From: Labrenzia sp. DG1229
GTDB lineage: Bacteria; Pseudomonadota; Alphaproteobacteria; Rhizobiales; Stappiaceae
DNA: 39,844 nucleotides
Assembly: GCF_000521215.1 (NCBI RefSeq)
Contig: NZ_KI928917.1
Coordinates: forward strand, 121,111-160,954
Reading direction: 5' to 3'
This document shows positions 1 through 39,844 of the stretch, in pieces. The notes under the pieces are model-generated. The model saw nothing but the letters and a program-made list of their open reading frames with translations. It was not told the origin of the DNA and searched no databases. Made by a program: the position numbers and the translations under genes. Every line of letters begins with the position of its first letter. Positions within the stretch are counted from its first letter, which is position 1.

Positions 1-2
1 GC

Positions 3-1055
3 CCGGCGTCCGGGGCACGCATCATCGTGCAGCACAAACCCGCCGGTCTGGCTGTCCTGGTAACGCCTTGGAACTATCCGGCTGCCATGGGCACCCGGAA
101 AATCGCACCTGCTCTCGCCGCCGGGTGCGCGGTCATCATCAAGCCGGCCTCGGAAACCCCGCTTACCATGCTTGCATTGATGCCGTTGCTGGAGGAGGCA
201 GGTGTGCCGTCCGGGCTGGTCAATGTCCTGCCCTCAAAGCGCACGGGTGCGCTGGTCGATCACATGCTGCATGACCCGCGTGTGCGCGTCGTATCCTTCA
301 CCGGATCGACAGCGGTTGGACGCAAGCTGCTCCATTCGGCGGCCGATCAGGTTCTCAAACCGGCAATGGAACTCGGAGGAAACGCACCGCTGATCGTCTT
401 CGACGATGCCGATCTCGACGTTGCCCTGGAAGGCGCAATGCTCGCCAAGATGCGCAACCTCGGAGAAGCTTGCACCGCGGCCAACCGCATCTATGTGCAT
501 GAGGCAATCGCGGAAGAATTCACCCTCCGGATTGCAGAAGCCATGGGCAAACTGAAAGTCGGTGACGGCACGGATCCTTCCGTCGATGTCGGGCCACTCG
601 TCAATGCTGAAACGCGCGACAAGGTTGCAGACTTTGTCGCGGACGCCGTGGCAAAGGGTGCGCGCGTCGAAGTCGGGGGGCAGGTTCCCGACGGCAAAGG
701 CTTCTTCTATACCCCGACCGTGATTTCCAATGTGCCCGAGACGGCGGCGTGCGTTCATGACGAAATATTCGGCCCTGTCGCCGCTCTCCAGACATTTACT
801 GACGAGGACGATGTCATTCAGCGTGCAAACGACACGGAGTACGGTTTGGTGGCATATGTATTCACCGAGGACATGAAACGCGGACTCAAGGTTTGCGAAC
901 GCCTGGACTACGGCATGGTCGGTCTCAATCGAGGCCTGGTTTCGGACCCGGCTGCACCGTTCGGCGGCACCAAGCAGTCCGGACTCGGACGCGAAGGCGG
1001 GCATGAAGGCATGCTGGAATTCATGGAAACGCAGTACATTTCTGCTGGCTGGTAG
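3..1055 (+). CDS. NAD(P)-dependent aldehyde dehydrogenase, succinate-semialdehyde type (5' partial)
   Basis: This is the C-terminal 350 residues of an aldehyde dehydrogenase; the reading frame is open through the left edge, so the true start lies outside. The enzyme family oxidises an aldehyde to the acid with NAD(P)+ in the cytoplasm. Visible hallmarks are the cofactor-domain motif TPWNYPAAM, FTGSTAVGR, the catalytic Glu in MELGGNAP (codon 369-371), the nucleophilic Cys in GEACTAANR (codon 471-473), EIFGPVAAL, and the C-terminal PFGGTKQSGLGREGG. The order and wording resemble succinate-semialdehyde dehydrogenase (GabD), but the substrate cannot be fixed from motifs alone. An E2-like acyltransferase follows 8 bp downstream, so the two are probably co-transcribed. 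Confidence 0.9.
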   Translation, partial: PASGARIIVQHKPAGLAVLVTPWNYPAAMGTRKIAPALAAGCAVIIKPASETPLTMLALMPLLEEAGVPSGLVNVLPSKRTGALVDHMLHDPRVRVVSFTGSTAVGRKLLHSAADQVLKPAMELGGNAPLIVFDDADLDVALEGAMLAKMRNLGEACTAANRIYVHEAIAEEFTLRIAEAMGKLKVGDGTDPSVDVGPLVNAETRDKVADFVADAVAKGARVEVGGQVPDGKGFFYTPTVISNVPETAACVHDEIFGPVAALQTFTDEDDVIQRANDTEYGLVAYVFTEDMKRGLKVCERLDYGMVGLNRGLVSDPAAPFGGTKQSGLGREGGHEGMLEFMETQYISAGW

Positions 1056-1063
1056 GGGGCAAT

Positions 1064-1954
1064 ATGTCTGACATCATCGCCCCACCATCCGTCAGGGCGC
1101 TCGCGCGTCAAAAGGGGATCGATATCGAAGCGCTGGCCAGGGACATCGGCCGCACATCCATCGCACGTGAGGATCTGGAAGCAGATGGAGCAGCTCCGGC
1201 TGCGTCGCAGATAGCGGCTTCCGACAGGTCCTACTGGGACGTTGACCATTCTCAATATGGACCTGTGCGGCAAGAACCAATGAGCCGATTTGCCCAGGTA
1301 GCCGCCCGGAATATGGCGGCAGCACAGGCGCTCATTCCGGCCGTGACCCATCACGACCGGGCTGATGTCTCCGTGATAGAAGAGTTCCGGAAGGACCTGA
1401 AACCCGAAGCCAGGGATCGCGGGCTCAAGCTGACGGCACTTTCCTTTTACGCGAAGGCGCTTGCCAGGGCCTTGCGTGAATTTCCCTGGTTCAACGCATC
1501 CCTGAGCTCCGACGGCAAGACCCTTTTTTTGAAGGACTATGTTCACATCGGAATTGCGGTCGATACGAACCATGGTCTCATGGTGCCGGTCCTGCGGGAT
1601 GTTGACAGCAAGGGTCTCTGGCAGATCGCGCGCGAGATTACCGATCTTGCCGCAAGGTCTCAGGAGCGGAAGGTCCGTCCGGACGAAATGGGCGGAGCCT
1701 CAATGACAATCACCAACCTGGGAGGCATCGGCGGCACCGCTTTCACTCCGATCGTCAATCCGCCGGAAGTCGCTATTCTTGGCATCACCCGAACCGAATT
1801 CGCCCCTGTCTGGGACGGTGAAGTCTTCCTGCCCGCACCAATGGTTCCGCTGGATCTCAGTTACGATCATCGCGTGATCAACGGAGCGGAAGCCGCGCGG
1901 TTCCTGACATTCTACGCTGGTCTTCTCAAAGACCCGAGACGCATGTTGGTCTGA
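1064..1954 (+). CDS. 2-oxo acid dehydrogenase E2-like acyltransferase without a lipoyl domain
   Basis: The 296-residue protein starts with a peripheral subunit-binding (E3-binding) domain at about residues 7-45 (PSVRALARQKGIDIEALA ... GRTSIAREDLE), followed by the 2-oxoacid dehydrogenase acyltransferase catalytic domain from about residue 70 to the end. The active-site motif is SYDHRVINGAEAARF: His is present and Asn replaces the commoner Asp, as in Azotobacter-type E2p. No N-terminal lipoyl domain is present, so the swinging-arm lipoate must come from another protein, or the protein works as a free acyltransferase. The start ATG has AGGGGG just upstream. It follows the aldehyde dehydrogenase by 8 bp; any E1 partners would lie upstream of the window. 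Confidence 0.85.
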   Translation: MSDIIAPPSVRALARQKGIDIEALARDIGRTSIAREDLEADGAAPAASQIAASDRSYWDVDHSQYGPVRQEPMSRFAQVAARNMAAAQALIPAVTHHDRADVSVIEEFRKDLKPEARDRGLKLTALSFYAKALARALREFPWFNASLSSDGKTLFLKDYVHIGIAVDTNHGLMVPVLRDVDSKGLWQIAREITDLAARSQERKVRPDEMGGASMTITNLGGIGGTAFTPIVNPPEVAILGITRTEFAPVWDGEVFLPAPMVPLDLSYDHRVINGAEAARFLTFYAGLLKDPRRMLV

Positions 1955-1990
1955 AGATCAGCCAAATGAGTAAGGGTATTGAGAAGAAGC

Positions 1991-2036
1991 GGAAGCGATT
2001 CCACCCGTTGCGCCAGCACCGGATTGGGTCGCTTCC
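1991..2036. repeat. Inverted repeat downstream of the E2-like gene
   Basis: GGAAGCGA (1991-1998) is perfectly complementary to TCGCTTCC (2029-2036), with about 30 bases between. It sits 37 bp after the E2-like stop codon. It may be a weak 3'-end hairpin, but there is no T-run, so I do not call a terminator. Confidence 0.3.
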
Positions 2037-2152
2037 ATTAGCCTGATCGGTGTTCTTCCCCCCCGCGATATCAACTCATCGCCGATGCAAAGCGCCGGAT
2101 ATCCCGATTTCAGTCTTGGATCTTGAAATCACACACCGATGATGCAACTCCG

Positions 2153-2176
2153 ATTGGGTTTGGTTGACAACCCGAT
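2153..2176. terminator. Hairpin between convergent E2-like and methyltransferase genes
   Basis: ATTGGGTT (2153-2160) pairs with AACCCGAT (2169-2176), 8 bp with one wobble pair on the plus-strand RNA, around an 8-base loop. It lies 36 bp beyond the methyltransferase stop on the minus strand, where a transcript end is expected. There is no U-run on either strand, so termination is a guess. The 21-bp left arm region recurs imperfectly at 2187-2207 (17 of 21 bases). Confidence 0.3.
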
Positions 2177-2211
2177 GACACGGCCTCGGTTGGGTTCGGC
2201 GGACAACTGGC

Positions 2212-3081
2212 TCAGGCGGCAAAAAGGCGCTCGATGGGCAGTTCGGCGGCCTCTTTTTCAGGACGAGACAGATAAAATTCGGCGAGGAGTTCACCATCGG
2301 CCTCCTTTCCGGTCGCATCGATTCCCTCGTCGCTCAGCCGCGCCAAAACCTGGTTGCGTTCTTCCGTCGATGCGAAGTCGCGTTGAACGTAGGTCTGTCC
2401 TTCATATTTCTCCGTGACGTAGCCAAATCGCGAGAGAGACTCCTCGATCGTGTCGAACGGGAACATCCGCAGTACAAAATTGGCGATCCAGGGTTGGCGT
2501 CCGCGGGTGATCGTCGGCAGCAGGTGATCGAAGCTCTTCTCCGTGATGTAGCCAACGCATCCTGTCGACGTTACCAGATCGACGGCGGCCAATTCTTCTT
2601 CTGCCGATGCCGGTACCGGTTGAGCTTCCAGATTGCAGGTCAGGCCTTTGTCCAGGAGACCTATGTCTTCTGCAAAGGAGACCGCGTTTTCTGCCACATC
2701 GAGTCCAATGACTTCAATGGCTTCAGGACCATCAAGGTTGGCGAAAAATCGCTTGTGATACTCTACGTTTTCCTTCGGCGTTTCATCTGTCGTTCTTTTC
2801 TCACCCCAGTGTTGGTAGAGCTCGGACATCGACAAGTCGTGTTTGAGAATCGCCGAATTGACGCCATAGGAGCAGCCCAGATCCAGAAGTTTGACGGCGC
2901 CGTCCTGCCGTTGCTGCAAGTGATCGATCAGCTTTTGAAAGACCGGCTTCGCTTCGTTGGGAATTGCATAGCCGAGTTTTTTCAATTCACGAAAATAGGG
3001 CCTCGGGTCAGCCTGATCATAGATGTTGTCCATGCAGGCCTTGGCTTCATTGATCTCGTTGAAATCGGAATTGCTCGTCAT
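2212..3081 (-). CDS. class I SAM-dependent methyltransferase downstream of metK
   Basis: This 289-residue soluble protein carries the class I (Rossmann) methyltransferase fold: motif I is LLDLGCSYGVN at about residues 65-75, and an acidic strand-2 region VIGLDVAENA follows at about 123-132. Between these is a long insertion (SELYQHWGEKRTTDE...), and the C-terminal half is rich in acidic residues. The substrate is not recognisable. The gene lies 84 bp downstream of metK on the same strand, so the pair probably shares a transcript and the enzyme would use the SAM that MetK makes. The start ATG at 3081 is preceded by GGAGTGAG. A strong hairpin separates it from metK. Confidence 0.8.
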   Translation of the reverse strand: MTSNSDFNEINEAKACMDNIYDQADPRPYFRELKKLGYAIPNEAKPVFQKLIDHLQQRQDGAVKLLDLGCSYGVNSAILKHDLSMSELYQHWGEKRTTDETPKENVEYHKRFFANLDGPEAIEVIGLDVAENAVSFAEDIGLLDKGLTCNLEAQPVPASAEEELAAVDLVTSTGCVGYITEKSFDHLLPTITRGRQPWIANFVLRMFPFDTIEESLSRFGYVTEKYEGQTYVQRDFASTEERNQVLARLSDEGIDATGKEADGELLAEFYLSRPEKEAAELPIERLFAA

Positions 3082-3103
3082 CTACTCACTCCATGGATTG
3101 CCC

Positions 3104-3148
3104 GCAGAAACACCCTGCGACACTGCGAATGCCGCGGGTGTTCTCTGC
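3104..3148. other. Intercistronic hairpin between metK and the methyltransferase gene
   Basis: GCAGA-AACACCC (3104-3115) pairs with GGGTGTT-C-TCTGC (3136-3148): 12 base pairs with a single bulged base and a 20-base loop. It occupies the 84-bp gap between metK and the downstream methyltransferase gene. It could stabilise or partly terminate the metK mRNA, so that the methyltransferase is made at a lower level. There is no U-run on the minus strand. Confidence 0.5.
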
Positions 3149-3165
3149 AAATTCAGGTTTGAATT

Positions 3166-4353
3166 TCACTCGGCCGCGTCGGCGCGCGCGCCAAAATGAA
3201 GTGCCAGATCCTGCGCCAGGTCTGTCCGCTCCCAGCCAAATCCGCCGTCGTCATCGGGGGAGCGGCCGAAATGGCCGTAGGCTGCAGTGCGCGCATAAAT
3301 CGGTTTCGACAGGCCGAGATGATCACGAATGCCGCGTGGTGTCAGGCGAACCATCTCCCGCAGGACCTTTGCAAGTTCTCTCTCGTCGACCCTTCCGGTG
3401 CCATGTGTGTCAACGTAAACGGCAACCGGATCGGGAACACCGATTGCGTAGGCCAGCTGGATCAGGCAGCGATCCGCCAGGTTGGCCGCAACCACGTTTT
3501 TCGCCAGGTATCGAGCGGCATATGCCGCCGACCGGTCCACTTTGGTCGGGTCTTTTCCGGAAAAGGCACCACCACCGTGGGGGGCCGCGCCGCCATAGGT
3601 ATCGACAATGATCTTGCGGCCCGTCAGGCCGGCATCGCCGTCAGGTCCGCCAATCACAAACCGTCCGGTCGGATTGATGAATATTCGGTCCTGAGGAACG
3701 CTCCAGCCGACCGGCAGAGCATGCAGAATGAACGGCAGCACCGCATCGCGGACATCATCCTGGCTGACATCTTCTCCGTGCTGTGTGGAGACGACGACGG
3801 CGTCGATCCCGACCGGGCGACCGTTTTCATATTTTAGCGTCAGCTGGCTTTTCGAATCCGGACCTAGACGCGTTTCTTTCCCGTTTTTTCGCGCTTCGGC
3901 CATTGAGCGCAGAATGTTATGGGACAGCAGAATTGGTGCCGGCATGAGTTCTTCGGTCTCGTTACAGGCATATCCGAACATGATGCCCTGATCGCCGGCA
4001 CCCTCTTCACCCTTGCTGCCTTCATCAACGCCCATGGCAATGTCTGCGGATTGCTGGTGCAATCTGTTGACGACTTCCAGCGTCTGCCAGTGAAATCCGT
4101 CCTGCTCGTAACCGATATCCCGGACCGCATCTCGAACAAGCTGTTCTACGTTCTTCAACACGTTTTCAGGCCCGCGCACTTCGCCGGCGACCGTCACGTG
4201 ATTTGTCGTCGTCAGTGTCTCGCAGGCAACGCGGGCATGCGGATCAGCGGTGAGAAACGCATCAAGAATGGTATCGGAAATACGGTCGCATACTTTGTCG
4301 GGATGACCTTCTGACACGGATTCGCTGGTAAAAAGCCATGTTCTACTGCTCAT
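3166..4353 (-). CDS. metK: S-adenosylmethionine synthetase
   Basis: MetK makes S-adenosylmethionine from methionine and ATP in the cytoplasm. The 395-residue product matches the family length and has the signature segments in order: [20 protein letters not shown] at the N-terminus, [12 protein letters not shown] in the middle, [20 protein letters not shown], and the phosphate-binding [19 protein letters not shown]. An upstream in-frame start exists at 4407, but the ATG at 4353 is chosen because the protein then begins [12 protein letters not shown], as in the family, and AAGGAAG lies five bases before it. The leader can sequester that site (see 4354-4442). A methyltransferase gene follows on the same strand. 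Confidence 0.97.
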
Positions 4354-4442
4354 TAGTCTTCCTTTTTCAATTGAAAAGTACCTGTGTAAGGAATGGTTCA
4401 GGCGCAATACGTCTCACGTTCCGGAACGTTGCCCGTTCCGGA
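4354..4442 (-). promoter_or_regulatory. metK leader: candidate SAM-responsive pseudoknot that hides the ribosome binding site
   Basis: On the minus strand the leader begins with a perfect 9-bp hairpin (arms 4434-4442 and 4420-4428, loop GGCAA). Next comes a short stem CCTG (4402-4399) / CAGG (4384-4381), whose loop contains TTCCTT (4393-4388). That hexamer is fully complementary to the Shine-Dalgarno AAGGAA (4364-4359). A stem whose loop pairs with a downstream ribosome binding site is an H-type pseudoknot, the layout of the small translational SAM riboswitches (SAM-II, SAM/SAH, SAM-V) found before met genes in alphaproteobacteria. I could not match the conserved core of a known class, so ligand and class are inference. 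Confidence 0.45.
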
Positions 4443-4643
4443 GCTCAAGAGACCTGGTTGCGAAAAACCTGTTGCTCCGAACGCACGAACCCGACCCGAT
4501 TGAGAAAGACCCGAACGGCTTTTTGGGATTCCTCGCTGGTTGCGCTTGCGATTACCGGTGGGTGCAAACCGGCTGGTCTGCCTGCGTAACCCCGGATAAA
4601 TGCGCTCTCAGCTTTCGTGTCATGCGTTGCGTTCAACAAATTT

Positions 4644-4709
4644 CATTCGGATTTCGTCGACGATTGACCTGGCTGCGTGGCCCCGATCTCCTATTTTGAA
4701 ATCCGAATG
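4644..4709. repeat. Perfect 12-bp inverted repeat in the metK upstream region
   Basis: CATTCGGATTTC (4644-4655) is exactly complementary to GAAATCCGAATG (4698-4709), with 42 bases between. It could be the closing stem of a structured RNA or a pair of operator half-sites. No coding sequence overlaps it. Confidence 0.6.
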
Positions 4710-4744
4710 TATGGCGCAGTGCAAGACGCATACGCGTTGGCAAA

Positions 4745-4763
4745 CCGCCTGCATGGCAGGTGG
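4745..4763. repeat. Hairpin with 3-base loop
   Basis: CCGCCTGC (4745-4752) pairs with GCAGGTGG (4756-4763), 8 bp with one wobble pair and the loop ATG. It belongs to the chain of hairpins in the gene-free region. Confidence 0.5.
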
Positions 4764-4802
4764 CTTCAAACGGATCTTTTCAGCATTGCGTCCGGCCAGA
4801 AA

Positions 4803-4851
4803 GTGCATGGCAAATGCACGGAGTGGAAAGATGGCCCTGGGATAGGGCCAT
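4803..4851. repeat. Two adjacent perfect hairpins
   Basis: GTGCAT (4803-4808) pairs with ATGCAC (4814-4819) around GGCAA. ATGGCCCT (4831-4838) pairs with AGGGCCAT (4844-4851) around GGGAT. A further CGATG/CATCG hairpin lies at 4869-4882. None is followed by a T-run. Confidence 0.5.
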
Positions 4852-5594
4852 AGCCGGACCTGGAGGCACGATGCGCACATCGGCAGAGCAGGAGGCTCCG
4901 GCCAGCTGCGGTAACAGATTCAACCTCTGTATTCACAGCTTTCAGTTCGCACGCATCTTGGCGCCAAATTCTGCGCGGACATTAACAAGCTGAGGGTGCA
5001 TTGCAACAGCTGCCCCTCCACTTGTGCTGACAAAATTGACAATTAAGAATATAACTATATGAAAAGAATGAGATAATTTTTTTGAGAAACTTTTTGTCTG
5101 GACCATGAAACGTCAGACGACAGTCCCCCGCAGGACATATTTGCGCCGACCGCACGGCTGATCGAAACAGCTCTCCTGTGTCCTCACTGGCACCCGCCTG
5201 CTCCCGGATCTGATGCGCGCGCAAAAACACTCACAGCGTCGTCCGGTATCGGCAACACCGTCAGGAATTCATGATCTCCGGATACCAACTTCGACTGATT
5301 TTCGGGACACCCGGCCAGACAGATTCCGACCCGGAGCTGCCGTCGATGCATTCAGCGATCGATGTCCGCTCTTGTCCCTCATTTCGGCGGCTTGCCGGTT
5401 ACCACTCTGCCGTGCAACGTTACCGTCCGCTGCAGTCAAATCGAGTATTCAAACAGGCGGCATCTGGTCACTGCAGCGATCCGCACCACAGTTGGCATGG
5501 CAGACGGACCAAACATTGAAGTAGGGCAGCCGGTAGGCACTTGGCGCGAAAGCCGTACAATACACAGGATGAGTGTCAGCTCGATTTTTGGGTG

Positions 5595-6473
5595 TCATGC
5601 CCCGAAACGGGGTTCAGGGACCCCCTGGACTCCAAGTTCGTAGATCGCAAAGAGGCTGCCGCGCATCACACCATCCCCGGGAAAGCGCGGAAGCGGAGGC
5701 TTGGCCATGGACGTGACGTAGAGCACGTCCATATTTGGGCCACCGAAATTCACTGACGTGACCTTTTTGACCGGCATCTCGATCACGCGATCGACGCTTC
5801 CGTCCGGCGCAAACCTCACCAGCTTGCTATCGTAGACCAGCGCGTTCCAGAGATAGCCTTCGGCGTCCACCGTGGAACCGTCCGCCGCGCCACCGTTGCT
5901 GCCATCGATGCTGGCGAAAGTCCGGCGGTTCGACACTTCGCCCGTCCCGATTTCATAGTCATAGGCCCAGATCTCACCCGTCCATGTGTCATGGAAATAG
6001 AATGTCTTGTCATCGGGACTGAAACACGGCCCGTTGGAGCAAATGATGCCGTCATCCACTTTGGAGACTGAGAAATCAGGGTCCACCCGGTAGAGAGCAC
6101 CCGACGGTCCTTCCTCCATGGTGTCCATCGAGCCTACAAAGAAGCGGCCGCGCCGGTCGCATTTGCCGTCATTCAGCCGGTTGGCAGGCAAGTCGGGTTC
6201 GGGATCGCAGAATTTCTCACTCTCGCCGGTGGCAAAATCGAGGCGATGAAAGCCGTCCTGCAGGCTGACAATTGCGCCTTCACCGTCCTTGCGCAGGGCC
6301 ATGGAGCCGATTTTGCCCGGTACGTCCCATGCGCGAAGTTCCGTACCCTCCGCCGTGCAACGGAAAACGCGGCCATCCATACTGTCGATGAAATAGAGCC
6401 GCTGCTGATTCACGTCCCAGACCGGGCCCTCGCCCAGCGTGGTTTTAACATCCAACAACACTTCGATGCGCAT
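5595..6473 (-). CDS. SMP-30/gluconolactonase family lactonase
   Basis: The 292-residue product is a six-bladed beta-propeller of the SMP-30/gluconolactonase/LRE family, which hydrolyses sugar-acid lactones with a divalent metal. Visible family motifs are LGEGPVWD at about residues 13-20 (metal Glu), the NRLNDGKCDRRGRFFVGSM segment at about 98-116 (metal Asn and Asp), SNGPCFSPDDKTFYFHDT at about 146-163, and DGSTVDAEGYLWNALV at about 198-213 (catalytic Asp region). The start ATG has GGAGGG eight bases upstream. It is the last gene of the importer/BKACE operon, 14 bp after the BKACE gene, which fits opening a lactone produced by the SDR dehydrogenase before cleavage. The actual sugar is unknown. 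Confidence 0.92.
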   Translation of the reverse strand: MRIEVLLDVKTTLGEGPVWDVNQQRLYFIDSMDGRVFRCTAEGTELRAWDVPGKIGSMALRKDGEGAIVSLQDGFHRLDFATGESEKFCDPEPDLPANRLNDGKCDRRGRFFVGSMDTMEEGPSGALYRVDPDFSVSKVDDGIICSNGPCFSPDDKTFYFHDTWTGEIWAYDYEIGTGEVSNRRTFASIDGSNGGAADGSTVDAEGYLWNALVYDSKLVRFAPDGSVDRVIEMPVKKVTSVNFGGPNMDVLYVTSMAKPPLPRFPGDGVMRGSLFAIYELGVQGVPEPRFGA

Positions 6474-6487
6474 GGGGCGCCCTCCGA

Positions 6488-7420
6488 TTAAAACGCGACC
6501 TGGTCTCCACCCTTGAGTGACAGGATCTCACGAGCCTCGTCCGGTGTCGCGACCGCGAGGCCCAATCCCTCGATGATCTGGCGTGCCTTGGTGACCTGAA
6601 CCGTGTTCGACGTGGCAAGTTGCCCTTTGCCCGCCCAGATACTGTCTTCGAGCCCGACCCGCAGATTGCCGCCCATGGCCGCTGCCTGGGCGGCAATACG
6701 AAACTGGTTGGAACCCGCACCGAGCACGGACCAGCGATAGTCTGTACCGAGGAGTCGGTCGGCAGTGCGTCGCATATGCAGCACATCTTCGGGATGCGGG
6801 CCTATGCCGCCCAGAAGACCGAAGACCGACTGCACGAAGAATGGAGCCTTCACCAGTCCCCGATCTGCGAAATGCGCCAGATTATACAGGTGGGAGATGT
6901 CATAACATTCGAATTCGAAGCGCGTGCCGTTTCCGTAGCAGGTCCTGAGCACATACTCGATGTCCTGAAAGGAGTTGCGAAACACCAGATCACGGGAACC
7001 TTCGAGATGTTCCCGTTCCCAGCTGTGCTTGAAATCCTTGAACCGGTTCAGCATCGGGTAGAGACCGAAATTCATCGACCCCATGTTGAGCGAGGCAATT
7101 TCGGGCTGGAACGTCGCGGCTGGGGCAACGCGTTCCTCTACGGTCATGTAAGGGCTGCCGCCAGTTGTAATGTTGACAACGGCATTTGTCGATTGCTTCA
7201 CTCGGGGCAGGAAGCGCGCAAAGCCCTCGGGGCTCTGGTCGGGACGGCCGGTTTCGGGGTCACGCGCGTGCAAATGCAGGATCGAGGCACCCGCGTCGGC
7301 AGCGGCAATGGCCTCTGAGGCAATCTCATCGGGCGTTACCGGCAGGTACGGCGTCATTGACGGGGTGTGGATGGCCCCCGTGATCGCGCAAGTGATGATA
7401 ACCTTTCCGTTCTGGGTCAT
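6488..7420 (-). CDS. BKACE (DUF849) beta-keto acid cleavage enzyme
   Basis: The 310-residue protein belongs to the family of 3-keto-5-aminohexanoate cleavage enzyme, TIM barrels that cleave beta-keto acids with acetyl-CoA to give acetoacetate and a new acyl-CoA. It has ITCAITGAIHTPSM at the N-terminus, the zinc-binding HLHARDPETGRPD at about residues 49-61, ITTGGSP near 84, FGLLGGIGPHPED around 195-210, and GNLRVGLEDSIW near 255, holding the third metal ligand (Glu). An alternative TTG start at 7435 would overlap the preceding gene; the ATG at 7420 has GGGAGGG upstream and is preferred. Its position between a dehydrogenase and a lactonase points to a keto sugar acid or similar substrate, as yet unnamed. 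Confidence 0.92.
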   Translation of the reverse strand: MTQNGKVIITCAITGAIHTPSMTPYLPVTPDEIASEAIAAADAGASILHLHARDPETGRPDQSPEGFARFLPRVKQSTNAVVNITTGGSPYMTVEERVAPAATFQPEIASLNMGSMNFGLYPMLNRFKDFKHSWEREHLEGSRDLVFRNSFQDIEYVLRTCYGNGTRFEFECYDISHLYNLAHFADRGLVKAPFFVQSVFGLLGGIGPHPEDVLHMRRTADRLLGTDYRWSVLGAGSNQFRIAAQAAAMGGNLRVGLEDSIWAGKGQLATSNTVQVTKARQIIEGLGLAVATPDEAREILSLKGGDQVAF

Positions 7421-7431
7421 GGCGCCCTCCC

Positions 7432-8217
7432 TCAAAGTGTCTCTACATTACCGTCAACAGCGAGGCTTTGGCCCGACAGGTTGGCGCCGGCATCCGAGAG
7501 AAGGAAGGCAGCGGTGTGCGCAACGTCCGCCATCGTGACCATCCGGCGCAGCGAAATCTTGGCGAGATATTCGGCCTCCATCTCGCCGTAGTCCGTTCCC
7601 GTTGCGACGGCGCGGTCACGGATGACCCCCTCCATGCGTGAGCCCGCCACAATACCCGGGAGGATCGCGTTGACGCGGATATTGTGGGGTCCGAGTTCCT
7701 TGGCAAGGCTCTGGGTCAGACCGATCACACCGAATTTGGCCGATGAGTAGGGGGTGCGGAATGCATAGCCATGCTTGCCCGCCGCCGAAGACATGCCGAC
7801 GATGGACCCGCCACCGGCCGCCTTGAGCATGGGGGTAGCACACCGGGCGCAGAGGAATTGACCTGTCAGGCCAATGTCGATGCAGCGCTTCCAGTCTTCC
7901 ACTGCGATCTCTTCCACACCGCCGGTGGGCCCTGCGATACCCGCATTGTTTATCAGTGCATCAAGCCCGCCCAGTTCTGTTTCCACCAGGTCAAAGAATG
8001 CGTTCACCGCGTCGGGGTCGGACACATCTGCCTGTATTGCGGGGCATTCACCCAATTCGTCGCGGGATTGATCCAGAGCATCTTTGTTCACATCGCAGAT
8101 CGCAACCCTGGCGCCTTGTGCATGCAGAACCCGCGCGATGGCGAGCCCGATGCCACCTGCGCCCGCAGTGATCGCAACACGCTGGCCCGCAAGCCCGGGA
8201 AGTTGAAGGTCCACCAC
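7432..8217 (-). CDS. SDR-family NAD(P)-dependent dehydrogenase
   Basis: The 261-residue classical short-chain dehydrogenase/reductase oxidises or reduces a hydroxyl/keto group with NAD(P). It shows the cofactor loop TAGAGGIG at about residues 17-24, an acidic residue ending strand 2 (ICDVN, which favours NAD), the structural NNAG at about 89-92, the catalytic Ser in GMSSAAG and the YSSAK catalytic Tyr/Lys, followed by the C-terminal SGQSLAVDGN. The start is GTG at 8217, nine bases after GGAG. It begins within 3 bp of the permease stop, so it is translationally close to the importer. It likely oxidises the imported polyol or sugar before BKACE cleavage. Confidence 0.92.
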   Translation of the reverse strand: MVDLQLPGLAGQRVAITAGAGGIGLAIARVLHAQGARVAICDVNKDALDQSRDELGECPAIQADVSDPDAVNAFFDLVETELGGLDALINNAGIAGPTGGVEEIAVEDWKRCIDIGLTGQFLCARCATPMLKAAGGGSIVGMSSAAGKHGYAFRTPYSSAKFGVIGLTQSLAKELGPHNIRVNAILPGIVAGSRMEGVIRDRAVATGTDYGEMEAEYLAKISLRRMVTMADVAHTAAFLLSDAGANLSGQSLAVDGNVETL

Positions 8218-8219
8218 GG

Positions 8220-10259
8220 TCAGATACTCCTTTTTTCGCGTAGCGCGATGACGGCTGCCAAGATGACAAGGCCGAAAAAAACCGATCGGACAGCAAAGGG
8301 AAGGGTCGTTCCCGCGAGCAGTGTCTGCATCGCCGTGAGCAACAGCGCACCGCCAAACATGCCGACATAGTGTCCCCGCCCACCTGTGATCAGCGCACCT
8401 CCAACGACAACCACGGCAATGGAAGGCAACAAGTACTCGTCTCCCATGCCGAGGCTCGCCTGACCGGAAAAACCGGTGAGCAGGATACCGACGAGTGCGG
8501 CGCAGATTGCAGACAGGACATAGACGCAGATCAGCGTAGCGCCGGTATTCACGCCCGAAAGCCGCGCTGCAATCTCGCTGTTTCCGATCGCATAAAGCCG
8601 TCGCCCGAACGCGGTGCGTCCCAGAAGCAAAACGGCAAAGGCCACAAACAGTGCCAGTATCGGAATGATGGGCGTGAACCCCAGGAATTCACCGGTCATG
8701 ATCCAGCGCAGCGCGGGTGCAGCGAACCCGTCCGGCGTACCGTTTGAGTAGAGCAGTGCCAGACCCTGCAGGAGCCCGTTCATCGCCAGCGTCACGACGA
8801 TGGGTGAAAGCCCCAGCGCGACAACTCCAAGACCGTTCAGGGTCCCGACCACGATCGCCACAGCGAGTACAATCGGAATTGCATAGATCAACGCACCATT
8901 CGCACCCTGCGCCATGCCGGCGATCAAGATACCCGAGAGCCCGATCGTCCAGGGGACCGACAGGTCCAGTCCGCCGGTCAGGATCACCGCCCCCTGACCG
9001 AGCGCAAGGACGGCCAGGAACGAGCACAGCACGAAGAGCGCGTCCCAGTAGCGGAAACTTGTGAACACATTGCCCAAGACAGCCTGGGTGATCACCAGCA
9101 CGATCAGCAAGCAAGCAAAAGCGGGAAGCGTATAGCGCAGCATCGCCGCGTTCCGGGTCAACAAACCAGGCGCCATCGTGTCGCTCTTTGGTGCGCCTGC
9201 GGCAAAAGCCAACCGATTGTCGGTCTGCTTCCGTTGTGAAACCAGAGTGCCTTGGCGCCGCGCCTTCAGATACTCTTGTGCGCTCCGCAGTTTCTGTGCC
9301 AACGGGCTGTTTTTGGACAGGGAACCCGCCAGCACCGCAAACAGGAGAACCGCACTTTCAGCGATTGTCGAAAAATAGGCCGAGACATTGAGTGAAAGCA
9401 GAATATTGACCACGACCATCAGGATATAGGCGCCAAAGATTGTGCCGATCAACCCGCCCTTGCCTCCGCCAAGCCGTGTGCCGCCTATCACCACGGCGGC
9501 GAAGGTCGGCAGCAACAGCGCATTGCCTACCAGCGGATCACCCGAGCCCGTTTGAGCGCTGACAAAGACCCCTGCAAGTCCGTAGAGCCCGCCAGCCAGG
9601 ACATAGGTTGCAAATATCACGGGTCCAGTGCGAATCCCCGTCGCGGCGGCAGCATCAGGGTCACTGCCGACCGCATACAGTGCCAGACCGAAACGCGTGC
9701 GTTTCAGCCAGAGCCAGAGCAGGATCACCACCCCGATCAGCACCACCGAGGAGGGCAGAAGATTCGGGATTGCATCACCCATATAGACCCCGCCGAGCGA
9801 TGGCGAAACAAAGCCACCCGGCTTGTCCAGAACCAGTAGCGTGAGACCCTGAACAATGAACATGGTGGCCAGCGTCACCACAATTGGCTGGAGACGCAAA
9901 AACGCGATGAAAAACCCGTTGAAAGCGCCGACCGCCATGCCGACGCCGATGCCCACCATGGTCCAGAACGGAACGGAAGCGTCAAACACCATCGGGTTCA
10001 TCTGGCTCGCCAGTACCGCATTCACGAGCGAGACCACCGCGCCGGCGGAAAGATCAAATCCTCCGGACAAGATTACCAGGGTCTGTCCCATGGCCGCGAT
10101 CGCGGTGGTTGCTCCACCGCTCGCCATGAATGACACATCGAAATAGGACAGTGGATAGGGGCTGATCCACGAGGTCAGCGCCAACAGTGAAGCAAAGACC
10201 CCCGACGCAACCAGAACCGTCCGGGTTTGACCGAGGGCGCTCCAGAACGGCCCGGTCAC
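8220..10259 (-). CDS. Fused double permease of a CUT2-type (ribose-like) ABC importer
   Basis: The 679-residue protein is two RbsC-type permease domains (BPD_transp_2) joined head to tail. The first half (about 1-330) carries the family segment GQTLVILSGGFDLSAGAV; the second (about 375-679) repeats it as GQGAVILTGGLDLSVPW. Each half has eight or more hydrophobic helices, and the 40-residue linker between them (about 330-370) is polar and basic. Usual family members are about 330 residues and form dimers, so this is a covalent heterodimer in the inner membrane. The start is GTG at 10259, and GTGA overlaps the stop of the ATPase gene, so the two are translationally coupled. Substrate: probably a sugar, polyol or related compound. 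Confidence 0.93.
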   Translation of the reverse strand: MTGPFWSALGQTRTVLVASGVFASLLALTSWISPYPLSYFDVSFMASGGATTAIAAMGQTLVILSGGFDLSAGAVVSLVNAVLASQMNPMVFDASVPFWTMVGIGVGMAVGAFNGFFIAFLRLQPIVVTLATMFIVQGLTLLVLDKPGGFVSPSLGGVYMGDAIPNLLPSSVVLIGVVILLWLWLKRTRFGLALYAVGSDPDAAAATGIRTGPVIFATYVLAGGLYGLAGVFVSAQTGSGDPLVGNALLLPTFAAVVIGGTRLGGGKGGLIGTIFGAYILMVVVNILLSLNVSAYFSTIAESAVLLFAVLAGSLSKNSPLAQKLRSAQEYLKARRQGTLVSQRKQTDNRLAFAAGAPKSDTMAPGLLTRNAAMLRYTLPAFACLLIVLVITQAVLGNVFTSFRYWDALFVLCSFLAVLALGQGAVILTGGLDLSVPWTIGLSGILIAGMAQGANGALIYAIPIVLAVAIVVGTLNGLGVVALGLSPIVVTLAMNGLLQGLALLYSNGTPDGFAAPALRWIMTGEFLGFTPIIPILALFVAFAVLLLGRTAFGRRLYAIGNSEIAARLSGVNTGATLICVYVLSAICAALVGILLTGFSGQASLGMGDEYLLPSIAVVVVGGALITGGRGHYVGMFGGALLLTAMQTLLAGTTLPFAVRSVFFGLVILAAVIALREKRSI

Positions 10260-11794
10260 GCTGCGGCCTCGCGCGGGCCATCACCGCCCAATGCAGCGCG
10301 CATGATTTCCGTTTCGGAGATTTCTCGATTCTCCAGCCAGGTGGTCACCTTTCCTTCGTAGAGTACACCCACACGGTCCGAAAGGTGTACAAGCTCGGGA
10401 ATCTCGGTTGAGTGAAACAGGATCGCGCCACCGGCAGCGGCAAACGCATGCATCCATTCGTAAAGCTGCTGCTTGGTGCCCACATCAATCCCGCGAGTTG
10501 GATCGAACAGAAGGAGTATGCGGCTTTGCGCCACCAACCATTTCGCTATAGCTATTTTCTGTTGGTTGCCGCCTGAAAAAGCGCTGACGGGCAGGTATTG
10601 TGCCCGCGCGGCAACTTCGACTGCGTCAAAGGCCGCGCCAGTGGCGCGGGCTTCGGCGTCGGCATCCAGAAGAAGCCCCTTGCGGAACCGCTCGATGACC
10701 GGCAGGCTGGCATTTTCTTTGCCTGACAGCGTCAGGAACAATCCTTCGGTCTTGCGTTCTTCCGGCACCATCCCGATGGCAATCGATGGATGCAGTGCAT
10801 CTGCTGGCGAGCGAAGGTGCACCGGTGCGTCATCGACGCGAATTTCTCCTGAATCCAGAGGTATATCGCCAAAGAGAGCGGCAAAAAGATCTTTTTGTCC
10901 CATCCCCTGCAACCCGGCGATGCCAAGGATTTGCCCGGGAGGCAGGCTCAGAGATACGTCGCGCAACTTTCCTCCGGCGGATATCGCCCGTGCTTCCAGA
11001 ACCGGCGCTGCAGGTGTTTGGCTGCGCGCCATGCGTGGCGGAAAGGCACTTTTCATGGACCGGCCGACAATCAACTCCGTGATCTCGTCGTCCGTGACAG
11101 CTTCAACGGGAGCTGAGCGCACGTGGCGCCCGTTGCGCAGGATCGTGAGCGTATCGCAAAAGGCCCGCACTTCCGGCAAGCGGTGCGAGATAAAGAGCAC
11201 AGTGACACCTTGCGCCTTGCAGTCGACAATGATCCGGCCCAGCCAGTCGATATCGTCACCTGTGAGGGCTGATGTCGGCTCGTCAAGCAGCAGAATGCGC
11301 GGTTTGCGGTAGAGTACGCGGGCGATCTCGAGCTTTTGCCGCGTGGCAAGGTCCAGGTCGCCGGCCAGTCGATGAAGCGGAACCTCGAGACCAAGTTCAG
11401 CGAAATGGTCCGACACTGCGCGCGCGGCCAGCCTGCGCCGCAGCATGGCAAGAGGATTTACCGCCGCGCGCGGCATCATCATGTTGTCGAGCACACTAAG
11501 ATCCGGAATCAGTGTCAACTCTTGAAATGCGGTCTGGATTCCAGCGGCGTGTGCGTCTCGCGGAGTCTTCAGGCGCACTTGCCGGCCAACTAACCTGATC
11601 GACCCGCTGTCGGGTCGGATAAGCCCTGAAAGCAACTTCATCAGCGTCGATTTTCCCGCCCCATTTTCCCCCAGCACGGCATGAGACTCACCTGCCATGA
11701 CAGAAAAGCTCACGTCCTCGTTTGCAATCGTGGGTCCAAAGGCTTTGCGGATTCGATCGACCTCGATGACAGGCCGGTTACTCTGGAAGGACAT
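10256..11794 (-). CDS. Double-domain ATPase of a CUT2-type ABC importer (RbsA/MglA-like)
   Basis: The 512-residue protein has two ABC domains in tandem and powers the fused permease. Domain 1 has a canonical Walker A (GENGAGKST) and Walker B (LLLDEPTSAL), but its signature is degenerate (LATRQKLEIARVL instead of LSGGQ). Domain 2 has the degenerate Walker A typical of this family (GLQGMGQKD), an intact signature (FSGGNQQKIAIAKWL), and an altered Walker B, LLLFDPTRGIDVG, in which the usual DEP is FDP. The two domains therefore complement each other. The ATG at 11794 (MSFQSNRPVIEVD) is chosen over an upstream in-frame start because the protein then begins as family members do. It lies 100 bp downstream of the binding-protein gene, with a hairpin in between. 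Confidence 0.93.
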   Translation of the reverse strand: MSFQSNRPVIEVDRIRKAFGPTIANEDVSFSVMAGESHAVLGENGAGKSTLMKLLSGLIRPDSGSIRLVGRQVRLKTPRDAHAAGIQTAFQELTLIPDLSVLDNMMMPRAAVNPLAMLRRRLAARAVSDHFAELGLEVPLHRLAGDLDLATRQKLEIARVLYRKPRILLLDEPTSALTGDDIDWLGRIIVDCKAQGVTVLFISHRLPEVRAFCDTLTILRNGRHVRSAPVEAVTDDEITELIVGRSMKSAFPPRMARSQTPAAPVLEARAISAGGKLRDVSLSLPPGQILGIAGLQGMGQKDLFAALFGDIPLDSGEIRVDDAPVHLRSPADALHPSIAIGMVPEERKTEGLFLTLSGKENASLPVIERFRKGLLLDADAEARATGAAFDAVEVAARAQYLPVSAFSGGNQQKIAIAKWLVAQSRILLLFDPTRGIDVGTKQQLYEWMHAFAAAGGAILFHSTEIPELVHLSDRVGVLYEGKVTTWLENREISETEIMRAALGGDGPREAAA

Positions 11795-11825
11795 GTATGG
11801 ACAATCCCTGGGCTTTCGGCATCTG

Positions 11826-11851
11826 CACCCGATTCCGCAAGGAATCGGGTG
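11826..11851. other. Strong intercistronic hairpin after the sugar binding-protein gene
   Basis: CACCCGATTCC (11826-11836) and GGAATCGGGTG (11841-11851) form a perfect 11-bp stem with a four-base loop. It sits between the binding-protein stop and the ATPase start. Such hairpins typically protect the upstream mRNA, so that binding protein is made in excess over membrane components. No U-run follows, so readthrough into the ATPase gene is expected. Confidence 0.7.
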
Positions 11852-11894
11852 AGAACCTGTGGGAGTCGGAAGTCTGACAGAAGACGAAACCGAC

Positions 11895-13016
11895 TTACAA
11901 TTCGGGTTGGCCAACCAAAGCGGCGTTCAATCCGACCTCAGGGAGTTCTTGAGAATAGATGGATGCAAACCAGCCGGGATTCGAGACAAGTGAGGGAAGA
12001 AAGGCATTGCAGCCTGCTTTCTGCTCTTCCCAGGATCCGGTCTCACATAGCTGAATCGTTTCAGAGGTCACCACCGGCAGCGGCAAGGTGGTCAGGTCCG
12101 GCACCTCTTTGCCCTCAAGGATGTCGACGGCAAGTTTCAAGGCCAGCGCTCCGGAATAGGGGGGCGAAGCATAGGAGATCCGTGGCGCGTCCAGCGGTGC
12201 GTAAGGTAGGGTGGCACCTTCGACTTCCGTGCCCGCGGGCAGCATCTGAATGCGCCCCCCGTTCGAACCTTCACCTGCGCAAGGCAGCAGGTTCTCGGCA
12301 TCTATGCCCGCCTCGAGCTGCATGGCGTTTGCAGTGAAGCAACCCACCTGCATCCAGAGCCCGTCGATTTCGGACCAGTCGCGGGTCGCGAGGATCTTCG
12401 ACATTTCGGTCCGGGCCACGGCTTGGCTCCACATACCCACCGCCTCGCCAACGACATTGATGCCGGGGTGCTTTTCAAAGACTTCTTTGGCGGCAGCAGT
12501 ACGCGCGGCATCCACTGAAGTGCCAGGCACTCCTGTAATCATCACCACCTCGCCTTCACCATTCATCTTCTCTGCCAGCCATTCGGCAGTCACGCGGCCG
12601 GCCTCGAGTTGGTCAATGGTCACGTTGTAGGCACATGGCTCGGATATCTCGCCGTCATAAGCAATGATCGTCACACCCTTGTCACAGGCATTTTTCACCA
12701 CGCTGTTCAGCGCTGTCGGCGAGATCGGATAGACCACAATTGCGTCTGCGCCGGCCTGTACCATCGCGTTGATCTGCTGGATCTGGCGCTGCGCATTCGG
12801 CCCCGCGACCTGCACTTTCAGATTGATCTTGTCTGCATAGTTTTCGTGGCTTGCAAGCGCCTTGACCATATTGGCGGCCTCAGCCTGCCAGTCGTTTCCG
12901 ATGTAGCTCATCGACAGATAGATGTCGAATTTCTCCGCGGAAGCGGCGGTCGCGCATGTGGCGGCAATACTTGCGGCAGCGGCCAGACGGACCGCGGATT
13001 TGGTGATGCTGAACAT
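11895..13016 (-). CDS. Periplasmic binding protein of a CUT2-type ABC importer
   Basis: The 373-residue precursor has a clear Sec signal peptide (MFSITKSAVRLAAAASIAAT..., likely cut after ASA at about residue 27), followed by a type I periplasmic-binding fold (Peripla_BP_4): KFDIYLSMSYIGNDWQAE, QQINAMVQAGADAIVVYP, IIAYDGEI and GVPGTSVDAARTAA. It captures the substrate in the periplasm for the fused permease. The ATG at 13016 has GGGAGGAATT directly before it; the longer upstream frame would run through the operator palindrome and is not used. First gene of the minus-strand operon, divergent from gntR, so it is likely controlled by that protein. Ligand unknown; the class includes ribose, xylose, erythritol and similar binders. 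Confidence 0.93.
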   Translation of the reverse strand: MFSITKSAVRLAAAASIAATCATAASAEKFDIYLSMSYIGNDWQAEAANMVKALASHENYADKINLKVQVAGPNAQRQIQQINAMVQAGADAIVVYPISPTALNSVVKNACDKGVTIIAYDGEISEPCAYNVTIDQLEAGRVTAEWLAEKMNGEGEVVMITGVPGTSVDAARTAAAKEVFEKHPGINVVGEAVGMWSQAVARTEMSKILATRDWSEIDGLWMQVGCFTANAMQLEAGIDAENLLPCAGEGSNGGRIQMLPAGTEVEGATLPYAPLDAPRISYASPPYSGALALKLAVDILEGKEVPDLTTLPLPVVTSETIQLCETGSWEEQKAGCNAFLPSLVSNPGWFASIYSQELPEVGLNAALVGQPEL

Positions 13017-13061
13017 AATTCCTCCCGGGTTTGTATGGTCGTTTACCGACCGCAGAATATT

Positions 13062-13093
13062 GATCATTGATTTTTGATCAAAAGTCAATGATC
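13062..13093. promoter_or_regulatory. 32-bp near-perfect palindrome, probable GntR operator
   Basis: Outer arms GATCATTGA (13062-13070) and TCAATGATC (13085-13093) flank the perfect palindromic core TTTTGATCAAAA (13072-13083). Fifteen of sixteen symmetric positions pair. It lies in the 128-bp gap between the divergent importer operon (start 13016) and gntR (start 13145), 46 bp from the former and 52 bp from the latter, where a repressor could close both promoters. Confidence 0.75.
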
Positions 13094-13144
13094 TTTCCTT
13101 GTGCCACCGATCCGGTTAAACAGGATCAAAGATTAGAGGCCCAC

Positions 13145-13822
13145 ATGCATTCAGCGCTTGAAACCGTAAAACCTGTCCGACACCGCTCCATGCATGAAGA
13201 GGTGTATCAACGCATGTGCGAGTTGATTCTTGAGGGCAATCTTGCACCGGGCGAACGGTTGACCGTCGCAAGCATTGCCACTGCCTTTGATGTGAGCCCC
13301 ATGCCGGTGCGCGAAGCCATCACCCGCCTCACGGCATCTGGAGCCCTGACAGTTGTCGCAGGGCGCTCCATCGGTGTTCCAAAGCTGGACCGGGAAATGT
13401 TTACCGATCTGCGTAATGTCAGGCTGGAAATTGAACCGTTGTGCCTGCGATGGGCGATCAAAAATGCGACACCGGAGTTCTACCGCGACCTTGAACTTAG
13501 GCTTGAACACATGGCCGAGGCAGAGCGCGACAACGCGGTCAAGGGCTTCATCCACGCCAACTACAATTTCCATTTTTCGATTTACCGCCAAGCGGGTTCA
13601 CCGGTACTCCTGGAGATAATCAGCAACATCTGGCTAAGGGTAAATCCCTACTTCCACCTGTTGCAGAAATTTGGCCACTATAAAATCTCGAACGAACAGC
13701 ACCGGGAAATTGTGGCGGGCATCAACAGTGGCAACGCAGATCGTGCCGTTACTGCGCTGGTCGACGATATCAACAGCGCCTACGACACGATGATCAACGC
13801 CAAACTCGGCACGTCGACATGA
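13145..13822 (+). CDS. GntR-family (FadR subfamily, FCD domain) transcriptional regulator
   Basis: The 225-residue regulator has an N-terminal winged helix (about residues 18-80: LILEGNLAPGERL, ASIATAFDVSPMPVREAITRL, the typical GntR HTH) and an all-helical FCD ligand domain (about 90-215). Conserved metal-site positions of that domain are visible: R..E in VRLEIEPLC, the HANYNFHFSIY His pair, and the EQHREIVAGI His. The ATG at 13145 is preceded by AGAGG seven bases upstream; a longer in-frame start at 13067 would lie inside the operator palindrome. It is divergent from the importer/BKACE operon and probably represses it until an intermediate binds. Confidence 0.92.
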   Translation: MHSALETVKPVRHRSMHEEVYQRMCELILEGNLAPGERLTVASIATAFDVSPMPVREAITRLTASGALTVVAGRSIGVPKLDREMFTDLRNVRLEIEPLCLRWAIKNATPEFYRDLELRLEHMAEAERDNAVKGFIHANYNFHFSIYRQAGSPVLLEIISNIWLRVNPYFHLLQKFGHYKISNEQHREIVAGINSGNADRAVTALVDDINSAYDTMINAKLGTST

Positions 13823-14164
13823 AATTTCAAGGCGCGTTCCAGACTTCGAACGCGCTATGTCAGGTCTCTGTGCCATCTGTCGTCTGTCCAGCATTAATCA
13901 AAATGACCGAAAGCAGGCGTTGCCCCGCCTGTTTGGTACTGCGTATCTCGATCCGGTGGTCGTCCATGCAATTTCGGGAAGAACAAAAAAAGATCAATTT
14001 AGAGCTGAGTACGTCGTCTTGTCTGATATTTTTGACGTCTCAACAAGTTCTGATTTAGCGTCTTGAATTCAATAAGCCGCCAGTCTCCTTACGGTTCTAA
14101 TTCCGACATTTGTTCAGACACAGCGAACGCCCTCATTCCACCAAATTTCGACTAGATCCACAGG
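13823..14164. other. Intergenic region after gntR
   Basis: I see no gene here. A GCGCGTTC / GAACGCGC hairpin at 13832-13855 directly after the gntR stop could end that transcript. The remainder is somewhat AT-rich and without recognisable features up to the remnant at 14165. Confidence 0.5.
13832..13855 (+). terminator. Possible gntR terminator hairpin
   Basis: GCGCGTTC (13832-13839) pairs perfectly with GAACGCGC (13848-13855) around an 8-base loop, 10 bp after the gntR stop codon. There is no T-run after it, so intrinsic termination would be weak. Confidence 0.4.
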
Positions 14165-14410
14165 TCAACTGAAGAGAAGTTGATGTAACACACCTTGATG
14201 AGGACAGGCCTTCCCGATCAAGTCTTGCCGGCGTGGGCTGTCTCCCTCTAGGGCAGTTGCAAGCGCCATGAGTATCCTGCCGACCGTCTCCGACCATGAA
14301 ACCTGCCTCGGGTCCGCCATCATTCCCATCGATGGCACGGCGAGCACCCGATTGCTGGTCGAGAAAATGACCCCATTGTCCAGCGGGTCAGGAGTCCAGA
14401 CGCAACGATC
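14165..14410 (-). pseudogene. Probable remnant: C-terminal fragment of an unrecognised protein
   Basis: An open frame of 81 codons ends at 14165 and is bounded upstream by a stop at 14411-14413. Its translation looks protein-like (VWTPDPLDNGVIFSTSNRVL, then PSMGMMADP, WSETVGRILMALATALEGD), with mostly G/C third positions. It has no convincing start: only an internal GTG at 14347 without a ribosome binding site, and its upstream part overlaps the 3' end of the LysR gene in another frame. I read it as the tail of a gene otherwise lost by deletion. I do not recognise the family. It could also be a chance open frame. Confidence 0.35.
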
Positions 14411-15293
14411 TCAGGGATTTTGAAAGGATGCGGCACAACGAATTCTCGATAGGGGTCTGGTTGCTGCGGCCCGGGATCAGGATGCCGATCCTTAGATCCT
14501 TCAGAAAACTGGATTTGAGAGAAATGTAACGCAACTTCCCGGCTTCAATTTCATTCAGGAACCCGATCTTCGAATAAAGGCCAACGCCATGCCCGCTCAG
14601 GATCATTGATCGGGCGAGCGGAAGAGAATTCGTGAAACAGGCTGTTTTCAGCGGGACCTTGTTGTCGGAAAGCGCGAGATTTACGAGTGAGCGCTCCGTA
14701 AGCGCATCATAGGAGCGGATGAGCGAAAACGGTGTCAGATCCTCGATATCCAGCGCGTCGCGTTCTGCAAGGGGATGGTTCTTGTTGAGGATCGCCCCGA
14801 TGGGAGCTGATTTCTCCGTGCGCAGCCTTACGCCCGGGTGAAGGTCGTTGCAGAAGGAAACGCCGATCCCGGCATCCCCTTCGGCGACCGCACGAACGAT
14901 TTCATCCGGTTGCGCAGTCCTGATCGTATAGGTGATGTCCGGATACTCGCGGGCAAACTGGTCAATGACCGAGGGCAGAAGGCTCAAAGCGACGGAATCC
15001 AGTGACGCGATGTCAATGTGACCGGCACGCATCTCGCGAATATCCGCAACGAGATGAAGTATCTTGTCATAATCGAAAATCGTCTTCCTGCAGTGTTCCA
15101 GGACAACGGCACCGGCTGCGGTGAGTTCGACGCCTTCCGCATGGCGGTCGAAAAGCCTTACGCCCAACTGCTGCTCGATGTCGAGAATCTTCCGGTTCAC
15201 CGATGACGAAGACACGTGCAGGACCGAGGCGGCGCGCCGAATCGATCCCTGGCGGGCGACTTCATCAAAATATGTCAGGAACTTGCTGTGCAT
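14388..15293 (-). CDS. LysR-family transcriptional regulator
   Basis: The 301-residue regulator has the LysR winged helix at about residues 1-60 (FLTYFDEVARQGSIRRAASVLHVSSSSVN, LEQ-type helix IEQQLGVRLFDR) and a periplasmic-binding-like effector domain from about 88 onward. An in-frame TTG lies at 15302, but the ATG at 15293 fits the GAGG upstream. The C-terminus ends in a short basic tail. It is divergent from the importer and catabolic operon starting at 15429, with a LysR box (15310-15330) in the gap, so it likely activates that operon in response to its substrate and controls itself. Confidence 0.92.
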   Translation of the reverse strand: MHSKFLTYFDEVARQGSIRRAASVLHVSSSSVNRKILDIEQQLGVRLFDRHAEGVELTAAGAVVLEHCRKTIFDYDKILHLVADIREMRAGHIDIASLDSVALSLLPSVIDQFAREYPDITYTIRTAQPDEIVRAVAEGDAGIGVSFCNDLHPGVRLRTEKSAPIGAILNKNHPLAERDALDIEDLTPFSLIRSYDALTERSLVNLALSDNKVPLKTACFTNSLPLARSMILSGHGVGLYSKIGFLNEIEAGKLRYISLKSSFLKDLRIGILIPGRSNQTPIENSLCRILSKSLRSLRLDS

Positions 15294-15309
15294 GCGGTTC
15301 AATCCTCAG

Positions 15310-15330
15310 GCGATGCAAAAAAAGCATCGC
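15310..15330. promoter_or_regulatory. LysR-type operator (T-N11-A palindrome)
   Basis: GCGATGC (15310-15316), seven A residues, then GCATCGC (15324-15330): a perfect 7-bp inverted repeat containing the T-N11-A core of LysR binding sites. It lies 17 bp before the LysR start and about 100 bp before the importer gene, the expected place for an autoregulatory and activating site. Confidence 0.75.
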
Positions 15331-15428
15331 TATGTGCAAAACTAAATTCTATCCGCAGCGCCCGGCACGCGTCTAGGCTGAAAGGAATAGGGAGATACAA
15401 AAAAAATCACCTACCAGGAGACGGACAC

Positions 15429-16460
15429 ATGACAAATTGGGGACTTAATCGCCGGCATCTTCTTCAAGGCTTCGGCGCGGCCGCCGGTCTGGCGACAACA
15501 GGTACATTCTTTTCGATCGAACCGGCAAAGGCTGCTGACTTCAAGATCAAGATGCAGCTCGGCTGGCTTGCATCGAACGGCATCCTTGGCGAGGTCATGG
15601 CCGACAAGCTCGGCTACTTTGCTGACGAAGGTCTGGAGTTGGAGATTATTCCGGGCGGACCGAATATCGACGGCGTGGCTTCAGTTGCATCGGGTGCAAA
15701 CAACTTCGGTTCGATTTCATCGTCACCTTCGCTGATGCTGGCGAGATCCGCGGGCCTGCCGATCAAATGTGTCGCGGCCGGTTATCAGCAGCATCCGTTC
15801 ACCTATTTTTCCATGGAAAGCAATCCGGTACGCAAACCGGAGGACCTGATCGGCAAGAAAGTGGCCACGCAAGGCACCGCCAGAATTCTGCTGCGCGCAC
15901 TTCTGGCGAAGAACGGCATCGAAGAGGACCAGGTGGAAGTTTCGGTCATGGGTGGTGACATGGCACCGCTGAAGGTTGGTCAGGTCGATGTGGCGACAGG
16001 CTGGCAGACCAATGTGGGTGCGCTGTCCGTTCTCGGGGACGAGCGGGTCGACATGAAACTCTGGGACGCCGGAATACAGCTCTATGCCAATCCCTACTAC
16101 ACGACGGACGACGTTCTTCAAGAACATAGCGACAGGATAATCGGAGCGATCCGCGCGATATCCAAGGGCTGGGGTGCCGTCTACGAGAACCCGACCGCCG
16201 GTGTCGACGCTCTGGTTGAACGATACCCGAACCTCGACAAGGACAGTGAAATGAAAGCTGTCGACCTGGTTCTGGGTTTCTCGTTCAACGACAAGACCAA
16301 GGCCGGTGGCTGGGGCATCATGACCACGGAGAACTGGCAGGAGCAGATCGACACCTACAACAGCCTTGAACAGTTCACGGGTGGAGCGCCGAAGGTCTCC
16401 GACATCATGACGCTGGACATTCTCGAGGCGACCAAAGATGCCCGTCCAACGTTTGGCTGA
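15429..16460 (+). CDS. ABC importer substrate-binding protein, NMT1/THI5 (NitT/TauT) type
   Basis: The 343-residue precursor starts with a twin-arginine-type signal ([20 protein letters not shown] at residues 8-9, predicted cut near AKA at about 36), so it may be exported folded. The mature part follows the SsuA/THI5 pattern: [30 protein letters not shown], and the [17 protein letters not shown] segment. This family binds taurine, aromatic acids, nitrate-like anions or pyrimidine precursors. The ATG at 15429 has AGGAG nine bases before it. It is the first gene of a nine-gene operon and overlaps the ATPase gene by 23 bp, which argues for coupled translation. Confidence 0.92.
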
Positions 16461-17259
16461 TATTGCGGACGAAGGTCCACATCAGGACATGGCAAGCCGC
16501 AATGTTGCGGCCTGCTTGTCCGGGGCATCGGTGAAGTTCGGAAGCTTCACCGCACTTGAAGATATCAGCCTTGAAATCGGCGAAGGCGAATTCTGGACAA
16601 TATTAGGACCGTCGGGCTGCGGCAAATCCACAATGTTACGGCTTGTATCCGACCTTGTACCAGCCGCGACGGGAGACGTTGAAATCCTCGGCAAGACCAC
16701 GGAAGCAGCCCGTCTTGCACGTGAATTCGCGTTCGTCTTTCAAGACGCGACCCTGTTGCCCTGGCGCAGTGCCCTGAAGAACGTGGAACTGCCACTGGAG
16801 ATGGGTCGCAAACGGGGCCTGAAAATCCCGATGTCGGACAAGAGTCCGCAGGATCTGCTTGATCTGGTCGGGTTGAAAGGACGCGAAGACGCGTTGCCGC
16901 ACGAACTGTCAGGCGGTATGCGCCAGCGCGTTGCCATCGCCAGGGCGCTGGTGTGCAAACCCAAGCTCCTGCTGATGGACGAACCGTTCGGCGCGCTCGA
17001 CGAAATGACGCGCGACCACTTGAACCTGCAGCTTCGCGACATCTGGCGCGAGACTGGTGTCACTATTCTCTTCGTTACCCATTCGATCCCCGAAGCGGTC
17101 TTTCTGGGGCAGAAGGTGCTCATGCTGAAGGCAAACCCGGGCCGGGTGAAGCAGGTCGTCGACATTGACCTGCCGTCAGAACGCGAAATCGCGTTGCGTG
17201 AAACCCCCGATTTCAACCGGTATTGCGGCCAGCTTCGCCGTCTTCTGGAGGAGTGCTGA
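16438..17259 (+). CDS. ABC importer ATPase, NitT/TauT type
   Basis: The 273-residue cytoplasmic ATPase has Walker [10 protein letters not shown] at about residues 58-66, the Q-loop [12 protein letters not shown], the signature [15 protein letters not shown], Walker [14 protein letters not shown], and the switch His in FVTHSIPEA. All catalytic residues are present. The ATG at 16438 overlaps the end of the binding-protein gene and has GAGG nine bases upstream; a later ATG at 16489 lacks a spaced ribosome binding site. The Q-loop sequence ([16 protein letters not shown]) is typical of the nitrate/sulfonate/taurine class. It pairs with the permease that starts at its own stop codon (TGATG). Confidence 0.95.
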
Positions 17260-18062
17260 TGTCTCTGGTTCAAGTCTCCGCACAAGCTGAAGACCCGAAA
17301 CCGACTGTGCTTGACCATATCAGGCTGCGCGCGGGCAGCATCGCGATCCCGCTCGGTACCGCTGTCTCGCTGCTTCTCATTTGGCAGATCGGTGTGAGAC
17401 TGTTCGAGGTGCCGACCTATATCGCCCCCGCCCCCACGGATGTTCTGGCCGTTTTCACCAATGAATTCGCGCTGCTGATGAGGAACTTGTGGCCGACCCT
17501 GATCGAGAGCCTGTCGGGTTTCCTGGTCGGCAATCTGGCTGCGATCCTGATTGCTGTCGCCTTCGTGCACAGCCGGACAATCGAAAAAGCGTTTTTTCCG
17601 ATAGCGGTCTTCATCAATACGATCCCGATCCTCGCCATCGCGCCGATACTCGTGCTGATTTTCGGAGCCGGCATGACCGCAAAAGTGGTGATCGCGGCAC
17701 TGATCTGCTTTTTCCCGACCCTGGTGAACATGGTGCGCGGTTTGCAATCCGTATCGCCGCAGGCGCTTGAGCTTGCCCGGATATTGTCGGCCTCCAAGTC
17801 GGAGGTTTTCTGGAAAATCCGTCTACCGTCTTCGCTGCCGTTTCTCTTCTCCGCCTTGAAGATCGCCGCGACGACCTGCGTGATCGGGGCAATTGTTGGC
17901 GAATGGATCGGCGCAGATGTCGGACTGGGCGCGCTGATCATAGACAGCACTTTCAATTTCCGCTCACCGCTTCTCTACGCGACGGTTTTCGTGTCTTCCG
18001 GGCTGTCGGTGCTTCTCTTCACTGCCGTTTCTGTCGCCGAGAAACTCGTCATTCGCTGGTAG
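17259..18062 (+). CDS. ABC importer permease, NitT/TauT type
   Basis: The 267-residue inner-membrane protein has six hydrophobic segments and the BPD_transp_1 permease domain (about residues 75-260). The EAA loop for ATPase contact reads SPQALELARILSASKSEVFWKIRLPSSLPFLFSALK, starting near residue 165 (only part of the conserved EAA---G is kept). The start ATG at 17259 overlaps the ATPase stop as TGATG. It completes the three-component importer with the two upstream genes. Confidence 0.94.
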   Translation: MSLVQVSAQAEDPKPTVLDHIRLRAGSIAIPLGTAVSLLLIWQIGVRLFEVPTYIAPAPTDVLAVFTNEFALLMRNLWPTLIESLSGFLVGNLAAILIAVAFVHSRTIEKAFFPIAVFINTIPILAIAPILVLIFGAGMTAKVVIAALICFFPTLVNMVRGLQSVSPQALELARILSASKSEVFWKIRLPSSLPFLFSALKIAATTCVIGAIVGEWIGADVGLGALIIDSTFNFRSPLLYATVFVSSGLSVLLFTAVSVAEKLVIRW

Positions 18063-18114
18063 CGGATCAGGCCTTTCAAAAGCGATTGAGATTTTAGAAC
18101 AAGGAACAAGGATT

Positions 18115-19482
18115 ATGGCAGAGCGTCATACAACCACGGTCCAGGTGGAAGGGGCGCAGGTCCCCGTTGTTGCAGATTGCGATGTTGTCGTTGTCGGCGC
18201 GGGACCCGCAGGCCACGCGGCCTCGGTCTCGGCAGCCCGGAACGGTGCCTCGGTAACGCTTCTTGAGCGATATCACCACCTCGGAGGCATGGCTTCAGGC
18301 GGCATGGTGCTGGTACTGGACGACATGGTGAACGAGGGCAATGAAATTGTCACGACCGGGGTAGTCAGTGAATTCGTCGAGCGTATGGAGCGCCAGGATG
18401 CCGCCGTTTATCCGCCGCCGGCGGAGTGTCAGACCAATTGGGACATGTGGCAAAAGTGGTCTCGTTGGGGCTGTATCGACTTCCACAAGGCTATGATGCC
18501 GCAGCCGATCATTCACGCCGTCGCATTCGACCCCGATGCCTGGAAACGCGTCAGTCTCGACATGGTGGTCGAGGCGAAGGTGAACCTGCGCACACACAGC
18601 TGGTTTTCAGATGTTCTGATGGAAAACGGACGCATCACCGGCGTCATAGCGCAAACCAAGCTCGGCCGGCAGGCTATCCGTGCAAAATACGTGGTCGATG
18701 CCACCGGTGATCTGGATGTCGGCGTGGCGGCCGGCGCGAAGTACATCGACGGCCAGTATATTGTCACGACGGTGTTCCGCCTCTCGAACGTCGACACCGA
18801 CAAGGCCGTGGCGTTCGAATTCTCCGATCCCGAGACATACAAGAAGCTCGACCGCGAAGCGCGGCGCCGGATTGGTGGCGCCTGGGGCATGTGGTGGCTC
18901 AAAACGCCGATCCCGGGCGTTGTGTGGTGCAATTGCCCGCACATGCCCGGGTATGACGGGCTCTCGGTTGAGGACATGGTTGCCTCCGAAATCGAGGGCC
19001 GCGAGCGGATGATGAAACTTCACAAGTTCGCAAAAGAGAACATTCCCGGCTTTGAAAAAGCGACAATGCTTGGTGCCGCCGAGCAAATGGGTATCCGGCA
19101 GACACGGATGTTGCAGGGCGAGTATGTCGTCAACAAGGATGACGTGAAATCAAGGCGCTATTTCACCGACACGGTTTGCCGTGGCCGCGATTACTACACG
19201 CCGTATCGCGCATTGCTTCCCAAGGGCATCGACAATCTGATTGTCGCCGGTCGTCACTACTCAGTTGAAAGTGATGCTCAAAAACTTTCACGCGAAATCC
19301 CCCCCTGCATGGCACAGGGTGAAGCTGCGGGTGTTGCAACAGCCTTGGCGCTGAACGGCGACGGTCCGCTGCGAATGGTCGATCACAAGGCCATCCAGAA
19401 ACAGATGCGCGCACAGGGCGCAGACCCGGGAGACAGGCCGTCGCCGAACGCACTCATCGAAGACAACGTCGCGGCGGAATAA
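18115..19482 (+). CDS. FAD-dependent oxidoreductase (FAD_oxidored family)
   Basis: The 455-residue flavoprotein opens with a Rossmann dinucleotide site (CDVVVVGAGPAGHAASVSAARNG, residues about 22-44), the following acidic LLERYHHLGGMASGGMV, a second FAD contact YVVDATGDLDVGVAAGA in the middle, and a C-terminal substrate/FAD segment DNLIVAGRHYS...PPCMAQGEAAGVATALAL. This matches the pfam12831-type FAD-dependent oxidoreductases, whose substrates are mostly unassigned. It lies 52 bp after the permease gene and 11 bp before a CoA-transferase. A ferredoxin in the same operon is a plausible electron partner. It may catalyse the first oxidation or reduction of the imported compound. Confidence 0.85.
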   Translation: MAERHTTTVQVEGAQVPVVADCDVVVVGAGPAGHAASVSAARNGASVTLLERYHHLGGMASGGMVLVLDDMVNEGNEIVTTGVVSEFVERMERQDAAVYPPPAECQTNWDMWQKWSRWGCIDFHKAMMPQPIIHAVAFDPDAWKRVSLDMVVEAKVNLRTHSWFSDVLMENGRITGVIAQTKLGRQAIRAKYVVDATGDLDVGVAAGAKYIDGQYIVTTVFRLSNVDTDKAVAFEFSDPETYKKLDREARRRIGGAWGMWWLKTPIPGVVWCNCPHMPGYDGLSVEDMVASEIEGRERMMKLHKFAKENIPGFEKATMLGAAEQMGIRQTRMLQGEYVVNKDDVKSRRYFTDTVCRGRDYYTPYRALLPKGIDNLIVAGRHYSVESDAQKLSREIPPCMAQGEAAGVATALALNGDGPLRMVDHKAIQKQMRAQGADPGDRPSPNALIEDNVAAE

Positions 19483-19493
19483 CAGAGGTTTTC

Positions 19494-20660
19494 ATGTCAG
19501 AGAATATCATGCCACTCGATGGCATTCGCGTCATTGACTTCACGCAGGTCATGTTGGGCCCGTGCGCAACCCAGATGCTTGGTGATTTCGGAGCAGACGT
19601 CATCAAGATTGAACGACCGGGCGCCGGAGACCTGAGCCGTGGGTTTTATGGATTGCAGACTGAAGAAGCATTGAACAATGCCGTTTTTGCATCATTGAAC
19701 CGGAACAAGCGCTCGATCGAGATCGACACGAAGTCCGAAGCCGGACACAAGCAGGTTCTCGATCTGGTCAAGACTGCCGACGTGGTCGTCGACAATTTTC
19801 GCGCAGGCGTGATGGATCGTCTCGGCTTCGGGTATGACGCCCTTTCGAAAATCAACCCGAAGGTAATCTGTGCCTCCGGAACCGGCTTTGGATCGACCGG
19901 CCCTTATGCCCACAAGGGCGGACAGGACGTTCTGGCGCAGGCAATGACCGGCGTCATGGAAAAGACCCAGGACCCGTCGATTCCCAAGTCGATCTATCCG
20001 ACAACATTGTGCGACTATTCGGCCGGGATGCATCTGGTTCAGGGAATTCTGGCGGCCTTGCTGATGCGCGATAAAACAGGGCATGGTCAGAAAGTTGAGG
20101 TCTCGCTCTACGACAGCATGATCGCGATGCAGATGCAGGAAGCGGCTCAGTGGTCCAAACACAGGGAAGTGTTGAACTGGGCTGCCATGCCGCTGACCGG
20201 CGTCTTCGACACAAGCGACGGCGCCCTCGTGATCGTGGGTGCATTCAAGGCGAACCCGCTTCAGGATATCTGCACTGCACTGGAAATCGAGGACCTGTCT
20301 CCCGACTATCCGACCCTGGACACCCAACGCAAGCACAAGCCTTTCCTTCAGGCGCGGTTCTCGGAGGCGATTGCCGGGAACACGTCGTCCTATTGGCTTG
20401 AGAGGCTGGAAGCCCAGGACCTGCTCTGCGCACCGGTCCGCTCGCTTGGGGAAGCCCTGGCAGATCCGCAGACTGAAATCAATGGCATGCTGCAGTCGAT
20501 CGACCATCCGGTTCTTGGAGACATCACGCTCGCCGGGTCTCCCGTTCACCTGAGCAAAGCACCAATGATCGTGCGGCATCTGCCGCCCCGCCTCGGTCAA
20601 CACACCGATGAAGTGCTTCAGGAACTGGCGATGTTTCTGAACAACGAGGCGGCTGAATGA
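19494..20660 (+). CDS. Class III (CaiB/BaiF) CoA-transferase
   Basis: The 388-residue enzyme transfers CoA from a donor thioester to a carboxylic acid. It shows the family start GIRVIDFTQVMLGPCATQML, DVIKIERPGAGD, NRNKRSIEIDTKSEAGH, VDNFRAGVMDRLGFGYD, and the catalytic Asp in TTLCDYSAGMHLVQGILAAL (about residue 170), then GQKVEVSLYDSMIAMQ. Length and motif order match formyl-CoA or carnitine CoA-transferases. The ATG follows AGAGG, and the gene's last codons overlap the next gene by 4 bp. Together with the following crotonase it implies that the pathway activates an acid as its CoA ester. Confidence 0.93.
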   Translation: MSENIMPLDGIRVIDFTQVMLGPCATQMLGDFGADVIKIERPGAGDLSRGFYGLQTEEALNNAVFASLNRNKRSIEIDTKSEAGHKQVLDLVKTADVVVDNFRAGVMDRLGFGYDALSKINPKVICASGTGFGSTGPYAHKGGQDVLAQAMTGVMEKTQDPSIPKSIYPTTLCDYSAGMHLVQGILAALLMRDKTGHGQKVEVSLYDSMIAMQMQEAAQWSKHREVLNWAAMPLTGVFDTSDGALVIVGAFKANPLQDICTALEIEDLSPDYPTLDTQRKHKPFLQARFSEAIAGNTSSYWLERLEAQDLLCAPVRSLGEALADPQTEINGMLQSIDHPVLGDITLAGSPVHLSKAPMIVRHLPPRLGQHTDEVLQELAMFLNNEAAE

Positions 20661-21430
20661 GTGTCGAATTCGAAGTTTCGGGACATGTCGCACGTGTGAC
20701 GATCAACCGGCCGGACAGCCTGAACGCGGTGGACAGTGCGACCCATGCCCGGCTCGCCGAGGTCTGGAACGAGGTCGAACGCAAACCGGAAATCCGGTGT
20801 GCCGTTCTGACCGGTGCGGGCACAAGGGCGTTTTGCGCCGGCGCCGACCTGAAAGAAGAAACCGGGCTGTCCGGTACGCAATACTGGAAAGGTATCAGCA
20901 CATCCGGTTTTTCGGGAATTGCGCTGCGCAGGATGTCGACTCCTGTGATCGCCCGGGTCAATGGCCTTGCGCTTGGCGGTGGACTGGAAATGGTTCTCGG
21001 GTGCGACATCGTCATTGCCGCCGACACGGCGCGTTTTGGCCTGCCGGAAGCCAAGGTCGGCCGTGTGCCCCTGGATGGCGGCATGGTGCTGCTTCCCCGG
21101 TTGCTTCCGCGAAACATCGCTATGGGAATGATGATGACCGGCCGGCTCCTGGAAGCGTCGGAAATGGAACGTCACGGGCTGCTGAACGCCGTCGTTTCAC
21201 CCGAACAGCTGGATGAGGAAACCGACCGCTGGGTCGCAGAACTCCTGAAGTGTGCACCACTGAGCCTGCAGGCCATCAAGGCGGTCGCCCGGCAGACGGC
21301 GCATATGCCGTTGCAGGACGCCTTTCAGTACCCGACAAGGGAACTTGAGGCAGCCCTGAATTCAAGTGACGCTGACGAAGGTGTCGCCGCGTTCCGGGAC
21401 AAGAGGGCCCCTGTCTGGAAAGGAAACTGA
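20657..21430 (+). CDS. Enoyl-CoA hydratase/isomerase (crotonase) family protein
   Basis: The 257-residue protein is a crotonase: [11 protein letters not shown] near the N-terminus, the oxyanion-hole segment CAGADLKEE (about 62-70), [19 protein letters not shown] with the first catalytic Glu (about residue 113), and [16 protein letters not shown] with the second Glu (about 133). The glycine-rich GTIPGAGG of classical hydratases is changed to GRVPLDGG, closer to CaiD-like dehydratases. It acts on the CoA ester made by the preceding CoA-transferase. The start overlaps that gene (ATGA), so the two are coupled. Confidence 0.92.
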
Positions 21431-21435
21431 ACCGG

Positions 21436-21783
21436 ATGACCCTTGTGATCACGAGCACCTGCATTGATGTCAAGGACGGCATATGCACGACGGTCTGTCC
21501 CGTCGATTGTATCTACGAGGGTGAACGCATGTTCTACATACACCCGACCGAGTGTATCGAATGCGGTATGTGCGAGAGTATTTGCCCGGTAGACGCGATC
21601 CGCTATGCCGATGAGGTCGAGGATGCCGAGCATGCCTTTATTGCAGTGAATGATGCAGCCTTCAGGAACGAGGCTGACACCCTTGTGGAACCGGGTGGGT
21701 GGACAAAGGGCGATGATCCTCTCAAGGATCCGCCGGGGTTGACGGACCTGGCTGAACAGCAAGCCGGCGCAGGGGCGGCCTGA
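21436..21783 (+). CDS. Ferredoxin of the 7Fe (3Fe-4S/4Fe-4S) type
   Basis: The 115-residue protein has two iron-sulfur motifs: [19 protein letters not shown] (residues about 9-27) and [16 protein letters not shown] (about 40-55). The second is a complete CxxCxxCxxxCP 4Fe-4S site. In the first, Asp stands where the second Cys of a 4Fe site would be, as is usual for 3Fe-4S centres of FdxA-like proteins. The acidic C-terminal 55 residues end in [12 protein letters not shown]. It sits 5 bp after the crotonase and overlaps the next gene by one base, so it is an operon-dedicated electron carrier, possibly for the FAD oxidoreductase. Confidence 0.9.
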
Positions 21784-22652
21784 TGGAAGGTGTGATTGCT
21801 GCAGTCCCAACGCCGATCGACACGACCGGTTCGCCGATGCGAGGGCCGTTTGTCGAGCATTGCGACTGGGTACTCAGGAACGGTGGCGACGGGCTGAATG
21901 TTCTCGGTTCGACCGGCGAAGCAAGTTCTTTCGACAATGCGTCACGGCGGCAAGTGATGGCCTGGGCCGCCGAAGCGTTTCCCAAGGAACGGCTCATGGT
22001 CGGCACGGGCACGCCATCGCTTCAAGAGACCGTCGCACTTACGACTTTTGCCGACGACCTCGGCTTTCCCATCGCTCTGGTACTGCCACCTTACTATTAC
22101 AAACCCTTGTCCCCGTCGGGCCTGCAGGCATGGTATCTCGCGCTCCATGATGCACTTGGGTCACGCGACATTCAGATCTATTTCTACAATTTCCCCCAGA
22201 TGACCGGAATTTCCATACCTGTTGAAGTCATTGCGGATCTGGTGTCGATAGCGCCTAACCGGTTTTCAGGTATCAAGGATTCCTCCGGTGATCTCGACTA
22301 TTGCCGCTCGATTGTTTCAACCTCCCCTTCCCTGAACGTTTTTCCGAGTTCGGAAACAGTCCTGCAGAGTGCTGCGGTTGACGGTTTCGCAGGATGCATC
22401 TCGGCGAGCGTTAACGTGACTGCTCCGATCGCCGCCGAAGCCTGGTCAAGAAGAGCTGTACCGCCAAGGACGGTCTGTGATGAAATCGCACGCCAGCGTG
22501 GCTTGCTTGCAGGTCCGACGCTGATACCCGGCATCAAGTTTCTGGTAGGTCGCAGATCGAATGACATCGGGTGGCGCCGGGTGTTGCCGCCCTTCACAGC
22601 CTTGCCGGAAACCGTTGGCGAGCAACTGAACAAAAATCTGGACGGGAGCTGA
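21783..22652 (+). CDS. DapA/NanA-superfamily lyase (dihydrodipicolinate synthase-like)
   Basis: The 289-residue TIM-barrel enzyme uses a Schiff-base lysine to make or break C-C bonds, or to dehydrate. It has the substrate loop NVLGSTGEASSF (about 39-50; GSTGE as in sialate lyase rather than GTTGE of DapA), the catalytic Tyr in IYFYNFPQMTG (about 130-140), and the Schiff-base Lys in FSGIKDSSGDL (about 160-170). Family members act on pyruvate plus an aldehyde or on keto-deoxy acids. It is the eighth gene of the operon and starts within the ferredoxin stop. A lysine-biosynthesis role is unlikely given the context; a lyase step in the unknown pathway is more likely. Confidence 0.88.
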   Translation: MEGVIAAVPTPIDTTGSPMRGPFVEHCDWVLRNGGDGLNVLGSTGEASSFDNASRRQVMAWAAEAFPKERLMVGTGTPSLQETVALTTFADDLGFPIALVLPPYYYKPLSPSGLQAWYLALHDALGSRDIQIYFYNFPQMTGISIPVEVIADLVSIAPNRFSGIKDSSGDLDYCRSIVSTSPSLNVFPSSETVLQSAAVDGFAGCISASVNVTAPIAAEAWSRRAVPPRTVCDEIARQRGLLAGPTLIPGIKFLVGRRSNDIGWRRVLPPFTALPETVGEQLNKNLDGS

Positions 22653-22657
22653 AGTGG

Positions 22658-23113
22658 ATGGCAGACGCACAGACATGGAACGGGCGGTTCATGGCACTCT
22701 GCGACCATATCTCCCTGTGGTCTGAAGATCGTGATTTTCAGGTTGGGTGCGTCATAGTATCTCCCTCTGGCCATGAGATCAGATCCACCGGATACAACGG
22801 ATTGCCGCGTGGGGTTTTGTCCACCGAACCGGCGAGATTTGATCGGCCAAGTGGCGAGAAATTCTTCTGGTTCGAGCATGCGGAGAGGAACGCAATCTAT
22901 AATGCGGCACGCGCCGGGATCTGCCTCGGCGGTTGCACCTTGTATGTCAATCGATTTCCCTGCGCGGATTGCGGCCGGGCCATCATCCAGACCGGCATTC
23001 CACAAATCGTTACGCCGCCCATTCCACAATCGGACGGAGCCCTTGACCACAGTTTTCAGGTGTCACGCCAAATGCTGCACGAGGCCGGGATACGCGTCGC
23101 GGAATTCCGGTAA
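22658..23113 (+). CDS. dCMP/cytidine-deaminase-type zinc deaminase
   Basis: The 151-residue protein has the zinc deaminase motifs HAERNAIYNAAR (about 75-86; zinc His and proton-shuttle Glu) and FPCADCGRAII (about 103-113; two zinc Cys). It also has the dCMP-deaminase segment FQVGCVIV...GYNGLPRGV before them. It removes an amino group from a pyrimidine-like or other N-heterocyclic substrate. The ATG at 22658 follows GGGAG; a longer frame runs back into the upstream gene. It is the last gene of the catabolic operon, which makes a catabolic deamination more likely than nucleotide housekeeping, but either is possible. Confidence 0.88.
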   Translation: MADAQTWNGRFMALCDHISLWSEDRDFQVGCVIVSPSGHEIRSTGYNGLPRGVLSTEPARFDRPSGEKFFWFEHAERNAIYNAARAGICLGGCTLYVNRFPCADCGRAIIQTGIPQIVTPPIPQSDGALDHSFQVSRQMLHEAGIRVAEFR

Positions 23114-23183
23114 AGCCGGAACAATATCGGGTGCCGGCGACGTGCACCTGTAACCGGGCACGATCCTGCGTCGAACAGGAAAT

Positions 23184-23201
23184 CGCCGGACCGGGCGTTT
23201 T
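23184..23201 (+). terminator. Weak terminator candidate between convergent deaminase and EamA genes
   Basis: CGCC (23184-23187) pairs with GGCG (23194-23197) and is followed by TTTT. The stem is short. It is placed 70 bp after the last gene of the catabolic operon, where an end is expected. Confidence 0.3.
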
Positions 23202-23228
23202 GTATCGCATTGCCGCGCACCGACCGGC

Positions 23229-24239
23229 TCATAACCGCAGTCGAACTCTCCTGCCCGACGTCAACCGTTTTCTGTCCGGTCGCGATTCCCGCTGGAGGAC
23301 ATAGATACCGCTGAAAATGATAACCAGTATCCCGGATAAGGTGAGACCTGAAGGCACTTCAGACCAGACAAGAAACCCCCAGAAAACCGCAAGAGGCATG
23401 GCAACGAATTCAAATGGGGCAACCACGCTCACGGGTGAAATTCGATATCCTTGTGCAAGGCAATAGAACCCGAAGGCGGAAATCACGCCACAAATGGCAA
23501 TCAGGAACGCATCACCGGCCGTCGGCACAACCCAGTCACGCAGCAGGAAGGCAATACTCGGATGTTGGGAGGACGCATCTGTCTGGCCTCCCAGAAACAA
23601 ACCTGCCAGTCCGCTGATCACGATAAACGTCGACATGGCGTAGAACGCGAGTGATGAACCGGTTTGTGATTTCCCGATATGACGCGTTATTATGATGCTG
23701 ATCGCATAGGCTACGGCGGCCAGTATGGGCAGGATCATCGCGGCTGAAAGGTCTCCGTCTGTAGGACCGACAATCATCATCACACCGACAAATCCGGCCA
23801 GCACTGCCACCATTCGCCGAATTCCGACAGTCTCGCGCAGGAAAATCACGGACAGCAGCGTGACGATCAAAGGCGATACAAAGAAGATTGCGGTCGAGAC
23901 GGCAAGCGGCAACGCCTGTAAAGCCATGTAATAGAAAGTATAGGATATTAGCGCGAGAAACCCCCGCAGGATATTCAGCCAGGGGTGAGCAACTTTCAGC
24001 GTCTCCAGGCCACCACTAAAGATAACGAACACGAAAATAGGAACTATGGCCACCAATCCTCGAAAAAACACGATCTCGAAACCCGGGTATGTACTCCCAA
24101 GGGTTCTGATAAAAACATCCTGAATACTGAAAACGCCGATACCAAGCGTAATAAGAACAATTCCTTGAACTGACCCGTCAATTTCCGGATGAAGCTTTGG
24201 CCCCTTGAGCAGAAGGCCCTGCTTGAGATTGGTTGTCAT
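23229..24239 (-). CDS. EamA/DMT-family transporter
   Basis: The 336-residue inner-membrane protein has about ten hydrophobic helices arranged as two EamA repeats (about 28-160 and 175-315). Family features include FIRTLGSTYPGFEIVFFRGLV at the start of repeat 1, ALPLAVSTAIFFVSPLIVTLLSVIFLRE at its end, and PVSVVAPFEFVAMPLAVFWGFLVWSEVP in repeat 2. Drug/metabolite transporters usually export or exchange small metabolites. The ATG at 24239 is the first start of the frame, and the basic C-terminal tail is cytoplasmic. It is divergent from a LysR gene with a LysR box in between, so it is probably controlled by that protein; the substrate is unknown. Confidence 0.92.
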   Translation of the reverse strand: MTTNLKQGLLLKGPKLHPEIDGSVQGIVLITLGIGVFSIQDVFIRTLGSTYPGFEIVFFRGLVAIVPIFVFVIFSGGLETLKVAHPWLNILRGFLALISYTFYYMALQALPLAVSTAIFFVSPLIVTLLSVIFLRETVGIRRMVAVLAGFVGVMMIVGPTDGDLSAAMILPILAAVAYAISIIITRHIGKSQTGSSLAFYAMSTFIVISGLAGLFLGGQTDASSQHPSIAFLLRDWVVPTAGDAFLIAICGVISAFGFYCLAQGYRISPVSVVAPFEFVAMPLAVFWGFLVWSEVPSGLTLSGILVIIFSGIYVLQRESRPDRKRLTSGRRVRLRL

Positions 24240-24323
24240 GCCTTAACTGCCTTCTCGATATCGCGGAGAAGGCGAATAATGAGCAACAACAATCGATCTG
24301 AAAAACGAAATAATATGATAAGC

Positions 24324-24344
24324 TCAATCGATTATTCCGATTGA
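24324..24344. promoter_or_regulatory. LysR-type operator (T-N11-A palindrome)
   Basis: TCAATCG (24324-24330) and CGATTGA (24338-24344) form a perfect 7-bp inverted repeat with a 7-base AT-rich spacer and contain the T-N11-A core. It ends 15 bp before the LysR start codon, in the 120-bp gap to the divergent EamA gene. Confidence 0.75.
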
Positions 24345-24359
24345 TTTCGTGGATGCCGA

Positions 24360-25211
24360 ATGACACTCGACCAGATCAAAACCTTTATTGTCCTTGCCAA
24401 AACCGGCAATTTCAACAGAACCGCCGAAACTCTGAATGTCACTCAGTCGACCGTGAGTGCGCGGTTGAAGATGCTCGAACAGGCACTTGGTCACGCGCTT
24501 TTGATACGAGAACATTCCGGTTGCCGTTTGACAGCCGCCGGCCATCAGTTTCTGTCACACGCCGCCAACATCCAGATGTTCTGGCAAAAATCACTGCAAA
24601 CAGTGACGCTCAGGCCGGAGTTTCGCGGCGTGCTGACCGTTGGTGCGCAGGTCAGTTTTTGGGACAGCCTGGTGATCGACTGGATGGCATGGATGCGCGA
24701 TCAGTCACCGGATATCGCACTCGACATACAGGCGGACTATTCACCCGCCCAGATGTCAAAACTGTCCGATGGACTGATGGACATCGGCATCATGTACCAG
24801 CCGCGCCACACAACAGGATTGACGATTGAAAAACTGCTGGATGATGAGCTTGTTCTCGTAAGCACGAAAATGCGCAAGGTGTCATCCGGTTGGGTCGAGG
24901 ATTTCGTGTTTGTGGATTGGGGCGACGTCTATCTGGACGCCCACGCGGCGGCATTTCCCGAAATGGAAACGGCTGCGATTACTGTCGGGCTTGGCACACA
25001 GGGGCTACAATACATACTGAAGTTCGGCGGATCTGGTTACTTCCCGCGAAGGGTCGTTCGGGAGCTGATCGACGAGAAAAAGCTGTTTCAGCTGGACGCA
25101 GCCCCGTTGCTGAAAAGGCCTGCCTATCTGGTCTACCAAAATGACCCGATCGATGCGGCGGCAGTTGAAACAGCAATCGACGGCCTCCGAAAAATTGCCC
25201 GAGCACTTTAG
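24360..25211 (+). CDS. LysR-family transcriptional regulator
   Basis: The 283-residue regulator has an N-terminal winged helix (MTLDQIKTFIVLAKTGNFNR, TAETLNVTQSTVSARLKMLEQ, residues about 1-60) and an effector-binding domain from about 92 (VLTVGAQVSFWDSLVIDWM). The start at 24360 has only a weak GTGGA upstream. It is divergent from the EamA transporter and has a LysR box just before it, consistent with autoregulation and control of that transporter. The effector is not predictable from sequence. Confidence 0.93.
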   Translation: MTLDQIKTFIVLAKTGNFNRTAETLNVTQSTVSARLKMLEQALGHALLIREHSGCRLTAAGHQFLSHAANIQMFWQKSLQTVTLRPEFRGVLTVGAQVSFWDSLVIDWMAWMRDQSPDIALDIQADYSPAQMSKLSDGLMDIGIMYQPRHTTGLTIEKLLDDELVLVSTKMRKVSSGWVEDFVFVDWGDVYLDAHAAAFPEMETAAITVGLGTQGLQYILKFGGSGYFPRRVVRELIDEKKLFQLDAAPLLKRPAYLVYQNDPIDAAAVETAIDGLRKIARAL

Positions 25212-25353
25212 GCCGACCCGTCAAACCAGTTCAGGTCACCGATTGCCAGGATCCGTGATCAACAACCGGTTTCAGCCAGAGCATCGGCTTTGCATGCGCT
25301 TTGCCAATGCCCCTTTCCGGTCCTTGATCAATTTCGCTGTTAGGGAGCGCCGA

Positions 25354-25977
25354 CTACTCCAAACCTGTTACCCTGGCCAATATGCGTTTGATGAGGTCGT
25401 CAACGAAGTCTTCCTTGAACATGTCCTGTCCGTGCGCGGAGCCGGGGTAGATAGCCAGTTCTTTCGGCTCGGACGCCTGTTTGAAGCTTGAGTGTGTGCG
25501 AGCCCGGAAGAAGTCCCTTTCGGTCACAAGGAAGAGTTTGTCGACGCCGACAGCGTCAGACATGTCCCCGTGAGCTGTCCCAAGCAGGACTACGAGATCG
25601 GCCTGGACTTCGCCCTTGTGCAAGGCTGCGCCCTGTGCAGCCGCACCGCCAATACTTGCACCGATCAACACGATCCGCCGCTTGCCTTGCTGGCGGAGAA
25701 AATCGATCCCTGATTTGACGTCCTCAACCGAGACTGACTCAAGTGATATCGAGGCGACACCTGCCTCCTGGAGCTGGATGGCAATGCCGGTCCAGCTGGC
25801 AGCATCATACCCCGACTGGTGAATCAGGACGACGCCGGTGGAACCGGATGCATCATAAAAGAGTGCCTGCCGCTCGATCACATTCCTGATCGATAGGGTC
25901 ACGTCTTCCTGGGCATGCGCGGCTGGCATCCAGAAAACACCGGCCGCTAACAACAGAGTCTTCAAAATCCGCGTCAT
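25354..25977 (-). CDS. Small secreted alpha/beta-hydrolase-like protein
   Basis: The 207-residue precursor has a Sec signal peptide (MTRILKTLLLAAGVFWMPAAHA, cut after AHA at about residue 22), so the enzyme acts in the periplasm. The mature part has the alpha/beta-hydrolase order: VVLIHQSGYDAASW (oxyanion-hole region, about 50-63), the nucleophile elbow GASIGG (about 106-111), an acidic residue region near FLVTERDFF, and the catalytic His in YPGSAHGQDMF (about 178-188). It is smaller than typical esterases and resembles dienelactone-hydrolase-like proteins. It stands alone, convergent with the LysR gene; no substrate can be named. Confidence 0.8.
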   Translation of the reverse strand: MTRILKTLLLAAGVFWMPAAHAQEDVTLSIRNVIERQALFYDASGSTGVVLIHQSGYDAASWTGIAIQLQEAGVASISLESVSVEDVKSGIDFLRQQGKRRIVLIGASIGGAAAQGAALHKGEVQADLVVLLGTAHGDMSDAVGVDKLFLVTERDFFRARTHSSFKQASEPKELAIYPGSAHGQDMFKEDFVDDLIKRILARVTGLE

Positions 25978-26147
25978 AATCCTAGCCGTTCGATCGGCAT
26001 CTGCGTGTGTCTCGGGTGGCGCATCGAAATACCTGCTTTGGCCTAATGCGCAAGGTCATCAACTCGCGGTTCCGGGAGTGTTACACCCGTCGCTTTGCCG
26101 GCAAAACAAACGTTGCCCGGCCCTATCTGGCTGCCTGCAATCCGCGA

Positions 26148-26903
26148 CTAGGCCACCCGAACTTCCAGATTGGCGAACAACGTGGAAAATTCTTCCGGAG
26201 GAACCCTGTCGGTGACGAGGTAATCTCCGGGCTTCAGCGTTGGCTGACGAAGCACCGGTTTGCGCACCTGCGGCTCGAACTTCGAGTGATCGACTGCCAT
26301 GATCGCGCGTCCCGCATTGGCCAGCATTGCACTCGCAATGTCGACCTCGCACTGCTCATGAACGAGAAACCCGTTCCGGGCATCAACAAGAGATGCGGAC
26401 AGGAGCACGTAATCCACCTGCATCCGGTCTATGACGTCAAACGCCGAACGGTCAAAGGATGCGCCGTCGTGATCCCGCAGCTGTGTTCCGGCCATCGAAA
26501 CATTGTTGCCCGGGATCATCGCGAGCGTGCTCGCGACATAGGCGGAGTTCGTGACAACGGTGAGTTCGCGCAGGCTGCGAAGGGCCTGTGCGACAAATCC
26601 GGACGTCGACCCGGTATCGATGGCAATGCTGTCGCCGTTCTTGATGATCTTCACGACTTCTTCGGCGATCGCCACCTTGGCATCGCGATTCAGGTTCATG
26701 CGGGCCAGATAGGGCAGATCCGGTGCCGACTTGGTCGACACCAGTGCACCGTGCACCTTTTGCAGAGCCCCCCGGTCGACCAGCGGCCGCGAGACCCTCC
26801 GAATGGTCTGATCCGATACCCCAAGGATACGCGAAAGCTCCTGCACGCTGACGGTGCCGCGCATATCCACTGTCTGTAAGAGCGTTGTTTCGTATTTCGA
26901 CAT
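26148..26903 (-). CDS. DeoR-family transcriptional regulator
   Basis: The 251-residue regulator has the DeoR winged helix at residues about 1-58 (VSVQELSRILGVSDQTIRRV...GALQKVHGAL). Its RRVSRPL departs from the usual RRDL at the recognition helix. The C-terminal DeoRC domain (about 75-235) has IAIDTGSTSGFVAQAL and VVTNSAYVAS, the loops that in this family bind a phosphorylated ligand. It is divergent from the first flavoprotein gene, with a 14-bp inverted repeat and 10-bp-spaced TGTT elements in the gap. It probably represses the amine cluster and is relieved by a phosphorylated intermediate; the last point is inference. Confidence 0.92.
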   Translation of the reverse strand: MSKYETTLLQTVDMRGTVSVQELSRILGVSDQTIRRVSRPLVDRGALQKVHGALVSTKSAPDLPYLARMNLNRDAKVAIAEEVVKIIKNGDSIAIDTGSTSGFVAQALRSLRELTVVTNSAYVASTLAMIPGNNVSMAGTQLRDHDGASFDRSAFDVIDRMQVDYVLLSASLVDARNGFLVHEQCEVDIASAMLANAGRAIMAVDHSKFEPQVRKPVLRQPTLKPGDYLVTDRVPPEEFSTLFANLEVRVA

Positions 26904-26960
26904 GAGGCCTGTTTACACCAAAGTTCCTGGTCGAATAAGGCTATTCTGCACCGCGAATTC

Positions 26961-27013
26961 AACAAAAATCAACAATACTATTGTGAAGATGTTGATTTTT
27001 GTTAGGATTTGTT
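26961..27013. promoter_or_regulatory. DeoR operator: 14-bp inverted repeat with TGTT elements every 10 bp
   Basis: AACAAAAATCAACA (26961-26974) is the exact complement of TGTTGATTTTTGTT (26990-27003), 15 bases apart. Within it AACA occurs at 26961 and 26971, and TGTT at 26990, 27000 and 27010, that is, once per 10 bp. Such periodic short repeats on one helix face are typical DeoR-family sites. It lies between deoR (start 26903) and the flavoprotein gene (start 27042). Confidence 0.8.
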
Positions 27014-27041
27014 CCGACTGACAGCATGCGGACCTGCAAAT

Positions 27042-29459
27042 ATGACCCAACACTCTGCCAAACATCTGATTATCGGCGGCGGCATCATCGGTTGCTCGAT
27101 CGCCTATCATCTGACCCGAATGGGGGAGAGGGATGTGGTTCTTCTGGAACGCGCGGGCCTGACGGAAGGGGCCACCTGGCACGCGGCCGGTCTGGTCGGA
27201 CAGTTGCGCTCGTCGCGCAACACGACCCGCATGCTGAAGAAATCCGTCGAAATGTATGACCGCCTTCAGAACGAGGAAGGCATGCAATTCGACTGGAAGA
27301 AAACCGGCTCGCTCAGACTTGCCGCAACCGGGGAGCGCCTGCTGGAGGCCAGACGGCTGGCAACAATGGCACGCAGTTTCGGCCTGGAAATGCAGATAAT
27401 CTCCCCCGGCGAAGCAAGAGATCTATTCCCTCTGATCGAGGCAAGCGGCCTGGAAGGTGCAGCGTTCATTCCCTCCGACGGCTATGTTGATCCGGCCTCT
27501 CTCTGCCAGGCCGTCGCGGGCGCCGCGCGTCGCCAGGGAGCCGACATCCGCCAGGGCGTCGAGGTGCGCGATTTTACCGTATCAAACGGACGGATCACAT
27601 CAGTCGAGACGAGCCAGGGAACATTCGAGGCAGATACGATCATCCTGGCAGCCGGCATGTGGAGCCGTGAACTTGGAGAAAAGCTGGGCATTCGTGTACC
27701 TGCCTGCGCGGTCGAACACCAATATATCGTCACCGAACCCACCGGAACCGAAGTCGGCCATTTCCCGACACTTCGTGATCCGGAACGTCTTGTGTACTAC
27801 AAGCCGGATGTCGCCGGACGACTGGTCATTGGCGGCTACGAGGAAGGCACCCTTCCCTTCGGAGACCAAGGCATCCCCGGATCTTTCGTGCGCCAGCTTC
27901 TGCCTGAAAATCTGGATCGTTTTCTGCCGTTGGCGGAACTTGCCAGCCAGGTGACACCAATCGTCAATGACGTCGGTATCCGCCAGGTTGTCAACGGTCC
28001 GATACCCTATTCCGCCGACGGAGACTTTGTCATGGGCTGGCAGCCCGGCTTGGACAACCTGATGATGGCGACAGGATTTCTCTATGGCATCGCCGCTGGC
28101 GGCGGTGCCGGGGAGATGATTGCCGAATGGGTGGTTGAAGGACGCCCGTCGCTGGATCTCTGGCCCCTTGACGTGCGCCGCTTCGGACCGCATCACGGAA
28201 CCCGGACCTTCATGTATCCGCGCGCTGTCGAGCACTATGCCCATCACTACAAGAAAAGGTATCCGGGACAGGAGCATGAAAGCGCCAGGCAACTGAGATT
28301 GTCGCCGCTCTACCAGAAACTCAAGGATCGCGGAGCTGTCTACGGCTCGAAGAACGGTTGGGAACGACCGCTCTGGTTCGCGCCTGACGGGGTAGAGCCG
28401 GTTGATCAGCTGGATTTCCTCGATCCGGGCTGGAAGAAATATGCCGCCGAAGAACACAGGGCCGTTCGGGAGAGGGTCGCATTGATCGACCAGTCCAGCT
28501 TTTCGAAATTCGAGATTATCGGCGCCGATGCGCTCGACGCATTGCAGCACATGGCCGTCTCCAACATGGACAAGCCGGTTGGTTCGGTCATCTATACGCA
28601 GCTGTGCAATGGGTCCGGCGGCGTGGAGGCAGATGTGACGATCATCCGCCTGGATCAGAACCGTTTCTATCTGGTGACCGGATCCGGTTTTGGCATCCAC
28701 GACAGCGACTGGATCAGGCGCAACCTCCCCAAGAGTTCTCCGGTGCACATTGTCGAAGTCACGAGCGGTTATGCCGTGATCAACATAGTCGGTCCGAAGT
28801 CACGCGACGTTCTGGCAGCCGCTTCCGAATGTGATGTCTCCAATGAAGCGATCCCCTTTTCCACGATGAAGGAAATTGTCGTCGGCGCAGCGCCGGTACG
28901 TGCGGCGCGGATCGGTTATGTCGGAGAACGCGGCTATGAACTGCATGTCCCAACGGAATTTGCTGCTCATGTCTACGACACGCTCTGGGCGGCTGGAGAA
29001 AAACACCGCATCGCCAATGTCGGATACAGGGCGATCGAGAGCCTCAGAATGGAAAAAGGCTATGTCTACTGGTCGGGTGATGTCACGCCGGATTACACGC
29101 CGATCGAGGCAGGTCTCGGGTTTCGCGTTCACCTGAAATCCAAAGGCGATTTTCTTGGGCGGCAGGTGTTGGAAGTGCAAAAGAAGGATGGCGTCGAACG
29201 CAGGCTGTGCACCTTCGTGACACAGGACCATCTGCCGCTCACGGGTGGCGAAACCATACTGCTGGGAGATCAGGTTGTCTCGTCCACGACCTCTGTCGGC
29301 TTTGGATATACGGTGAACCGCACGATTGTGCGCGGATATCTGGACAAGGAGCATTGGGACCGGGCTGAATTCAGTCTGGAGGTCTTTGGCGAGCGTTACC
29401 CGGTCACACAGGCGGAGAGCCCGCTCTATGATCCGGACAACACCGCACTCAAGGGATGA
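27042..29459 (+). CDS. Dimethylglycine/sarcosine-dehydrogenase-like flavoprotein (DAO + GcvT domains), copy 1
   Basis: The 805-residue enzyme has an N-terminal FAD-dependent DAO domain (IIGGGIIGCSIAYHL at about residues 10-24), the TWHAAGL motif whose His covalently carries FAD in DMGDH and SARDH (about residue 48), an FAO_M linker (about 370-425), and a C-terminal GcvT-like folate domain with its C-terminal barrel (about 430-805; GYRAIESLRMEKGYVYWSGD). Such proteins oxidatively demethylate N-methyl amines and pass the one-carbon unit to tetrahydrofolate. An upstream TTG start (27009) lies inside the operator; the ATG at 27042 begins the family-typical sequence. The kinase-like gene that follows starts 12 bp after its stop codon. 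Confidence 0.9.
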   Translation: MTQHSAKHLIIGGGIIGCSIAYHLTRMGERDVVLLERAGLTEGATWHAAGLVGQLRSSRNTTRMLKKSVEMYDRLQNEEGMQFDWKKTGSLRLAATGERLLEARRLATMARSFGLEMQIISPGEARDLFPLIEASGLEGAAFIPSDGYVDPASLCQAVAGAARRQGADIRQGVEVRDFTVSNGRITSVETSQGTFEADTIILAAGMWSRELGEKLGIRVPACAVEHQYIVTEPTGTEVGHFPTLRDPERLVYYKPDVAGRLVIGGYEEGTLPFGDQGIPGSFVRQLLPENLDRFLPLAELASQVTPIVNDVGIRQVVNGPIPYSADGDFVMGWQPGLDNLMMATGFLYGIAAGGGAGEMIAEWVVEGRPSLDLWPLDVRRFGPHHGTRTFMYPRAVEHYAHHYKKRYPGQEHESARQLRLSPLYQKLKDRGAVYGSKNGWERPLWFAPDGVEPVDQLDFLDPGWKKYAAEEHRAVRERVALIDQSSFSKFEIIGADALDALQHMAVSNMDKPVGSVIYTQLCNGSGGVEADVTIIRLDQNRFYLVTGSGFGIHDSDWIRRNLPKSSPVHIVEVTSGYAVINIVGPKSRDVLAAASECDVSNEAIPFSTMKEIVVGAAPVRAARIGYVGERGYELHVPTEFAAHVYDTLWAAGEKHRIANVGYRAIESLRMEKGYVYWSGDVTPDYTPIEAGLGFRVHLKSKGDFLGRQVLEVQKKDGVERRLCTFVTQDHLPLTGGETILLGDQVVSSTTSVGFGYTVNRTIVRGYLDKEHWDRAEFSLEVFGERYPVTQAESPLYDPDNTALKG

Positions 29460-29470
29460 ACGGGGGAAAC

Positions 29471-30397
29471 ATGACAGAACATGCTGAGAAAGTACTCGCG
29501 GCACTGCGCTCTGCGCCGCAATTTGCACATGTCACTTCAGCAAGGCACGTCACACGTCTCGGCGGCCTGACCAACCTGGTGCACCGTGTGGATCTCACCG
29601 ACCAGTCCGTCATCGTCCGCATCCCGGGTGAAAACACCGAAGAATACATCGATCGTGCCGTGGAAAAGCACAATGCGGAAGCCGCGGCCGACGCCGGTGT
29701 CTCCGCCGATGTCCTTTATGCGGATGCTGCAACCGGCGTCATGATCACGCGCACGATCGACGGGATCGAAACCATGACCCCTGATCTTTTCAGGTCACGC
29801 ACCGGCTCTCCGGGCCGCGCGGGGACGGCGCTGGCCAAGCTGCACACTTCCGGCGAAACCTTCCGGTTTCGATTCGAACTTTTTTCCATGATCGATGACT
29901 ACCTGAAAGTTCTTTCAACCAAGGATGTCTCGCTCCCGGAAGGCTACCAGGATGTTGTCACAGCAGCGATGCCCATCGGAGACGTGTTGGCGGCTGCCGA
30001 TCTGCCGCTTGCTCCCTGTCATTGCGATCCGCTTTGCGAAAACTTCCTGGATGACGGGACGACAATGTGGATCGTTGACTGGGAATATTCCGGCATGAAC
30101 GATCCATTGTGGGATCTTGGTGACCTTTCGGTCGAGGCCAGCATGACCTTAGGGCAGGACGCAGAGATGCTGGAGGCGTATTTCAAGCGTGGTCCCACTG
30201 CGGCAGAAACAGGCCGCGTGGTGATCTACAAGGCCATGTGCGACCTTTTGTGGACCCTTTGGGGGCTCATTCAACTTGCCGACAACAATCCTGCCGACGA
30301 CTTCTGGGCTTATGCGACCGGCCGGTTCGACCGTTGCCGCACGTTGATGCAGGACCCTGCCTTCGATGCCCATGTGGCCGCCGTCAGGGCTGGTTGA
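29471..30397 (+). CDS. Choline/ethanolamine-kinase-like phosphotransferase, copy 1
   Basis: The 308-residue protein belongs to the APH/choline kinase (LicA-like) fold. The N-lobe has RLGGLTNLVHRVD and VIVRIPGENTEEYIDR (about 30-62); the catalytic loop is CHCDPLCENF (His-x-Asp...Asn, about 182-191), and the metal-binding Asp is in WIVDWEYSGMNDPLWDLGD (about 198-216). The family phosphorylates the hydroxyl of choline, ethanolamine or similar compounds with ATP. An alternative ATG at 29456 overlaps the previous stop; the one at 29471 has GGGGGA upstream. It follows flavoprotein copy 1 and runs 14 bp into the convergent phosphatase gene. Its exact substrate is unknown. Confidence 0.88.
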   Translation: MTEHAEKVLAALRSAPQFAHVTSARHVTRLGGLTNLVHRVDLTDQSVIVRIPGENTEEYIDRAVEKHNAEAAADAGVSADVLYADAATGVMITRTIDGIETMTPDLFRSRTGSPGRAGTALAKLHTSGETFRFRFELFSMIDDYLKVLSTKDVSLPEGYQDVVTAAMPIGDVLAAADLPLAPCHCDPLCENFLDDGTTMWIVDWEYSGMNDPLWDLGDLSVEASMTLGQDAEMLEAYFKRGPTAAETGRVVIYKAMCDLLWTLWGLIQLADNNPADDFWAYATGRFDRCRTLMQDPAFDAHVAAVRAG

Positions 30398-31157
30398 GCA
30401 ATGCCAGGATCTCGGCGTGCAGCTTCCGGGTCGCCGCCGTGACAGTGCGCCCGTCCGATGCCATTGTCAGCGGATTGCCCTGCCAGTCGGTCATGATACC
30501 GCCGGCCGCTTCGACCACGGCGGAAACCGGCAGATAGTCATAGGGCTGCAGATCGTAATCCACGACAGCATCCGCAAGCCCGCGTGCCACAAGCGCATGT
30601 GGATAGCAGTCAGCCGCCATCCTGCGCAACTGACCGGCACGAACAAGACGCTGAAACGCCCCCGGTTCGCGTGTGGCCAGCTTGTCACCTTCATTGACAA
30701 AGAGACGTGCGTCATCCAGGGACCGGCATTTGCTGACACTGATCGATGTCCCGTTGCAGGTGGCGTGCAGACCCTCGCCTCCTGAATAGACTTCATCGAG
30801 CGCCGGCATGCGGATCACACCCATTTTCGGACAGCCTTCGACCAGAAATCCAAGCAGCATTCCGAACAGCGGCAATCCGGCTATGAACGACCGCGTGCCG
30901 TCAATCGGATCTATGATCCACATCTTGTCACCATCTCCGGTCTGACCGAATTCCTCACCGAAGATCGCTTCCCCCGGAAAGTTTCGTTGAATGCTGTCCC
31001 TGAGGGAATTTTCCGTTGCCTTGTCCGCAAGCGTGACCGGGCTTTGATCGGCCTTGGTTTCGGTTGCAGGATCATTCCGGAAATAGGCAAGACTGACAGC
31101 CGCGGCATCTCCTGTGATCTCCAATGCCTTTTCCAGTCTGTCCGAATAATCCGGCAT
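30384..31157 (-). CDS. Inositol-monophosphatase-family phosphatase, HisN-like
   Basis: The 257-residue enzyme has the Mg-dependent IMPase motifs: SPVTLADKATE (about 40-50), FGEEFG (metal Glu, about 66-71), IIDPIDGTRSFIAGLPLFG (metal Asps, about 81-99), and the C-terminal DLQPYDYLP (replacing the usual WD; about 201-209). The wording of the central motif is closest to histidinol-phosphatase (HisN) types. It is on the opposite strand between kinase copy 1 and the importer, and its 3' end overlaps the kinase gene by 14 bp. Its promoter region is shared with the importer operon. It could remove the phosphate added by the kinases, or be a plain histidinol phosphatase. Confidence 0.88.
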   Translation of the reverse strand: MPDYSDRLEKALEITGDAAAVSLAYFRNDPATETKADQSPVTLADKATENSLRDSIQRNFPGEAIFGEEFGQTGDGDKMWIIDPIDGTRSFIAGLPLFGMLLGFLVEGCPKMGVIRMPALDEVYSGGEGLHATCNGTSISVSKCRSLDDARLFVNEGDKLATREPGAFQRLVRAGQLRRMAADCYPHALVARGLADAVVDYDLQPYDYLPVSAVVEAAGGIMTDWQGNPLTMASDGRTVTAATRKLHAEILALLNQP

Positions 31158-31232
31158 ACCGCGAATCTCCCGTGTTTCTCATGTTTTTTGTCTGCTGAAT
31201 GAACGTTTAAGGCTCAAAATGTATCTAAAATC

Positions 31233-31275
31233 CACAAAAGTCGAACCTAAATGTTGCTTTTTGTTGATTTATACT
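31233..31275. promoter_or_regulatory. Second DeoR-type site before the betaine-type importer
   Basis: TGTTGCTTTTTGTT (31252-31265) matches the half-site before flavoprotein copy 1 at 13 of 14 bases. TGTT recurs 10 bp later (31262), with TGTTGATTTATACT (31262-31275) matching at 11 of 14. An inverted copy, CACAAAAGTCGAAC (31233-31246), matches at 9 of 14; its spacing to the first is 10 bp shorter than in the other operator, one helical turn. It lies between the phosphatase (31157) and importer (31370) starts. Confidence 0.65.
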
Positions 31276-31369
31276 GACAGTCTAGGGAGTGTTTTGCCAA
31301 GTTGGCTAGCTGCCGAGAGCGTTATGCATACGCAGTTCCGTATTGGCAATTCTCGACAGGGAGGAAATT

Positions 31370-32302
31370 ATGAAGCGCGTTTCATTAGCACTGTCCGCCA
31401 TGCTGGCCGTCGCGCCTGCATTCGCAGCCGAGTCCAGCGATCCGATCAAACTTACACTGCACGACTGGTCCGGCCAGTTGATCACGACCAAGCTCATGGG
31501 CGAAGTCCTGAAGGAAGCCGGATACAACGTTGAATATGTCCAGGCTGACTACATCGCCCAGTTCGCAGGATTGAAGACCGGCGATCTGCATGTCGCCATG
31601 GAAATCTGGGAAACCACCGGCCGCGAGGCAATGGATGAGGCATTCGCGACAGGCGACGTCGTCAATCTGGGTGAAACCGGTCTCCAGGCAATCGAGGAAT
31701 GGTGGTATCCGGCCTACATGAAGGAGCGGTGCCCGGGCCTGCCGAACTGGGAAGCGTTGAAGGATTGCGCGGCAGAATTCTCGACACCTGAGACGGCTCC
31801 CTTTGGCCGGTATCTCGGGGGTCCGGTCACCTGGGGTGGCTTTGATGATGAACGTGTTGAGGCTCTGGGACTGGACTTCGAAGTGGTCCATGCAGGCACG
31901 GATGCGGCTCTGTTCGCTGAACTGGAAGCAGCGTATCAACGGCAGGATCCGATCATCCTTTGGGTCTATGCACCGCACTGGGCGCCTGCAAAATACGATG
32001 GTGAATTCGTTGAATTCCCGCCGTTCTCGCCCGAATGCTACAGCGACCCATCGGTCGGGGTGAACCCGGATGCAGCGTATGACTGCGGCAAGCCGCGCGG
32101 CCCGATCTGGAAAGTTAGCTGGGCAGGCGTTGCAGACAAGTGGCCCGGAGCCGCGAAGGCGATCGAGAATTTCAAACTCTCCAATGCCGACTATGGCGCC
32201 ATGGTCACCGAAGTCGATCTCGACGGCAAGTCGGTCGACGATACGGTTGCAGCATGGATGGCTGACAACAAGGACACCTGGACGGGCTGGATTGCCAAAT
32301 AA
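31370..32302 (+). CDS. Glycine-betaine/proline-type ABC importer substrate-binding protein
   Basis: The 310-residue precursor has a Sec signal (MKRVSLALSAMLAVAPAFAA, cut after FAA at about residue 20), then an OpuAC-type domain: KLTLHDWSGQLITTKLMGEVL, GLKTGDLHVAMEIWETT, and the EWWYPAYMKERCPGLPNWEAL segment. The aromatic-rich WVYAPHWAPAKYD and WGGFD regions suit a box that binds quaternary ammonium compounds. The ATG at 31370 has GGGAGGAAATT before it. It is the first gene of the importer operon under the DeoR-type site. The ligand may be glycine betaine, dimethylglycine, choline or a related methylated amine. Confidence 0.9.
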   Translation: MKRVSLALSAMLAVAPAFAAESSDPIKLTLHDWSGQLITTKLMGEVLKEAGYNVEYVQADYIAQFAGLKTGDLHVAMEIWETTGREAMDEAFATGDVVNLGETGLQAIEEWWYPAYMKERCPGLPNWEALKDCAAEFSTPETAPFGRYLGGPVTWGGFDDERVEALGLDFEVVHAGTDAALFAELEAAYQRQDPIILWVYAPHWAPAKYDGEFVEFPPFSPECYSDPSVGVNPDAAYDCGKPRGPIWKVSWAGVADKWPGAAKAIENFKLSNADYGAMVTEVDLDGKSVDDTVAAWMADNKDTWTGWIAK

Positions 32303-32320
32303 ACCCGTCCCATACTTCCT

Positions 32321-32364
32321 GCACGCACCAGCCTGAGTTTGGTGCGTGCCGGACACTTGTCCGG
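32321..32364 (+). other. Two hairpins between betaine-type binding-protein and ATPase genes
   Basis: GCACGCACCA (32321-32330) pairs perfectly with TGGTGCGTGC (32340-32349), a 10-bp stem. It is followed at once by CCGGAC (32349-32354) / GTCCGG (32359-32364), a 6-bp stem with loop ACTT. They sit in the 117-bp gap after the binding-protein gene. As in the sugar importer, this fits mRNA protection that favours binding-protein synthesis. Confidence 0.65.
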
Positions 32365-32419
32365 ATGACAGCCAAGACAAGTTTCCCGACCCCGGGAATA
32401 AACCTCCACCGAGGACTGG

Positions 32420-33433
32420 ATGACGAAGCCCGTAATTCTCGATTGCCGGAACGTATGGAAGCTCTACGGCGCACAGGCCGATACGTTTTTGAACACCAAC
32501 CCTGACCCGTCCTCAGCAGATCTGGAAGCGGCAAATCTCATCGGGGCGGTGCGGGCGGTCAATCTCCAGATCCGGAAGGGCGAGATATTTGTCATCATGG
32601 GGCTGTCGGGCTCCGGCAAATCGACGATTGTTCGATGCCTGTCTCGGCTTGTGGATTCCACTGCTGGAGAAATCCGCTTTGAGGGTAAGGATCTTCTCAG
32701 CGCAAGCGAAGAAGAACTGATCCAGATCCGGCGCAAGAAGATGGGCATGGTGTTCCAGCAATTCGCGCTCCTGCCACACCTGACGGTCCTGGAAAACGCG
32801 GCTTTCCCCCTTGAAATTCAAGGCGTCGACAAGAAGACCCGTGAAGCACGCGCGCATGAAGTTGTGGAACTGGTGGGTCTCAAGGGGCGTGAAAGCTATT
32901 TCCCACGCGAACTTTCAGGCGGTCAGCAGCAGCGTGTCGGCATTGCCCGCAGCCTGGCGGCCGAACCAGAAATCTGGTTTCTCGACGAGCCTTTCTCGGC
33001 GCTTGACCCGTTGATCCGCCGCGAAATGCAGGATGAATTCCTGCGGCTGCAGAACATCCTGCACAAGACGATTGTCTTCATTACCCATGATTTCGACGAA
33101 GCCATCCGTCTGGCGGACCGGATTGCAGTGATGAAGGACGGGATCATTGAACAGGTCGCGACACCCGAAGACCTCGTCCTGCAGCCTGCAACCGAATATG
33201 TGGCGGAGTTCACGCGGCATGTGAGCCGTGCGAAGGTGATACGCGCTGCCTCGTTGATGGAGCCCGTGAAAGGCGACAGCTTCGCCGGTGAGGTCGCGCA
33301 TGATGCCGTGATCGAGGTTATTGCCGATCCGGTGGAAGCCTCGGACCTGCCTCACAAGGTCATGGAAGGCGACAAGCCGGTTGGTCAGATTTCCCGCAAG
33401 GCGGTGATTGATGTGCTGGTAGGGCGCAGATGA
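32420..33433 (+). CDS. Glycine-betaine-type ABC importer ATPase (ProV/OpuAA-like)
   Basis: The 337-residue ATPase has Walker A GLSGSGKST at about residues 61-69, the Q-loop MVFQQFALLPHLTVLENAAF, the signature LSGGQQQRVGIARSL, Walker B IWFLDEPFSALDP, and FITHDFDEA. The N-terminal 30 residues before the core and the insertion (TNPDPSSADLEAANLIGAV) are ProV-like. The C-terminal extension after about residue 265 has no clear CBS repeats, unlike typical ProV, but ends in a short DAVIEVIADPVEAS...GQISRKAVIDVLVGRR segment that may be half of one. The start ATG follows GAGG, and the permease gene overlaps its stop by 4 bp. Confidence 0.93.
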   Translation: MTKPVILDCRNVWKLYGAQADTFLNTNPDPSSADLEAANLIGAVRAVNLQIRKGEIFVIMGLSGSGKSTIVRCLSRLVDSTAGEIRFEGKDLLSASEEELIQIRRKKMGMVFQQFALLPHLTVLENAAFPLEIQGVDKKTREARAHEVVELVGLKGRESYFPRELSGGQQQRVGIARSLAAEPEIWFLDEPFSALDPLIRREMQDEFLRLQNILHKTIVFITHDFDEAIRLADRIAVMKDGIIEQVATPEDLVLQPATEYVAEFTRHVSRAKVIRAASLMEPVKGDSFAGEVAHDAVIEVIADPVEASDLPHKVMEGDKPVGQISRKAVIDVLVGRR

Positions 33434-35415
33434 TCCCCCGCGCTCTGAAATCAGGCGCACTTTTCTGGGGTGCGCTGTTCGCAACCACCTGGCTTTTATC
33501 AACCTATTCATTTCAGCTTTACAAGGCACTTGATGCCCGCTGGATCGTCCGGTTTCCCAAAAGCTGGCAATGGCCGCTCGAAGACCACATCAGCGAGTTC
33601 CTGGACTGGCTGGTCGGCAGTGCCGGATTCTATTTCTTTTCGTTCCGTGATCTCACCCGGACCATTTCTGCGATGATCGAAGCCCCCTACCAGGTGTTGC
33701 GCAACCTGTTGGTCGAGGGTTTTTCAAGCGGTTACGGGGATACCGCCGTTCAAGTGGCACCTGCGCTGAGCTGGATCGCGGTCATCGTGACGATCATGGC
33801 GATCGGACACTATGCACGCGACTGGTTCCTGTCCGTTCTTGTCGGAGCCTGTTTTCTCTACCTCGCCGTCTTCGGACAGTGGGAAAGTGCCATGATCACG
33901 CTTGCCTCGGTCTTGATTTCGGTACCGATCGGGGTAGTTGGCGGCCTTCTTCTCGGCATTCTTGCCTACCGAGTAGGCTGGTTTGAGCGCATGTTGCGAC
34001 CGATCCTGGACCTGATGCAGACCGTTCCGGTGTTTGCTTATCTCGTCCCCATCCTGATCCTGTTTGGCTTCGGTCCCGTCGCTGCGCTCGTCGCAACCGT
34101 GATTTATGCCATGCCGCCCATGGTCCGCATCACCATTGTTGCGCTGAATTCGGTTCCGAAGGAGGTGATCGAAGCGGGCCGCATGGCCGGGTGCCGCAAT
34201 CGTCAGATGATGTGGAAGGTGCTTGTACCTTCTGCAATTCCAACGCTGATGGTTGGAGTGAACCAGGTGATCATGCTGACGCTGAACATGGTGATCATCG
34301 CGTCCATGATCGGCGCCGGTGGCCTCGGGTTCGATGTTCTTTCCAGCTTGCGCCGGCTGGATATTGGTGGAGGGATCGAGGCAGGACTTGGTATCGTGGT
34401 CATGGCAATCGCGCTCGACCGGGCAAGTCAGGCCTTTGCGAAACGTAGCATGCGCCATCCCCTGGAAGGCAACATCCTGCAACGCCACCCTTGGACCGGC
34501 ACCGTCTTTCTGGTGATCGCTTCAACGCTGGTCCTCGGGCAATTCGTACCGGCCGTTCAAACCTATCCGGATGCCCTGACGCTGACGACCGGTCCGTTCT
34601 GGTCGAATGCGATGGAATGGATCAACGTGAACTTCTTCGACACGTTCGAAGCCATCAAGACCGTCATCCTGCAGTGGTTGCTCATTCCGGTGAAGAAGTT
34701 TTTCACTGGCATTCCATGGGCATGGGGAATTATCGCGACTGCCCTCATCGCCTGGAGGGTCGGCGGTTGGAAAATCGGGCTGCTTGCCGGTCTCCTGATG
34801 ATGTTCATTGCAGCCTCGGGGCTCTGGTCCAAGGCCATGGTGACGATCTACCTGTGCGGTGTCTCGGTTCTGATCGCGACCATTATCGGTATTCCGCTTG
34901 GCATCTGGGCGGCCGAAAGCCCGCGGGCCGGTCGTGTCATTCTCGGGCTGATGGATACCCTGCAAACCCTGCCGAGTTTTGTTTACCTGATCCCGGTCGT
35001 CATGCTGTTCCGGGTCGGTGACTTCAGCGCGATGATTGCCGTGATCCTCTACGCATTGGCGCCTGCGGTACGGTACGCGGCACATGGCCTCAAGGAAGTC
35101 CCGCCAGCCCTGATCGAGGCGGGTCTGATGTCCGGCTGCACCCGGCGGCAACTGCTGTGGCGCATCAAGCTGCCACTTGCCACGCCGCACCTGTTCCTTG
35201 GCCTGAACCAGACCATCATGCTCGCGCTTTCCATGTTGGTGATCACGGCGCTTGTGGGCACCAGGGATCTCGGCCAGGAAGTCTACATCGCACTGACCAA
35301 GGCGAACGCCGGGCAGGGCATCGTCGCCGGCCTGTCAGTGGCGTTCATCGCGATCATAACGGATCGGGTCATCAACGCGCTTGCAGCCGGTCGGCGTGAA
35401 AGATTGGGGATCTAG
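33430..35415 (+). CDS. Fused double permease of a glycine-betaine-type ABC importer (ProW-like)
   Basis: The 661-residue inner-membrane protein contains two BPD_transp_1 domains in one chain. Repeat 1 (about 100-345) has the EAA loop VPKEVIEAGRMAGCRNRQMM...VLVPSAIPTLMVG, and repeat 2 (about 440-655) has VPPALIEAGLMSGCTRRQLLWRIKLPLATPHLFLG. Each repeat has its own transmembrane set plus additional N-terminal hydrophobic segments. Ordinary ProW proteins are half this size and dimerise, so this is a built-in heterodimer. The ATG overlaps the ATPase stop by 4 bp, and the next kinase-like gene begins 2 bp after this one. This matches the fused permease design of the sugar importer at 8220-10259. 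Confidence 0.93.
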   Translation: MIPRALKSGALFWGALFATTWLLSTYSFQLYKALDARWIVRFPKSWQWPLEDHISEFLDWLVGSAGFYFFSFRDLTRTISAMIEAPYQVLRNLLVEGFSSGYGDTAVQVAPALSWIAVIVTIMAIGHYARDWFLSVLVGACFLYLAVFGQWESAMITLASVLISVPIGVVGGLLLGILAYRVGWFERMLRPILDLMQTVPVFAYLVPILILFGFGPVAALVATVIYAMPPMVRITIVALNSVPKEVIEAGRMAGCRNRQMMWKVLVPSAIPTLMVGVNQVIMLTLNMVIIASMIGAGGLGFDVLSSLRRLDIGGGIEAGLGIVVMAIALDRASQAFAKRSMRHPLEGNILQRHPWTGTVFLVIASTLVLGQFVPAVQTYPDALTLTTGPFWSNAMEWINVNFFDTFEAIKTVILQWLLIPVKKFFTGIPWAWGIIATALIAWRVGGWKIGLLAGLLMMFIAASGLWSKAMVTIYLCGVSVLIATIIGIPLGIWAAESPRAGRVILGLMDTLQTLPSFVYLIPVVMLFRVGDFSAMIAVILYALAPAVRYAAHGLKEVPPALIEAGLMSGCTRRQLLWRIKLPLATPHLFLGLNQTIMLALSMLVITALVGTRDLGQEVYIALTKANAGQGIVAGLSVAFIAIITDRVINALAAGRRERLGI

Positions 35416-35417
35416 CA

Positions 35418-36293
35418 ATGTCTGAAACCGCAATTGCCCGCGCCGCGGCGCTTGGCTGCTTTTCCGCCCCTCGGGACATCACGCCGCTGGGAGGAGGCAT
35501 CACCAACATAAATCTCATCGTGCGGGACGGCGACCGGCGCTTCGTTGTCAGGCTTGGCAATGACATTCCCGAGCATGGCGTCATGCGATGGAACGAACTG
35601 GCACTCAGCCGCGCTGCCGAACGTGCCGGATTTTCGCCTGCGGTTATCTACCAGGAAGCCGGTGTTCTGGTGCTGGACTTTCTTGAAGCAAAAACCTTCG
35701 GGGAAGCCGACGTCCAGGAACCTGAAAACCTTCAAAGAATTGTCGCCCTGATCTCCAGGGTGCACCACGATCTTGGCGCACACCTGACGGGGCCGGTGCT
35801 TGCCTTCTGGCCATTCCAGGTCAATCGGACCTATGCCGCCCGCCTGAGCGCTGACGGGTCCCCTCATTCGGCAGTGTTGCCGAAATTGATGAACACTCTG
35901 TCTGTCCTCGAAGCAGTGGTCGGACCGGTCGATCTTGTTGTCGGTCACAATGACCTTCTAGCCGCCAATCTCCTCGATGATGGCGACAAACTGTGGCTGA
36001 TCGACTGGGAATATGGCGGTTTCAATTCGCCGCTGTTCGATCTTGCCGGCCTTGCTTCCAACAATGGCCTGACCGAATTGCAGGAACTTGCCATGCTCGA
36101 ACAATACTTTGATGCGCCTCCCGAGACAAACTGGCGTGCCTACAAGGCCATGAAATGCACGTCCTTGATGCGTGAAACCCTTTGGTCAATGACCTCTGAA
36201 ATCCACTCGGACCTGGACTTCGACTACGCCGCATACACAAGCGAAAACATGGACCGGCTGAACGCCGCCCTTTCCGAATTCCGTGAATTGTGA
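35418..36293 (+). CDS. Choline/ethanolamine-kinase-like phosphotransferase, copy 2
   Basis: The 291-residue protein has the same fold as copy 1: N-lobe PLGGGITNINLIVRDGDRRF and FVVRLGND, the catalytic loop HNDLLAANLLDDGD (about 176-189) and the metal Asp in LWLIDWEYGGFNSPLFDLA (about 191-209). It lacks the RIPG...EEYIDR wording of LicA-type enzymes, so its substrate may differ from copy 1. It starts 2 bp after the permease gene stop and ends 8 bp before flavoprotein copy 2. The order importer, kinase, flavoprotein suggests that the imported amine is phosphorylated before or alongside demethylation. Confidence 0.87.
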   Translation: MSETAIARAAALGCFSAPRDITPLGGGITNINLIVRDGDRRFVVRLGNDIPEHGVMRWNELALSRAAERAGFSPAVIYQEAGVLVLDFLEAKTFGEADVQEPENLQRIVALISRVHHDLGAHLTGPVLAFWPFQVNRTYAARLSADGSPHSAVLPKLMNTLSVLEAVVGPVDLVVGHNDLLAANLLDDGDKLWLIDWEYGGFNSPLFDLAGLASNNGLTELQELAMLEQYFDAPPETNWRAYKAMKCTSLMRETLWSMTSEIHSDLDFDYAAYTSENMDRLNAALSEFREL

Positions 36294-36301
36294 GAGCCCT
36301 C

Positions 36302-38734
36302 ATGACACTCCCCTCATCTTCGAAGATCATTATCATTGGCGGCGGTATTGTCGGATGTTCCACGGCCTTTCATCTGGCGCAGATGGGCCAGGAAGTCCTG
36401 CTTCTGGAAAAAGCGGCCCTGACTTCCGGATCCACCTGGCATGCTGCAGGCCTGGTTGGTCAGCTGCGCTCCAACGCCAATATTACCCAGCTTCTTGGCT
36501 ACTCGATCTCGCTTTATGACAGGCTGGAAGCAGAAACGGGGCAGGCCACCGGCTGGAAGATGAACGGCGGTCTCCGGCTCGCCTGCAATGAAGAACGCTG
36601 GACAGAGGTGAAACGGCAGGCGACCACTGCGCACAGTTTCGGCTTGGACATGCAGCTTCTGACACCAAAGGAAGCGCAGGACCTGTGGCCGCTCATGGAT
36701 ATCAGCGATGTCGTTGGCGCCGCCTTTCTGCCGACGGACGGTCAGGCCAGCCCTTCGGACATCACCCAGGCCTTTGCCAAGGGAGCACGGGCTGGTGGTG
36801 CGAAACTGGTTGAAAACATGCCGGTCACCGAAATCCTGACCGAACATGGGAAAATTACAGGAGTGCGCACCGCGCAAGGCGATATTGCCTGCGAAAAGCT
36901 GGTTCTGTGCTGTGGCCAGTGGACACGCGAACTGGCGGCAACGATTGGTGTCACGGTGCCCCTGGTGTCGGTCGAGCACCAATACATGATCACGGAGGCC
37001 TTTGGCGTCCCCTCCAACTTGCCGACGCTGCGCGACCCGGACCGGTTGACATATTACAAAGAGGAAGTCGGCGGACTTGTCATGGGCGGTTATGAGCCCA
37101 ATGGCATTTCCTGGGCCGTCGGCGGTGTGCCGGATCCGTTCGATTTCCAGCTTCTGGACAGCAATTTCGATCACTTCGAACAACTGGTGGAGCTGTCGTT
37201 GCCCCGCGTTCCCGCTCTGGAAAGAGTTGGCGTCAAACAACTGGTCAACGGACCGGAAAGCTTCACACCGGATGGCAATTTCATCCTGGGCGAAGCGCCA
37301 GAAATGGCGAATGTCTTCATCGGAGCCGGTTTCAATGCCTTTGGCATTGCAGCAGGCGGTGGCGCGGGAATGGCGCTGGCTGAATGGGTTGCCAAGGGCG
37401 AACCGCCCTATGATCTCTGGCCGGTTGATATCCGGCGCTTCGGCCGCCCGCACACGGACACGGACTGGGTGCGGACCCGCACATTGGAAGCCTACGGCAA
37501 GCACTACACAATGGCCTGGCCATCGGAAGAACATGACAGCGGTCGGCCCTGCCGCCGGTCTCCGCTTTACGACCGGTTGAAATCCGCGGGCGCCGTATTT
37601 GGTGAAAAACTTGGCTGGGAACGCCCCAACTGGTTTGCCGAGGCCGATGAAGAAGCGCGTGATATCTATACGTTCGAGCGACCGAACTGGCACGATCCGG
37701 TCGGGCGTGAACACAAGGCAGCACGCGAGGCTGCTGTTCTGTTCGACCAGACGTCGTTCGCAAAATTCATCCTGAAAGGTCCCGACGCGGAAGCGGCCCT
37801 GAGCTGGATTGCCGCCAACCGCGTCGACAAACCCGTCGGGTCCATCATCTACACCCAGATGCTGAACGATCGAGGCGGCATCGAGTGTGACCTGACCTGT
37901 GTCCGCACGGCCATTGACGAATATTACATCGTCACCGGAACCGGCTTTGCCACGCATGACTTCAACTGGATCAATCGCAACATACCCGATGGGCTGAACG
38001 CCCAGCTTGTGGATGTCACATCGTCAAATGCCGTGCTTTCGCTGTTTGGCCCGAAGGCGCGCGACATTTTGGCGGGCTGCACACGCACTGATGTCAGCGC
38101 CGGTGCGTTCCCGTTCGGTCAGGCGCGCCGCATCGGCATCGCGGGCTGTCCGGTGCTGGCGCTTCGCATCACCTATGTCGGGGAGCTCGGCTGGGAACTC
38201 CATCTGCCAACCGAATATGCGCAAACGGTTTACGACGCGTTGCACGAGGCAGGAATGCCGCTCGGCATGAGAAATGCCGGTTACCGCGCAATTGAAACCC
38301 TGCGTCTGGAAAAGGGCTATCGCGCCTGGGGGTCCGATATCGGCCCCGATCATACACCCGACGAAGCTGGTCTCGGCTGGGCCGTCAAAATGAAGACCAA
38401 TGCCGACTTCAAGGGTCGCAGCGCCGTTCAGACGCAGCGTGAAGGCGGCGTGAATAAAATGCTCGCAACGTTCACAACGGACGGCGGCGTTATCCTATCA
38501 GGCCGGGAAACGATCTATCGCGACGGAGAACGTTGCGGTTGGCTCAGTTCGGGAGGATATGGCCATACGCTTGGTAAGAGTATCGGCATTGGTTATGTGC
38601 GCCATCCCGGCGGCGTGACCAGGGACCACGTCCTTGACGCCGGCTATGAGCTTGAGGTCGGAACCGAACGCGTGAAAGCGGAGGTTACGCTTGCACCGCT
38701 TTACGACCCGAAAATGGCAAAGATCAAGACGTGA
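36302..38734 (+). CDS. Dimethylglycine/sarcosine-dehydrogenase-like flavoprotein (DAO + GcvT domains), copy 2
   Basis: The 810-residue enzyme has the same domain order as copy 1: DAO domain with IIIIGGGIVGCSTAFHL (about 10-26), the covalent-FAD motif STWHAAGLVGQLRSNANITQ, an FAO_M linker (about 370-420), and the GcvT-like folate domain (about 430-810; GYRAIETLRLEKGYRAWGSDI). The two copies share long similar stretches but clearly differ, so they are old paralogues rather than a recent duplication. The ATG at 36302 has GAGAG upstream; a GTG at 36290 is possible. The substrate is probably a methylated amine; a distinct one from copy 1 would explain keeping both. Confidence 0.9.
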   Translation: MTLPSSSKIIIIGGGIVGCSTAFHLAQMGQEVLLLEKAALTSGSTWHAAGLVGQLRSNANITQLLGYSISLYDRLEAETGQATGWKMNGGLRLACNEERWTEVKRQATTAHSFGLDMQLLTPKEAQDLWPLMDISDVVGAAFLPTDGQASPSDITQAFAKGARAGGAKLVENMPVTEILTEHGKITGVRTAQGDIACEKLVLCCGQWTRELAATIGVTVPLVSVEHQYMITEAFGVPSNLPTLRDPDRLTYYKEEVGGLVMGGYEPNGISWAVGGVPDPFDFQLLDSNFDHFEQLVELSLPRVPALERVGVKQLVNGPESFTPDGNFILGEAPEMANVFIGAGFNAFGIAAGGGAGMALAEWVAKGEPPYDLWPVDIRRFGRPHTDTDWVRTRTLEAYGKHYTMAWPSEEHDSGRPCRRSPLYDRLKSAGAVFGEKLGWERPNWFAEADEEARDIYTFERPNWHDPVGREHKAAREAAVLFDQTSFAKFILKGPDAEAALSWIAANRVDKPVGSIIYTQMLNDRGGIECDLTCVRTAIDEYYIVTGTGFATHDFNWINRNIPDGLNAQLVDVTSSNAVLSLFGPKARDILAGCTRTDVSAGAFPFGQARRIGIAGCPVLALRITYVGELGWELHLPTEYAQTVYDALHEAGMPLGMRNAGYRAIETLRLEKGYRAWGSDIGPDHTPDEAGLGWAVKMKTNADFKGRSAVQTQREGGVNKMLATFTTDGGVILSGRETIYRDGERCGWLSSGGYGHTLGKSIGIGYVRHPGGVTRDHVLDAGYELEVGTERVKAEVTLAPLYDPKMAKIKT

Positions 38735-38805
38735 GAAACCGGGTTTCTCCAGGATTTCAGTAGTTACCCAAACCGATGACAGCGGTGGCGTCACCCGACG
38801 CCGCC
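38733..38805. terminator. Two hairpins between convergent flavoprotein and LysR genes
   Basis: GAGAAAC (38733-38739) pairs with GTTTCTC (38743-38749), starting at the flavoprotein stop codon. GGTGGCGTC (38784-38792) pairs with GACGCCGCC (38797-38805), 9 bp with one wobble pair and the loop ACCC. Placement at a convergent junction suggests transcript ends, but neither has a T-run. Confidence 0.4.
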
Positions 38806-38842
38806 TGTCCGGCGAGTGACGAGACTGAGCACCTGGGCGTTG

Positions 38843-39775
38843 TCACTTGCACAGCCTGTTCACGTTTTGCACGATTCTTTCACTCTCCACCATGCAGGCG
38901 TCAACCAGCAGGTTGAGGCGGTCTTTCAGCGGGTTATCATCATTGGCAAACAGTCCCCAGGCGTAGCTTATTTTTGCGGACAAGGGCCGGATCGACACGC
39001 CGTCAACCGGCACGCCCAGCGCGGTGACCGGGTCGCACAGGGCAACACCGAGACCCGCCCGCGCGGCCATTGCCGCACTTAGGGAAGAATTGGTGGCAAT
39101 TTCGGAGGACGGTTTGATCTTCTGCTTTTCAAATGCGCGGTTGATGGCGTCACGAATACCATATCCATTGCAAATTGTTGCCAGCCGTTCGGTGTTGAAA
39201 ATTGACAGAGGAATTGGCCCGTCGCCATCAAGACGGCTGCCTTTCTTGACCACTGCAACAACCAGTGACTCGAAGCGCGCAAGACACTTCAATTGATCAT
39301 GGTCACCAGGATAAGCTGAAAATCCCAGATCGGCCGTACGTTGACGAAGGGCATGCAGAACCCGTTCCGAAGTCGTCGTTTCGACATGTACAAAATCGGG
39401 CAGAACATCCGAGACACGCGACAGCACAGGCCCCACCAGACCAGCCGACATTGTCGGGGTTGCGACGATATCTATGGCCGCAATTCTTTCGTCCCTGATT
39501 GCGTGGGCCCGCTCGGTCAACTGCGACAGGTTCGCCATGACACGCTGCGATTCTTCGAAAAACTTGATCCCTTTCTCCGTGGGAGAGATTTTGGGTCCGT
39601 TGCGCTCAAAAAGCGCAAACCCGACACGTGCTTCCAGATCTCTTACCATTCTCGTGACCGCAGGCTGGCTCACCGACAGTGTCTGGGCAGCAGCCGTCAT
39701 GGATCCATATCGGACCACCGCAGCAAATGCCTCCATTGAGCGAATGTCAGGTCGCCCATTATTCTTTGTTGACAT
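38843..39775 (-). CDS. LysR-family transcriptional regulator
   Basis: The 310-residue regulator has the LysR winged helix at about residues 12-72 (MEAFAAVVRYGSMTAAAQTLSVSQPAVTRMVRDLEARVGFALFER) and an effector domain from about 100. The ATG at 39775 fits a family-like N-terminus; in-frame alternatives at 39808 and 39835 lack ribosome binding sites. It is convergent with the amine cluster, separated by 108 bp. The direct repeat CTATCATT at 39786-39793 and 39802-39809 lies just upstream and could be an operator. Any divergent target gene lies outside the window, so it need not control the amine cluster. Confidence 0.92.
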   Translation of the reverse strand: MSTKNNGRPDIRSMEAFAAVVRYGSMTAAAQTLSVSQPAVTRMVRDLEARVGFALFERNGPKISPTEKGIKFFEESQRVMANLSQLTERAHAIRDERIAAIDIVATPTMSAGLVGPVLSRVSDVLPDFVHVETTTSERVLHALRQRTADLGFSAYPGDHDQLKCLARFESLVVAVVKKGSRLDGDGPIPLSIFNTERLATICNGYGIRDAINRAFEKQKIKPSSEIATNSSLSAAMAARAGLGVALCDPVTALGVPVDGVSIRPLSAKISYAWGLFANDDNPLKDRLNLLVDACMVESERIVQNVNRLCK

Positions 39776-39844
39776 ACTAGAGAACCTATCATTACGGTAA
39801 GCTATCATTGACGCATGAATATGCAGAAATAGCATAGCAAGCTA

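Follow-up and report, generated by a model that had tools for sequence, protein, structure and literature searches.

A gene cluster in Labrenzia sp. DG1229 probably encodes a pathway that phosphorylates N-methylated ethanolamines, demethylates the resulting phosphates onto tetrahydrofolate, and yields ethanolamine. The window, i.e., the whole stretch of DNA that was analyzed, comprises 39,844 nt (NZ_KI928917.1, positions 121,111-160,954, forward strand), and the cluster is found at 26148..38734. From gene content and sequence we infer the substrates, the phosphorylate-first order and the HisN-like step. The genes of the cluster and the adjacent downstream regulator are:

26148..26903, minus strand: DeoR/GlpR-type regulator, divergent from FlavA (PF00455 115 bits, PF08220 39.5 bits, both above cut-off)
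27009..29459, plus strand: FlavA, DMGDH-type flavoprotein with folate (GcvT) domains (PF01266, PF16350, PF01571, PF08669 above cut-off; tree clade A)
29456..30397, plus strand: KinA, choline/ethanolamine-kinase-family kinase (PF01633, 62.2 bits)
30384..31157, minus strand: HisN-like inositol-monophosphatase-family phosphatase (PF00459, 174 bits)
31343..32302, plus strand: periplasmic binding protein (SBP) with TmoX-like pocket (4xz6, E 1.9e-78)
32420..33433, plus strand: ABC ATPase, proV/choV type (TIGR01186, 327 bits, barely above the cut-off of 326.6)
33430..35415, plus strand: fused double ABC permease, choline/betaine type (TIGR03416, 429.6 bits, above 363)
35418..36293, plus strand: KinB, second choline/ethanolamine-kinase-family kinase (PF01633, 58 bits)
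36290..38734, plus strand: FlavB, DMGDH-type flavoprotein (PF01266, PF16350, PF01571, PF08669; DMGDH 5l46, E 3.1e-155)
38843..39835, minus strand: LysR-type regulator beside the cluster (PF00126/PF03466)

The original prediction described two DMGDH-type folate flavoproteins, each adjoining its own choline-kinase-family gene, and all four genes are in place, with a 4 bp overlap in each pair (FlavA/KinA and KinB/FlavB) according to their coordinates. The cluster is kept in many related bacteria. Among the best 80 of 507 loci, picked by KinA, FlavA lies directly upstream of KinA in 75, and the two kinases and two flavoproteins are all present in 53. In loci retrieved regardless of kinase, a kinase was found within 400 bp of 27/30 clade-B flavoproteins, compared to 0/63 in sister clade C and 0/4 of the others (clade B versus the rest, Fisher 5.5e-21). 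The pairing that was to be sought in other genomes is thus found there, and it is more than chance; the 0/63 in clade C also rules out a general habit of FAO_M genes adjoining APH kinases. Among the matches listed, 13 of the 15 KinA genomes also have FlavB, and KinA is missing from 23 of the 36 FlavB genomes (at least 57% identity, a part of them retrieved or placed in the tree), which argues that the FlavA step comes before the FlavB step. Among the observations against our best explanation, one genome (G053) has both kinases and the importer with no flavoproteins nearby, another (G042) has KinA alone, and two kinases are more than the pathway strictly needs. The tree took in every fifth of the 80 KinA-picked loci (28 rows), and left out 16 flavoprotein pieces shorter than 600 aa, two of which (L175 and L183, both adjoining KinA) came from the loci of the genome-wide flavoprotein search. 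For each genome, this search scored the two top candidates, and 100 places from its listing were retrieved; gene calls in part of the relatives' loci came from a simple ORF picker.

Both flavoproteins are full-length DAO+FAO_M+GCV_T+GCV_T_C proteins with all domains above the Pfam cut-offs, and they are 46% identical to each other. They share their domain order, the WHAAG histidine and His230/Tyr255 with DMGDH, dimethylglycine oxidase and sarcosine dehydrogenase. The WHAAG motif, which in FlavB is aligned with human DMGDH, suggests a covalent FAD bond, and the flavin-linking H51 is invariant in 16/16. His230 and Tyr255 are likewise invariant, and the DMGDH alignment would place them near the catalytic His-Tyr dyad. 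The predicted model of FlavB (pLDDT 86.5) has the human enzyme (5l46) as its top fold match with a TM of 0.93. However, while the known substrates of DMGDH-type enzymes are carboxylates and involve no kinase, FlavA and FlavB form clades (A and B) separate from other DMGDH types, each with a conserved kinase partner. We propose that FlavA is a putative demethylase of phospho-N,N-dimethylethanolamine and FlavB a putative demethylase of phospho-N-methylethanolamine; the open-access literature yielded no assay of either kinase-paired flavoprotein clade. His405 is found in 60/60 and Arg252 in 53/60 clade-B rows, and in the kinase-paired clade-A rows the counts are 27/30 and 28/30, respectively. These residues were considered as proof of phosphate binding, which was not upheld: with only 1 (His405) and about 2.5 (Arg252) informative independent pairs, the independent-pairs tests gave no significance, and the contrasts track the tree.

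DMGDH-family enzymes need a tertiary or secondary amine with a free lone pair on the nitrogen. An MttB or Rieske match accompanies all seven kinase-less clade-A rows (Pfam confirms Rieske in L204 and L221 and MttB in L156, the other four being matches by tblastn only) and is found within 3 kb of 0/85 kinase-paired flavoprotein rows; MttB is also absent among the 20 window proteins scanned. Choline as a direct substrate of the flavoproteins was set aside because of the lone-pair requirement and the lack of these matches beside kinase-paired rows.

The two kinases are only 29% identical, and both score well above the PF01633 cut-off of 29. The His, Asp and Asn of the H-x-D....N / D-W-E catalytic loop are conserved in KinA and KinB. 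Among solved structures, KinA is related to the choline/ethanolamine kinase family protein 3dxq (1.9e-119) and to the choline kinase 4r77 (1.7e-33), with which it shares a W-x-x-W pair, Trp266/Trp269, that is invariant in 94/94. KinB has Glu253 and Trp256 at this site, and Arg252-Glu253 with Trp256 is invariant in 98/98. Choline/ethanolamine kinases normally feed lipid synthesis. LicA, which we take to be the protein of 4r77, serves surface decoration.

The predicted glycine-betaine-type importer is present and has a choline/betaine-type permease, with the qualification that the closest solved relative of its binding protein is 4xz6. This structure is TmoX, a TMAO binder whose pocket consists of W55, W102, F106, E131, W177, F220 and W222, and TmoX proteins also bind choline (PMC8918994). 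At the seven pocket sites our binding protein has W, W, G, E, W, W and Y; of these, W42, W89, E118, W164, W207 and Y209 are invariant in 87/87 and the glycine is kept in 81. The choline-kinase folds together with this TmoX-like pocket point to amino alcohols as the substrate class. The HisN-like gene was also correctly predicted as present, yet it is convergent to KinA, lies outside the KinA operon, and its product falls below the curated cut-off for histidinol-phosphatase (TIGR02067, 239.7 < 275.15). A HisN above this cut-off is encoded elsewhere in the same genome (G000:C59, 302.9 bits). In the best 80 of 507 loci picked by KinA, the HisN-like gene is found in 47 and not seen in 33, which rules it out as a universal cluster member. 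It is possible that the protein is a phosphoethanolamine phosphatase, and this step would be the weakest part of a phosphorylate-demethylate-dephosphorylate interpretation.

The gene context in relatives links the cluster to ethanolamine. The genes that come next after FlavB in Cognatishimia and Shimia, in the same orientation, encode a PF05013-type amidohydrolase, a GS-family ligase, an ALDH and an Fe-ADH. The same set is found behind KinB-FlavB in Salipiger pPABY1, after ETF, FolD and PurU, in an operon that also includes GlyA and L-serine ammonia-lyase (serine deaminase). Judged by gene order and Pfam families, the set looks like the ethanolamine gamma-glutamylation genes, although the GS-family ligase passed no NCBIfam cut-off. 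The Phaeobacter operon MED193_10021-10056 has the order GGAH-ETAGA-GAADDH-GETADH (PMC10132767), and the families follow KinB-FlavB in this order in these three relatives; they differ from it by having no TRAP importer and by carrying a kinase, a flavoprotein and an ABC importer in front. Furthermore, the order KinB-FlavB-EutH is seen in Nitratireductor OM-1 and G193, ETF genes are located near FlavB in three 1.4-Mb genomes, and BetA is near FlavB in one genome. These fusions with the ethanolamine-type set, EutH, BetA, ETF and folate genes argue for an amino-alcohol substrate and an ethanolamine product, and together with the conserved pairing they support the predicted use of a kinase and a demethylase for each methylated amino alcohol.

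Such neighbors are not widespread. GGAH is inside 5/76, 0/28 and 0/19 loci, and EutH in 1/28 kinase loci. Among the matches listed, a close ligase homologue (E 1e-120) is missing from 25/36 FlavB genomes, so that the fate of the product varies, and its co-occurrence with FlavB is real but modest (11/36 versus 40/351, p 0.003). In the ligase-neighborhood comparison, 4/11 relatives had been selected for an amidohydrolase already observed there, and 1/7 of the others (L128) has a ligase nearby. In the genome of the window, the gamma-glutamylation set is not in the locus; its best matches lie together at G000:C17, far from the window, and the set is accompanied by RpiR and TRAP genes (L285).

In the proposed pathway, the TmoX-like protein would bind the amino alcohol for import. 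KinA would phosphorylate N,N-dimethylethanolamine, from which FlavA would remove one methyl group, and KinB would phosphorylate N-methylethanolamine, from which FlavB would remove the last one; FlavB could also take the monomethyl phosphate produced by FlavA. The phosphate would provide the acidic group for the flavoproteins, as the carboxylate does in dimethylglycine, with electrons passing to ETF and methyl groups to methylene-THF. Phosphoethanolamine would then be converted to ethanolamine by the HisN-like or another phosphatase, and in several relatives ethanolamine may be channeled by gamma-glutamylation into glycine and, together with methylene-THF, into serine. The pathway had been predicted to be undescribed, and the open-access literature searched indeed gave no description of it. 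The nearest is MthK-MthB-MthC-MthA of Eubacterium limosum, in which a choline kinase acts before demethylation to tetrahydrofolate and the phosphate is argued to supply an acidic handle (PMC12155760). Phosphorylation first and methyl transfer to tetrahydrofolate are thus common to both, whereas the acetogen uses a cobalamin/MttB system on quaternary phosphocholine and the enzymes here are flavin/folate proteins of the DMGDH family.

An unlikely alternative is that demethylation comes first, with FlavA and FlavB acting on methylated ethanolamines in their free form and the kinases afterwards phosphorylating ethanolamine for lipid synthesis or trapping. The ethanolamine-product context fits this equally well, it matches the usual role of such kinases, and G053 retains kinases and importer without nearby flavoproteins. 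However, it explains neither why there is one kinase per demethylase, nor why kinases occur in operons that continue to a free-ethanolamine-type route, nor why some kinase-free relatives are found in phosphonate clusters. It is quite improbable that the same logic serves another N-methylated amino alcohol (e.g., N-methylaminopropanol or a betaine-like alcohol): neither the kinase nor the importer family determines the carbon skeleton, and ethanolamine-type genes occur in a minority of loci, but the catabolic genes fused downstream are the ethanolamine-type set or EutH.

It is very unlikely that the enzymes really act on N-methylated aminophosphonates (M1AEP, M2AEP), with the kinases as accessory proteins. 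This reading draws on the third family member, clade C, which is partly found in AEP clusters, and on a few loci of our own set: L169 has KinB-FlavB-TmpB-PhnW-PhnA-PhnY, L074 has TmpB adjoining the cluster, along with a TmpA-like gene that is truncated at the end of the locus and scores 399.8 bits against a cut-off of 400, and in L127 and L131 KinA lies within an AEP island. A pure ethanolamine role leaves unexplained both L169 and the AEP islands of L127, L131 and L112, which have KinA but no FlavA. Against aminophosphonates, a kinase adjoins 0/10 AEP-linked clade-C flavoproteins, phn genes are within 6 kb of only 1/85 kinase-paired tree rows, no phosphonate is an obvious substrate for a choline kinase, and the ethanolamine-type, EutH and BetA contexts would be left unexplained. 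In favor of our preferred reading, the substrates of aminophosphonate clusters already carry phosphorus, and the presence of some kinase-free relatives there suggests that the phosphate tag is a substitute handle. In 52/69 clade-C rows every partner looked for is missing, so that this idea covers only part of the clade. Ordinary dimethylglycine/sarcosine catabolism beside unrelated kinases, although compatible with the DMGDH fold, is the least credible reading and is rejected on account of the pairing, which is too conserved, and of the separate clades of FlavA and FlavB in the tree; moreover, the genome (10 FAO_M genes) has a further DMGDH-type gene adjoining a homocysteine S-methyltransferase gene.

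The N-methyl-AEP oxidases PbfB, PbfC and PbfD are also FAD proteins with PF01266 that act on N-methyl amines bearing a phosphorus acid group, as we propose for FlavA and FlavB. They are described by PF01266, bind flavin non-covalently, and release methylamine and phosphonoacetaldehyde without demethylation (PMC10590968). PbfC and PbfD are DAO-type proteins that belong to an AEP cluster and lack folate domains, whereas FlavA and FlavB do have these domains and phn families are absent from the 20 scanned proteins of the window. The chances are about even that one large DMGDH-superfamily branch has specialized in phosphorus-acid amines, which would be kinase-made phospho-N-methylethanolamines for FlavA and FlavB and N-methyl aminophosphonates for the sister found in AEP clusters; the branch would then be an aerobic, flavin-folate counterpart of the MthK/MthB route and the missing path for mono- and dimethylethanolamine in many marine Alphaproteobacteria.

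In marine bacteria, choline is degraded by BetABT and ethanolamine by EtoX and gamma-glutamylation (PMC4744692, PMC10132767). The open-access literature yielded no route for mono- and dimethylethanolamine, the two compounds between them. If our preferred reading, phosphorylation followed by flavin-dependent demethylation, is true, kinase-tagged demethylation would fill this gap, a carboxylate-using enzyme family would be extended to alcohols through phosphorylation, and the recycling of phospholipid head groups would be linked to one-carbon metabolism. On the broader reading of a whole specialized DMGDH branch, many marine Alphaproteobacteria would in this way convert mono- and dimethylethanolamine, which are head groups in phosphatidylethanolamines that are partly methylated, to ethanolamine, glycine, serine and one-carbon units.

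The regulator genes vary between loci. The original prediction placed the cluster under a single DeoR regulator. One such gene is present beside the cluster and is kept at this position in close relatives, whereas two DeoR-like genes occur in 15 of the best 80 of 507 loci. Of the first relatives, L039 and L041 alone have a close copy of the LysR gene adjoining the cluster, as do 2/80 of the KinA-picked loci (L059 and L060).

The window lies at C2:121111-160954 of a 7.63 Mb genome in 61 contigs. The gene order of the cluster is DeoR (reverse), FlavA-KinA, a HisN-like gene (reverse), periplasmic binding protein (SBP)-ATPase-fused permease-KinB-FlavB and LysR (reverse), with 4 bp overlaps at FlavA/KinA, ATPase/permease and KinB/FlavB. 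The DMGDH-type folate flavoproteins FlavA and FlavB both contain DAO, FAO_M, GCV_T and GCV_T_C domains. Human and rat dimethylglycine dehydrogenase are nearest to FlavB among solved proteins, and its AlphaFold model (mean pLDDT 86.5) best matches human DMGDH (TM 0.93). The paired kinases KinA and KinB belong to PF01633/PF01636, and the nearest solved relative of KinA is 3dxq, followed by choline kinase 4r77. Among named relatives of the window's KinA, those from Roseibium/Labrenzia are nearest, with Roseibium album as the best named locus (96% kinase identity). A separate run at 15216-22652 of the window encodes an NMT1-type ABC importer, an FAD oxidoreductase, a CoA-transferase III, an enoyl-CoA hydratase and a DHDPS-like protein.

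The kinase-flavoprotein pairing on which the original prediction was built is conserved in relatives. Among 61 genomes (own and 60 relatives), 12 hold KinA orthologues (at least 57% identity), and in the fetched regions FlavA adjoins KinA in 10 of these; the exceptions are G042, where KinA stands by itself, and G053, where neither flavoprotein accompanies the two kinases and the importer. GTDB species genomes were also scanned by KinA and the best 80 of 507 relatives were kept. In 75 of these 80 loci, KinA has a same-strand FlavA whose end is no more than 150 bp away; the five that do not are L111, L112, L127, L131 and L134. Of the same 80 loci, 54 contain both KinB and FlavB, 53 the complete set of four genes and 47 a HisN-like gene. 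Hosts include Sulfitobacter, Roseovarius, Shimia, Cognatishimia, Amylibacter, Stappia, Pelagibius and Kiloniellaceae, as well as two MAGs labelled Granulosicoccus and Arenicellales.

In L047 (G053; 6703-8477) and L140 (Shinella HZN7; 13210-14837), where FlavA is missing beside KinA, a SAM-dependent methyltransferase gene is divergent from KinA. L141 (pRi1724; 5694-9623) and L142 (Arthrobacter U41; 5558-10828) hold choline-kinase-like genes, in pRi1724 annotated as two in tandem, together with a Zn/M20 hydrolase and a HisN/inositol-monophosphatase gene. No DMGDH is annotated in these two stretches, and the sets possibly represent another route for amino alcohols that uses a kinase and a phosphatase.

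To obtain loci selected without regard to kinases, 387 alphaproteobacterial genomes were searched with FlavB and 100 of the listed places were fetched. A FastTree tree of 180 flavoproteins, 106 of them from these loci, contains clade A (37, including FlavA), clade B (60, including FlavB), the sister clade C (69) and 14 others. In the FlavB-search loci, the share of flavoproteins with a kinase no more than 400 bp away is 27/30 in clade B, 3/9 in clade A, 0/63 in clade C and 0/4 in the remainder (Fisher test, clade B versus C and others, 5.5e-21). Each of the seven kinase-less clade-A members instead has a neighbouring match to MttB or Rieske-oxygenase queries, and Pfam backs such a partner for L204, L221 and L156. 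The flavoprotein partners thus swap sensibly between a kinase, a quaternary-ammonium demethylase and a phosphonate cluster. None of these partners was seen for 52 of the 69 clade-C rows. Clade-A flavoproteins paired with Rieske oxygenases, without a kinase, were observed in L204, L221 and their relatives.

Ten clade-C rows are linked to phosphonate genes, and none of the ten has a kinase. The window's own genome holds such a linkage, with 2-aminoethylphosphonate (AEP) genes:

G000:C18, L143:8511-10967; third DMGDH-type folate flavoprotein, inside an AEP cluster (PhnS2/T2/U2, PhnW, PhnA) and accompanied by a DeoR-like gene

This protein is 47-48% identical to FlavB, its Phn neighbours all score above NCBIfam cut-offs, and no kinase is found at its locus. 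It is likely an N-methyl-AEP demethylase. A second case, L161, combines a flavoprotein with PhnS2/T2/U2 and PbfA (above cut-off). N-methyl-AEP (M1AEP) is the phosphonate analogue of phospho-N-methylethanolamine; therefore a demethylase of the former would need no kinase, while that of the latter would. Oxidation of M1AEP by FAD oxidases of PF01266 is described in passages of PMC10590968; a folate flavoprotein of the L143 type in an AEP cluster is absent from the examined passages, and no word starting with folate or tetrahydrofolate occurs in the main text. The reverse association is also seen. In L169, the KinB-FlavB pair is embedded in a TmpB-PhnW-PhnA-PhnY-PhnS2 cluster, with TmpB and PhnY scoring above cut-off. 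The full cluster of L074 has next to it TmpB (above cut-off) and a TmpA-like gene truncated at the end of the locus (399.8 bits, cut-off 400), and in both L127 and L131 KinA belongs to an AEP island. These cases are not fully explained. The L127 island, from an oceanic single-cell genome (3220-4962, 11299-12383), combines KinA and a TmoX-like importer with PhnW, a PhnZ-like HD oxygenase, an SDR and one small protein that matches no NCBIfam profile.

In the proposed mechanism, di- and monomethylethanolamine would be imported and phosphorylated by KinA/KinB, FlavA/FlavB would oxidatively demethylate the phosphates onto folate with ETF as acceptor, and after dephosphorylation ethanolamine would be used. 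We infer the substrates, the step order and the phosphatase. DeoR-type regulators often sense phosphorylated metabolites, and the DeoR gene beside the cluster fits this but proves nothing. The nearest precedent is Eubacterium limosum, where the choline kinase MthK acts before demethylation and phosphorylation is argued to supply an acidic handle (passages of PMC12155760). All components come from known families, and this is the single precedent for the logic; no description of a choline kinase coupled to a DMGDH-type enzyme was found in titles and abstracts of the open-access papers searched.

FlavB (at least 57% identity) occurs in 36 of the 387 genomes and KinA in 15. FlavB is present in 13/15 KinA genomes, while KinA is missing from 23/36 FlavB genomes (p 3.8e-13). 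A presupposes B, as would be expected were A to feed into B. The W-x-x-W motif of 4r77 is retained in KinA (W266, W269; 94/94); in KinB, by contrast, W256 is all that is left of the Trp pair, next to an invariant Arg252-Glu253 (98/98). Judged from these residues, KinA may act on a more methylated amine and KinB on a secondary amine. The importer SBP keeps the TmoX cage W42, W89, E118 and W164 plus W207 and Y209 (each 87/87); the cage residues and the affinity of TmoX for choline are known (passages of PMC8918994). His405 and Arg252 of FlavB were suggestive as a phosphate marker, but a phylogenetic pairs test did not uphold them.

The genes, their coupling, their conservation and their fusion with downstream sets are seen directly. 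Salipiger abyssi plasmid pPABY1 has the annotated run SBP-ATPase-permease-KinB-FlavB-ETFbeta-ETFalpha-FolD-PurU, continued by PF05013 amidohydrolase-GS-family ligase-ALDH-Fe-ADH-GlyA-L-serine ammonia-lyase-HAD. A HisN-like gene of the inositol-monophosphatase family and DeoR diverge from this run, and FlavA-KinA lies farther on. FlavB of Cognatishimia maritima and of Shimia aestuarii has directly behind it homologues of four of these genes (amidohydrolase, ligase, ALDH and ADH; 55-73% identity) and also a HAD protein. The family order is that of the Phaeobacter ethanolamine operon (GGAH, EtoVWX, ETAGA, GAADDH, GETADH; passages of PMC10132767), but the TRAP importer present there is missing behind FlavB. 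No NCBIfam profile names the GS-family ligase; L285 of the own genome, with homologues of the set (41-66%), RpiR and three TRAP genes like the published operon, serves as the bridge, and the link is suggested by family and gene order. In Litoreibacter, the set and FlavB are transcribed towards each other. The distance between the set and the DeoR|FlavA-KinA side of the cluster is ~1 kb in Actibacterium and ~5 kb in Roseovarius pacificus, where a DctP-type TRAP gene accompanies the set. A HAD-family hydrolase follows GETADH in L280 and L281 and the serine deaminase in L267 (pPABY1), and is a candidate second phosphoethanolamine phosphatase.

EutH is the next gene after FlavB in Nitratireductor OM-1 (663 bits, cut-off 575) and G193 (81% identity). 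Within fetched stretches (homologues at at least 45% identity), GGAH was found in 5/76 kinase loci of the KinA-chosen sample, 0/28 of the FlavB-search sample and 0/19 others, EutH in 1/28 of the FlavB-search sample, and neither in 87 loci without a kinase; both are thus rare in kinase loci. A close ligase homologue occurs in 51 of the 387 genomes, in 11/36 FlavB genomes versus 40/351 others (p 0.003). The 25/36 FlavB genomes without one must have another product fate or a more distant ligase. ETF genes lie near FlavB in three 1.4-Mb genomes (G085, G276, G345); in G085, the importer, KinB and FlavB are lined up with BetA (above cut-off). In pPABY1, the stretch that separates the two kinase operons (L267, 25582-32015) holds a second ABC importer with a TMAO-demethylase-like protein, which scores 1073.9 bits (cut-off 1100).
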